The notes under the pieces are model-generated. The model was not told where the DNA came from and did no database searches. It was given only the letters and a program-made list of their open reading frames with translations. 64,000 nucleotides of DNA from Buxus sempervirens (Eukaryota > Streptophyta > Magnoliopsida > Buxales > Buxaceae): positions 18,626,366 through 18,690,365 of the forward strand of contig OX387185.1 in the NCBI GenBank assembly GCA_947561395.2, given 5' to 3'. Shown here one piece after another: positions 1 to 64,000 of this stretch. The position numbers and the translations under genes were made by a program. How positions within the stretch are numbered: position 1 is the first letter of the stretch; the number at the start of each line of letters is the position of its first letter.

Positions 1-47
1 CCAATTATAAATATTTTAAAGTGTGAATTTAGCGGCAAAATTTTGCT

Positions 48-56
48 TATAAATAG
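48..56 (+). promoter_or_regulatory. TATA box of the left-edge LTR
   Basis: TATAAATAG followed by a purine-rich leader, the same arrangement seen at 1562, 3566, 19676, 47869 and 52046 in other LTRs of this window. Seen directly; promoter role follows from LTR biology. Confidence 0.5.
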
Positions 57-1152
57 AGGTTGGTTGTTAAGTTAGTTTCATTTGCTAAAATTGGAATCTT
101 CTGGAGAAATCTGAGAGCAGTAGCTCAAGAAAGATCTAGAACTAGGGTTTGGAGAGAGATTTTGAGAGGAACAAGGAAGAGAGAACGATCATTGTAGTGA
201 CCTATCAAGCTTAGAGAAGATTTGAGGGAGAATTCAACTTTAACAGCTGAATTTGGCTGAAATTAATGAAGAGTTTTGAAGAATTCGTCCAAATCAAAGA
301 AAATTCAAGTAAGAAAAGTTGTAATTAAGAATTTTAGATCATTTGTAGAGATTCTATAGGGTTTCGAGTAGATTTAGTCAGATTTGGGTGAGATTGAATG
401 AGTTTTTGTGTTTTATAGTTAATTAATGGGAGAATTTGCTGTAAAAGTTTAGATCTAAAGGCTCAGACCTTGCAGGAGCTAAATTAAAGACTAGCTAATG
501 TAAGTAGCACCTTTCCAAAACCAAATTATGCACAAATTTTGGATTAATCACATGATTGAGCACAAATTTTGATTTTAAATGAAATACCATGTGATTTATG
601 AGATTTTATGGGATTTGTTGAGGAATTGATGATTCATGTTTTGATGGCTTAATTAGGTTCATATGACTGCTTTAGAAATATTAAAACGAACCCTAGAGAG
701 CTTTGTTGTTGTAAGAAAACCATTCGTTGATGAAAAACTCGAATTCTGGAAAAACAGGTTCAACGCACGAACGTTGAATCGTGCGTTGATCATGCATCGA
801 GCATCACATGCAGAAAACCCCTGTTGCGTGCAGAATACACTTGCACATTCTGTTAAATGTGATAAACTGCATCTTAATGTACCACGTTGATCATGCATTG
901 ATCATGCGTTAAAGCAAATACGTAAATCCGGTAAACTGTGCCTCAACACAAGCGCATTGATCATGCGTTGAAGCAAAAAAGTGCTATTTTATGTATTTTT
1001 CCATTTTCTTTCTTTTACTTGAGTGCACATCAGCATTAGGGATGCACAACACCCTTATTTCTTTAAAAGACACTCAAGTAAATTTCATAATTATTTTTAC
1101 CTTTCCATTTACTTAAGTCTTTACATGTAAATAAGGTTTTACCCCTTCCTCC

Positions 1153-2961
1153 TGTAGACACCCCAAATTGCACTACAAAATGAGAAAATAAATAAAAACA
1201 TGTAATTAAAGCTTAAAACAGGTCAAAAATGCATAAAAATTGACTAAGCAGACTTTGCCCGTATTTCCTTCACGGGCCCGTCGCGCCCGAAAATTCTCTA
1301 CGGTCAGGCGCGCCCGTAGTAACTATACGGTCACCATTGGACCGTAGTGCATTTACGGTCACTAAAGACACGTGCGAGTTTTGTCCTTCTCTCGATTTCC
1401 GAGCTTTATCTTTAGTCCAATATATCTTTAAATGAGCGAATTACGTATTTTATTTGCTGAAACCACCTTGGTTGGCTATGGATGGGCATTATCTCCAATT
1501 TTCACTCTATCCTGAGAATCAGGATATATCCTTCTGGACCAGCCTTGCCCCTGTGCTTGCCTATAAATAGAGGTGAGATTCTTAAGCTAAGGGCGACGAA
1601 ATTTTGAAGAATCAAGAGCTCCAAGAGAAGGAAAGGAATCCCTGCTGCTCTGCCTGCTCAATCCAGGTAAGTCCCCTATCCCTTTTTATTTTCTGTCTTC
1701 AATTCTAGACGTAATCTATTCTTCTCCATTGCAGTAGAATAAGGCCATATCTGTTTTTGTCTTCCTAAACTTGTCTCTAAGTACCTCAAGAGTCTCTCTA
1801 GCCGTAAAACGTGAAGAGAGAACTAGGGGAAAGGGGAACAGGTGGATCCCTAGAATAGAACCCCATATCTGTTTTTTTTTTCCTTTTTTCTAGAATAAGG
1901 CCTTTGATTGTGTTTGTGTAACCAAACCTATCTCCAAGTACCTCAAGAGTCTCTCTAGCCGTAAAACGTGAAGAGAGAACTAGGGGAAAAGAGAACAGGT
2001 GGATCCGTAGGGTAGACCCCCATGTGCTCTAATTTCTGAGATGTGACTGCTTTGAATATCCTGATCATGTTTTAATGCTTTTTATGATATATCTGAATGA
2101 ATTACATGAATCTATGATGTTTATAGCATGAGATCCCCACTTTTTGCTAAAATTTGGATTTTTGCCACTTTTGCACCTACAGCACTGTTTTCGTGATTTT
2201 TGTGATTTTAGGCTAAGATCTTGGATTTATCATGATCAATATGATAGATCTGAATCCAAAAGCCTGAAAATAAATTCTAGGGTTTCACGATGTGGTTTTT
2301 GAATTGTTTTTCATTATTGAGATAAGACCCTACGGTCTAAGTTCTCCCCTTTTGGTGTTCTTCATCAACGTGGGTATTTTTGGTTTTTATTTTCTGATTT
2401 AATGTGAAATTTGGGCTTTATCTATGTCCTGGACTGTTCAAGTTAAATTGTGAAATATTTTATAAAAATTATATTTTTCCAGATTTCTAGAATTTTGACT
2501 TGAAGCCAGATTTTTGGATTTTTCACTTTAAATTGATTTTATTTGATTTTATCTCAATTTTGTTTTGATCATGAAACCCTAGGAATGGTATGATCATATT
2601 TGAAAGTTTTGGATCAAGCAAACTATTCATATGAAAAAATCATATATTTTTGCCTTTTTTGTGATTTTTATAGCAAGCTTTTTCCTTTATTTTAACATGA
2701 ACAAATACTTGGCAACCACCTTGCGTGGATGAATAGGGGTGCCTAACACCTTCCCCTGTTCATAACTTAATCCCCTTACCCATCTCTGGTTGTTTTTTTA
2801 GGAGGGTTATTTTTACCCTAAAAGTGCCTTTTGTGCTTATTTGATATTTTGGTGTCCATTCACACCTAAATTGAATGGTGGCGACTCTTTGTTCTATTTG
2901 ATTTCGTGTGATGATTGGAGGAAGTCAAAAGAGGATTTGATTTTTTTTCCCATGTCTCACA
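1153..2961 (+). mobile_element. Solo LTR, Tat/Ogre-type
   Basis: A 1.8-kb LTR starting TGTAGACACCCCAAATT and ending CATGTCTCACA, flanked by the perfect 5-bp duplication CCTCC (1148-1152 and 2962-2966). Start, end and the stretch before the end (GTGTCCATTCACACCTAAAT, about 2850-2870) match the Ogre-like 5' LTR at 42214-44513, so the family call is by direct comparison. No internal region is present, so it is a solo LTR left by recombination between two LTRs. A TATA box lies at 1562-1570 and a GTAAGT donor-like site at 1667-1672. A segment of about 150 bp carrying AGCCGTAAAACGTGAAGAGA is present twice in tandem (about 1736-1860 and 1890-2015); the 42214 LTR has it once. Confidence 0.9.
1736..2015 (+). 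repeat. Tandem duplication inside the Ogre-type solo LTR
   Basis: Two diverged copies of a segment running from AGAATAAGGCC to AACAGGTGGATCC. The related LTR at 42214 has a single copy near 43265-43400. This lies in the presumed leader part of the LTR. Confidence 0.75.
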
Positions 2962-5720
2962 CCTCCCATTTGGATACACTAAAAATACTTCCAAGACCTG
3001 ATTCTTTATCAACAAAAAGTCAACATTTTGGTTTGTGCCTGAAAATTGGATTTCCAAACGAACTCTATACATTTTGCTAAATATTGTTGTGTTTAGTATG
3101 AATTCGTTACCGATTATTTTGGTGATATAGTATTTTTATAAAATTTTAGTGTTGATAAGGACCCTATAAACCAATTTTAAGAATGAAAGACCCTATATTA
3201 TGACCTTGTAAAACCTCAAATTTTTTATTAATGAATTTGGAATTTATTTTAGTAATATTAATTATTCTTATTGGTGTAAATATCAGGAAATGCAGAGCAA
3301 GGCTATTTTGAGAATTTTCATAGATTAATTGAAGAGAGGAATTATTTATGGTAAGCGGTTGCTAAATTTTATAGCATGAATATTTAATAAATATTATAAC
3401 TAAATTAAATGAATTTATTTAAAGTGCTAGTGTAGATAGCATGGTGGAGTAGCAAACACTTGATCGATTAAAAATAATTAAAGAGGTTGATCATGTAGAA
3501 AGCTAGGTGAGTGAGCATGCGACGGATCATGAGTTGTTTAAGAGGTTTGGTGGCAATGACCAGATTATAAATAGGTCGTTGTTCACTCAAGCAAAGTTTG
3601 GATGAATTGGTGCTAGAGAATTTCAGGAGAGCAGTGGGTTGAACCAGATCGTCTGAAGAGAGGAGAAGGAGAATTCTCCAATTTGCTGATTCTAAATTGA
3701 AGTTGTAGAAGTTCTGATCGAAGGTAAATCTAGAAATTGTAGAGAATTAATGACTGTGCTGCTGTGAGATTTCATCCAGATCATTTGCAGATCAAGTAAG
3801 GTGTTCAAATTGTGAATTGAGAGTTAATTTCTATGAAAATGGATAGGGAAGAATACTGTGGTTCAGATCTATCGATAAAACGATTGTTTATATAAATTTC
3901 AGGAGGTTTCAGGTAGAATTGGCCGTAGGAGTTAGATCTACATTTGGTAGCTGTTTGTGTTTGGATCTGAATTTGATCAGGTAAGTAGCACCTTCATTTC
4001 TTCAGTTTATGAACGAATTTTTTGAGTTGAATGTTGCATATCCGAATTTGAAGAGAATTTGAATGTTCGTGCGTATAATTGCGAATTTCTAAGACTTTGG
4101 TAGCTGTTGCGTTTTGATTAAGTTCAATTATATTTGATCATGATCTCAAATAATTAGAGAAGAGAACCAAAGTGTTGTGAGGGGTTGATTTTAGGTCAGA
4201 GAGTCTAAAATTTTAATTTACAGAAAATTGACGATCGTCGGAGCGTGCCTTTCAAGTGGTCACTGACTAGGTCGCTTAGGTGGCTGTAGAAAATAATAGG
4301 GTCGCCCAGGCAAACTACTTCCTTTTTGTTAGTAAATTGCGGCTAATGTATATTAAGCAAAATTTTTAGGTTTTTACCCTAAGTGACATTCAATGAGAAT
4401 CAAATAAATGTTAGAAATATTCTGTAGTAGTCTCTAGTTGAATATTGCATACAAGTATAATTGTGGAAATTAAAGTGCTTATGAGATGGGTAATCTAGGA
4501 GCTTGTTTTTTTTATTTATGCTTAATCGAAGTTTTCTATGCTAGTTTTGGTTTTTGTATAATGTGTTTAACCTCTGAAATTGCAAATTTGAATATTATTT
4601 GATTTGGTCGGAATTTGCTTAATTTAATAAATTGAGACAGATTTGAATATAATATGATTTCATGGATAAGTTGAATTTCATATTATTTTGTTATTGGGAA
4701 ATTACTTTGGGATTGTATTTTGAGAACTCCATGATGGAGTGGGTTGGTCCTGAGTGACCCATGCTATCTACTTGATCACATTGGGCTACATGTGTTGGTT
4801 TACATGTTGGAATACATATTGAGTTGATTTGATGACTTTGTTTTTATTGTTGGTCTAGCTTATCTTGGATCCATGTCTAAACTTAGTAATGTGATGTGTT
4901 GACTTTATTGTTGTAATTGAATGGCCATGAGTGTTGCCACGACTGGTGTAAAGCAGCCCGAAACCCTAAGTAGGCTAGGTTGTCAATGCCGAAACCTGGA
5001 GTAGGCCGGCATTAAATGATGAAACCCTGTGTAAGCCGTCATTTCAGAGTATCCGAAACCTTAAGTAGGCCGGAACTGTGTACATGGAGGTGTGGATGTC
5101 GTTCTGGCATGCTGAATTACCCAATTAAAGCGAACTACATGACATTGGCCTATGTTGAGACTTGATTTGACACGAGATGTTTTGTCAGTTGGTTTATCGG
5201 TACTTGTTTATTATCATATGTGGTTTATTGGTATTTGTATCTCCACTGCCATTGTAGAGCAACACCGATACTATGAGTAATCCGGTGTTGTCAATGTCAA
5301 AACTCGAAGTAGGCCGGCATTTGATGACGAAACCCGGAGTAGGCTGTCATTTCAATATTCAAAACCCTGAGTAGGCCGGATATACACATGGAGGCGTGGA
5401 CTTGATCATGATGTGGCTTTATCGAGGTTGACACTTGTTTTGATTTAAGTTATATCTATTGTGTTGTTTTGGAAAATTGGCTTCATCGACACGTGGTTAC
5501 ATGGTTATATTGGGTTTCATGGTTATTCGCATGATTCGATATTGATGTTTCGGATTTGACTTATATGTTGGATTAATTACATGGGTTATATTATATTTGA
5601 TTGCTATATTATTGTGGGATTATTCGAATTAATCATGTTATCACCACTGTTGCATGCTTTATCTCCAATCCATGTTTTATAACTATGAAAAACATTTTTG
5701 AGTATGCATGTGCTACTTGC

Positions 5721-5738
5721 TGGGATATTCGTATCTCA
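5721..5738 (+). other. Conserved LTR hairpin, TTCG loop
   Basis: TGGGATA, loop TTCG, TATCTCA: a 7-bp stem with one G-T wobble. It sits 27 bases before a TTTTAG acceptor-like site. The same position is occupied by differing but still pairing stems in the other long LTRs of this window. Confidence 0.7.
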
Positions 5739-7141
5739 TTCCGTTTTGTTTTGTTTTGGTTTTAGCTGCTGTGAAACCCCGTTCCAATACCCCTAGCACA
5801 TCCTTATTAGTAAGCTTGATGTGTAGGTGAAGCTGGAGGAGCTTAAGTCTAAAGCCAGTCAAAGTGGCTAAGCCCCGGGTTGTCAGTAGCTTGTGAAGGT
5901 GAGCATCTTTCATTTGGTTAAATAAGATTTCCTGTTATGAGATAAATGGCTAAGTGTGGTTGGTATTGTGCAATGCAGGAGGAGAAAGTGGCAAAATTGT
6001 AAAAATTAATGTCTTGTGGGAAGCCACTTAAGTGGAGAAAAGCCAAGGGGAAGCCCCATTCGACCAACACCTTCCCCTAACCCTTTCCTCTCTTCTCTTG
6101 CTCTCCCACTCTCCCATTTCTTCTTCATCTTCACCCCATTTCGGCCCCATTCATTTCTAAACCTGTTGGAGCTGTTGGTTAGCAAGAAAAAGAAGGAGAA
6201 AACACAAAGGAAGCCATTTTCGTGTGGGTGTTTTGGTGGAGATTTCGGAGGAATCATTCAAGAGGAGCTTAAGGAGTTGTTCGTGAGTTGCATTAGAAGC
6301 TAGGAAGCTTGCTCAAGTGTTTACAAGAGGTAAGCAATACCAACCTAACCCTTATTTTCCAATTTCGGCCAAAATCGTATGTTTTAGGTGAATGTTAGGG
6401 TTGAGATGTGAAAACAAGTTATAGACCAAATGGGATGGATTTATTTGAGGAGTTTAGTTGGTAGTAGATAACTACAATGCTAGGAGCAATTTAGAGCCCA
6501 AAAACACCCAGAACAAGTGAGATTTGAGAAAAACCCCAAATCCCAAAAGTTCGGATTTCGCGAGTTGCTGAGAAACACCAGTCGCTTGAACCAGCGCTTG
6601 AGCGCAGTGTCGGGGGGCAGTTTTAGGAAGAGCCTTAAGCAATGGCCACTTGAGCGACTGTTCTAACGACTAGCCTGAACAGAAGAACCCGAGAGCTAAT
6701 TTTTGGTCGCTCAAAGCAGGCTCAAGCGACCTATCGAGCGCCCTTACCAGATTTTCCCCATTTTTAGATTTTCAACCCAGATTGAACTACCAATTGTTTT
6801 CGTTCAAATCCAACCTATGTATAAGTGAAAGTTAGAAGTCTAGGAAGTGTTCCAACTGGAAGTATCCCAAAATTCCAAATAACAAGGATTTTGGGTACGT
6901 TTTTCTAAAGAAGGTCTTACAGAGAGTTTCTGTCCCAGATTTCTATAGGAGTAGGATAACTTGATTCTGTCACTTCAAGCACCTTTCAAATGACCATTAG
7001 AAATAGAAAACAAAAGCCAAAACCAAGTTGCACAAGTATCATAAGAGTTGAGGCATAGGTTGCCCAAGAAAGCCATGAAATGTAAGATTCACTGTAAACC
7101 ATGTGTTGTTGGTTTTCCTTGTAAACATGCAATCTTATTTT

Positions 7142-7740
7142 TGGGCATTGGCCCACGTGTTGTGAGCATATGATTTATTTAGGGCATTGGCCCATTTGTT
7201 CACCATGCTAAATTATCATGCTATGTATTGTTGATATGATATGAGAAGGGCATTGGCCCGTATTGAATTGCATGTTATGAAGGGCATTGGCCCATTATTG
7301 AGAATTTGTGGCATGATTGGTATCAGTGGATAGCGTGTTGTGGTCCACCTCAATTGAGGGTAGTGAACCTTTGTTCACCTCGATTGAGGGTAATGGATTA
7401 GCCCCTTCCACAACAGTAAGTCTTAGTGGGTTGAGTATGCAGTTCATCTCGGTTGGAGGTAGTGAACCATTGTTCACCCTGACCTGGAGATAGAGAATCA
7501 GCACCCCCACAGAAGGATGGGCATTTGAGATACCCGGTATGATGAACAGTGATTATATGATTATTGGTGGGTAGTGTGTGCTGTTCACCTCAATTGGGGG
7601 TAGTGAACCATTATTCACCCCAATTTGGGGGTAGTGAACTAGCCCCTCTATAGCAGTAAGTCTTGGTGGGTAGATGGATCGGTTCATCTCGGTTGGGGGT
7701 AGTGGACCCTTGTTCACCCTGGCCTAGAGATAGAGAACTC
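7142..7740 (+). repeat. Two minisatellites in an LTR (GGGCATTGGCCCA; TTCACCTCAATTGAGGG)
   Basis: First block: about four GGGCATTGGCCC units at 7142-7295 with spacing of roughly 40-60 bases. Second block: about eight diverged TTCACCTC(A/G)(A/G)TTGAGGGTAGTG units at 7345-7740. Both reappear, reversed and expanded, at 35000-35850 in the other copy of this LTR family. Confidence 0.8.
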
Positions 7741-8004
7741 GTATCCTCCGCGCAAGCTTGGGATCCGTGACATTTGATATTACGATTATTGATTGCAATT
7801 GTTATAAATTGATGAACTGTACAACGAGGCACATGCATGCACAAATTGTATGACACTAAGATGCCATGGATTTTATAGTATTAGAACCTACCCGCATTCC
7901 ATGGTTTTATCGAAAGATATTTACATAAACTGTGTTTTCACAGATCATGCATGTGTTGCTTACATAGACACTTGTCTCATAGTTGTTATTTATCTTGTTT
8001 TTCA

Positions 8005-8097
8005 GATCCATCGACATCAGGTGTGAAGGACCGGGCTGGGGATAGAGGCAAAGAAAAGGCCATCGGGTATAGAGAGCAGAATTTCTATAGGCCTTAG
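8005..8097 (+). other. Short open tail after LTR acceptor-like site
   Basis: A 30-codon open stretch beginning at the GAT that overlaps the CAG acceptor-like site, starting DPSTSGVKDRAG and ending NFYRP before a stop. The solo LTR at 16912-18564 has a related tail (DPSTSG...KGKEKA...EEDFFRP) on the minus strand. Whether it is translated is unknown. Confidence 0.5.
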
Positions 8098-9495
8098 GTT
8101 TATTTCTTTATTGTACATGTATAGTTCATTTTGGACTTGTAACCCTTACCTTTGAGAGGAGTGATTAGTCACCCATCTTTTGTAATTAACTTCCATGTCT
8201 TATTTCCTTTCAAATATATATATATATGAACACACTTTTGATATGCACATGTATAAATTGGCTACACTTCCACTTGTATAGAAAAAATTTTAAGTACTTC
8301 GTATTTATATCAAGTAATTGGCCCACTTGCCACGGTCTGGGACAGGATTGTGCCTTGGAGGGGTAGACCTGGTTCTGGGTCGTGACAGCTGCTCCTGGAG
8401 AGGATGATACAGAAGGGTAGATATTTGGATCATATGAGTTTCAGATTAGAGATATGTTATTCCATATTGTGTTAGGTTTTAGTTGACTCTGATTTTATGG
8501 TATATTTTTATTTCATGTTTTCCTTCACTCTAATATAGCGATCCTGTGTGAAAAATTAACCTTCGGAAACGAGTTACAGTTTTATTACGTAACCCGAATT
8601 TGGGGCATTACAGACCTGTAGAAAATAATTAAACGAAAAATAAACATTTTTACCCATAAAATATTTTACAAGGTTAAAAACTTTTTGTCTCGGAATCCAT
8701 TGATTTTTTATATGGTGAGTCTATTATGCTTTCTAAGCCTTTTCCAATAATAATATTTGAATTTTATTAATTTTTGGATGTTTAATCGCAGTATTTGGGT
8801 GATTTCACATCATTATGCATTGTCTCCTTGAAGGAGCATGATTTGACACAAGGGCATTATTTGAGCATCGCCATGATGGCCTGAGTTTATATTCCTCCAT
8901 AATTGAGTGCGATTAGTCATGATGACCCATGATTACAAATTTCAGTAAAATGTTTTATGTACTTGAGATGATCTTGCCTCTGTGTACTCAGGGATGCACC
9001 ATGTACTCAGGATGATGTGATTGTTTACTTGATGATAAGTTGTGCTCGCTGGACTTTAGCATTGGTTTTGAGTTTCGGTGTCTAGTGGGCATAGCTCTAC
9101 ATGGATCCATATAGTGGCTAGATAGTGAAAGGGGTTATGCTTTGTTAGGTGTAATTCCTTGTTCACGTACACATTCCATTGTGTACTTAGTGAGGCCTTC
9201 TCTATACTGGTGGGCTGTGATAATTGCTCATTTTATCGTGTACTCAAACTATGACTATACTGTATTTGAAAACCCAATACTGTACTGGTTGGATGCTCCA
9301 CAATAAAACGACGATCATGTACTCGGCTTCGCACATAATATGTGAGGTGGTAGAGTGAACAATGGCCTTACTTTAGTCAAAGATAGTCTTGTTTCATAAG
9401 TCCTATTGTAATACCTTGAATTTCCATATTTATTTATTTAGATATTCTAAGGATAATTATTAATAATCTTAGGTGATATTTATGTAGGTGATGAG

Positions 9496-12400
9496 TGTAA
9501 CGCCCCGGATCCGGATAAATATCCCAAACCCGAGGTGCTAGTGGAAGAGGGAAAAAGCATCTAAAATCAAGAATAATTTAAAACTTTTTATTCCTTTTAT
9601 TATCCGAGTTATTATGCGGAAAGAAATCCAATTACAATAAACTTAATGTTTACAAGTAACTTTTAAATTCATGATTGGTTCACATGCATCTACTGACTAC
9701 CCTTTACATAATCTCCTAAAGCTTGTCGTTGTCACCAAGAGTACTTGAAAAATGGGGAAAACTGGAGTGAGAATAAATCTCAACAAGTAGTAATGTGCAT
9801 GAGGTAAAACAGTCCATAATTTTCACAAAATAAGTCATGAGGTGAATGATAAAACAAAATCACAATAATTATATTCTAAGCAATCATCAAATCAAACCAA
9901 GCATGCGTGACATGATAGGACTTATGATCTGAAACCTTTTAATAAGCTATTCCTACCCCCATAGTCGCCACCTCACGGCTTACATGATAATGGAGCCGAG
10001 ATACACGGTCATCCATTCCTCCGTCAACCATCAATGCGGATCACCCCCAAGATACACGGATAGACTGGCACGTACAATCCAATCAATTGCAAATAAGTAA
10101 CCCAAGGAATACCAATCCGATCATAGATATATGGATCCTCGACAAACACAGCTAATACCAGTGCATGTGCAAGTCACAAGTGAACTACAAGCACGGCCAA
10201 AATATAGCTCTCATGTGCTAGTCACAAGTAACCTAAAACATGACCAATATAAAGCTCGTTTAAGCCGATGTCTCATTAAAGCACACGTTGGTAACCCAAA
10301 TAAACCAATACCGAACAAACTCGGCTAAGACTAGGTCAAGGTAACACGATGGTCTGGATTGCTCCCCTCGTCGAAAAACACGACGGAATGCATATAGGGG
10401 AAAAACTAATAGGTATAACTTACCAGACAATTTCATTTCACTTCCTAGCTAAGCTATGGATCCATACTAAGCATTGCCGGCTAGACACAACTCACAATAA
10501 AAAACATTTAATAACTTGATATTGCATAAATCAATAAAAAACCCCCATACGAGGAGACATAAACATTTCAATAACAACCCCCATACGAAGAGACATAAAT
10601 ATGTCAATAACAAACCCCCATACGAGAAGACATAAACATGTCAATAACAACCCCATACGAGGAGACACCAACGTATCGAATAATGTGTCTACAATCATTA
10701 CCAAAATCTCGGTTGCAAACCAACAGATATTTAAAATAACCAAAATCAAGTCTTAAACAGAGTTCCAGGTCTTTAAAACAAGTATGAAACCATGTCATTT
10801 TTACCAAAATATGCCAAATTCTTTGATTAATTATTAAACTGTAATTTATTAGTATGAACACTCCTAATTTACCTATATGGAAGTGTTAGGTCATTGGCCA
10901 AATCAGTATTTTATGATTTACTAAGATTCATCCCTTAGTTGATTGATATTCTAGATATTCACTAAATAATATCCAAAGTTCCCCTTTTAAGAACCTAAGG
11001 TGTCAAAATTTATTATCTTTGATGTTTAACCCTTCCAGAGGTAAATCTAGGTATGTGGTGAAGTTTAGGAATAGGTGAAGCTGCCCAAAATTAAATCTAA
11101 ATAGGTTGTGATCTCTTTCTACTCATAACCTCTCCAAAAATTTATTCTTTACAATCATCGTCCCAAATTACTATCCTTTAATCCAAATTTAATTCCGTCA
11201 CTTCCTACATCTCACATTACCCTAATTACAGGTGTTACAACTTTAGAATTTCCAGAAAAATCATTAAAAATAGATTTGGGTTTGAATATAAAAAATCTGG
11301 AAATTCTAATAGAAGTCGCTCAAATGGGCACTTGAGCGGTCTATCGAACGTTCTCTACTGGTAAGTTTCTTTTTAATCCGCTCACAATGTCGCTCGAGTG
11401 GTCTATCAGGCGTTGAAAAATTGGTTTCTGTTAACAAAATACACAAGCGGGGTGCCTGTATTGGCGCTCGAGCGACCTGTTGAGCGCTTGGCCAATTTCT
11501 TAGTTTTTCTGGGGTTTACATATTTCCGAAATCTCTAAATTTTCTATAGTTTTAATTTGTCTCTAAACATATGAATTACATTCTAAACTACTTCTGAGAT
11601 AACTCTAATCTAATCCCGTTAACTATAAATTTATCTAAGTTTTTCTTTCTAAATTTAATATCTCATGATTAATACTTTTCTAGGTTCTTAAAGAAGGTAC
11701 AAAGCAAAATCAAGTTTGTAAATCACCCAATTCTTCAAACAAAATTGAAATCGGATTAAACTATGATTAAAAATTTGAAACACACGAAAATCATGCAGGT
11801 TCTCCAGTTTCAAAGGGGTTTGCTACTTGCCTCTTTGTATGAACTCAAATTTGCCAAAATCCCTAATTGTCCACCAATTTTCTGAGCTCAATCGCACCCC
11901 TAGCCTTCCCAATTCCAATCTCAACCGTTCAGATTGAAGTTCCTCGAGTGTAGATCAAAACCTCCAAATTTTAAGTCGATCCAACGGCTAGATCTTTCTA
12001 GATCCCCATTCGAACTTGGCTGGTCTGCCATCTGCAGCATTCCTCCTTTCCTTCATAAACCCTCTTTTCTTTTCTCTCTCCTTTCCCCTATTTTCTCCAA
12101 ACCCAGGCACGAATTTCCCTTCTCTTTTCCCTCATTTTGGTCTACTTTCAAAACCCTAAACTACTCTAAAATTCTCTTTTGATAGTCTCACCATTAAGCA
12201 ACTCTAATTAGGTTAGCCTTTCTTTAATTTCTAAAACTATTTCCTCCTTTACCCCTCTTCCTAATTATTTCCTTTAAACTCTCTTTTAAAGAGTTTTCTA
12301 ATTAATTTCGTGCTAATTTTGATCCTTAATTTTTAATTTTAATTAGACACTTATTATCCTCCCATATTACCAATATTAAGGACCCTAAATAATATAATTA

Positions 12401-12667
12401 CCATTAGGTCCTCATGCCTTCTCTCAAACCTTAAATTCAACTAAACTAAAATTTAATCTAGTTTAGTTTATTAGCTTAATAAGTAATTATTTTATCCCTT
12501 TAATGGATTTAAAAAATTGGAAATGACCAGATTACCCTTCTCCTAAATTTCCTTACTTAACCTTTAAATTTCTTCCCGATTCTTCAACTATTATTATTCT
12601 TAGTATTTTCTCTAATTTATTCCGTAATTAATTAATTATTTATTTTAGGAAAATCCAGGGTTTTACA
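9496..12667 (-). mobile_element. Solo LTR, chromovirus-like, reversed
   Basis: On the minus strand it runs from TGTAAAACCCTGGATTTTCC (at 12667) to GGATCCGGGGCGTTACA (at 9496), with duplication ATGAG at 9491-9495 and 12668-12672. Minus-strand order: AT-rich start; donor-like GCAAGTAGCAAACC near 11820-11835; CpG-rich GCTCGAGCGAC block 11310-11500; a repeat of CATACGAGGAGACATAAACA units 10540-10670; palindrome TATGGATCCATA 10455-10466; ACACGG/GAGATACACGG repeats near 10000-10060; hairpin TGAGA..TCTCA 9768-9782; acceptor-like site and a short tail (STLGDNDKL) near 9720-9750. The LTR starting at 14205 is the same broad family. Confidence 0.9.
10540..10672 (-). repeat. Short tandem repeat, about four units of 33-37 bp
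   Basis: Plus-strand unit CCCCATACGAGGAGACATA followed by AACAT(T/G)TCAATAACAA; four diverged copies in a row. Family-specific minisatellite inside the reversed solo LTR 9496-12667. Confidence 0.8.
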
Positions 12668-14204
12668 ATGAGGAGCAGGAATAATCTAAAATTTTTTGTG
12701 AAGATCTAAAGGTTGGATGTGAATCTAGAGATGTAAGGCTATATAAGTAATTTTCTTTATTATTATTGATTATATTTATTATGTATGATAGTGTGGAATG
12801 ATTGGGAATCTATATTAATTAAAAGTATTATATGGGCGTGTGAATATTTTGGAGGATTCCTAAAATAAAGGAGTTGGTAGTGGAAAAGGAAACTTGTGGT
12901 ATAAAATAAGATTTTTGGGAATTAAATTACACTTTTATTGAACTCTATTGGTTTGGATGATTGGAGCAAATCTTTGGGTGAGTGAAAGCCATGAAAATTA
13001 CTAAGGAATTGGAAAAAATCTGATCTTGGCTGATTGGAGCATTGATTCACTTCAGTTTTTGAGGTTTTGGGTGATTTTGGTAGCTTTCAAAGAGGTAAGC
13101 AACATCCCTTCAACAAAATATGCATCGTTTTATGGATTATTCTCTTCGATATGTTTTCTGGGTGAATTTATGATGATTTGGAATGAAACTTGTGAATTTA
13201 TATGGAATAGATTCTTTGTTTGTGTAAAACATAATTTTGTATGAAAATTTTGGTTGAAAGTGTGAAATTTGATTTTATTGTTTAAAACTTGCATTTTGAT
13301 TCATGGGTTTTGTTTCTAAGATGTTTTGAAAGCAAAGAAATGGCTTTTATTAAGTTTGGAATGGAGAAAATTGGATTTGATTTGGTTAAATTTCAGAAAA
13401 ACCTAGAGAAGTGCGAATTTATCCTGGTGCCTGAGTTAGCGCTCGAGCATCCAATCGAGCGTTCCACTTGAGTTTTTTTTTTTTATTTTAAAAGTTTGAA
13501 ACCCGAGAGATATTTATTCGAACACCCGACAATGCCTGGAGCCTTCATTCGAGCGTCCATATTGTTCTATTGAATTGAACCCAGTGCCCAAGTCACCGCT
13601 CGAGTGATCGCTGTAACTTTCCACTGTTCAAGCCTTACATTGAGCGACCGTTTATTTCTTGGTTTTTATACTTGAGCGCCGTACTTTATATCGAGCACCC
13701 ATTGACAGAATTTTATATATTTGCCAATTTTGACATTAAATCAATTTTAAATGATTCTTCTCGGATTTTATTTGTTCTAACACTTGTCTGAAGGTTATTT
13801 TGAGCTACTGAAAATGGGGTTTTGCATTTTTGATAAAAGGATTTTATTTTGGAACAGTGAATGTAAGTTTTGGTTTGGTTTAAATATATGGATTTCTTAT
13901 TTTGAAACTATTGATTTTTAAGGAGGTTTTGGATATTTCTAAGTTGTATTTTGGTTTTGTTGACATGGTATTAACATTGGAAAGATGTGCTTACATTTGA
14001 TTTGAGCAAGGTGCCTATTTGTTAATGGATTTGGTAAAGGCCTATTCCTATTTGGTTTTGGTTCTTGCTATGGGGCCAATAGATAAGGATTTGATTTGAA
14101 TGGTTGGTTTTGTTTTCTAGTGTAAGTGGGCATAGTTCACTGTAGATCCATATTGTAGCTAGATAGTAAAAGTTGGTTTTGTCTTTATTTGGTTATTCCG
14201 TAGT

Positions 14205-15198
14205 TGTAACGCTCCGGTTCTGGATCAATTGTCCAACCCCGAAGTGCTAGTTTAAGTGGGCCAAAGTAACTAAAATCCAGAATAAGTAAAAACTTTTATT
14301 TATGTCTTTATCAGAGTTATTATGCAGAAACATAAAATAAAATTCAATTTCAATCAACTTATATGTCATGTTACAATTTGAATTCAAAACAGGTTTACAT
14401 CTATTGACTACCATTTACATAATACTCAACGCTTGTCGATCTCACCAAGTGTACCTGAAAAATATGGAAAACCGAAGTGAGATATAATCTCAACAAGTAG
14501 CAAGATGCATGAAATAAAATAGTCTAATTTCTTTACAAATATAAAGTCGTGATGTATAACAACTAAACCAAATAACGATAATAATATTCAAAACATACAT
14601 CAAACCAAACCACACATGTGACATCATAGGACTCATGAACAGAAACTACTTTGACAGGTTACTCCTTATACCCAAGTTCGCCACCTCACGAGCTTACATG
14701 ATATGGAGTCGAGATACACGATCACAATTCCCTCCACCTACGATCATTGCGGATCACCCAACCGAGATACATGGTGGGCTGGCACGTACAATCCAGCCAA
14801 CTGCAACTATCCAACAATGGGAATACCGATCCAATCAAATATATATACACTAGACAATACACGGCTAATACCAGTACAAATGCAAGCCACGAGTGAACTA
14901 CAAGCATGGTCAAAATATAGTTCTCATGTGCGAGTCACAAGTAAACTATAAGCATGACCAATCAAAAGCATATGTATACCAATGTTTCATTAAAGCGCAC
15001 GGTGGTAACCGAAAATAATCCGATGTCGAGATACACGGCTAATAACCACGTCGAGATACACGATGGAAAAGGACTGCTGCAACACTACTAGATACATAAA
15101 GGCCTCATTGAGATACACGATGGGAGACAGGTTTAACTTAACAAAGATAATTCCATTTCACTTCCTAGCTATACTATGGATCCATAGTAAGCATTGCC
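14205..15198 (-). mobile_element. LTR fragment, reversed, same broad family as 9496-12667 (other end not in window)
   Basis: Begins (plus strand) TGTAACGCTCCGGTTCTGG after GTAGT and runs until the next insertion at 15199. It matches 9496-12667 through most of its length: CTTGTCG..CACCAAG, hairpin TGAGAT-ATA-ATCTCA at 14478-14492, a row of GAGATACACG(G/A) motifs at 14709-15120, and the palindrome CTATGGATCCATAG at 15174-15187. The rest of the LTR would lie beyond the later insertions and is not found before 64000. Confidence 0.75.
14700..15125 (-). repeat. Dispersed GAGATACACGG motif repeat
   Basis: At least six copies of CGAGATACACG(G/A) or one-base variants, spaced irregularly (about 14709, 14764, 15030, 15051, 15111), in the minisatellite slot of the reversed LTR. 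Confidence 0.6.
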
Positions 15199-15757
15199 TG
15201 TAATGCCTCGGTTCCGGGTCAATTTTTCCAGACCCGAGGTGTTATTGAATGTGGCCAAAGCAACTAAGAATATAGAATAATTTAAAACTTTTTCTAAATT
15301 CATTCTCAGAGTTATGTGTGGAAACATGAAATAATGATTATTAACAATTAGGGTTTAACATCTACAAAATTTTCTCAAACTCATAAATTATTCTACGACT
15401 AAAAGTACTACCCCATTTACACACTAGCCCAAAGCTTGTCGTCCTCGCCAAGAGTACTTGAAAAATGGGGAAAACCGGAGTGAGAATAAATATGAACAAG
15501 TAGCAATGTGCATGAGGTAAAACAATCCATAATTTTCACAAAATGAGTCATGAGGTTAAACTATAAAAGAAAATCACAATAATTATATTCTAAACAATCA
15601 TCAAACAAAACCAAGCATGTGTGACATGACATGACTCATGAATTGAAACCACTTAATAAGCTATTCCTGTGCCCAAGTTCGCCACCTCACGGCTTACATG
15701 ATAATGGAGCCGAGATACAGGGTCATCCATTCCTCTGTCAACCATTAATGCGGATCA
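15199..15757 (-). mobile_element. LTR fragment, reversed, related to 9496-12667 (other end not in window)
   Basis: Starts TGTAATGCCTCGGTTCCGGG after TTGCC, just beyond the palindrome of the LTR it entered. It follows 9496-12667 closely (CAAGAGTACTTGAAAAATGG near 15450; TAATGGAGCCGAGATACA near 15703) until GCGGATCA, where the next insertion begins at 15758. Minus-strand tail near the acceptor-like site reads STLGEDDKLWASV. Confidence 0.72.
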
Positions 15758-16069
15758 TGTAATGCCCCAGATGCAAGTTTATTTAAAAACATAAACCCGA
15801 ACCTTGAACGTTAGGATAAAGGCCTAGAATAACTAATCTAGACTTAAAGAATTTCTGTAAATATAATTAGAGTGTGGAAATAAAAGATATATTCTTCCAA
15901 GAAGCACGGAATATAAAAATAAAACATCCAATACCAATCCATCAAACTAAGTCTGGATGGGTCAACTAAAATAAAAATGAATCAACATCCACCAAGGTCA
16001 TCTAAATAAAAATAAACTAATACAATCCCTCAAAATACCAAGTCAGATAAATAATAATGATCCCTAAAC

Positions 16070-16156
16070 CTAAACAGGAATAAAATAATCCTCTTCCTGA
16101 TAGTCAAAAAAATCCCCTGCAGTGTCTATCCCTGCAGCGTCCTCACCAAGAATATC
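16070..16156 (-). other. Short open tail after LTR acceptor-like site
   Basis: Minus strand, 28 codons plus stop. It starts DILGEDAAGIDTAG and ends EEDYFIPV. The plus-strand tail at 37663-37749 is the same length, starts DISGEDLVGVETLG and ends EEDYFVLV. Most differences keep the reading frame and the acidic and aromatic pattern. Coding use is inferred, not shown. Confidence 0.55.
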
Positions 16157-16911
16157 TGAAATCAAAACTGATAAAACGAATATGTGAGAAACAACATCTC
16201 AGTAAGTAGTTATGCAAATAATTTTAATAGTAAAATATATGCAACGGTCAATCAGACTAATCATGATAAATACATCACCATGATAAATGAATTAATATAG
16301 TGCAACAACAAACAATTTAACCTCATGGGACTCATGAAATAAAAATCTAGAGAAAAATCATAGACATGTGCCAATATGCTACCTAACCGATTTACAAGTG
16401 GACCAGACGAAACCTTCAGACTGGCTGTTCGACACCCAACGGAAGTATCCAATCGAGAATCAAAGTGAGTTAGCATGTATGGCCCAACCTTAACAGGAGT
16501 GGGTAATATAGCAACTGACCAATCCAAGAGCGGTACCATTCTCGATATGATGGAATGCCTATGATATAGAATTCAAACCCCTCTAAAAGACATTTCACTT
16601 ACTAGCTACTCTATGGATTCATGTAATTGCTAAACCCACTCAACGGTAGAAAACCAAACCAGGTGATAGATATATCTCCCGAAAAATACCTACATACGCG
16701 AAGACAAAATCGTGTCAATAACATACCCGCAATAGTGGAATAAATAAATCAGGCAATAGCCTTGTTACAATAGTGACCCAAAAACCCACATACGTGGAAC
16801 CAATCCATATGTCCAAAATCCAGGTTTCAACAGGCAACTATGTCCCGGATGTGTACCAAATCATTCGATGCACAAAACACGTTCAAATAACTCAAATACA
16901 GGTGTAGGGAC

Positions 16912-18564
16912 TGTAACACCCCAATAACCGCATCTCATCCCTTTGGACTAAGATCAGCTAAAGGATGTTAACCAGGTCCTAATAAACATGATGGTAAGGT
17001 TTTTCCTTTATTTTTTTCGACAAAAGGCGTATATAACGCCTAGAAAATGGACAATATCCAAGTGTGAGAAATGCCTGATAAACGTGGGTGCAACATATAC
17101 TATATGTATACAGTCAAACTAACTATAAAAGAGGCATTTAAGGTATAAACCATGAGGGAAAGGTATCAAAAGAACCCATTAAAAGTTATATACATGGTTT
17201 TACAAAAGTGGGTCATCTAAGCATGTCACATCCCTCTCTTTCTCTCTTTCTATCTACATAAATCCAAAATAAGATATACATTATCTAAGGAGACCTAGCT
17301 GGCCTGAAGAAATCCTCCTCTCTGTAGCCCAAAGCTTTCTCCTTCCCCTTATCAGCTTTAGCTCCAGACGTCGATGGATCTAAAACAAAACCGATAAACC
17401 ACGGTTGATGAGACAAAAGGTCCCAGTAAGCAACACTATGCATGCTTTTGAAAACCACAGTTCATGCCATATCTTTTCAATTCCATGATGCATAGCAATG
17501 TATCGAAAACCGATGTAATAATGCCGATATACATCTTTGCCTATCATTCATGATATTTAGCACAAGCATACAAAGGCATTCATTAATCAATGGAAACCAG
17601 CATTAAAATATACTAACTCTTAACAACAACAACCATGTTGATCTCATTCTATTTATAGAGTTAATTAGGTGGTTTAATTGTAAACGTCATGACCACATCT
17701 AACTGTATAGGTTTCCCATCCAACCCGATTCCCCTTGGTATTGGGCATCCTAACGCCGATTCCCCTTAGCGTAGGGCATCCAGATGAAGCTTGGGCATCA
17801 GCCACCGATTCCCCTTGGTGCTGGAATTCAGTACAACTGTCGGCCTCTAGCCGGTATCAATAGAATCCGCGCATGATGAAACAATAGTATCCAAGGTCAT
17901 GGCATTTATATTAAACACACCTACTTAAGTTATACGGATCCGCACCTTAAGTTAAAATTTTATGCCTTTCATTTTATTTGATATCTCACACAATCATTTC
18001 CATGTCAACAGAACTATGTTTCTCAAGCACAGCCTATAGGGCTACTAGTTCACAATCATCCAGGCCATTGCCCCATGGTTTACATTTCGTTTTCAGATCA
18101 TGGGCCTATGCCCTCATGCTTCCATGCATTTCATGTATAAATTCAGGCAATGATTTCTTATGCAAACAGAATATCACATTTATCTCAATTCGCAAACCTA
18201 CTATAGTCACATGCATCTAAAATAAATTGCAACTTATTTAACAGCAACATATAATAATATTAGTCTCATATTTGCAACAGAGATCCGAAATTCATTTTGA
18301 ATTCAAGAAAACTAAAACAAGGTTTTCTTAGAAGGGTGTTGCTTACCTTGAAGCTATAATCACCTTCTTCTTAGCTTTGGCAACCCCAATACGAAATCAA
18401 AATACTATTTTCTTCAAATTTCCAACCTTGTCTTCTCTCCAAGCTTAAGGTCCTTCTTACTTTGAGGACTCTACTTCAAGGATCACCTTCACAACACAAA
18501 CCCTGTGTCAGTTATAATATTACAACTATAACTTAAAGATTGATCAGAAAGTTGGGATCTTACA
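16912..18564 (-). mobile_element. Solo LTR, reversed, chromovirus-like
   Basis: 1.65 kb, plus-strand start TGTAACACCCCAATAACCGC and end AAGTTGGGATCTTACA; duplication GGGAC at 16907-16911 and 18565-18569. Minus-strand parts: donor-like site near 18335-18350; minisatellite of CCGATTCCCCTTGG(T/C)G units (plus strand 17735-17825); hairpin at 17409-17425 (TGGGAC/GTCTCA read on minus, one wobble); open tail 17285-17380. It is nested in the reversed LTR 15758-28924. Confidence 0.9.
17285..17380 (-). other. Short open tail after LTR acceptor-like site
   Basis: Minus strand, 31 codons plus stop: starts DPSTSGAKADKGKEKALG, then EEDFFRP near the end. It shares DPSTSG, KGKEKA and (E/F)xRP with the tail at 8005-8097 although the surrounding LTRs differ widely. 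Confidence 0.55.
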
Positions 18565-19675
18565 GGGACTCATAAAATAAAATTTTGTTTAAAAGGGAAT
18601 TGTTTGGAACAATGATACACTTTAGTAAAACGTATCCAAAATCTTTATAAAAATTTATTTTAATGATCCGTTAATGCAAACTATCTCTAAACACTCTAAT
18701 CTTAATGGTACATGGGTTGAAATTAAATAAAAAAATTTTTGTAGTGAAAATCTAGGTAAATTGGAGAATTTGGAAAAATCTGACAAGGGGTGCTCGAGCG
18801 GCATCTGGTGCTCGAACGGGCGGCGTTAAAATAGGTAAATTCAGGGTTGGTCGCTCGAGCGGCGTTTCGGGCATTCGCTTTCTAGGTTTTGATCACTTTC
18901 GGGTTTTGAATTTTCAAAAAAAAACATAGGGGGGTCACCTTGATAGTGCTCGAGCGCTATCGAGCGCCTGATGAATCCACCTCTTAGCGCCTATGGGTGT
19001 TCGAGCGGTGACTCAAGTGGCTGTTCGAAAAACAATTTTTCTGCAACTTCCGAAAAGTTGCGCAATTTAATTAAAAATCCGAAACTTCAAATCTAAAGCA
19101 TCAAATGTAAAACCTCAAATTTTCACATAATAAATAAATAAATAATAAATAAAAGAAAATATGAGTTAAGTGAAGATTTAGAGGTAAGTAATTCAAATAG
19201 GTCATAAATTGTAAATAAGGAAAGAATTTTAATGAAATTAGCCTAAAAGAATAAAAATGGTATTTTGGTAATTTTCAGACAAGAGTAATTAATAAATAGA
19301 TCATTAAATAATAACTAGAATTTGAAAATAGAAGAAAATAATTTATTTAGACAAGTTAGAAATTAAAAGAAAGTAATAAAAGCCTAAATGAGGAAAAAGG
19401 GTAGTTAGGAGATTTCAAGTCTTAATTGGGAGAAAAGTAACTTAATTTGGGTTTTTGGTAATATTTAATATTTAAGTGAATGTTATGCACGAAAATAGGT
19501 GTAAGGAGGAGTTTAAATAAAAAGAGATTTGATTAGTAATGTTTAAATTGAAAAATAGAAGGTGGAGAAAAAGTAAGAATTAAATTAGAAGGTGTTAGAC
19601 TTTAACTAGACCTTGGTTAGGTTAGCCCAAATAAAATGAGCCTATTAGGGTTGGTTTAGGAGTTCTAAAACCTAG

Positions 19676-19684
19676 TATAAATAG
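19676..19684 (+). promoter_or_regulatory. LTR TATA box
   Basis: TATAAATAG in the context CCTAGTATAAATAGGAGA, about 570 bases into the LTR and followed by a GAGAGAAAAGAGGGAGAG leader. The same site is at 47869-47877 in the sister LTR. Confidence 0.6.
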
Positions 19685-21146
19685 GAGATTAAGGTTAGAC
19701 AAGAGAGAATTTTCGTGGGTTTCATATTGAGAGAAAAGAGGGAGAGAAAGGAAGATGGCTGCTCATGAACATGTCTGACCAGCCATCATCAAAACATGAT
19801 TGGAGAAAATCCGTATGGTGGATCACCTTCAAATTTGGAGGTTTTGTTCATGACTGATGGAACTAAAATATGAACGGTGGAGATTGGAATTAGAGAACTC
19901 TAGCTTGGTGCGTTTGGAAGCAAAAGTCAGGTCCAGAATTAGAAGCTTCAATGGAAGAAGGATTTTTAGCGTATAAGGCAAGTAGTAACCATTGGAAAAT
20001 GTGAGGAATTGCATGATTTCATTTTCTGTGATTTAATATTGATTGAACGGATTAGTCGGAACAGTATTTACATGGAATCAAATTGGTTATATGTTATTGA
20101 TTGGTATTCTTGAAGGATTTGTTGAAATAAAGAAGAAAACTTGGTTTAATCATGAAATTAATTATAGGATGGTATTTAATTAACAAGAATTAATCTAGAA
20201 GGCTTTAGGAATGTTTAGAATGTTATTAGATTGATTTAGACCAAAGAAACATATGGCAAAAGCATAAAAATCTGAACTTTTTAAATCTGGAAATTTTCTG
20301 TTTAATTTTGCACGAGCGCCTAGGATCGCCTAGCCATGTAGAGGTCGGTGCTCTATGTAAAATTTGCAGATTTTGGGAATTTTGTAATAAGAATAATTAT
20401 CCAATGAATTTTCTGATTAGTTAAGCATGTTAGCATCTATATAAGGACCTAAGTAAGGTATAAAAATTATAAAATTAAATGGGAAAGATTATCCAATAAA
20501 TTGAAGGTTTCAATGAAAGAATTGTTTATAAAAAGGTCAAAGGGTATGGATATTACTAGAAATAATACTATTGATACTTATAGCTTATAAACATCTTTTA
20601 AACTTCATTCTAGGTCTGTAGGACGTGCTGGAAAATAAAAATACATAAAAGTTAAAAAGAAACTACTTTAAGTGTTAAGATAGGAAATTGGATTCTAATA
20701 AAGGGATTAATAAAGAAAACTCTAAGTAGGATTTGATTTCCTTTATTTTGAGCTTTAATATGAATATTGGTTTATGGAATTGAAGTAACATTGATTTCTA
20801 TCGAATTTATGATACATGAGCTTTACTTTGAATATATTTGGGAAATTGCATATGAAATTCTGAAAAAGGCTTCATTTGGATTATTAAGGATTGAATCATG
20901 ATTTTCACTTGGAATTGAATATTCTGGTATGGATTGGTATGTGGTATGAAGTTATTAGCTTTTCTTTTACGGTTGAGTGGTACAGCTTCTGTGGTAGAGT
21001 TTGATACTATCTTTTACGGCAGAGATGGGTAATCCTCTGTGTAGAGATGTGTAATCCTTTACGGGTAAAAGTGTGTATGCCTCCTACATTAGCGTGTCCT
21101 CCCGTATGTGGTTTTATCGTGGTTTGTGTCAGTGGGCTTAGCTGTA

Positions 21147-21158
21147 TATGGATCCATA
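21147..21158 (+). other. Conserved LTR palindrome TATGGATCCATA
   Basis: Perfect 12-bp palindrome within GTGGGCTTAGCTGTATATGG and the following TCCATAG. Exact copies also occur at 10455-10466, 30549-30560, 39814-39825 and 49340-49351; close forms near 4868, 9103, 14148, 15175, 16615, 52810 and 59868. Confidence 0.75.
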
Positions 21159-21729
21159 GTTTTGGCTGGTTAGCTAAGTGGTATTTAGTTTGGATTGAGT
21201 TACTCCTATATGCGAGCGCGCTTCCCTTGCAAGTTAGTTTGCTCTGGGAAGGTCCTATGTCTGGAGGGACACCCCGGTGAGCCGCTGGTGATTCCCTGTA
21301 CATGTGGATAAGCGACCACACTCCATGTATTGATTCTGGTACTGCATGCTGGTGGTACATGCCAACTCTGCGGGGTACGTGCGCAATAAGTCGGTGACTA
21401 CGGTTCTTGTCTAAGCTGTGCTGCATGGGGCTTGAGTATCATTAAGTAGCACTGCCCCTAAGCCGCACGGTGGTATAGCATTTAGTTGAGTGTCATCTCA
21501 AATACTTATCATCTTTGTGAGTCCTGTAATGGCACGTGTTTTATCGCTTTTGTCGGTTTACCTCGATAACATCAAATTACTGGTACTTGTACATGATCAT
21601 TTATTTTATCGCTTTATTTGGAATATTCATGGATAATTTGGATTTATCGTCTTATCGTTGATTAATCGAATACCTCATGACTATTTGCTTACATTGGATT
21701 GTTTCAAATTGCATGCACCTGCTACTTGC

Positions 21730-21745
21730 TGAGATGTAAATCTCA
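21730..21745 (+). other. Conserved LTR hairpin
   Basis: TGAGAT, loop GTAA, ATCTCA: perfect 6-bp stem, preceded by TGCTACTTGC and followed 20 bases later by a pyrimidine tract ending CAG. The sister copy is at 49924-49939. Confidence 0.7.
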
Positions 21746-23729
21746 CTCCGTTTTCCCCTATTTTTCAGGTTGCTTGGAGAGATCGCGAAGATGGGGTTTT
21801 AATTTGATGGGTAGAATTGTAATTGGTATTAATGTCACATGTTGATTAAATAAACCTTATTGTAAACTGAATTGATATTATTGAATAAAGAATTGTTTTA
21901 TTGGCCACCATAACTCTGATGTAATTAATTAGTAAAGTTTAAAATTGTAAAACCCCGAATTTTCACTAAATAAATAAATAAAAATTTAAAACGAATATTT
22001 GGAGTGTCAATGAATTTGTCAAAATAAATTGGGGATTTAATATAAAGGAATGATTTGCGGTACTTATAATTCATTCGGGATGTATAACGGATTAATAATG
22101 ACAAAGAGAATAAACTTGGAAATTTCGGAAGAAATTGAATGGGTAGATGTGAAAATATTGAGAGAAGGGTATTTCGGTCAATTCACATTAATTATCGGTA
22201 AAATAATTAAATACATTAATTAAAATTTGTTATTAGACTTGAGAAATACTAATAGATTTAAATTGGGGTTTAGATTGTCTATTAACAATGATATTTAAAG
22301 CTTAGTAATTGGAATAATGGCATATTGGTAATTATGTTTGATTTGAAGCCTGAAGTCGAGGAGATGAGAATTTTATTGAAGGATATTAATTATAATTATA
22401 GATGATCACATTGATAGGGGAGATCTGGAGTTTGACGCAGATCTGACCGTTGGATCGCGAGATATCGAGTTAAGTATGGATTAACGGTTCTTATTAAGTC
22501 TAATGGGTGGATGAGTATGGAACCTGATCCTAGGGAGATGCGTGGGATCAGGGAAGAATAAAATAGGGTTGAATAGTTTTAGTTGTATTCGTAGGATGTC
22601 TTGTGCGTTGAAGTTGGAGGCTGCGGCGGAAGAGAAGAAGAACGAGAGAGAGAAAGGGAGACCGAGAAGAAGGAGGAAGAGGGCATATCTCTGGTTCCTC
22701 ACCATTCCTGGAACGTCTCTTGCCTGCGAAGAGGAGAGGAAGTCTCTGGTTGGAAGAAGAAAGGATTTGAGCGGACGGAGGTAGGTGGCACTCCGTTTTA
22801 ACGATTATTTTGTGTTTATGAGATTATTTGATTCGATTGCATGATCTCCTACGTTGTAAATATGTGTATATTGGTTGATATTAATTTATATGAATTTTAG
22901 AAGTGATTAGAGCACAAAAATTTGATGTTTAGAAACTCGGTTCGTCGTTTTGGTTAGAGCGCCGAGCTCGCCTGCGCTCAGCGCTCCTGGGCGATGTTCG
23001 GCGTTAGTTAAAAATTTGGAGTGCCCGAGACCGCCGAGTGACGGACGATCGGCACTCGTGTTAGAAGAAAATCACAATTAAAATAAAAGAACCGCTCACC
23101 TAGGTCGCCTAACTTCGCCTAGGCGACCAAATCGTCCAAATACACAAAAAGGGCTTGTAATCATTACAAGCCTAATTATTAATAATTTTTATTAAAATTT
23201 AGTCAATAACACTCATTTGTAATAACTCCCTTTTTACTTTATTTGACTTAAACTAAAACATAAATACTCCTATTTGTCTTTTATTTGACTTAAACTAAAA
23301 CCTAAATACTTCTATTTATCCTTTTTGACCATGACTAAACCTTAATAACTTTAAAAACACAAACCAATTTAAAATCATGCTATGTACGTAAATTCCTCCC
23401 ACTATATCCAAACTTGAATAATTTTTATATTATAACCGAATCTTAATTAAATTCTATTACCTTAAAAACCACTCACCTATACTATTAAACAATTGAGTAT
23501 TAATGTAATTAATACATGATTAGAACCACACTCTAGCGTGCGTGTTACGCGTCCCATTTCCTCTGAAATTAAATATCTGTCTAACACTAAATCGGGTTAT
23601 TACATTAAACATATTTTTATATACTAAACAAAATATTATGATTAATAAACTGGGGAACTGTTCAGAACCGGACTTTGAACATGAACCTAATATGTTATAA
23701 ATCATAATGGAATTGAGAATTATCTGTGT

Positions 23730-24060
23730 GATGGCTTGGTGGCCAGCTTTATTAATAACCCGCTTGGTGGCGGAGATACCCGTTTGGTGACGGAGACCCT
23801 AACCTGCTTGGTGGCAGAGATACCCGTTTGGTGACGGAGACCCTAACCTGCTTGGTGGCAGAGATACCCGCTTGGTGGCGGAGACCCTAACCCGCTTGGT
23901 GGCGGAGACTTGGTGGCAGAGATAACCCGCTTGGTGGCGGAGATACCCGCTTGGTGGCGGAGACCCAACCTGCTTGGTGGCAGAGATAACCCGCTTGGTG
24001 GTGGAGACCCGACCTGCTTGGTGGCAGAGATAACCCGCTTGGTGGCGGAGACATTACCTC
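23730..24060 (+). repeat. Minisatellite, CTTGGTGGCGGAGA units
   Basis: About fourteen diverged units of 20-30 bases: CGCTTGGTGGCGGAGA followed by CCCTAACC, TACC or TAACC. It lies in the slot between the CpG-rich block and the hairpin of this LTR. Confidence 0.9.
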
Positions 24061-24791
24061 CTGCGGGAGAGATTCATTACCTCCTGTGGGGCAGATGTAT
24101 TTCCGATGGATTGCATCCTACAGGAGAGATACCTCATGTGGGGGAGATGTGATTATGCGTGATTGCATCCCACATGGAGGATGGGTGTGCGAGTTACCAC
24201 TGGAAGGTGAGGAAGCTATCTCCTACGGTAGAGGTAGATGCTAGGTGTTCACATCCTGCGGTGGAGTTATGCTGTCTTCTGCAGGGGGTACCTGTAGTCT
24301 TAGAGATGTGCATTCTCCTGCGGAGCTTGTGTGGATACTGCGTGTTTGCGTTCTATGGTAGAGATAGGCTACTACCTGAAGGTTGGCTTTTATTACTGAT
24401 ATGATGACTGATTCTCAGGATGATGGATTGTTTATTTAAAAAGAAAATATTGAAATGTCATAACTGAATAGAATTGCTATGATTTAATGAGAACTGTTAA
24501 AATGGAATATTATGGAATCATGAATAAAAGGTGGAACTGCTCTTAAGAAGACACTACAGAAAATAAACCAGAAACCATGGGAATGTGAAGTATAATACAT
24601 TGTCCTTTAAATTGAAATGAAACACACATGATTAATTTCTTTTTAATTCGGGCACTAATTAAATGTTTGTTTTATCATGATTATTCGTTTATCTCACTGA
24701 CTGTGATTACTCGCCTATTTTACCGATCATGAAACCACTTTTAATTTCCCTATCTATATAAATTGTTTTCTACATGCATAGTGTTACCTAC

Positions 24792-24809
24792 TGAGATAGT
24801 TGTATCTCA
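24792..24809 (+). other. Conserved LTR hairpin
   Basis: TGAGATA, loop GTTG, TATCTCA: perfect 7-bp stem, 23 bases before the CAG at 24833-24835. Confidence 0.7.
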
Positions 24810-26446
24810 CCCCTACTTCATATTCTACTTTTCAGGTCATCTTGGAGAGGACACCACGGGTTAGACAGATAGTGGGTTGAAGTCTAGAAATTCCATATGA
24901 AAGAGTAGGGTGATTTTATATAGCTGTATTTATTTTATTGGAATCGTAATAGATGATTGTGTAGGATATTAAGAGTTAGTTAAATTGGTAGTTGCCTTTC
25001 ATTTGATTAGTGAATGTAATCGGATGATTCAGCTTCTAATAAGTGATGTAAGCTTCCTAGTACTCTGATAAATCTTAGTTCTTTATTTCCTTATATTTGA
25101 ACTGATTGTAATATACCACAAGTTAATGCCTTGATCCGAGTCAAGAAAAAAAAAAAAAAAAAAAAAACGACCCGGATTCGGGGCGTTACAAAAATTATTG
25201 TGAATCTTAGTTTGTATTTGACCCCAGCTTCATGGTAACACCTCGAGTTTGGTTGTTGAACCGGACTTGGGTTGTTACAGTAGTGAACCGGGTTCGGGTT
25301 GGGTGCCGGTTTGCACTGACCCAAGTTCGGGGCGTTACATCAAAACCCTTCGAAATCATTCAAGAATATTGTATAAACATATTAGAACAGTTTAGGACAA
25401 ATAAAAATACAGAATCACTCATAATCAGATCATCAATGTAAAACCCCGGAATTTTTAGAAATTGGAATTAAGATTTAAAATTATTAAAAAAAAAAACAAA
25501 TAGAGGAAAAAAAAATCATTTGGTTGAATGGGTTCATTTAGTTTAGTGGGTTAAAAGGGTTTGTTTAGTTTAGTGGTTCAATGGGGTTGGTTCAAGTTAA
25601 TGAACCGGCTCATTGGTTCCATGGGTTAAAAAAAAAAAAAAACAAACCTAAGCAATTGACGAATTGGGCATTTGGGGTTTTTGGGTTGCTTGGTTCGTAG
25701 GGGTTAGAAAAAGGAAGCAAAAGAAGGGAAATCGTGGAAAAGGGAAATCAAAATCGTTGGAGAAGAAGAAGAATAAGAGAGAGGAAGCAATCGTTTCCTC
25801 TTGGTCGTTTGTGGGAAGAGAGGAAGAACTCGAGTGGAAGAGAAGAGGAGAAGAAATCGTGGAAGAAGGAAAACGAGTGGAGGAAGAGAGAAAACGAGCA
25901 GGAGAAGAAGGAAAAGAGAAGAGGAAGAGGAAAATAGAGAGAGTGGGTGTGGATCTTGGCGAAAATCTGTAAGTAGCATAGTTATTCAATTTAATCAATT
26001 TTCGTTGGTTTTTTTCTGATTTCTATTTGCTTGTTCAACCACTGTTGAGTTTTTGATGGAATCCTGTTTTGATCAATTTCCATTTGATCACTGTTTGGTT
26101 CTGGTTATTTCTGTTTCTGTCAATGTCTGTTGGGTTTCTGCTTCTGTCGATGTCTGTTGGGATTTTGTTTCTGTCGACTTCTGTTGGGTTTCTGTTTCGT
26201 TGGATTTCTGTTTTGATCTAAGCAGGTATTATATTAAAGTGGCTGTTAGACTAGAACCCTTGCTTCCATACTTGGCAGCCTGAGGTTTTTCGGTTATTCT
26301 AATTATAAAAAGCACAAAATTGGGTTTGTCTCATGATTCATGAGCATGTTTATGAGCTAAAGAGCCAAGAAGTATAGTTTAACTCCTCAATAGCAATTAC
26401 TGACCACCCATTTAATGTTTAAGAGAAAATCAACTTAGTAGAATAC

Positions 26447-26719
26447 TTGTAAATCTTCACTACTTCTAGTGCAACTGCACAAGCTAACGGATGAGCAGAA
26501 AAGGTAAATCCATGGGAAAACACACCTGATAATACAAGATTAGTAGAAATACTCAAAAACAATAATTTTTAAGTAAAGAAACAAATAATGTTTAAGGATC
26601 TTGAGTTAATGGAGAAGTACTTTAAACATACCAAGTTTAGCAGCATAGGAGAATATCACATCTGAAATTTCAAGGCTTATCAGAACTGCAGCAATTGGCA
26701 TGTATGCAGAAACAAGTCC
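26447..26719 (-). pseudogene. Captured fragment of a GABA transaminase gene (two exons, introns kept)
   Basis: On the minus strand two pieces read as adjacent exons of plant gamma-aminobutyrate transaminase (POP2/GABA-T), a class III pyridoxal-phosphate aminotransferase that in plants breaks down GABA in mitochondria. Exon at 26632-26719 reads G-L-V then SAYMPIAAVLISLEISDVIF, then SYAAKL; exon at 26447-26525 reads VFSHGF.. with [20 protein letters not shown] then IYK. Both match my memory of the family (SAYMPIGA..., [21 protein letters not shown]..., LKIYKERN). The exon edges have AG/GT splice dinucleotides (TTTGTAG before, GTATG after the first; TATCAG before the second), and the intron between them is still there. 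The DNA was therefore copied from the gene, not from mature mRNA. It covers only about 55 residues from the middle of the enzyme and lies inside an LTR, so it is a fragment, not a working gene. Flanking sequence to about 26225 and 27030 looks like intron or other host DNA. Confidence 0.85.
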
Positions 26720-27169
26720 CTACAAACAGAAAAGTGAGCCTTTTAATCTTGAACCTAATATTTAGATTTTGCAGTCAAGTGAGCTAAGGCCTTGATTTAA
26801 GGAAAAATGCTTCACACCAGCACATGCTAACCAAGTATAATCCTAGTTCCTAAACTGTTACTCTATGGAATAAGATATGTATATCTAATTGTAAAATAAT
26901 CGGCATGAATGTTTTGGAAATACTTGTCATTAAAGCCAACTTGGCATCTTTTCCTTCCTTTTATTCGGTAGAAGAACAATGAACAGCCCATCCACCACCT
27001 TTCACTTTTCCCTTTTTTGATGCTATGATTTATTGTTATTAGTTTTCATTGGGAGCTTGGATTCTTGTAACTGGGGGGTTGAGGACGGCAGTTCACCCTA
27101 GCTCATGAGGGGCCGGGGGTTGTGAACTTGCATCCTCCTCAGAATGTGCCACAGCAACCCGTAAAGTCA

Positions 27170-27305
27170 ACTAGATGGTCTCATTGAGATCACTAACTCG
27201 ATGGTCTAATAAAGATCACTAACTCGATGGTCTAATAGAGATCACTAACTCGATGGTCTAATAGAGATCACTAACTCGATGGTCTGAAGAGATCACTAAC
27301 TTGCT
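27170..27305 (+). repeat. Minisatellite, ACTCGATGGTCTAATAGAGATC units
   Basis: Five units of 26-28 bases (CTAACTCGATGGTCTAATAGAG followed by ATCA), the last two diverged, in the slot before the hairpin of LTR 25437-28155. Confidence 0.9.
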
Positions 27306-27649
27306 ATGGTTGGATTGGGTTGTACTTGCCAGCTCATGCATGTCTCATGCTTGAGTGCTCCGCTTTGGAATAGCGATCCTAGCTAGATCTTTCCATTGTA
27401 AGTCGTGAGCTGATGAATTGGACAAGTGAATTAAATCATTGTTATTACATGAGACTTTACTGAAATCGTGATTTGGATTAATCTGATTTTATCTATTTTA
27501 TGATTCCACAGAATTCAAAGTAATGTCATTACATGATATTGATATAGATTTAGCATGTGTTGTCAAAGTTTGATGGTATAGTACATTATCATGCTATTTT
27601 ACTGTTTGAAACTGCATAAAATGTTCTTATCATGCATTATGCTGCTTAC

Positions 27650-27665
27650 TGAGATGTTAGTCTCA
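27650..27665 (+). other. Conserved LTR hairpin
   Basis: TGAGA, loop TGTTAG, TCTCA, after GCATTATGCTGCTTAC and 30 bases before the CAG at 27696-27698. Confidence 0.6.
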
Positions 27666-27697
27666 AGCGTGTTTTGTTTTTACTGGTTTTGTTTTCA

Positions 27698-27790
27698 GAT
27701 AAATCTGCAGAGCAACCACAAACTGAGGTAGGCAGAACTAACGGGTTTGATGACGACTACAACCCGGAGGATTATTATTATCCTGGATAG
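27698..27790 (+). other. Short open tail after LTR acceptor-like site
   Basis: 30 codons plus stop, starting DKSAEQPQTEV and ending NPEDYYYPG. The EDYYYP end is also seen at 40541-40630 and, in related form, at 53247-53324, 60302-60379 and 31572-31652. Confidence 0.55.
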
Positions 27791-30548
27791 GGTTGGGCAT
27801 TGTTTTTATGTAGTCGTCTATTTTTTGGATTGTGTATAAATTGTAAATGAGAAAGAGAGAAAAGAAGGGAAAACCTTAGTAAACTTTACTTTAAATCTGT
27901 AGATGTTTGATGGCTTAGTTTTTTTGGAATGGTGTATATTATCTATATATTTTGTGTTTATCAGGTATTGGTTTGAGGGCTTAGCCCATTTTTATAAATA
28001 CAGACGTTATATAGCCGTTTTTCCGAAAATTTTTGGATTAAAATATAACTGTTTGGTTAGTTTTTAAAACTTAGAAATGCATTTCTGGGACCTCACCTGA
28101 TGTCAAGGAACCGGCATATACCTTTAATGAACATGTCCGGGTCCGGGGCGTCACAATCAAATTCACGAATAACCATGATCATCGAATAATCTTTGAAATT
28201 TCTGTTAATGCATATTTAAAGGGATTACCTACCTCTTCTGAAACTTAAATCTTCTTTAATAGCACTGCAAAATCACCCCAACGAGAATCCAAATGAACCC
28301 AAATCCCCTTTATCTTGTTTGGATCAAACAACACACTTTCAAAAACTCACATTCATGTTTAAGACTTCCAAAAAGGAATTTTTCTAATCTGTTTTTTACC
28401 TGCAAATCTGGATGAATTCCCCTCTTTCTCTTTCTTCAAAAATCTGCTCCAAGGTTGCTATGAATTAGGGTTTGATCATTAGAATGAAAGAGAAGAAGAA
28501 GTGAAGAAGTGGGAAGGAGTTGTGTATGTGCGGCTGTTCACTTGGACTTGAACAGTCGCATGCCAATTAGGTTTATTTTATTATTTTCTTCCCTTTACTC
28601 ATTTGCCCCTACCAGTATTTTAACCCTATTACCAATTCTTATAACTGTCTTACCTTTAACCTCTTCCAACCAAACTCAATTGTTAAACCCAAAAGGGTCT
28701 GGGTCAACCTCCACTTTTCTGGGGGTTCGACCACCTTCTTTATTCTTATTATTTTTATTTTCATCAATATTTACTTAAATAAATCACAACAACAACAAAA
28801 TTATTATATTTTAATTCTGCTCAACCTAAATTCATGAACTCATCTTAGATAGGTTCCCCAATTTCCTCCGGGTCACCTTGGATTTCTCCGGTTTGAACCA
28901 ATTCCTCATCCCCTGCATTGTTAATGTAAAATCCCAGATTTTATTAATACAATAAAAATAATTATTAAATAAACTAACTGGGTTAATAATATGCAGGAGA
29001 TGAGACATTGGTTCAACCCGGAGGAGTCCAAAGTGAACCGGAAGAGATTGGAGAGCCTATATAAGGTGAGTTTATGATTTTAGGCTAAATATAATTTTAA
29101 TATAATAATTTTTAGTTATTGCTGTGGTTTATATTAATAAGAACTAATTAAAAGTAAAATATAAGGATCTAGAGGAGTTGGTCGAACCCTAAGAAAGTGG
29201 GTTGATCCAAAGGATGGGTTTGGTTTGAGGTTTAATGGCTTGATATGAGTTGGTTTAAAGAAGGAGGATAAATTGGTAAAAGAAAATAAATTAACAAAAT
29301 AACCTAAATATGCATGAGACTATTCACGCATAAGCCCAAAGGAAATGGTCGCACGTTCCTTCTCTTTCTTCCTCCATTCTTCTCATTGCTTTCCAAGGAT
29401 CAAACCCTAACCTTCTTACATCTTTGGAGCAGACTTTTCAGAAGAAAAGAGAGGATTCTTGTCCATAAAAACTCAGGTAAAAATTAAACTAGAAGAAGTT
29501 TCTATTTTGAGAAGTTTAGATGTGTTGAGAGTTCTTAAAGTTACAATTTTTGTTTCAGAAGTGATAGAGACTTGTTGTGATCAATTAGAGATTCTTTGGA
29601 GTGATATTGGAGAGTTTTAGAGAAGGTTTAAGCTTCAGGAACAGGTAAGTAGTCCCTTTAAAGTTTGCACAAAACAAATTTGTGTTTATTTGATATTCAT
29701 GGTTATTCGGTGATTTGATGAGTTGTTTGCATGGTTTATGATGTTTAATTATTTGGAAATTGTTCTAATATGTTTATAAAGTGTTTTATATTGATTTATA
29801 ATAGATTTGATGCATTGTTTATTGAGTTGTTGAATTTTTGGGGATTTACGCAACTTTTTGGAAATCTTCGTCATTATGGGCCACTCGAACAGTCGCTCAA
29901 GCGCCCTGTCTGTTTGATTAAAACCCGAGAGAAATTTATATTCAGAAGAATTGTCGCCCGAACAGTCGCTTGAGAGATCTATTGAGCGACCAACCCCTGA
30001 AATAACCTATGTATAAGGCTGTTTGAGCGCCCTGTCTGTCAGATTTTTGAAATTAGCCCATCAGCCTAGTTTTTCACTACGGAATTGTTTTTATCATTTT
30101 TAATCTATGTACCATCAAGTTCAAGGTATTTAGAGATAGTTTGCACTGGTGGATGTTTAAAATTCATTTTTATAAAGATTTTGGGTAGATTTTACCAAAG
30201 AGGCACTTTTACTTAATACCATTGTTCCAAATGATTCTAGTTTTAACAAAAGTTGATTTTATGAGTTCCTACACCTGAATTTGGGTGATATGAAGGTATT
30301 TTGTGCATCAATGGAGTCGATACACATTCGGGACCTATTTGCCCGTTGAAACCTGGAGTTTGGACATATGACTTGGTACATCTTGTTTTGGTTTTTGGGT
30401 CACAGTTGTGACAAGGCAGGTGACTGTTTTCTTGTTTTCTGCAGGGTGGATTTGGTTATACAAATGAGGTTTTGTATTTGTGGGTGTTATTGGGAAATAT
30501 GTCTATTCCTTGGTTTGTTTTTCCATTGTTGAGTGGGCTTAGCGGTTA

Positions 30549-30560
30549 TATGGATCCATA
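30549..30560 (+). other. Conserved LTR palindrome TATGGATCCATA at an insertion point
   Basis: Perfect 12-bp palindrome directly followed, one base later, by the end of the reversed LTR 30562-37224. Confidence 0.7.
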
Positions 30561-31571
30561 GTATCACGACTAGGAACCAAGCCTGCCCATCCCAGGCACA
30601 ACCCGTTCTAGACCGTGGCAAGTGGGCCCTTTCTCTTAACAAAACACGGAGGAATTTAAAACTTTTTCATAATGAGTGCAGGTGCAACAGTTTATACATG
30701 TACATAACAAAAGTGTGTGTATATATATATAAGAAATGAAATAAGACACGAGAGTTGATTACAAACAATGGGTGACTACATCACACCTCTCAGCTACAAG
30801 GGTTTACAATCCAAAGCTATACATATTATATAATAAAAGAAAATCCTAAGGCCTATAGTAGTCTTCCTCTCTACCCGATGGCCTTTTCCTTTCCTTTATC
30901 CCCAGCTCGGTCCTTCACACCGGATGTCGATGGATCTAAAAAATAAGATAGATAACAAGTGTGAGACGAATGTCTCAGTAAGCAACACATACATGATTCA
31001 ATAAAACACAGTTCATGCAAATATATCTCGATGAAACCATGACATGCGGGTAGTTTTAATACTATAAAATCCACGGCATTTCATGTGTCATATAGTGGTG
31101 CATGCATGTGCTTCAGTGTACAGTTCATCAATTTATAACAATTGCAATCAATAAACATTATAGTAAATGTAACAGATCCCAAGCTTGCGTGGAAGATACA
31201 ATGTAGCGCCCCAGATCCGGGTCTGCCCTATCACAGCACCAACCCGTACCCGAGACCTACATATGGGCCTAATAGAACCGGATTAACACAATTAATCCTG
31301 GGCAATTACAAAGTAATCATCAGAGTGCATGACTAAAGAAGCATGGAATAAAAATTTCCATCTAATCAAAATATCATCTGTACTATAATCTCCAAAACAT
31401 GATATATATATGTGAACAAAATACAACTAAGGCAACTAACCATTCACAATGATCTCTCCAAAATATACATACATGAACAAAAGATATCTCCCAAGAGTAT
31501 AAGTCCAAAAATGATATAACATCCCATATACAATCCCCAATGCCAAATACAACATCATAAAAAGAATCCTA

Positions 31572-31652
31572 CTATGGGTAGTAGTAGCTCTTAAGCATGT
31601 ACTCAAGCTCACCCTCAATAACTGCCCCGGTATGCGGCTCACCAAGCAGATC
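31572..31652 (-). other. Short open tail after LTR acceptor-like site
   Basis: Minus strand, 26 codons plus stop: starts DLLGEPHTGAVIEGE and ends KSYYYP. It shares D-L-x-G-E-x-x-T-G with the tail at 53247-53324 (DLRGEAPTG) though the LTRs belong to different families. Confidence 0.55.
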
Positions 31653-31683
31653 TGAAAACAAATCCGGTAAAACAAAACACGCG

Positions 31684-31700
31684 TGAGACTTAAAGTCCCA
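31684..31700 (-). other. Conserved LTR hairpin
   Basis: Read on the minus strand: TGGGACT, loop TTA, AGTCTCA. The 7-bp stem has one G-T wobble. Follows TTGCTTAC and precedes the acceptor-like CAG. Confidence 0.65.
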
Positions 31701-31954
31701 GTAAGCAACAAACATGCATGTAGAGAAACAGTTTATGCAATTTTGTAACATCATGATAATATTCACAAGTATAAGATACCAAATGCAAACCAAAACATCT
31801 CAAACAGATATAAAGCGTAATTCCAAGTCAAATATCTCAATCGGGTAATTCGTGAAATCAAATCAACAATTCCAAGTCAAATGTCTCAATCAAGTAATTG
31901 ATGAAATCAAATCAACAATTCCAAGTCAAATATCCAAATGCGATTAATAATCGT

Positions 31955-32185
31955 TGTCCAAGATTAAGGCCAAGTGGAGTATTTCAACACTACCGACGAA
32001 TCAAGGCCCAGTGGAGTACTTCTACACTGTCGATGAAGTCAAGGCCAAGTGGAGTACTTCTACACCGCCGATGCATCAAAGCCAAGTGGAATACTTCTAC
32101 GTTGCCCGATGAATCAAGGCCAAGTGGAGTACTTCTACGCTGTCCGATGAATCAAGGCTAAGTGGAGTACTTCTACACTGCTTCG
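31955..32185 (-). repeat. Minisatellite, AAGGCCAAGTGGAGTACTTC units
   Basis: Six or seven units of about 35-37 bases on the plus strand: AAGGCCAAGTGGAGTACTTC followed by TACACTG and CCGATGAATC. Slot between CpG-rich block and hairpin of LTR 31202-34993. Confidence 0.9.
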
Positions 32186-33429
32186 GTTCATGAAATCCAA
32201 AATCAATCAAAACGAATACCATGAAATCCTCAAAATACATTTTTGATGAGTGGGATAGTCTTAAGATTCCTAATAAGGTCACCCTACCAAAAATCAATGG
32301 ATTCCGAGACGAAAAGTTTTGGACCTAAAAAAATTCTAATTCTGGATAAAAATGTTGACTTTTCGGTGTAGAATTTTTCTAGAGAGATCTACAAGGAATT
32401 TCGAGCTCAATTCTGGTTGTGGTCTATTGGAGAGTAAAGAAATCTTCTAGAATTTTCTGGGCTTCTGAATCCCTCGTTTGGGTATCAAACTTAAAAAGTG
32501 GCAATTTTTGAAAATCGGGAAAACTGAAAATTTAGGCACAAACTGAAAAGTTGACTTTTTATTGGTTGGGAATTGGGCCTTGGGAGTATTTTTATTGGTT
32601 CCAAATGGGGGGTAAAACCTTATTTACATGTAAAGACTTAAGTAAATGGAGCAATAAATACACATGACATTTACTTGGATGTGCGCGCGTTGAGGCTTAA
32701 GGTTCGGGCGTTAAGGTTAAAACAAAGGCAGCGCGCGCACATTGAAGGTTGACGTTCGCACGCTGAGGCAATACACAGGTTGGCGCGAGCGCGTTGAGCT
32801 TTGACGTTCGCGCGCTAAGGTTTAGGATCAATCGCCAAATCTCCGGATTAATCGCCAAGTCGGGATTTTGAAATATTTTGACTATTTTCAACACCAAACT
32901 CATGGGAATCATTTCCAGCACTTCCAACATCAAATAGGATTATCATAAAACATCCCAACATGCTTTAAAACACTTTCCAAACCAAAGATTCATCCCAAAT
33001 CTCAAACCCTAATCTGAAATATAATCAATAGAGCTAGAAATCCATGGCAAATCAATAGAAGACTAAACAAGAGTATTATACAATCAAAACCCACGAATTT
33101 TAGAAGCAAATAGCAACATGCAAGATCATTTCTTCAAATAAATCAAACTCTAGAGAGAGAATACGAAAGTTGGTAATTCATTTTGTTTGGAAGGGTTTGC
33201 TACTTACTTGTTAATGGAGAAAAAACCTCCTCTCCTAGCCCTCCTCTTCTTCTCCTTCTTCTTCTTCTTGAAGCTTTGAAGCAAGCTCCCACAACTCTCT
33301 CTTTTGTTTTATACGATCAAGACAAGAGGAAGTGTTCTCAAAGCACTTTAATAGAAATTAGGGCATCCTTTTATATGCCCAAGTTTTTGGTCTTTCAAAT
33401 CTGCCTCTAAACAAAGCTTTTATTCAACT

Positions 33430-34735
33430 AAACCCTAGGATGTACCTAAGGCATACCAGGGGTATCTTAGTGTTATTCGAGTGGGGTACCTTGGTATTAA
33501 GTGGGGTTCCTTAGTATTAAGTGGGGTGTTTGCCTTAGCCACTTCAAAAGGCATGCTTTAGGAATGCTTGGGAGGTGTACCTCAGTTAACACAGAAGGGT
33601 ACCTCAGTTATATGAGGGGTACTTTAGTTATTTGAGGACGTACCTTGATGTTTCAAAGGATTTACCTTAGTTATTCTAAGGGATAAACTTTAGATAAGCT
33701 TAGAGGTGTACCTTAGTCATATTGAGGAGGGTACTTAACTATAGAAGGAGTGTACCTTAGTTATGTGAGGGGGTACCTTAGCTATATAAAGGGTTATACC
33801 TTAGGCAAAACAATGGGGGTTACCTTACTTATATAGGGGTTACTTTAGTTAGATAAAGGGGGTACTTTGGCTATATAGGGGGTGTATCCTAGGTGAAACA
33901 GTGGGGGTACCTTACTTATATGAGGGGTGTACCTTAGGTAATATAGGGGATATACCTTAGATATGTTGGAGGTACTTTAGTTATATAAAGGGGGTACCTT
34001 AGATGTATAAGGGAATGTACCTTAAGTAAACAAGAGGTACTTTAAGTAAAACAGTAGGGTACCTTAGTTAAAATAAAGGGTTACCTTAGGCAATACAAGT
34101 GAGGTACCTTAGGTATAATTAAGGGATAATTTAGGCATTTGAATGGGGTACCTTAGGCAAAACAGTGGGGTACCTTAGCCAATATGAGTGAGGTGCCTTA
34201 GGTAATATAAGGGGATACTTTAGATATACATGTGGGGTACCTTAGGCAAACACAAGAGGATACCTTAGGCAAACACAGGGGTACCTTAGGGAATTAAAGT
34301 AGGGTACTTTAGGGATACAAGTGGGATACCTTAGGTATAATTGAGGGGTACTTTAAGTAACACTTGGGTGGTATCTTGGGTAATACTTGGGCATACCTTG
34401 GGCACACAATGGGGGTACCTTAGGAAATACTTGGGTGTACCTCGGGTATAGAAGTGGGGTACCTGGGGTATACTTGAAAGGCTATTTGGGTATTCTTGGG
34501 AGATACTTAAGGTACACTTGAGAGGTACCTTGGGCATTCTTAAGAGTTACTTTGAGTATTCTTAGGGGATAATTTGGGTACACTTGGGATGTACCTTGGG
34601 TACTCTTAGGAGTTACTTTAAGTATTCTTGAGAGTATTTTGGGGTATACATGGGTATACACTAGTGTTATCCGAGAGGGTACCTGGGGTAAACTTTGGGG
34701 TACCATGGGTATACTTGGAAATTACTCTAGGTACA
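33430..34735 (-). repeat. Long minisatellite, GGTACCTTAGG units, about 1.3 kb
   Basis: Some 45-55 diverged units of about 20-30 bases, each carrying GGTACCTTAGG or a one- to two-base variant followed by an A-rich stretch and GGGG. Unit length and spacing drift; the part after 34330 uses ACTTGGG and TATTCTTGGG forms. It lies in the first third of the reversed LTR 31202-34993, upstream of the TATA-like box, that is in the U3 part, unlike the minisatellites of the other LTRs. Confidence 0.92.
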
Positions 34736-34999
34736 CATAATTTTAATTTTTCAGAATTTGATTTCCAATTCATATAAGTTAATAGGAGAGTATCTTAGAC
34801 AATTGGAATTTAGAAATAACATTAATTAAACTTACCTTAATAACCTTCATAAAGTTCAATTGATTTCTTTAAATCCTCAAGAATAATCCACATTTACCTC
34901 ATCTTCATAACACAAATACTTAATTAGTCTAATAATCACACTTTAGATAATTAATCTTAATAATTAAGATATAATCCAGGTCGGGGTTTTACATACGAG

Positions 35000-35600
35000 T
35001 TCTCTATCTCTAGGCCAGGGTGAACAAAGGTTCACTATCCCTAACCGCGATGAACCTCTCACTCTAACATTCCATACTTATAGTTGTGAAAGGGCTAGTT
35101 CACTACCCCCAAATTGAGGTGGACAGCATACATTACCTACCAATACTCACTTTTATGAAGAAGCTAGTTCACTACCTCCAAATTGAGGTGAACACTAGTT
35201 CACTACCCCCAATTGAGGTGAACCATATACATATATACATTACTTACCCATAATCACTTTGAGAGTGAGCTAGTTCACTACCCCTAAATTGAGGTGAACA
35301 CTAGTTCACTACCCTCAATTGAGGTGAATTGCACATACTGCCAACCAACATCAATCTTTGGGAAGAAGCTAGTTCACTACCCCCAAATTGAGGTGAACAC
35401 TAGTTTACTACCCCCAATTGAGGTGAACTGCATATATTACTTACCAATATTCACTCTTGTGAATGAGCTAGTTCACTACCCCCAAATTGAGGTAAACACT
35501 AGTTCACTGCCCCCAATTGAGGTGAACCGCACATGTTAATTGCCAATATCACTTTTGGAGAAGGAGCCAGTTCACTACCCCCCACATTGAGGTGAACTGC
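35000..35600 (-). repeat. Minisatellite, AGTTCACTACCCCCAAATTG units
   Basis: Around ten copies of AGTTCACTACCCCCAAATTG followed by AGGTGAACAC and longer spacers, partly as higher-order units of about 110-120 bases (for example 35163, 35272, 35375, 35470). This is the reverse of the repeat at 7345-7740 and clearly longer here. Confidence 0.88.
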
Positions 35601-37662
35601 ACATATTTAGAATGCTAAACCTATGGGCCAATGCTCTAAATATCTCTCATGAACTTCTAGGCTACTGCTTCCCATACATTTCAAGTCAAAGGTGGGGCCG
35701 AAGCCCTCTATTCAGTAACACTCAATGTCATTGGGGCCACTGCCCTTTTATCTCATGGTACAAGCAACGGGCCAAAGCCCTTGAGGTGGTGCAAATATAA
35801 TTACGGGCCTATGCCCTTTGCTCATGGGTCAAATACTAGGCCGAAGCCCATAATTCCAGGTGTGGTGTACTCACATTGGTAATCAATGGTAAAGGTTTGG
35901 TTTTCAGGAATTCTCTACCTTTCGTGACTCAGTTTGAGCAACCTATGCCTTAACTCTTTTGATACTCTTACAACTCGGTCTTGGTTCTTGATTTCTACTT
36001 CTAAGGGTTATTTAGAAGGTGTTTGAAGTGGTGGAATCAAGTTATTCCATCTTTGTAGTAATTTGGGATAGAAAACCTTCCTAAGACCTTCTTGGGCAAA
36101 ACGTACCCAAATTCCTTGTTATTTGGAATTTTGAGTTAGTTCCAGTTGGAACACCTCCTAGACACTTAACTCTCACTTATACATAGGTTGGATTTGAACA
36201 AAATCAAATGGTAGTTCAATCTGGGTTGAAACCTCAAAAATTGGAATTTCTGGTAAGGGCGCTCGATGGGTCGTTCGAACCGGCTTCGAACGGCTAGAAA
36301 TTTCACTCTCAGGTTCTCTGTTTTGACATCTCGTTAGAACAGTTGCTTGAGCATGACTTAAATCACTTCCTAAACTACCTAAAACTACCGCCTGATGCCC
36401 GCTCGAGCGGCTGGGTTTTCTCAGCAACTTGCAAAATCCGACTTTTGGGGATTTAGGGTTTTTTCTCAAATCTCACTTATTCTAGGTGTTTTTGGACTCG
36501 AAATCACTCATAGCATGTCTATAAATCTACTACCTACAAAACCCCTCAAAGAAAACTCTCCTATTGGCCCTAGAACTCTTTTTCACATCTCAACCCTAAC
36601 ATTCATCTAACATGCGATTTTGGCTGAAAATTTGAAAACAAGGGGAAGGGTGGTGTTGCTTACCTCTTGCAAGTTTCCTAGCTCCTAAATCAACCCACGA
36701 ACAGCTCCTTGCTTGCTCCTTGGTTGATTCCTCACAAAACCTCCACTAAAGCACCCACACGAAAATCACTTCTCTTGGTTTCTTCCTTTGTTTTCTTGCA
36801 AGCTAGCACCTCCAATAGGTTTAGAATGGGTGGGGGATGAAAATGGGGAAGGATTATGGGAAGGAGATGAAGAAATGAGAGTGTGGGAGAGAGAAGAGAG
36901 GAAAAGGGTTTGGGCAAAAGGGGTTTTGGTCGTATGGCATACTCTTGGGTTTTTCTCCACTTAAATCAAACTTCCTCCACCAGACACATTTTATTACTAG
37001 TTTGCCACTCTCTCTTCCTACATTGCACATATCACCAACACTTAGCACATTTTCTCACTTGGAAAATCTCATGTAACCAAATGACAGATGCTCACCTTCA
37101 CAGGCTGCCGACAACCCGGAGCTTAGCCATTTTAAGTAGCTTTAGGCTTGAGCTGCTCCAGCTTCACCTATACATCAAGCTCACTAATTAGGGTATGCTA
37201 GGGATTTTGGAATGGGGTTTCACATGTAGAATAACTAGTAAGTGAAATGTTTATTAGAGGGCTTTGAATTCTGTGTCATAGGCATTCCATCATCTTGAGG
37301 TGGTACCGCTCCTGGATAGGTCGATTGCTACGTTACCCACTCCTGGATAGGTTGGGCCGTACATGCTAACCCATGGTTGGGTTCTTCTGTTAGTGTTGAA
37401 TAGCCAGATTGCAGGGCGGCTGGTCCATTTGTAATTCGTTAAGGTACATATTGGCGCATGTCTACTCTCTTTCTCTGGTTTACTATTTCATGAGTCCCAT
37501 GAGGTGAACAACTGTGTTTGATCTATATTCATTAAATTGTTGCTGATCTGTATTTATTGTGGTTATCCTGATTAGGCATTGCATATTTTATTATGGTCAA
37601 CTATTTGCATGACTACTTACTGAGATGTTTCTTACATTATTGTTTTATCAGTTTTGTTTTCA

Positions 37663-37749
37663 GATATTTCTGGAGAGGACCTTGTTGGGGTAGAGACTCT
37701 GGGGGATTACTGTGATTACCAGGAAGAGGATTATTTCGTTCTTGTGTAG
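37663..37749 (+). other. Short open tail after LTR acceptor-like site
   Basis: 28 codons plus stop, beginning DISGEDLVGVETLG and ending EEDYFVLV; counterpart of the minus-strand tail at 16070-16156. Confidence 0.5.
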
Positions 37750-37914
37750 GTTCAAGAGGACATGGAGATCTGATTTAGCTTTTTGTTGAGGGATTCACAT
37801 TAGTTTATTTTGTTTTGAGGATTTTGATGTTATTAGAAGGATTATTGGATATTTTAATTATACAACTTTAGTGGACGATGCTTATTTTTTTTAGTTGACC
37901 CTTTCCAGACTTTA

Positions 37915-38654
37915 TGGATGAGAGCTATTGGGGCTGTTACCGATTTGATTGGCAGATTGGAGAGGAACCGAGGGGATGAGAGGGCTCCGAGGAGAGATCG
38001 TGTTGACGACTATGGTGCACGGGAGCTAGAGAGGTTTCGTAAGATGGGACCTGCCAAAGTCCAGGCAGTTGCAGATTGGCCTAGACCTACCACAGTGACA
38101 GAGATCCGCAGTTTCCTTGGCATGGCTGGATATTACTGCAGATTTATTGAGAGTTTTTCCAAGATATCATCGCCGTTGTCCAATTTGACTGAGAAGGCAG
38201 TTCGATTTAAGTGGGATGATAAATTTGACCAAAGTTTTCAGCTGTTAAAGCAGAGACTTATCACGACCCTAGTATTGATTGTACCATCCATGGATGAGCC
38301 TTACACTGTTTATTGTGATGCATCCAGGATTGGTTTGGGTTGTGTGCTGATGCAACAGGGTTGAGTTGTAGCATATGCTTCTCGCTTATTAAGACCTCAT
38401 GAGAAGAATTACCTCACCCACAACTTGGAGTTGGTAGCCATAGTCTTCGCATTGAAGATATGGAGGCACTACTTATACGGGGTTGAGTTTGAGATTTTCT
38501 CAGATCATAAGAGTTTGAGATACATATTTTCCCAAAGAGATCTCAACATGAGGCAGAGGAGATGGATGGATCTATTGAAGGATTTCAGATTTACACTCCA
38601 GTACCATCTAGGCAAGGCGAATGTAGTCGTAGATGCCTTGAGCCGTAAAGGCGC
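37915..38654 (+). pseudogene. Chromovirus gag remnant joined to RT-end/RNase H remnant
   Basis: Short Gag-like stretch (AVTDLIGRLERNRGDERAP), then Ty3/gypsy sequence: end of reverse transcriptase and RNase H ([48 protein letters not shown], then [19 protein letters not shown] and [16 protein letters not shown]). It closely resembles the matching part of the complete element at 56.2-56.8 kb. Most of gag and the protease/RT core are missing. Fossil; belongs to the 28925 element. Confidence 0.88.
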
Positions 38655-40499
38655 TGTAAACCCCGAATTTTCCTTAAATAATAAATTAAATTAGTAAATA
38701 ATATTACCCAGAGTTATGATTGATAGAAACATTTTAATATTGTAGGGGATGATCAACTTAGCAGAGATCCAGAATTAGACGCAGATCTGACCGTCCGATC
38801 GTGAGATATCGAGGTATGTATTTTGATTGGGCAAGGTGTATAGAAGAGTTGCATGGGAGATGCATAGGATCAGGGGGTATAAATATGTATAAAGAATTAA
38901 CCTAATTCTTATACGTGTATTCTCGCTTGTATTGAAGAGCCGCAAGCGACGAGAGTTGAACGACCGAGAAGAAAAGAAAGAGAAGGAGGGAGGAAGACCA
39001 AGTAATCTTGCTCAGAGCATTGCTTTGCAACTGAAGAGAGATTTGAGGGTTGTTGATCAGAGGAGAAGAAGAGGAACGCGCGTATAGAGAGGTAGGTGAC
39101 ACCGTTTTGGTTTAAATTTGGATTTATCTCTGTTTAATCGCAAACGCATGTTTCTATGATATGTAATGTTGTATTTAGTTAGCTAAGCATGTTAAAAATA
39201 CATTAGAATGAATTTAGACGAGAAAAATCACGATTTAGAACTGTTTCTGCTCGATTTGGTGAGACCGCCGACCTCGACTGTGCGAGGCGCTCATCGGCGA
39301 TCTTAGGCGCTGGTTAAGGATTCGAGGACGCCGCGGACCGCGGGACGACGGACCGTGGGCGTTCGAAATTGCACTACCGCCGACTGATGACCGCCCGGAG
39401 CGATCCCAGGCGCTCTCAGCAGAATTTCCAATTTTTCATAATTTCGAACCTAATTCAATTCTAAACTATTTTTAGACAATTTTAATGATTAATTAAGGTG
39501 TTTTAAGACCAAAATAAACTACCTAAATCCCTGTTTTACAGAAAAACAAATTAGGGAGATATTTAGGACATTAGTTGCCTAGTTTTGAAGGTAAACGAGA
39601 AATGTGATTTTGGAAAAGCCTAACTACCATTTGACTATCTAAACACTTTTAAATGGCATTATAAATCATAAGACATTATAAAGAGAGTTCATAATCCGCA
39701 TGGCTGAATAATGAAGTGAATGTACAGATATAACCATTATATGCCGCTAGGCACCAACCCTTATAGAAATATGATACTTTAGGGAATTTTGGAGTCTAGT
39801 GGGCATAGCTGGTTATGGATCCATAGTCGTAGCTAGATAGCTGAGGGATATGTCATTTGGGTTGAGTTACTCCTATATGCGACGCGCTTCCTTTGCAAGT
39901 TAGTTTGTCTGGGAAGGTCCTATGTCTGGAGGGACACCCCGGTGAGCCGCTGGTGATTCCCTGTACATGTGGATAAGCAACCACCTCCATGTATTGATTC
40001 TGGTGCTGCATGCTGGTGGTACATACCAACTTTGATGGGTACGTGTGCAATAAGTCGGTGACTACGGCTCTTGTCTAAGCTGCGCTGCATGGGGCTTGAG
40101 TATCATTAGTAGCATCGCTCCTAAGTCGCACGGTGGTATAGCAATTGGTTGAGAATCATCTCAAAAGGTTTATCTAACTTTGTGAGTCCTACAATGACAC
40201 TGAAAACATAACACTTGATATGATTACTATTGTGCACGTGCGGGATGCATGTGATTGGGATATTGGTTGGATGTGACTGCTTAGTACATCCTGGCAATAC
40301 TTGGATTATGCTATTGATTTGGATATTGAGTTCTTATATTAAAACTTGCTGAAAATCATTTCTAGAATTGTTATCAAACTGTTTTGTGTTCACGAATGGT
40401 ATAAATGATTATGCGAGCCTGATTTGTCGATATTGCTTAATCGTGCATGAAATGCTACTTTGCTTATATTAACTGTTTAATCATGCATGTGTTACCTAC

Positions 40500-40517
40500 T
40501 GGGATATTCGTATCTCA
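40500..40517 (+). other. Conserved LTR hairpin, TTCG loop
   Basis: TGGGATA, TTCG, TATCTCA; stem of 7 with one wobble, after GCATGTGTTACCTAC, 22 bases before the CAG at 40539-40541. Confidence 0.7.
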
Positions 40518-40540
40518 CCCTACTTCTATTTCATTTTTCA

Positions 40541-40630
40541 GCTGATACGCGAGAGGGGGATCTCTTAGACTTCCAGGGAGAGATAGCCGAGTATTCGCCG
40601 GAGGATTATTATTATCCAGACCTTGTCTGA
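40541..40630 (+). other. Short open tail after LTR acceptor-like site
   Basis: 29 codons plus stop: starts ADTREGDLLDFQGE and ends SPEDYYYPDLV. The PEDYYYP core is identical to that at 27698-27790, although the LTRs are otherwise different. Confidence 0.55.
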
Positions 40631-41010
40631 GGTGGATTTATGTGATAGACTTAGCATTTTATTGGTTATTATCATTTATTGGATTTGATGTATTAGAGAG
40701 ACAAGAGAGAGAGTTAGTAACCAGTTCATTCTACCAGACTTTGATATTACTGACTGATGGTCAAGCTTTATGCTTGTTTGAGGATTTTGATCTACACTTC
40801 CGCACATACTTGTTTCCGCACTCTGATAGTTTAATATATATGGATTGGATTTACCTTCTTTGGTCTGGTATGTTATTGATGTTGTAATTGATATGGGCCA
40901 GTAACACCTCGGATTTGGTTGTTGAACTAAATTTGGGTTGTTACAGTAGCGAACCGGGTTCGGGTCGGGTGCCGGTTTGGACTGACCCGGGTTCGGGGCG
41001 TTACAGGCGC

Positions 41011-42213
41011 TACTGATGAGACTTCCATTGCTACTTTAGCTACTTTTATGGCTAGTCAGTATAGCCTTGTAAATGCAGTTCGTGATTGGCAGGGGGAGTT
41101 CCGTTTACCTCAGGAGGGAGTTATCCGAGTAGCCAAAGTTCAGGTAGAGCCTGATTTGATCCAGAGGATCAGGGAGAGACAATTGACAGATCCAGAGTTG
41201 ACTGCTACCAGGAAATTGTTGCGTGAGGGTTCTGAGACTGTGAGAGACTTCACTGATATGGATGGATTATTGAGATTTCAGGGTCGCATTTGTGTACCAG
41301 CTGATAAGGATATTAAGGCAGTGATTATGGTAGATGCTCACAAATCAAAGTATGCAGTGCATCCTGGCAGCACGAAGATGTATAGAAATTTGAGGGTAGT
41401 ATATAGGTAGTCAGGAATGAAGAAGGATATAGCAGAATTTGTGGCTAAGTGCCTGGTGTATCAGAAGGTTAAGGCAGAGCACATGAGACCAACAGGGTTT
41501 GCTTCAACCCCTACCCATTCCAGAGTGGAAATGAGAGCACATCACCATGGATTTTGTGAGTGGATTACCTCTTTCTCCAAAGGGGCATGATGCTATATGG
41601 ATGATAGTGAACCGATTGACTAAGTAAGCTCACTTTTTGCCTATTAGGATGAATCAACCACTTAATGCACTAGAGAGCTGTATGTACGGGAGATAGTGAG
41701 ATTGCATGGGGTGCTAGTATCCATTGTCTCTGATCGTGATCCTAGATTCACATCCCAGTTCGGGGAGTCTTTCCAGAAGGCCATGGGTACAGAGTTGAAG
41801 TTTAGCACTAGTTACCATCCTCATACCGATGGACAGTTAGAGAGGACCATTCAGACGCTTGAGGATATATTGAGGTATTGTGTTCTTTATTGGGGAGGTA
41901 ATTGGAGTAAGCACCTACCTTTGGTAGAGTTTGCCTACAATAACAATTGTCAGGTGAGCATTCAGATGGCACCATACGAGGCATTGTATGGTAGAGCATG
42001 TAGATCACCAGTTTGTTGGGAGGAAGTTGGTGAAAGGCAATATTTGGGTCCTCAGTATGTGTAGGACAGTGTTGATTTGGGGAAATTGATCAAACAGAGA
42101 TTATTGAATGCTCAAAGTCGCCAGAAGAGTCATGTGGATACAAGGCGGCGAGATCTGAAATTTGAGGTTGGAAATAAAGTATTTATTAAGGTATCACCTT
42201 TCTGTGGTATAAG
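41011..42213 (+). pseudogene. Chromovirus integrase remnant
   Basis: Continues the 28925 element after the solo LTR: linker (FMASQYSLVNAVRDWQGEF), the integrase zinc-binding region (HPGSTKMYRNLRVVY), then the catalytic core with [18 protein letters not shown] and [17 protein letters not shown], and [20 protein letters not shown]. It matches the integrase of the complete element at 57.1-57.9 kb. The chromodomain end is absent because the Ogre-like element begins at 42214. Fossil with several breaks. Confidence 0.88.
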
Positions 42214-44513
42214 TGTAGACACCCCAAAATTGCACGATTTTTGATAAACCTTGAAGGAGAGAAATATTTTATTGGAATTTTCAATTCTTAATATTGGGTT
42301 TAAAATCCTTAACCCATTTGAATCCAAAACCACAAAGGAAAAGGTCCAAATTCAATCTTTTGCGCAAAGTCAAACTTTTTTTGTTGACTTTTATTGACTT
42401 TTTACCCCAAAAAATGAAATATTTTTTAAGGCAAGATTTCAAGATAATTTTTCCTGGTAATTAGGTTTATAGCAATGTTATTGCATAAATGAATTTTTTG
42501 AGCCTTTAAATCTTGACAAATACCTTGGTATTAACATTTTGAATCTTTTTACCAGACCTGAAAAACCGAAATTTAGTCTTGAACTGGAAAGTTGACTTTT
42601 TATTCACTTGGAATTTGGGTCTGGAACTATTTTTAATGGATTCAAATTGTTGGGGGGGGGGGTGTTTGCTTATTTACATGTAATATCTTAAGTAAATGAA
42701 GATTAAAAAATACAAGGACATTTACTTAAATGATATTACATGTAAATAAGTATTGCCTGTGCAGGTAAGGGTCAAGGCTATGCAGAATTTGTGCAGACAG
42801 GCCATTTTGGTCTTGTCTGCATTTGGTATGCAGTCAAGGCATGATGGCATTTGGTATGCGGTCAAGGCATGACCGCAATATATATGCAGTCACGCGTAAT
42901 TTTGAACGAATTTGCAATTTGCTCGATTTTTGAGCCTTATTTACACTCATACCTCTCTCTAGGAGATGCACTCTCCTCTTTTTACCCTTCGTGGTTTGTT
43001 AGATTTACTCTAACTCAAGTTTTAAAGCTAAGTTGGAACATTCTAGAACCTTATTTTGGCATACCCCTATGACCAATCATGCCCCTGGGTTTGCCAATAA
43101 ATAGAGAGCCTTACCTCAAGCAAAGGGTTGAGAATTGAAGCTAGAAGAGCTCTAAGTGAAGAAGGGAACCCTTGCCTCTCTGCTTTTTCAAATCCAGTTA
43201 AGTCTCTCTTCATTTTTATTTTTTGTTTTAAAATCTAGGATTATTTAGTTCTTCTATTTTTTCTGTAGAATAAGGCCTGTGTATGGTTGTAACCCCAAAC
43301 CTAAATCCAAGTATCTCAAGCATCTTCTCTAGCCGTAAAACGTGAAGAGAGATCTAGGGGAAAGGAGCGCAAGAATGGATTTTTAGGGTAGACTCCTATG
43401 TGTTGTAATCTTTGATATGTGTATTTTGAATGCTCTGGTTAGGTTATGTGATTGTTTATTTTTGAAATATGGAGGAATATCATGGATCTATGCTGTTCAT
43501 AGCATCAGATCTCCTTTTCCTCCTAGAGATGTTGGTTTTCAAAACAACTACACCCACCACATTGTTTTCTTTCTTTTGGTTATTATTAGTCTAGGATTTT
43601 GGATCTACCATGATTAAGATGGTAGATCTAAAATCAAAAGCCTTAAAGTAACCTCTAGGGTTTCATGAGGTGATTTTTGAGTTGTTTTAATTTTTGAGAG
43701 AAGATTCTATGGTTTAAACTCTCCCTTTTTGATGTTTTTCATCAACATGGGTGTATCAAGTTTAGATCTCTTAACTAATGAGAAATCTGGACCAGATCTG
43801 TACCCTAGAATTGTTTAGATTTATTCTTCAATATTATGAGGTAATTTGTATGTTGTTTTAATCTTTGAGAGAGGATCCTATGGTCTAAAGTCTCACTTTT
43901 TGATGTTTTTCATCAACATGGGTGTATCTGGTTTAGATCTCTCAACTAATGAGAGATCTGGACCAGATCTTTACCCTAGATTGTTCAGGTTTATTCTTCA
44001 ATATTTTGTCAAAAGATTTTTAACTTTTATTATGTAGTTCCAAGATTTTAAGGATTTAACTTAAAGCTAGTTTTTCAAGTTTTTACTCTAGGTTTGTTTT
44101 CTTTATCTTGATTTTACTCAATCATGAAACCCTAGAAATGGTGTATTCATAGGAAGGATCCAGAATTAATTGGATCATTTATATGGAGAAAGCCATACAT
44201 CTTTTATTCTTTTACTTTTGATTTGGTTTTTATTAGCAAGCCTTTTTCAAAACATGAACAATACCTGGCAACCAACTCGTGTGGATGAATGGGGGGTGCC
44301 TAACACCTTCCCCTATTCATAACCTAATCTCCTTACCCATCTTTGGTTTTTTATTTTAAAGTAGAGTTATTTTTACTCTAGTTTTGCCCTTTTGTATTTT
44401 TTTTGATTATTTTGGTGTCCATTCACACCTAAAATTGAATGGTGGCGACTCCTTGATTTATTGAGCCCGTGTGATGATTATGAAGTCATTGAATTGATTT
44501 TCCATGTCTCACA
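42214..44513 (+). mobile_element. 5' LTR of the Ogre-like element
   Basis: 2.3 kb, from TGTAGACACCCCAAAATTG to TCCATGTCTCACA, immediately followed by the primer-binding site. It shares start, end, the AGCCGTAAAACGTGAAGAGA block (near 43330) and GTGTCCATTCACACCTAAA (near 44415) with the solo LTR 1153-2961. A nearly perfect inverted repeat lies at 42669-42750, after a G-run of about eleven. A direct repeat with TGATGTTTTTCATCAACATG occurs at about 43730 and 43900. Confidence 0.9.
42669..42750 (+). repeat. Inverted repeat in the Ogre-like LTR
   Basis: Arm 42669-42698 begins CTTATTTACATGTAATATC and pairs with arm 42719-42750, ending GATATTACATGTAAATAAG, with a small offset in the middle and a loop of about 20 bases. 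One arm is recognisable near 1100-1135 and 32615-32645 in the family X LTRs. Confidence 0.85.
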
Positions 44514-44515
44514 AC

Positions 44516-44533
44516 TGGCGATTCTGTTGGGGA
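44516..44533 (+). promoter_or_regulatory. Primer-binding site, Tat/Ogre type
   Basis: TGGCGATTCTGTTGGGGA, two bases after the LTR end. From memory, Tat/Ogre elements have TGGCGAC...CTGGGGA here, matching a tRNA-Arg 3' end; the exact tRNA was not checked. Confidence 0.75.
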
Positions 44534-46380
44534 CTGTGGATTTAAGCCATGTTTTGTGTATTTGTTCATATTTTGTTTTTATTTTGAATGCTTGCTGTTT
44601 TGTTTATTTTATTTTGGCGTGTTTGATGTATTTTAAATCTGATTTGTATGATTAGAAACTCATAAGGATAGGTTATGTATGTATTGCTTGGTTGTGTTTA
44701 GAATCATGTTTAGGGGCTTTATCTTATCACACATGCTTACATGCTGTAATTTTATGATAATAGGCTTTGCTTTGGGTGTTTAATGCTATGTTTTGATCAT
44801 GAAAATTATGAGTATGAAATCTGGAAGTTTAGTGGGTATTTTGAATTTTTCAAGCATGTTTTCCATGATTAATTGTTTTTTGTGCAACATGATAACATGC
44901 TTATGTGATCTTTCTTGGTATATAATAATCATGAGCATGCTTAGGTGTCTTGGTTACCTTGTTTATTTGTGCTTATTTATTTTCAATATGATCTCCATAT
45001 ATGCCTTGGTGAATGTATATATGCTTGGCTATGAAAAAGAGTGGCAAGGGGTTGGGACGTTGTGAATGTTTCTTTTATTTCAAATGCACTTGAGCACTTT
45101 AAATCTTTTAAACAGCCTACACATAACCTATAGAAAGTTGAACCAGAATGTGTGTAGCTTGGCGCAACGAGGTCGTTACTTTGGAAAGCGAAAGTGAAAA
45201 CATTCACCTTAGAACTTTGAGCTAATGATGTGATGATATTGTGGATCTTTGATTTTGGTCATCACTAGGCTTGAGATCTAAGTTGTCATTAAGTCAAAAC
45301 CCAAAACCCCTAAGCTTGAAGGTGGAGAAACACGTTTTTGGCTAAAGTAAACAATTACAATGGGGAAATGGGTTTGTAATTGAGGGAAGGCCGGTTGCAT
45401 GGTTCACAAGCCCAAGGTATGATATGAATACCATATTAAAGGTAAACACATGGTAACAAGGTAATATCACTTTTTTAATTATCTTCATATCATGTAAAGT
45501 AAGTGCCATGGCGTCCATATGTTTGGGATGGAATTTTTCCCAATGAGGTCTATATCCTAAGATTGGTGTAGCTTATAGGAAGAGTTTTTAACTCTTCTCA
45601 GAAGTCACCATATAGGAGGCAACCAAAAGTACAAAATCCATGAATATGGTGTCTAATTTTGGGGAGAACATGTACCCTTATGAGCATTCATGCATTTTTG
45701 TAAATATAGCGTCAAAGTCCACATTGGGATAGTTTAGAAGCATCTCAATGGTAAACAATATATTTTGATGAACAATCAAAGCAATCAAATCGATTGGAAA
45801 ACAAAAAAATTTGAAATCTATCTGTAATCCGCACTTGTTATGCGGATTTAACCTTACCGCATTTTATCTGCGGTCATAGCTTGACTGCATTATATATGCC
45901 GTCACAGCTAAATTGCACTCAATATGCGGTTTACGGACATAATTGAATTCCATCAACTTTTGCCAACAAATTTGGTTCCTTTAACCTTTAAGTGATATAA
46001 ATAGATGATAGACAATTCAATAAGGGTAAAGGGCACCCAAATTCTTCTAAATTCACGTAAATCAAAGGGTTAAGCTCATTTTGGGGAATTTTACCTAATG
46101 TGAACATGTAACTTAACTCAATGAATGGAAGGGATAATGGAAAAATGAGTTTGAATCAAAATATACTTCAATTGAACCTGAAACCACATCAATGTTGCAA
46201 ATCATATTCTTGAAGTGCATTCTAATAGGTGAATAAGGAAAGAAGATTTCAAATCATTCTAATTTCCAAGGTTTGATAAGAACAATCCAATTTAAAATTT
46301 TGTTCTTTAATAAGAAATTTCCAAACATAAAAAAAAAACTTTTCTTAAAGAATTAAGTGATTGTCAAACCATAGGTATTT
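44534..46380 (+). other. Ogre-like leader, non-coding as far as seen
   Basis: No convincing reading frame. It holds GCTTGGCGCAACGAGGTCG near 45158, a stretch I associate with Tat/Ogre leaders, and AT-rich sequence otherwise. A GCGGT-type short repeat (GCATTTTATCTGCGGTCATA and variants) lies at 45835-45935. Confidence 0.6.
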
Positions 46381-47299
46381 TGAGAACCTTAGAATCTCAA
46401 ATGGGACACTTGGAAGCCATTAAATTCCAAGCAAAAAATTTTAAAAATCAACTTCCTTAATGCAACTTGAGTTTCTTTTTCAACTCAAAAGTCTTAAAGA
46501 AGATTCAAAATTGTCATGGGCCTCTTAAAGCCTTTGAATTTCAGATTTTCTTCAAAATTTCCATGGGCCTCTGCAAGCCTTTGAATTTCAGATTTACTTC
46601 AAAATTTCCATGGGCCTCTGCAAGCCTTTGAATTTTAGATTTACTTCAAAATTTCCATGGGCCTCTGCAAGCCTTTGAATTACAGATTTACTTCAAAATT
46701 TCCATGGGCCTCTGAAAGCATTTGAATTTCAGATTTTCTTCAAAATTTCCAAGGGTCTCTGAAAGCCTTTGAATTTCAGATTTTCTTCAAAATTTCCATG
46801 GGCGTCTGAAAGCCTTTGAATTTCAGATTTTCTTCAAAATTTTCATGGGCCTCTTAAAGCTTTTGAATTTCAGATTTTTTATTTCATAGGCCCTTAGAAG
46901 ACTGGGTAATTCCATCTAACCCTTCATAGGCTCCTGAAAGCCTGCGTAATTTCAGGAGGCTTTGGAAGCTTTAATTCCAAATCCATAAGCCCTTGGAAGC
47001 TTGAGTAATTCCAAGACACTCTGTGATTTGCCTAAAATCTTTTATTTTAGGAATTTCATATCTTGTGGGACATGTTGGAAGCCCTAGAATATTCCAACAA
47101 ATTCTTTGGATGGTTCTTTTTGTACCAACCAATTCATAAGCCCTTAGAAGCTTGCGTAATTCCAAGAAATTTTCATAGGCCTAAGGAAGCCTACGTAATT
47201 CCTTAACTCATAGGATCTCTGAAAGCCTGAAATTTCAGAATTTATCTTTTGGGCCATCTATAAGCTTCTGAATTATAGACACATATTTTGGGCCGTCTA
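46381..47299 (+). repeat. Hairpin-repeat array in the Ogre-like leader, part 1
   Basis: Repeated units of about 47 bases at 46510-46890 (CATGGGCCTCTGCAAGCCTTTG, written here to its first 20 or so bases), then more diverged units. Many units fold: 46409-46431 CTTGGAA/TTCCAAG; 46711-46733, 46758-46780 and 46805-46827 TCTGAAA/TTTCAGA; 46931-46958 CTCCTGAAA/TTTCAGGAG; 46961-46981 TTTGGAA/TTCCAAA; 46992-47015 CTTGGAA/TTCCAAG; 47073-47099 TGTTGGAA/TTCCAACA; 47182-47205 TAAGGAA/TTCCTTA; 47257-47279 TCTATAA/TTATAGA. The loop stays close to GCCTnTGAA or GCnTnnGTAA. Confidence 0.88.
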
Positions 47300-50271
47300 T
47301 GTAAAACCCTGAATTTTCACCTAATAAATAAATAAATAATAAATAAAATAAAATATGAGTTAAGTCCTAGTTAAAATAAAAAGTGAAGATTTGGAGGATA
47401 ATTAATTCAAATAAATTCTAAGTTGAAAATAAAGAAAGAATTTTAATGAAATTAGCCTAAAAGAATAAAAAGGGTATTTTGGTAATTTTCAGAAAAGGGT
47501 AATTAGTAAATAGATTATCAAATAATAATTAGAATTAGAAAATAGAAGAAAACAAATTATTTTGACAAGTTAGAAATTAATAAAAGCCTAAAAGTGGGAA
47601 AAAGGGTAATTAGGAGATTTCACGTCTTAATTTGGAGAAAATAAGGTTTAAAGTGATAGAAATGTTTTATTAAATATTTTGCACGAAAATAGGTTATTTT
47701 CATGAGTTTAGATAATAAGAAACTTAATTAGGATTGTTTAAGTAGAAAATAGAAGGTGGAGAAAAAGTAGGAATTAAATTAGGAGGATTAGACATTAACT
47801 AGACCATAGTTGGGTTAATCCAAATTAAATTAGCCAATTAGGGTTTGTTTAGGATTTCTAAAGCCTAGTATAAATAGGAGACTAAGGTTAGACAAGAAGG
47901 AATTTTCGTGGGTTTCTTATGGAGAGAAAAGAGGGAGAGAGAGGAAGGAGGTTTCTAATGGAGGTGTCTGACCAGCCACCATCAAAACGCGATCGGGTAA
48001 AATCCGTACGGTGGATCGCCTTCAAATTTGGAGGTTTTGTTTGTGACTGATGGAACTACAATGTGAACGGTGGAGATTTAAATTGGAAGAGTCTAGGTTG
48101 GTGCGTTTGGGAGCAAACGTCTGGTCCAGAATTAGAAGGTGCAATGGAAGAAGGATTTAGCGTATAAGGCAAGTAGTAACCCTTGGAAAACGTGAGGAAT
48201 TGCATGATTTTGATTTCTGTGATTTCATATGGTTAGCATGGATTAGACGAAACTGTATTTACATGGAATCAAGTTGCTTATATTTTCATGATTTGTATTC
48301 TTGATGGATTTATCAAATTTATGAAGAAAGTTTAGTGGGATTATGTAAATAAGGGTAGGAGGGTATTTAATTTATAAAAATTACTCTAGAAGGCTCTAGG
48401 TAAGTTTCAGAAAGTTTGAAGATTAATTTAGACCAAGAAAACATAAAGCAAAAGCATAAGAATCCGAAATTGGAAAATCTGGAAAATTCTGTTTTAAATT
48501 GCACGAGCGCCTAGGATCGCCCAGCACAGTAGAGGTAGGCGCTCTAAGTAAAATTTGTAGATTTTGGGGATTTTGTAATTCGAATAAATACCCAATAATT
48601 CTTATGATTAGTTAAGCATGTTAGCATCTTTATAAAGACCTAATTAAGTTATAAAAATTATAAAATTAATTTGGAAAGAATAAGCAATAAATTGAAGGTT
48701 ACAATGAAAGGATTGTTTATAAAAGAGTCAAAGGGTATGGATATTGCTAGAAATAATACTACTGAAATTTATAGCTTATAAATATCTTTTAAACTTCATT
48801 CCAGGTCTGTAGAATATGCTGGAAAAATAAAATACAGAAAATTCAAATAGAAACTAGCTTAGGTGCTAAAGTAGGACATTGGATTCTAATAAAAGGGGGT
48901 AATAAAGAAAACTCTAAGTAATAATGGATTTACTTTATTTTGAGCTTTATATAGGAATATGGGCTACTGGAATTGCATAAACTCAGATTTTACCGGATTT
49001 ATGATACTTGAGTTTTATTTTGATTATAATTGGAAGAATTGCATAGGTTATTCTGAAAATGCCTATAATTGGATTTGTTATGATTGAATCATGGATTTCA
49101 CATGGAATGGAATACTTTGGTATGGATTGGTATGTGGTATGATATTGTTCTCTTTAATTTTACGGTTGGGTGATACGGCTTCTGTGGTAGAGTTTGATAC
49201 TATCTTTTACGGCAGAGATGGGTAATCCTCTGTGTAGAGATGTGTAATCCTTTACGGGTAAAAGTGTGTATGCCTCCTACATTAGCGTGTCCTCCCGTAT
49301 GTGGTTTTATCGTGGTTTGTGTCAGTGGGCTTAGCTGTATATGGATCCATAGTTTTGGTTGGTTAGCTAAGTGGTATTTAGTTTGGGTTGATTTACTCCT
49401 ATATTGTGAGCGCGCTTCCCTTTGCAAGTTAGTTTGCTCTAGGAGGGTCCTATGTCTGGAGGGACACCCCGGTGAGCCGCTGGTGATTCCCTGTACATGT
49501 GGATAAGCGACCACACTCCATGTATTGATTCAGGTGCTGCATGCTGGTGGTAAGTCCAACTTTGTGGAGTTCGTGCGCAATAAGTCGGTGACTACGGCTC
49601 TTGCCTAAGCTGCGCTGCATGGGGCTTGAGTATCATCAAGTAGCACTGCCCCTAAGCCGCACGGTGGAACAGCATTTAGTCGAGTGTCATTTCAAATACT
49701 TATCATCTTTGTGAGTCCTGCAATGGCACGTGTTTTATCGCTTTGTCGGTTTTACCTCGTTAACATCAAGAGACTGGTATTTATACATGATCATATGTTT
49801 CATCGCCTTATTTGTAATTGCCATGAATAACTTGGATTTCTCGTCTTATCGTTGATTAATCGAATACCTCATGACTATTTGCTTATATTGGACTGTTTCA
49901 AATTGCATACACCTGCTACTTGCTGAGATGTAAATCTCACTCCGTTTTCCCCTATTTTTCAGGTTTCTTGGAGAGATCGCGAAGATGGGGTTTTAATTTG
50001 ATGGGTAGTATTAATGCCACATGTTGATTAGATAAACTTTACTGTAAACAGAATTGATATTATTGAATAAAGAATTGTTTTTATTGGCCACCATAACTCT
50101 GATGTAATTGATTTATAAATTTTAAAATTATTGTGAATCTTGGTTGTATCTGACCCCAGCTTCGTGGTAACACCTCGGGTTTGGTTGTTGAACCGGACTT
50201 GGGTTGTTACAGTAGCGAACCGGGTTTGGGTTGGGTGCCGGTTTGCACTGACCCGGGTTCGGGGCGTTACA
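47300..50271 (+). mobile_element. Solo LTR, chromovirus-like, sister of 19106-25339
   Basis: 3.0 kb, TGTAAAACCCTGAATTTTC to CGGGTTCGGGGCGTTACA; duplication GTCTA at 47295-47299 and 50272-50276. TATA box 47869-47877; GC-type donor-like GCAAGTAGTAACCC from 48169; GCGCCTAGG/GCGCTC patch near 48505-48545; palindrome 49340-49351; hairpin TGAGAT-GTAA-ATCTCA 49924-49939; CAG 49960-49962. It matches 19106-25339 (minus its insert) from end to end; the stretch 49190-49530 is nearly identical to 20995-21330. It entered the hairpin array of the Ogre-like leader, and one copy of its duplication is itself part of a hairpin stem. Confidence 0.94.
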
Positions 50272-50640
50272 GTCTATAAGCCTCTGAATTATAGACACCT
50301 ATTTTCGGCCGTCTGAAAGCCTCTGAATTTTAGACACAACCTTTTTGGGCCATTTGAAAGCTTCTGAATTTCAAACATCAATTCTTTTGAGCCGTCTAAA
50401 AGCCTCTGAATTTTAGACACAACCTTTTTTGGCCGTTTGAAAGCCTTTGAATTTCAAACATCAATCTCTTTGGGCAGTCTAAAAGCCTCTGAATTTTAGA
50501 CACAACCTTTTTGGGCCGTTTGAAAGCCTTTGAATTTCAAACATCATTTCCTTTGGGCCGTCTAAAAGCCTCTAAATTTCATACATTTCTTATTCTTTAG
50601 GACCTTTGGAAGCCTTTAAATTCCAAACATTCTTTTAGAT
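50272..50640 (+). repeat. Hairpin-repeat array in the Ogre-like leader, part 2
   Basis: Resumes directly after the solo LTR. Alternating units of about 35 bases: GTCTATAA/TTATAGAC (50272-50296), GTCTGAAA/TTTTAGAC (50311-50335, one wobble), TTTGAAA/TTTCAAA (50353-50375), GTCTAAAA/TTTTAGAC (50394-50418), GTTTGAAA/TTTCAAAC (50435-50459), again GTCTAAAA near 50476 and GTTTGAAA near 50518, and TTTGGAA/TTCCAAA near 50605. The loop is GCCTCTGAA or GCCTTTGAA in nearly all, and TTTGGGCC usually precedes the stem. Confidence 0.92.
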
Positions 50641-50878
50641 GATCATTTGTACCAACCACTTCTCTTCATAAGGTCAATTGCGACCAAAACAAAGAAAAGA
50701 AAAAAAAATAAAAAATAAGAAAAGCAAAAACAAAAACAAAAAAATTGTAATTCAAACTTATGTTCACCCAAACATGCATACATGCATCCATAAATTGTGT
50801 GAGTTTGAGTTGAATTATGCACTAATTGTGTTTCTTTTTCTCTTCAAATCCAGGTTTTTTTTTGTGGCAATCATTGCT

Positions 50879-51873
50879 ATGCACCAAAGTCCATACTTGC
50901 TAAGATCCAAAGTTGCCAGAATGAATCCGGAGAACCAATCAACTGTATCTGATCAAGACTTTCATCAGCTTCAAGAGCAGGTGGCCGGGATGTCTAAGCT
51001 GTTGGAAACACTGCTGTATAATCAAGCCCAAGCCCAAGCAGCTCAAAACCAAGCTTCTTCATCTCAACAAGCACCACCGTCAGAACCTCAAATACCAATT
51101 CCACCTCTATCACAAGCCAATACCCCACCACAACCTGAATTCCACCAACCAATTCCTGAACCTATACTGATCGGGGAGGAGGAAACTGAATCAGTAAAGG
51201 AAAAAGAAAAGGAAAAAATGAGGGATGAGATGGAAAAGAAGTTCATGAATAAGTTGGAGAGGATACAAAATTAGTTGTGGGAAGTGAAAGGGATGAATGC
51301 ATTTGGAGGCACAAATTTCAAAGACCTGTGCCTATACCCTGATGTAAGTCTACCGGCCAAATTTAAATGCTTAGATTTTGAAAAATATGATGACACGAGC
51401 TGCCCAATGAGCCATTTGAAGTTATACTATGGGGCTTTATGCCAGTTTGGCCGGGATGATGGCATACTGATTCAGCTCTTCCAGAGGAGCTTAATTGGAG
51501 CTGCTTTGAGGTGGTTTGCCACCTTGGATCATGGAAGGATAAGAAGGTGAAAGGACTTGGCACATGCCTTCTTGGCATAATACAGGTTCAACTCTGAGAT
51601 TATAGCAGATAAGTATGACATGATGGGAATGATGAAGAGAAATGATGAGACCATAAGGCAATATGCTAAGAGGTGGAGGGAGTTGGCTCCACGGGTCAGG
51701 CCATCCATGGGAGAACCAGAAATGATTTCAATTTTCGTCATGACATTGGGGCAGCCCTTCTACAATCACCTTGTGGGTCAGACCACTACCAGTTTTGCTG
51801 CCCTAGTGCAAGTGGCAGACAGAATTGAAGATGGGATCAAGTATGGAAAAATAGCTGATTACTCTGCTGGGTT
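50879..51873 (+). pseudogene. Tat/Ogre-type gag, N-terminal and core part (fossil)
   Basis: Gag of the Ogre-like element. It starts MHQSPYLLRSKVARM, then a coiled-coil-like stretch, a Gln/Pro-rich linker and a charged helix. The core motifs are PAKFKCLDFEKYDDTSCP, MSHLKLYYGALCQFGRDDG, SLIGAALRWFATLD and, further on, IRQYAKRWRELAPRVRPSMG, the Tat/Ogre Gag pattern (…CPxxHLxxY…LTGAAxxWY…). A CCAG acceptor-like site at 50851-50854 precedes the start. The frame is broken in about two places, and the chromovirus 51874-60629 lies in its C-terminal part. Confidence 0.88.
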
Positions 51874-52045
51874 TGTAAAACCCCGTTTATTTTCAGGTTT
51901 TATGAAAAAAAAAATAATAATAATTACAATAATAAATATCTAAACTAATAAGGTGTGGGTGTAGGGGTTTTAGTGGGCGAGCTCACACAAAATCAGAGTT
52001 AAAAGGGGTCGTCGAGCAGCAAGCATCCAAGCATATTGCGGAAGG

Positions 52046-52054
52046 TATAAATAG
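52046..52054 (+). promoter_or_regulatory. TATA box of the chromovirus 5' LTR
   Basis: TATAAATAG, about 170 bases into the LTR; the 3' LTR has the one-base variant TATAAAAAG at 58620-58628. Confidence 0.65.
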
Positions 52055-53202
52055 TTTAAGAAATTAGGTTTTGGGTTTTTGCCCTGAATACGCGTATATT
52101 CTACTGAGAAGGTTGCGGCTGCGGCTTTTGTTTAGGGTTCTTCGAGAAAAGGAGTTGGAGAGGTTTTGGTTTTGGTGAGAGAGTCGAGCTAGGGAAGACT
52201 TATTGCCAGTAAGTTTTTGCTAAGAAGAAGTTCGGAAAGGCTTTCCTCCTTCAGAAAACCTCCGCTCGACCAGAGCAAGCAGACGGCTGAAGTGATTGGG
52301 GATTTTCTGATTGGGGATTTTCTGGGTTGCCGATTGCCAAGACTTGGAAGCATAAAAAGGTGAGTGGCACTGTTTTAAAACCTGGTTTATGTTATTCGTA
52401 GATTTTGTTTCAATGAATGCATGGTTATCGAATGAATTATTCACTGAGTTTCTGGGCGAAGACAGTTCGAAGGGTTTTTTGTATAACAAATTGGGGATAA
52501 TTGAAAAGTATGTTAGATTAAATTCAAATTAGGTTTGAATGCGTTCTGGGGGTATTAGGAGACTAGAGAAGTGGTTACAGACTGAAAAATTTCGGCCAGA
52601 GTTGAAGATTTGGATTTAACAGAGACTTGAAAAACACAGTGGGTATCCGCCCACTGGCGCCCACTTCGGAGAGTAGGCGCATGGAAAAATGGACTTGGCG
52701 CCCTTCTCGCGCCTATCCCGCGCCCTTCTCGCGCCCACTTAAATTGGATGCGCCTATCCCGCGCCCTTCTCGCGCCTTTAATCGGTTATTTATCGGCTTG
52801 GGTTTAGCTTCCCATGGATCTTTGTTAAGCTTAGTAATGTGATGGTATGTGTTTATTGGTGTAATTGCATGGCCTTGTGTGTTGCCACGACCAGTGTAGA
52901 GCAGCCAGATACCCTGAGTAGGCGTGGTTGTCAGTGCCGATACCCGGAGTTGGCCGGCATTGGATGACGATACCCTGAGTAGGCCGTCATTTTAGAGTGT
53001 CCGATACCCTGAGTAGGCCGGAACTGTGTACATGGAGGTGTGGAGTGTCTACTTGGCATGTAAATTAATCAATGTAACCATATGCATGACATTGACCTTG
53101 TTTTGTGTTGTTATCGGAAGTACGTTGTTTTAAATTGTTGGTTATTTGTCGAAGCATGTCTTATAACTGTGTTAACTATTTCTGCATGCATGTGTCACTC
53201 GC

Positions 53203-53220
53203 TGAGATATTCGTATCTCA
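53203..53220 (+). other. Conserved LTR hairpin, TTCG loop
   Basis: TGAGATA, TTCG, TATCTCA: perfect 7-bp stem with a TTCG loop (UUCG in RNA). Identical copy at 60258-60275 in the 3' LTR. It lies 25 bases before the CAG at 53245-53247. Confidence 0.75.
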
Positions 53221-53246
53221 TTCCCTCGTTGTTGTTTTGTTTTTCA

Positions 53247-53324
53247 GATCTTCGTGGTGAGGCGCCTACGGGGGTAGATCCGACTGACACATGTAGGGAG
53301 GAGGATTATTGCTACCGTCCTTAG
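53247..53324 (+). other. Short open tail after LTR acceptor-like site
   Basis: 25 codons plus stop: starts DLRGEAPTGVDPTD, ends REEDYCYRP. The 3' LTR copy (60302-60379) is open over the same length with three residue changes. Confidence 0.6.
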
Positions 53325-53576
53325 TCGTAGGTTGGTTAGTCTTAAACTTTGTTAAATTGAACTTGTGTGAATTGTAATAAGGTAGTAAATTAGAACCATT
53401 TTGATGTATTTGAAGATGCTATGAATTGCCTGGATGAGAGTTGTAAATATTGCACTCTGATATGATATAAATTGTGTGTGATTATCCAGCGATCACCATT
53501 ATTGAGATCCTTACCTAACCCCTGGGAGACGTGTTATATCTTTAATGAAAAACACAGATCCGGGGCATTACAGAGA

Positions 53577-53587
53577 TGGTATCAGAG
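53577..53587 (+). promoter_or_regulatory. Primer-binding site, initiator tRNA-Met
   Basis: TGGTATCAGAG, four bases after the 5' LTR, complementary to the 3' end of plant initiator tRNA-Met, the usual primer of this group. Confidence 0.93.
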
Positions 53588-53726
53588 AGATTAAAGATGG
53601 AATTAGAGATTCCTAGGTAGTACGACCTTAGGAGACCCTGGGAAATAACGTGTGTACGCTAGATAGAGCCATGAGGTTTAGAAGAGAGTTCCTAACTAAT
53701 GTGGTGTTTGTTGTTTACAGGAAATC

Positions 53727-54944
53727 ATGGCTGGCAGAGGCCGACGCCCGAGAGCTATGGAGGAGGATATACCGCAGGAGCAGCCCCTTGCACCTCCACG
53801 AGGAGATCTGCCTGCAGTTGAGGATATTTGGGCTGCTGTTGGCTCACTTGCCAACCTCCTTGCCTTGGAGAGGGAGGAGAGGATGAGTCACATGGGAAAT
53901 GGGAACGGGAATGGCCATAGAAATGGTCATGGAGCAGATGTGGATCAGCAGCGGAGGGGAGAGGAGTTGTCCTTGAGGGACATTGATCAGTTTAGTAAGT
54001 TGACCGCCCCACCTTTCCATGGAGTTCCAGATCCCTTAGAGGCAGAGAGCCGGGTGGCCAGAATTGAGCGTATGTTCGATACCATGGACTGCCCAGAGGA
54101 CAGGAAGGTGCGATTAGCCACTTTCACGCTAGAGGGCGAGGCCCAACATTGGTGGCAGTCTTTGAGGAGGCGGACTGCAGAGGGGATTCAGATGACATGG
54201 GACCAGTTTAGGCAGGTCTTCTACGATCAGTATTTCTCTGCTGAGGTGAGGCTGCAGAAGGAGAGAGAGTTCATGGACATCTCTCAGGGTTCCTTGACCG
54301 TGGCGCAGTATGAGGCCCGATTCGCAGTTCTTTCCCGATTTGCGCACCACATCATACATGACGAGCAGAGACGCACTCAGCATTTCGAGAGAGGGTTGAG
54401 GGCTGATATCAGGCGTATGGTCTCAGTACTGATGTGCACTAGGTATTCTGACCTAGTTGGGAGAGCACTACGGGTCGAGAGGGAGATCCGAGACTCAGGA
54501 GTAGAGCAGAGCAGAGGGAGAGTGCAGCCTAGTGTTCCAGAGCCACGGAGGATTCCAGACAGGGACAAAAGGCCGAGGCTTGATACTGGAAATTTTGGGT
54601 CTTATGGAGAGAGGGATAGGAGGAGTTATGGAGGCTGTTTCAGCTGTGGCAGATTCCATATTCCGGGTCCCTGTGTAGCACCACCAAGAACCTGTTTTAG
54701 ATGTGGTCAGCACGGTCACCGAGTGGCAGGATGCCCACACCCGACCTCGTATCAGCTGCTTAGGACCGTCAACACAGTTTCAGGGGACAACCAGTCAGAT
54801 AATGCTCCACGATTCCAGTATCCCAGGCCGGCACCAGCATTACCCGCACCGCCAAGATCACAGGGTCAGAGTTGCAGTGGATATCAGGGTAGGCAGGCAC
54901 CCCAGAGGCAGCATGCACCACCTATACGCCCGCAGCAGCAGTAG
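53727..54944 (+). CDS. gag: Gag of the Tekay-type chromovirus
   Basis: 405 codons, open throughout. It forms the capsid and nucleocapsid of the element's particle. The N-terminal part is acidic and low-complexity. The retrotransposon Gag domain lies at about residues 85-230 (MFDTMDCPEDRKVRLATFTL, QHWWQSLRRR, TWDQFRQVFYDQYFSAEVR, QYEARFAVLSRFA). The nucleocapsid end has one irregular Cys cluster (CFSCGRFHIPGPC) and one CCHC zinc knuckle (CFRCGQHGHRVAGC, C-x2-C-x4-H-x4-C) near residues 310-340, then a Pro/Gln-rich tail. The start is the first ATG after the primer site in a long frame beginning MAGRGRRPRAMEED. A protease frame follows at once. An intact gag with a broken pol means only that the element could at best act with help. 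Confidence 0.9.
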   Translation: MAGRGRRPRAMEEDIPQEQPLAPPRGDLPAVEDIWAAVGSLANLLALEREERMSHMGNGNGNGHRNGHGADVDQQRRGEELSLRDIDQFSKLTAPPFHGVPDPLEAESRVARIERMFDTMDCPEDRKVRLATFTLEGEAQHWWQSLRRRTAEGIQMTWDQFRQVFYDQYFSAEVRLQKEREFMDISQGSLTVAQYEARFAVLSRFAHHIIHDEQRRTQHFERGLRADIRRMVSVLMCTRYSDLVGRALRVEREIRDSGVEQSRGRVQPSVPEPRRIPDRDKRPRLDTGNFGSYGERDRRSYGGCFSCGRFHIPGPCVAPPRTCFRCGQHGHRVAGCPHPTSYQLLRTVNTVSGDNQSDNAPRFQYPRPAPALPAPPRSQGQSCSGYQGRQAPQRQHAPPIRPQQQ

Positions 54945-54950
54945 ACGAGG

Positions 54951-57900
54951 GTGTATGTTGTGGCAGCACAGGAGGATGAGGCAGAGAGGGAACTTTCAGA
55001 GGAGGCTCGGGAGGAGGAGCCGAGTGCATCCCAGCTTGTCGGAGGTATTCTTTTTATACATGGTAGATCGGCTATATGTTTGTTTGATTCGGGTGCCTCT
55101 AGATATTTTATTGCTCCACCTTGTGCATTTCATATTGGTTTGATTCCTGCCACACTTGAGTCTGAGTTGCTTGTACACACACCATTGGGAGAGACGACTA
55201 GAGTACAGACGGTATTTAGAGACTGCATGATCCAGTTAGGTTCCTTAGAGTTGTCAGGGGACTTAGTGGAGTTGAGTTTTGGGGAGTTCGATGTGATTTT
55301 GGGCATTGATTGGCTGTTTAGGCATCATGTGAGTATAGATTGCCATCGGGATACTATTATGGTATGCCAACCCGATCAGCCTATGCACTGTTTCCGGTGT
55401 GAGGGACTAAGTACACGGATCAGTTTGGTTGCTTCCATTGAAGTTAAGGAGGCAGAGTCTGGGGCACCTAGTCTCTCTAGTGTGCCTGTGGCATTAGAGT
55501 TTGAGGACATCTTCCTTGAGGACTTGCCGGGCTTACCGCCATCTAGAGAGGTCGAGTTTAGTATACGACTCTTACCTGGTACGGCACCGGTGTCCAAACC
55601 TCCATACCGAATGTCACAACCTGAGAACCAAGAGATGAAGAAGCAGTTAGATGAACTGGAAGCAAAGGGTTTTATTAGGCCCAGTGTGTCACCATGGGGT
55701 GCACCAGTCCTGTTTGTCCAAAAGAAGGACGGGTCGATGCGGATGTGTATAGATTACCGCCAGTTAAACCAGGTCACCATTAAGAATAAGTATCCATTGC
55801 CTCGGATTGACGATTTGTTCGATCAGTTGAGGGGAGCATCTTTGTTTTCTAAGATCGACCTCAGATCGGGATACCATCAGTTGAGAGTAGCGCCTGATGA
55901 TATAGAGAAAACGGCTTTCCGCACACGGTATGGGCATTACGAGTTTTTGGTTATGCCATTTGGGCTGACTAATGCCCCGGCTATCTTCATGAATCTTATG
56001 AATCGTGTATTTCATCCTTACTTGGACAGTTTCGTGGTCGTGTTTATTGACGACATTTTGGTGTATTCCCAGAGTAGAGAGGATCACATGCAGCACCTCA
56101 GGACAGTGTTACAGACATTGAGAGAGCACCAACTGTAGGCAAAATTCAGTAAGTGTCAGTTCTGGTTGAGAGAGGTGAGTTTCTTGGGGCACGTGATTTC
56201 TGGGAACGGTATAGCAGTGGATCCAGCCAAAGTGCAGGCTATTGCAGAGTGGCCTAGACCTTCATCTGTGATAGAGATTCGGAGTTTCTTGGGGATGGCT
56301 GGATATTACAGGAGATTCATAGAGAATTTTTCACGAGTAGCAGCACCTTTATCCAATCTCACTAAGAAGGCAGTGAAGTTTGAATGGAGTGATAAGTTTG
56401 AGACCAGTTTTCAGGAGTTGAAAAGTAAACTGTCTACAGCTCTAGTTCTGATTGTTCCATCAGTGAGTGAAGGATTTTCTATTTATTGTGACGCATCACG
56501 AGTAGGATTGGGCTGTGTTTTGATGCAGCAGAGGCGGGTAGTAGCATATGCTTCGAGGTTACTATGTCCTCATGAGAAGAATTATCCTACCCATGGTCTA
56601 GAGTTGGTAGCGATCATGTTTGCACTCAAGTTATGGAGGCACTACTTGATGGGAGCTTCATTTGAGATATTCTCAGATCACAATTGCTTGAGGTACATAT
56701 TTTCTCAGAGGGAGTTGAATATGAGACAGGAGATGGATGGACCTCCTAAAGGACTATGATTTTACTCTTCATTACCACCCTGGTAAGGCAAATGTGGTGG
56801 CAGATGCTCTGAGCCGTAGAAGTGTTTCTCAGGAGGAGGTGGCCACATTAGCTAGCTTTATGGTTAGCCAGTGCACTATATTTGATACAGTGGTAGACTG
56901 GCCAGGAGAGTTTAGCACCCACGGTCATGGCTTGATTTTGTCACGAGTTCAGGTGGAGCCTGAGTTGATACAGCAGATTCGTGATAGACAGTTGACTGAT
57001 GCGGAGTTGACACGTACCAGGGAGTTAGTATGAAAGGGTGATGAAGCAGCTAGAGATTTTGAGATCAGGGATGGACTGCTAAAATGTAAGGGTCGTATTT
57101 GTGTTCTGAATGACAATGAGATCAAAGGAGTGATACTTGATGAGAGTCACAGGTCTAGATATGCAGTTCACTCGGGTGGCACCAAGATGTATCGGAACTT
57201 GAAGGGGGTATATTGGTGGTTGGGTATGAAGAAAGACATTGCGGGATTTGTAGCTAAGTGTCTCATATGTCAGCAAGTAAAAGCAGAACATCGGAGACCT
57301 CCAGGATTAATGAGGCCGTTACCAGTGCCTGAGTGGAAATGGGAGCATATCACAATGGATTTTGTGAATGGGTTACCACCTACAGCCAAAAATCACAATG
57401 GTATATGGGTAATTGTCGATAGGCTGACCAAATCCGCTCACTTCTTGCCTTATTCGACTACTCAAAATCTAGCATCATTGGTTGATTTATATACGCGGGA
57501 GATAGTCCGGTTGCATGGGGTCCCAGTGTCTATTGTGTCAGATAGGGATTCCCGGTTCACATCTCACTTTTGGCAGTGTTTCCAGGAGGCCATGGGTACC
57601 AAGTTGAGTTTCAGTACCAATTTCCATCCGCAGACTGATGGTCAGTCCGAAAGGACTATCCAGACCTTGGAGGACCTGTTGAGGTGTTGTGTTTTGGATT
57701 GGGGTGGCAGTTGGAGCAAGTATTTGCATCTGGTGGAGTTTGCCTACAATAATTGCTACCAAGCTAGCATCCAGATGGCACCGTATGAGGCTTTGTATGG
57801 TAGAGTGTGCATATCACCAGTATGCTGGGTTGAGATTGGGGAGAAACAGTATTTTGGGACAGAGATTATTCAAGATAGTATGGAAAAAGTAAAACTCATC

Positions 57901-58401
57901 AGGCAACGGATATTAACTGCACAGAGTCGTCAGAAGAGTTATGCAGATACTAGACGACGAGAGCTGAGATTCGAAGTGGGAGATATGGTCTTTTTAAAGG
58001 TTTCCCCATCCAAAGGAATTAGGAGATTTGGGAAGAAAGGGAAATTATCACCTCGGTTCATTGGTCCATATGAGATAGTGAAGGAGATTAACCCAGCAGC
58101 ATATCGGTTGGCTTTACCGGGTCACTTGGAAGGGGTGCACGACGTGTTTCACATTTCCATGCTACGTAAGTACATTTCTGATCCCAGTCATGTGATAGAT
58201 TCTGAACCCTTGGCGATACGGAAGGATTTGACGTATGAAGAGAGGCCAGTGCAGATTTTGGATCGACGTGAGCAGATCCTTCGCACCAAAGTGATACCCT
58301 TGGTGAAAGTATTCTGGCAAAACCATTCCACTGAAGAATGCACTTGGGAAAGTGAGGAAGAGATGAGAAAGAAGTATCTAGAGTTATTCGATTCCTCTTA
58401 A
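54951..58401 (+). pseudogene. pol: Pol of the Tekay-type chromovirus (fossil)
   Basis: Domains in order: aspartic protease near 55.1 kb ([13 protein letters not shown]); reverse transcriptase about 55.6-56.1 kb ([40 protein letters not shown], and the catalytic FIDDILVYS); RNase H about 56.4-56.8 kb ([31 protein letters not shown]); integrase about 57.1-58.0 kb with the HHCC zinc-binding part (CLICQQVK) and the D,D,E core ([40 protein letters not shown]); and a C-terminal chromodomain about 58.2-58.4 kb (FWQNHSTEECTWESEEEM). All domains can be recognised; there are about four breaks in the reading frame. The region at 37.9-42.2 kb belongs to a related but older element. Confidence 0.94.
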
Positions 58402-58402
58402 G

Positions 58403-58440
58403 GTAAATTTCGAGGACGAAATTTTTGTAGGGGGGGAGAA
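58403..58440 (+). promoter_or_regulatory. Pre-LTR conserved block and polypurine tract
   Basis: AAATTTCGAGGACGAAATTT followed by TGTAGGGGGGGAGAA directly at the 3' LTR start. The purine run is the plus-strand primer site; the GAGGACGAAATTT block is common before the 3' LTR of plant chromoviruses. Confidence 0.9.
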
Positions 58441-60629
58441 TGTAAAACCCCGTTCATTTTCAGGTTTTATGAAAAAAAAAAACAAAATAAATAATAATTA
58501 CAATAATAAATATCTAAACTAATAAGGTGTGGATGTAGGGGTTTTGGTGGGCGAGCTCACACAATATCAGAGTTAAAAGGGGTCGTCGAGCAACAAGCGT
58601 CCAAGCGTATTGTGGAAGGTATAAAAAGTTTAAGAAATTAGGTTTTGGGTTTTTGCCCTGAATACGCGTATATTCTACTGAGAAGGTTGCGGCTGCGGCT
58701 TTTGTTTAGGGTTCTTCGAGAAAAGGAGTTGGAGAGGTTTTGGTGAGAGAGTCGAGCTAGGGAAGACTTACTGCCAATAAGTTTTTGCTAAGAAGAAGTT
58801 CGGAAAGGCTTTCCTCCTTCAGAAAACCTCCGCTCGACCAGAGCAAGCAGACGGCCGAAGTGATTGGGGATTTTCTGATTGGGGATTTTCTGGGTTGCCG
58901 ATTGCCAAGACTTGGAAGCATAAAAAGGTGAGTGGCACTGTTTTAAATGGTTTATGTTATTCGTAGATTTTGTTTCAATGAATGCATGGTTATCGAATGA
59001 ATTATTCACTGAGTTTCTGGGCGAAGACAGTCCGAAGGGTTTTTTGTATAACAAATTGGGGATAATTGAAAAGTATGTTAGATTAAATTCAAATTAGGTT
59101 TGAATGCGTTCTGGGGGTATTAGGAGACTAGAGAAGTGGTTACAGACTGAAAAATTTCGGCCAGAGTTGAAGATTTGGATTTAACAGAGACTTGAAAAAC
59201 ACAGTGGGTATTCGCCCACTGGCGCCCACTTCGGGAAGTAGGCGCATGGAAAAATGGACTTGGCGCCCTTCTCGCGCCTATCCCGCGCCCTTCTCGCGCC
59301 CACTTAAATTGGATGCGCCTATCCCGCGCCCTTCTCGCGCCCACTTACCATCGAGTGAGCGCATACCCTAATTTTAGTTAAAATACTATCCGCCCACCTC
59401 GCGCCTACCTCAGGAGGTGAGCGCATAGTTCACTTTTCTTGCTGAATTTCATAATTGAGTAAACCAATGGAGATTTTGATGCTAGAAGGTCTTCGATCAC
59501 TTAGCAAAGTACTTGTTTAGGACATTAGAGACAAAATTATTTATGAGAACATTGAAGATAGATTCTGGAATTTCGTAAGAGCTTCCGAGGTAGATGTAGG
59601 GCAACATTTTAGGTGATGTTCTGGATACCCAACACTGGGGCTTTTAATTTAGTTCTTTTTGGATTATACACTGTACTTGATTGAGATTTATTAAACCCTG
59701 TTTTCTTGATGGCAAGTTCTGAATTATGTTGCAAGGATTATTCACTTGTGTGAGTTGATGTTCTGGTTGGAACACTTGTGTGAGTTGATGTTCTGGTTGG
59801 AACAACTTGTGATGTGTACTAAATGCGGAGTTTTAATCGGTTATTTATCGGCTTGGGTTTAGCTTCCCATGGATCCTTGTTAAGCTTAGTAATGTGATGG
59901 TATGTGTTTATTGGTGTAATTGCATGGTCTTGTGTGTTGCCATGACCAGTGTAGAGCAGCCAGATACCCTGAGTAGGCCTGGTTGTCAGTGCCGATACCC
60001 GGAGTAGGCCGGCATTGGATGACGATACCCTGAGTAGGCCGTCATTTTAGAGTGTCCGATACCCTGAGTAGGCCGGAACTGTGTACATGGAGGTGTGGAG
60101 TGTCTACTTGGCATGTAAATTAATCAATGTAACCATATGCATGACATTGACCTTATTTTGTGTTGTTATCGGAAGTACGTTGTTTTAAATTGTTGGTTAT
60201 TTGTCGAAGCATGTCTTATAACTGTGTTAACTATTTCTGAATGCATGTGTCACTCGCTGAGATATTCGTATCTCATTCCCTCGTTGTTGTTTTGTTTTTT
60301 AGATCTTCATGGTGAGGCGCCTACGGGGGTAGATCTGACTGACACCTGTAGGGAGGAGGATTATTACTACCGTCCTTAGTCTAGTAGGTTGCTTAGTCTT
60401 AAACTTTGTTAAATTGAACTTGTGGGAATTGTAATAAGGTAGTAAATTAGAACCATTTTGATGTATTTTAAGATGCTATGAATTGCCTGGATGAGAGTTT
60501 TAAATTGTGCACTCTGATATGATATAAATTGTGTGTGATTATCCAGCGATCACCATTATTGAGATCCTTACCTAACCCCTGGGAGATGTGTTATATCTTT
60601 AATGAAAAACACGGATCCGGGGCGTTACA
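58441..60629 (+). mobile_element. 3' LTR of the chromovirus
   Basis: 2.19 kb, TGTAAAACCCCGTTCATTTT to GATCCGGGGCGTTACA. Carries the same parts as the 5' LTR: donor-like GTGAGTGGCACTG from 58928, CpG-rich GCGCC block 59210-59430, CCGATACCCTGAGTAGGCC repeats 59955-60080, hairpin 60258-60275 and tail 60302-60379. A 29-base direct repeat with GTGTGAGTTGATGTTCTGG lies at 59756-59805. Confidence 0.95.
60302..60379 (+). other. Short open tail after LTR acceptor-like site (3' LTR copy)
   Basis: 25 codons plus stop, starting DLHGEAPTGVDLTD and ending REEDYYYRP. Same frame and length as the 5' LTR copy. Confidence 0.55.
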
Positions 60630-60634
60630 GGGTT

Positions 60635-61170
60635 AAACTAGGAAGCTTCTACCACTTTTTCTACACAGAAAAAGGAGAATGGTAATGGAAGAAGAAAGAA
60701 TGAAGAAAGAAAGGAAACAGAAGTAAACATGGTGCAGTCACTTGGAAAACCGCTTCAAATCAATGTCCATCCACCTCTTATCAAGCCAACCCATCAAGTT
60801 CCTTTGTTGCCTATCCAAATTAATGTCCCTTTCGCACAGCTTGCCAAAAAGGAGAATGAAGTAAGGAAGAGAAGGGAATTCTCAAAATTGCCTATGAGAC
60901 CATCTGAACTTTTGCATACCTTACTTCAGAAGGGTTATATGACTTTGAAGTTGCCAAATCTGCATGCAAGCAAGGGGAAGAATTATGATTCATCTGCAAT
61001 CTGTGAGTATCATATGAGCACTCCAGGGCATACCATTGATTGTTGCTAGGCCCTAAAGCATGCAATCCAAGATTTGTTGGATAATAACTCCTTATCATTC
61101 AATTCAGTCACATCCATCCCACCTACCGATAACAATGGGGCAGGTAGCTCAAATGCAGTAGGGGTGATTT
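60635..61170 (+). pseudogene. Tat/Ogre-type gag, C-terminal part (fossil)
   Basis: Continues the Ogre-like Gag after the chromovirus. It carries RPSELLHTLLQKGYMTLKLP and the modified zinc-finger motif ICEYHMSTPGHTIDCC followed by ALKHAIQDLLD, the Tat/Ogre pattern C-x2-H-x4-GH-x4-C then xLKxxIQDLI. No protease motif follows. Confidence 0.85.
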
Positions 61171-61215
61171 TTTTCAGGAAAAAGAAGATTTGACCTTTCT
61201 CAACTTATTGCTCCA

Positions 61216-61824
61216 GTGGGTATCACAGTCCGGGTTTATTTTGAAAAAGAAAATGAATGGGGTCATGTGAAGAAAGAGACTCACATAGGGGCAAATTTAA
61301 ATATCAAAGAAAGGAAGGAAGAGGAAGAAGAGAAGCTAAAGTTGAAAGAAAATGAAATGACAGGTGAAAGGGCAGAGGAAGTGCAAACAATTCCATTTGA
61401 GCAGTTTGGGCAAACAAATGGCCTAGCACTGGATGTTGAACAAGAATTCAGTATGGACAATAATGATTGTCCGAAGGGTATGGAATCACTCTTCATAGAA
61501 GAAGAAAATGAAGCAAAGGTAATTGAAAAAAGAAAATCCCAAGAAAAGAAAGAAGAAGATTCAAATGAAAAGAGTGAGGCCAGGTTTAAGCTTCCATTGA
61601 TTGACTGGGCTGCTATCCAGATTCCATATCAAGGAATGTCATTTCTTTCAGAGACTGAGCACAACACCCCAGAGAAGGAGATCATCCCAAATCATGAAAT
61701 GAGAGGTTTGCCTCACTCAGCAGGAGAAAGAAATTTTTTTAAAAAGAAAGAGAAGTCAGCTTTTGCTTTTGAGAATTGGGGCAGTTTTCGAATTCCCATG
61801 TTCTCTGAAAAGAAACCCCTATAA
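61216..61824 (+). other. Open frame of unknown role after Ogre-like gag
   Basis: About 202 codons, Glu/Lys-rich, not recognised. The first half is charged and probably coiled coil (KERKEEEEEKLKLKENEM); the second half has less simple stretches: FKLPLIDWAAIQIPYQGMSF and FAFENWGSFRIPMF, two similar hydrophobic/aromatic blocks about 70 residues apart. It lies where the Gag-Pro part of an autonomous Ogre would continue. It may be a linker or an accessory frame of this family. Amino-acid bias follows the AG-rich DNA, so it could also be chance. Confidence 0.4.
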
Positions 61825-64000
61825 AAAGAATGCACATTTCCTGAGGATACAAAAGAGCCTTGTCCTCAGGAAGTGATTTTAATAAAGGCTCTTTAAAAAA
61901 AAGCAAAAAAAAAAAAGGATTTTCACTTTAACATTTTTCTAGAGAAAAAAAAATATTTCAATAAGGTCCTTTTTACTTGAGTCATAGCTCCCATTGAATT
62001 TCATTAAGTTGAATATGACTTCGACATTGGGCTCAATTTTGAGACCAAAATTGAAGAAAAAGATTTTATTTGAAAATTCAAATCTTTTTAAGTGTCATGA
62101 GAAGAATATTTTACAAAATTTTGAAGTGACCAATCTTATGGACTTTGGAACCAAAGATGGCCCGTAGTTTTCACTTGAAAGCAGCAAGTACAGAGATTTA
62201 TTTCATAAAAATGCAGAGAGGATTGCATCACTTGCTCGTCAAGGAAAAGCAAATGTAGAAGAAACTGAAAGATGAAAATTTTGCATTTGAAGATGACTCC
62301 TAGTTTGCACTATGCATTGGAAAATATGGAAAGATTTGGTTTCTTGGTTAAGATATGAATTGCGATTTAAGAGGCTGATCTGGTGAGAAGGATGTTTTAT
62401 GGTTGAAATTTTATCTTCACAGGTGGCGATGATTAAAAAAAAGCAAAAAAAAAAAAAAAGAGAAAAAGAAAAATCCTGAGCCAGTCATGTAGTACAACTC
62501 TACCAAGTCTAAAAATTCAAACTTTTCTTAAAATGATAAGAGGCCTTTCTTTCTTATATCCCCAAAAATTTTGAAATCCCTAGTTAGACCTTTTGAGCTT
62601 AAGAAAATTTTCCAAGTAACCTAAGCTGAGAATTGTAATCCCACACTGAGGCAAATTTATTAAGGCATAAAAAAAATGAAGGGACAATTTAAAAAAGAAG
62701 AAGAGGGGATCATTATTGAAGTTCAAAAGGGATTTTGAAGATGTTTTAAGAAAAGGTGGCAAAGAAATGAAAAAAGAAAAAAAAAGAAAACGAAAGATGG
62801 AAAAAAGAAGAAAAAGAGGTCATGAGATATTTGGAGAGTGTCTTCAAAATTGTGAAGAGAAGAATGGAAAAAGAATTTCAATACTAGGGAATAAGTTTTA
62901 AATGAAGAAATCAAAATGGAGGAAGAACTTCATTGCTGGGGGCAATTTTGTATTCATTCCAAGGGAAGAAATGCCTTAAGAATTGCAATTTCAATTAACC
63001 CATTTAATCATATGGTATATGAGCCTTTTATTCCTTTTCTTTCTAAACAAACACCAAGCCTTCGTTTCGTCCCATTCATAAGCCTCTTTGATTAAGAAAT
63101 TTTGAATTAAGGCAGTTTTGACTACATGGTTGTTGGTGATGAAGGATTTAAAAAAAAAAGAAGGGAAAAAAAAGGAAAAAATGGAGAAAATGTAGTGAAA
63201 ACCCGGAACGGCGCTACATGGCAAATAATCAGCTATCTACAAGAAGGAAATCGTCAGAGAGGAAAATCCAGAATTGGCATAGATCCAGGTGAAGTCCTCA
63301 TGTTGGTGGTTATTTTGAGATACAGTCACTTTTCAAGTGATTGAGGAAAATCTTCGTTTCAAGGCTGAAGCAACATGATCAAAACTATGGTATGAAGCAT
63401 CTGTATGGCCATCAAAATTGCCATTAGGAAATTGTTGCTGAAGTTGAAGTCATAAATTCTCATATCATGGATACAATGGAGAAACAATTGTTCTTCAATT
63501 GGATGAAGGAAGATGTCTTTTCAAGACTGGGGCAAAATAGTTAGATTGAAAGAGCTGTCATATCTGGAGCATCAATTGACAAGCCGAGGTCATGGGAATG
63601 ATTCTAAAGTTCCAAAGGCTTATTTTGGTCTTTCTTCATTTTCTGAAATAATCTTCTCATTATTCAACTTGATTTTAATTCTTTTGGACTATATGCTAAT
63701 AAGTGATTGGATCATTTTTCAAAAAATTATGAAAACACAAAAAAGGCAAAAACTATATTTTTGGCCTATGATGAGCATCTATGTCTTTTTATAAAACATT
63801 GGTTTTGCAAGCATTAGAGAATTCTGAGGCTACTAGTATAAAACCTATTTTCTTATTTTTGCATTTGCATTCTTTTATTAGGGTTTCTTTTTAGCGAAGG
63901 TAAAAAAAAAAGAAATGAGGGAGAGAGAAAGAGAAAAAGAAGAAAAAAAGAAAAAACAAGAAAAGGAAAAAAGAGGATCTTCTTTGCTGAGGGGCAAATA
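61825..64000 (+). other. AT/AG-rich interior of the Ogre-like element
   Basis: No recognisable coding domain. Several A/G-rich tracts (61890-61920, 62430-62475, 62690-62880, 63150-63190, 63900-63975). Repeated sentence-like motifs such as CATTGCTGGGGGCAATTTTG (62929) and TTTGCTGAGGGGCAAATA (63982) suggest diverged short repeats. Belongs to the Ogre-like element by continuity. Confidence 0.5.

Follow-up and report, generated by a model that had tools for sequence, protein, structure and literature searches.

The window, a stretch of 64,000 nucleotides, contains an Ogre/Tat-like LTR retrotransposon on the + strand. Its 5′ LTR lies at 42214-44513 (TGTAGACACC...CTCACA, ends and position set by eye), in surroundings that look like a chromovirus remnant; chromovirus, Del-type and solo LTR are putative labels here, assigned by eye. 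A stretch at 1537-2964 is related to this LTR (~72-74% alike), and no 3′ LTR of the element was seen within the window. A tRNA-Arg-like primer-binding site (PBS; 44516-44533, + strand, TGGCGATTCTGTTGGGGA) begins 2 bases past the LTR end. Compared with an Arg-type PBS it carries 3 mismatches in 15 positions, and since 22 of 100 shuffles contained at least one equal match, its weight rests on its place directly after the LTR. A tRNA-Arg-type PBS adjoining the LTR is typical of Ogre. A tRNA-Asp-type PBS was rejected, its single 3-mismatch match (63202, - strand) being chance-like.

The first part of the gag frame occupies 50879-51872 on the + strand and has three in-frame stops; at 51874 a further LTR element interrupts it (51874-60629, flanked by GGGTT on either side). 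Of two gag pieces searched, one has a sub-threshold match to Retrotrans_gag (E 0.054) and the other has none; we presume a likeness to Tat gag. Between this insert and the window end only one frame of at least 200 aa is listed, with no Pfam match. The examined copy is dead. From position and PBS type, the element probably belongs to the same lineage as Ogre/Tat.

Organization of the hairpin array

Between the PBS and gag, and thus in the leader of the element, where the sequence-only reading had placed it, lies an array of 27 hairpin units, 18 at 46403-47280 and 9 at 50272-50628. A weak outlying unit precedes them at 46373-46402 (+ strand, TTTGAGA/ACCTTAGAA/TCTCAAA, covariance model E 0.017). 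The array had been described as one span from 46381 to 50640; the units are present there, but they are not continuous, since 47300-50271 is a later solo LTR on the + strand (2,972 bases, ends TGTAAAACCC...GGGGCGTTACA, by eye). This insertion is without hairpin units, lies outside the array proper, and is bordered by a GTCTA target duplication at 47295-47299 and 50272-50276.

All units are read on the + strand. The array opens with CTTGGAA/GCCATTAAA/TTCCAAG at 46403-46432. Eight units at 46517-46875 form a 47-bp tandem repeat of TCTGAAA/GCCTTTGAA/TTTCAGA and near variants, with the left arm TCTGAAA or a one-base variant in 8/8 and the right arm TTTCAGA in 6/8 (a one-base variant in 2/8). Nine irregularly spaced units with differing stems occupy 46887-47280 (loop starts at 46900, 46940, 46968, 46999, 47081, 47150, 47189, 47225 and 47264), and the last nine, at 50272-50628, are spaced 39-44 bp apart. 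Four of these alternate between GTCTAAAA/TTTTAGAC and GTTTGAAA/TTTCAAAC stems, giving an 83-bp dimer. The initial observation of more than fifteen units with complementary arms was borne out, all eight quoted arm pairs being present exactly; that stems differ from unit to unit holds for many units but fails for the eight 47-bp ones, which share a TCTGAAA-type left arm.

Units were anchored on AA-G before the loop, A-T at the loop end and at least 4/7 arm pairs, which yielded 30 candidates; sites with fewer than 4/7 arm pairs were not kept, and the anchor columns are invariant by construction because the anchor fixed those bases. Three of the 30 candidates (46431, 47015 and 47166, each 4/7 paired) were dropped because they begin inside a neighbour's right arm and are without the loop motif, while the equally poor candidate at 46900 (4/7) was retained because its box and loop end fit. 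Stem length per unit is 7-9 bp and loop length 7-11 bases (9 in 19/27). A full 7/7 Watson-Crick stem is present in 18/27 units, with G-U pairs or mismatches in the other 9. The loop, earlier given as near GCCTnTGAA, is indeed near-constant, of GCCTYTGAA or GCCTRCGTAA type. A strict loop motif, with the outer arms left free, matches at 19 positions of the + strand, each of them within the array and with at least 5/7 Watson-Crick arm pairs, and at none of the - strand.

The two array blocks contain 21 perfect inverted repeats (14 + 7; arm at least 7, loop 5-12). In 300 dinucleotide shuffles, the comparison proposed at the outset, the mean was 1.7 and the maximum 6, and the highest count among 88 further stretches of equal total size was 5. 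Scanning the window with a covariance model (R1) built on the 27 units, which it recovers by construction, turned up nothing convincing at other sites (best E 0.11). The Rfam search of 42200-51000 gave nothing at gathering score and one sub-threshold match at 43694 (E 0.6), off the array. The exact degenerate pattern of one unit type had no match in viral contigs or prokaryote genomes, which carries little weight because the element is from a plant.

Another element's tandem hairpin repeat lies at 35095-35597. Read on the - strand and by eye, it has GTTCAC/GTGAAC exactly in 6 of the 9 hairpins listed, with one base changed in 2 and an unrelated stem in 1. Also by eye, a relative of it was seen at 7300-7760 (3 hairpins listed), and 33480-34700 holds 20 short palindromes with no obvious constant loop.

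Paired change and strand preference

Across the array, 94.2% of arm-pair cells (178/189) hold a standard pair, and pairing falls to 30-45% when the partner is slid by 1-3 columns. Both sides change in 5 of the 7 stem pairs; pairs 1-2 are invariant, partly by construction of the anchor. The sequence-only reading had proposed covariation beyond that of shuffled units, and this was found: double-change cells number 30 against 8.2 in column shuffles (reached in 0/500), while two tree-based nulls give 7.5 and 9.2, with 30 attained in 1 and 2 of 1000 simulations, respectively. Furthermore, the 178 paired cells exceed the means of 147.8 and 143.7 in tree-aware nulls on two trees, and changes on both sides along a single branch number 11 and 14 against 2.7 and 5.1 (0/1000 in each case). 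When all 630 column pairs are ordered by covariation, stem pairs take places 1, 2 and 4 (E ~0.017, 0.05 and 0.48; 60 simulated alignments), a non-stem pair comes third (E ~0.28), and covariation at stem pair 4 is not above the null (rank 62). In the tree-null and column-pair tests the upstream columns of unit 50280 were set to gaps. RNAalifold, unaided, predicts the identical 7-pair helix. Further pair types number 9, a value reached in 98/500 shuffles. Two shuffle tests that still include some or all of the three dropped candidates gave 161/182 pairs against 117.2 (0/20000) and, for 5 representatives, 32/35 against 21.4 (179/20000).

Identity between sub-arrays is 84% over the four bases that open the loop (~79% without the anchor-fixed base), 50-51% in the outer arms and 29-38% in the spacers. 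These identities, like the box-loop counts below, use 26 of the 27 units, unit 50280 being left out because its box lies past the solo LTR. Taken together, paired stem change and a near-constant loop are what one would expect had the fold been important to the element. Paired change had been called the mark of selection; pair-preserving change does exceed the nulls, but it falls short of proof, as template switching can mimic it and there is no G-U bias.

Folding z-scores on the + and - strands are -3.45 and -1.69 with 20 shuffles and -2.69 and -0.65 with 100, and hairpin pair probability is higher on the + strand in 19/27 units and on the - strand in 4/27, which favours the coding strand. Raw minimum energies, in contrast, slightly favour the - strand for each of the two blocks (-245.6 vs -235.7 and -84.7 vs -82.9 kcal/mol, - vs +), and the remaining mismatches comprise 2 G-U against 4 A-C/C-A, with no G-U excess. 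In local folding, 8/27 units, all with mismatched stems, show almost no pairing. The coding-strand preference of the hairpins is suggestive.

Candidate functions and their relation to known systems

Tentatively, we favour a leader RNA hairpin array that was kept by pair-preserving evolution and probably served as a repeated protein-binding site, with Gag as the first candidate. The array would be part of the 5′ leader RNA of the Ogre/Tat-like element, with each unit able to fold, on the coding strand, as a stem of 7-9 bp closed by a 7-11 base loop. Tandem duplication would have multiplied the units, and along the ancestry of this copy stem sequences would have drifted in a pair-preserving manner while the loop start stayed much alike. 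The loop, on any stable stem, might then act as a repeated recognition site, the likeliest partner being the element's own Gag/nucleocapsid, and many copies could provide high-avidity binding for packaging or particle assembly. Mismatches in this dead copy would reflect later decay. A more specific version, which we regard as improbable, envisages the ~27 recognition modules, with near-constant loops (perhaps pseudoknotted to a GGGC box) on freely diverging stems, as a multivalent platform on the genome RNA from which Gag assembly would start; stems free to diverge would mean that some neighbours cannot cross-pair. The sequence-only reading had put forward packaging, dimerisation, translation control or small-RNA escape as candidate functions. 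Kissing-loop dimers are unlikely, since the loop GCCTYTGAA lacks self-complementarity, and at 7-9 bp the stems seem too short for Dicer or for stable cruciforms.

The paired pattern may also have arisen with no selection on RNA. Template switching across imperfect palindromes, in DNA replication or reverse transcription, would copy arm onto arm and keep the arms complementary, with tandem duplication spreading the stems. This mechanism is on record for RNA hairpins, whose stems may be created and mended by template switching as the sequence is replicated, according to the available text of PMC8794818. Here, adjacent stems differ at several pairs together (TCTATAA/TCTGAAA, GTCTAAAA/GTTTGAAA) and mismatches are without G-U preference. 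Template-switch repair could yield part of the pattern. By itself it leaves unexplained why the loop start is conserved between sub-arrays at 84% against 29-38% in the spacers, and in the repeat at 35095-35597 one stem is largely retained. Inverted loops are likewise missing from the - strand, although such inversions are rare anyway (PMC8794818, available text), and the 25 of 30 double-change cells that are of transition type would equally follow from a stepwise wobble route. We consider this explanation possible but doubtful. Repeated tandem duplication of a palindromic monomer that had no function, like the hypervariable repeats in Tat elements, fits the 47-bp and 41/83-bp tandem structure and a lineage known for tandem repeats; however, novel complementary stems do not arise from mere copying, and the tree-aware nulls reject independent change, which makes it very improbable.

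Other alternatives concern what the hairpins do. They might control gag translation, by ribosome shunt, internal entry or a scanning barrier, in place of packaging. Plain scanning is unlikely because 78 ATGs precede the gag ATG in the leader outside the solo LTR. The array ends ~250 bases upstream of that ATG, and an ATG directly precedes the stem in 7 of the eight 47-bp units; the ATG-plus-stem arrangement is, however, confined to that sub-array, and we judge such control unlikely. Each unit could instead form an H-type pseudoknot, in which GCCT, the opening four bases of the loop, would pair with a GGGC-like box immediately 5′ of the stem. The box helix would then have 4 bp, the linker 0-2, the stem 7-8 bp and the last loop mostly 5-6. 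In 26 units, 94/104 box-loop positions are pairable with G-U allowed, against 53.2 for random boxes, and AAGC occurs with GCTT, and AGGC with GCCT, in 2 units each. Yet AGGC also occurs with GCTT in 1 unit, the register was picked per unit in a way that favours pairing, and loops permuted among units give a mean of 93.1, with 94 reached in 1642/5000. No box-loop column pair rises above the tree null in the two registers tried, and this second helix has no covariation support. Where the box contains GGCC, which is its own complement, one box may also pair with another, and part of one fold shows this. A pseudoknot in each unit appears slightly less likely still than translational control.

Returning to the favoured reading of a protein-binding array, plant LTR retrotransposons fill much of many plant genomes, and to our knowledge their packaging signals are poorly known. 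The ~27 natural hairpin variants in one leader amount to a ready-made covariation experiment. The array predicts which bases would be read (the loop) and which would only hold shape (the stem), and offers a clean case for separating RNA-shape selection from template-switch palindrome repair.

The literature searched, which omits most subscription journals, yielded no description of such hairpins arrayed in the leader of an Ogre/Tat element. The tandem repeats described for Ogre/Tat LTR retrotransposons, in the available portions of PMC7004042 and PMC6317226, are arrays downstream of gag-pol in the 3′ UTR, and the terms "hairpin" and "secondary structure" do not occur in the available text of PMC7004042. 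The present array resembles these repeats in its short monomers of varying length and its location in a non-coding part, but differs in lying upstream of gag and in consisting of hairpins with paired change. Compared with template-switch hairpins in microRNA and rRNA genes, as far as PMC8794818 was available, the stems here are similarly complementary through several simultaneous changes, whereas the tandem array and the conserved loop set them apart, and no inverted loop was found here. Ty1 RNA carries Gag-binding structures in its 5′ region (PMC4974528, PMC8396678, PMC5454406, available portions). More specifically, the available text of PMC4974528 describes a 5′ pseudoknot as a major site to which a Ty1 Gag fragment binds in vitro, for which pseudoknot a role in encapsidation could not be demonstrated. 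Both cases involve RNA structure in the leader of an LTR element; unlike the one compact domain of Ty1, the leader described here bears ~27 alike hairpins in an array.

Architecture of the element and its leader

The DNA of the window appears to consist of plant LTR retrotransposons nested in one another, these labels having been assigned by eye. The element of interest starts with an LTR (42214-44513), and a tRNA-Arg-like primer-binding site (PBS) follows at 44516, two bases past the LTR end. The gag reading frame, which begins near 50879 and carries three in-frame stops, is cut at 51874 by a second LTR-element insert that extends to 60629 with GGGTT on either side. The leader between PBS and gag also contains a solo LTR of 2,972 bases (47300-50271, GTCTA flanks), whose insertion point lies within one hairpin. 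Position, PBS type and an apparent likeness of its Gag point to Ogre/Tat; this label is provisional, because the single gag match in the Pfam search was sub-threshold and the visible part of the element contained no recognisable reverse transcriptase. Past the second insert (60630-64000), a single frame of at least 200 aa was listed (61168-61824), which had no Pfam match and is followed by purine-rich DNA. The element may be non-autonomous or may extend past the window end. Elsewhere, 1537-2964 is about 72-74% identical to 43071-44516 and ends where the PBS would start; the same comparison found no resemblance to the leader downstream of it.

Hairpin units and their conserved features

The sequence-only reading had placed one hairpin array at 46381-50640. 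A hairpin array is present there, and since the solo LTR interrupts the leader, this span comprises two blocks of one array around a foreign insert. From 30 candidates, 27 units were retained (18 in the first block, 9 in the second), and 18 of their stems are fully Watson-Crick across seven pairs. Stem types, each with its complement, include TCTGAAA, CTTGGAA, TTTGGAA, TGTTGGAA, CTCCTGAAA, TAAGGAA, TCTATAA, GTCTAAAA and GTTTGAAA, and many units carry a GGGC-like box directly 5' of the stem. The array holds 21 perfect inverted repeats (mean 1.7, maximum 6 in 300 shuffles), with at most 5 in each of 88 other window stretches. The earlier observation of differing, self-complementary stems is confirmed. 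Three more perfect hairpins inside or bordering the array (46379, 46467 and 47031) have different loops; the one at 46379 is a weak outlier unit (46373, covariance-model E 0.017), and the best match anywhere in the window beyond the array reached E 0.11.

Across sub-arrays (26 units), identity is 84% over the first four bases of the loop, or about 79% without the anchor-fixed base, against 50-51% for the outer arms, 52% for the box and 29-38% for the spacers. The persistent features are the loop and the stem shape. Within 46516-46875, ATG immediately precedes the stem in seven of eight 47-bp tandem units, and in two of these (46704, 46798) it opens a three-codon uORF ending in the stem.

Another element, with two copies in the window, carries hairpins repeated in tandem, in which the stem GTTCAC/GTGAAC varies little and the loop is near CTCAATTGGGGGTA (35095-35597, and 7300-7760 on the opposite strand). 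Of the nine hairpins listed at 35095-35597, six share one exact stem and two differ from it by one base (by eye); paired change is therefore not common to every hairpin repeat here. A long, loosely periodic repeat around GGGTACCTTAGG (33480-34700) contains many short palindromes with no obvious constant loop.

Paired change in the stems

In an alignment of the 27 units over seven stem pairs, 94.2% of cells are paired, falling to 30-45% when the partner is shifted by 1-3 columns. Both sides change at five of seven pairs (matched by 9/500 shuffles), and double-change cells number 30 against 8.2 shuffled, a count reached in 0/500 shuffles; the number of further pair types (9) was unexceptional (98/500). 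Because tandem copies are kin, two trees were used to simulate independent change, the first built on every column and the second without the arms. The 178/189 paired cells were reached in 0/1000 simulations on each tree and the 30 double-change cells in 1/1000 and 2/1000, while same-branch double changes numbered 11 and 14 against 2.7 and 5.1 simulated. Among 630 column pairs, stem pairs 3, 6 and 7 ranked 1, 2 and 4 (E about 0.017, 0.05 and 0.48, respectively). Against paired change, however, rank 3 is a non-stem pair (E about 0.28), stem pair 4 shows no covariation excess, stem pairs 1 and 2 are invariant, partly by construction, and a shuffle test with five representatives only was weaker (179/20000).

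Strand preference and candidate roles

Folding z-scores were -3.45 (20 shuffles) and -2.69 (100 shuffles) on the + strand against a poorer -1.69 and -0.65 on the - strand, and hairpin pair probability favoured + in 19 of the 27 units and - in 4. Raw minimum energies, however, slightly favour the - strand (-245.6 vs -235.7 and -84.7 vs -82.9 kcal/mol). Stem mismatches comprise two G-U against four A-C or C-A, as expected of neutral decay once the element is dead and equally of an absence of RNA selection. Because of these energies and mismatches, the preference for the coding strand is no more than suggestive. The proposal that paired change reflects selection on a folded RNA is partly supported: pair-preserving change exceeds shuffled and tree nulls, but part of the pattern could arise without selection, by template switching. 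This chief rival can both create and repair complementary stems, as described in PMC8794818, but alone it leaves loop conservation unexplained, and a search for the loop motif showed no inverted loop.

The array's location upstream of gag and downstream of the PBS, its conserved loop and its many copies lead us to favour, by analogy, a putative recognition site repeated along the leader RNA, with Gag/nucleocapsid as the likeliest partner. In Ty1, a 5' pseudoknot is described as containing a major site to which a Gag fragment binds in vitro, although in the same account an encapsidation role for it could not be demonstrated (PMC4974528). A role in translation is possible, the leader containing 78 ATGs with the insert excluded. 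Also possible is a box-loop pseudoknot, pairing being feasible at 94/104 positions; loops permuted among units pair almost equally (mean 93.1), so that covariation lends it no support. In the open-access literature searched, no published hairpin array in a 5' leader came to light. The Ogre/Tat tandem repeats described in PMC7004042 lie in the 3' UTR, whereas the present array occupies the 5' leader, between PBS and gag.
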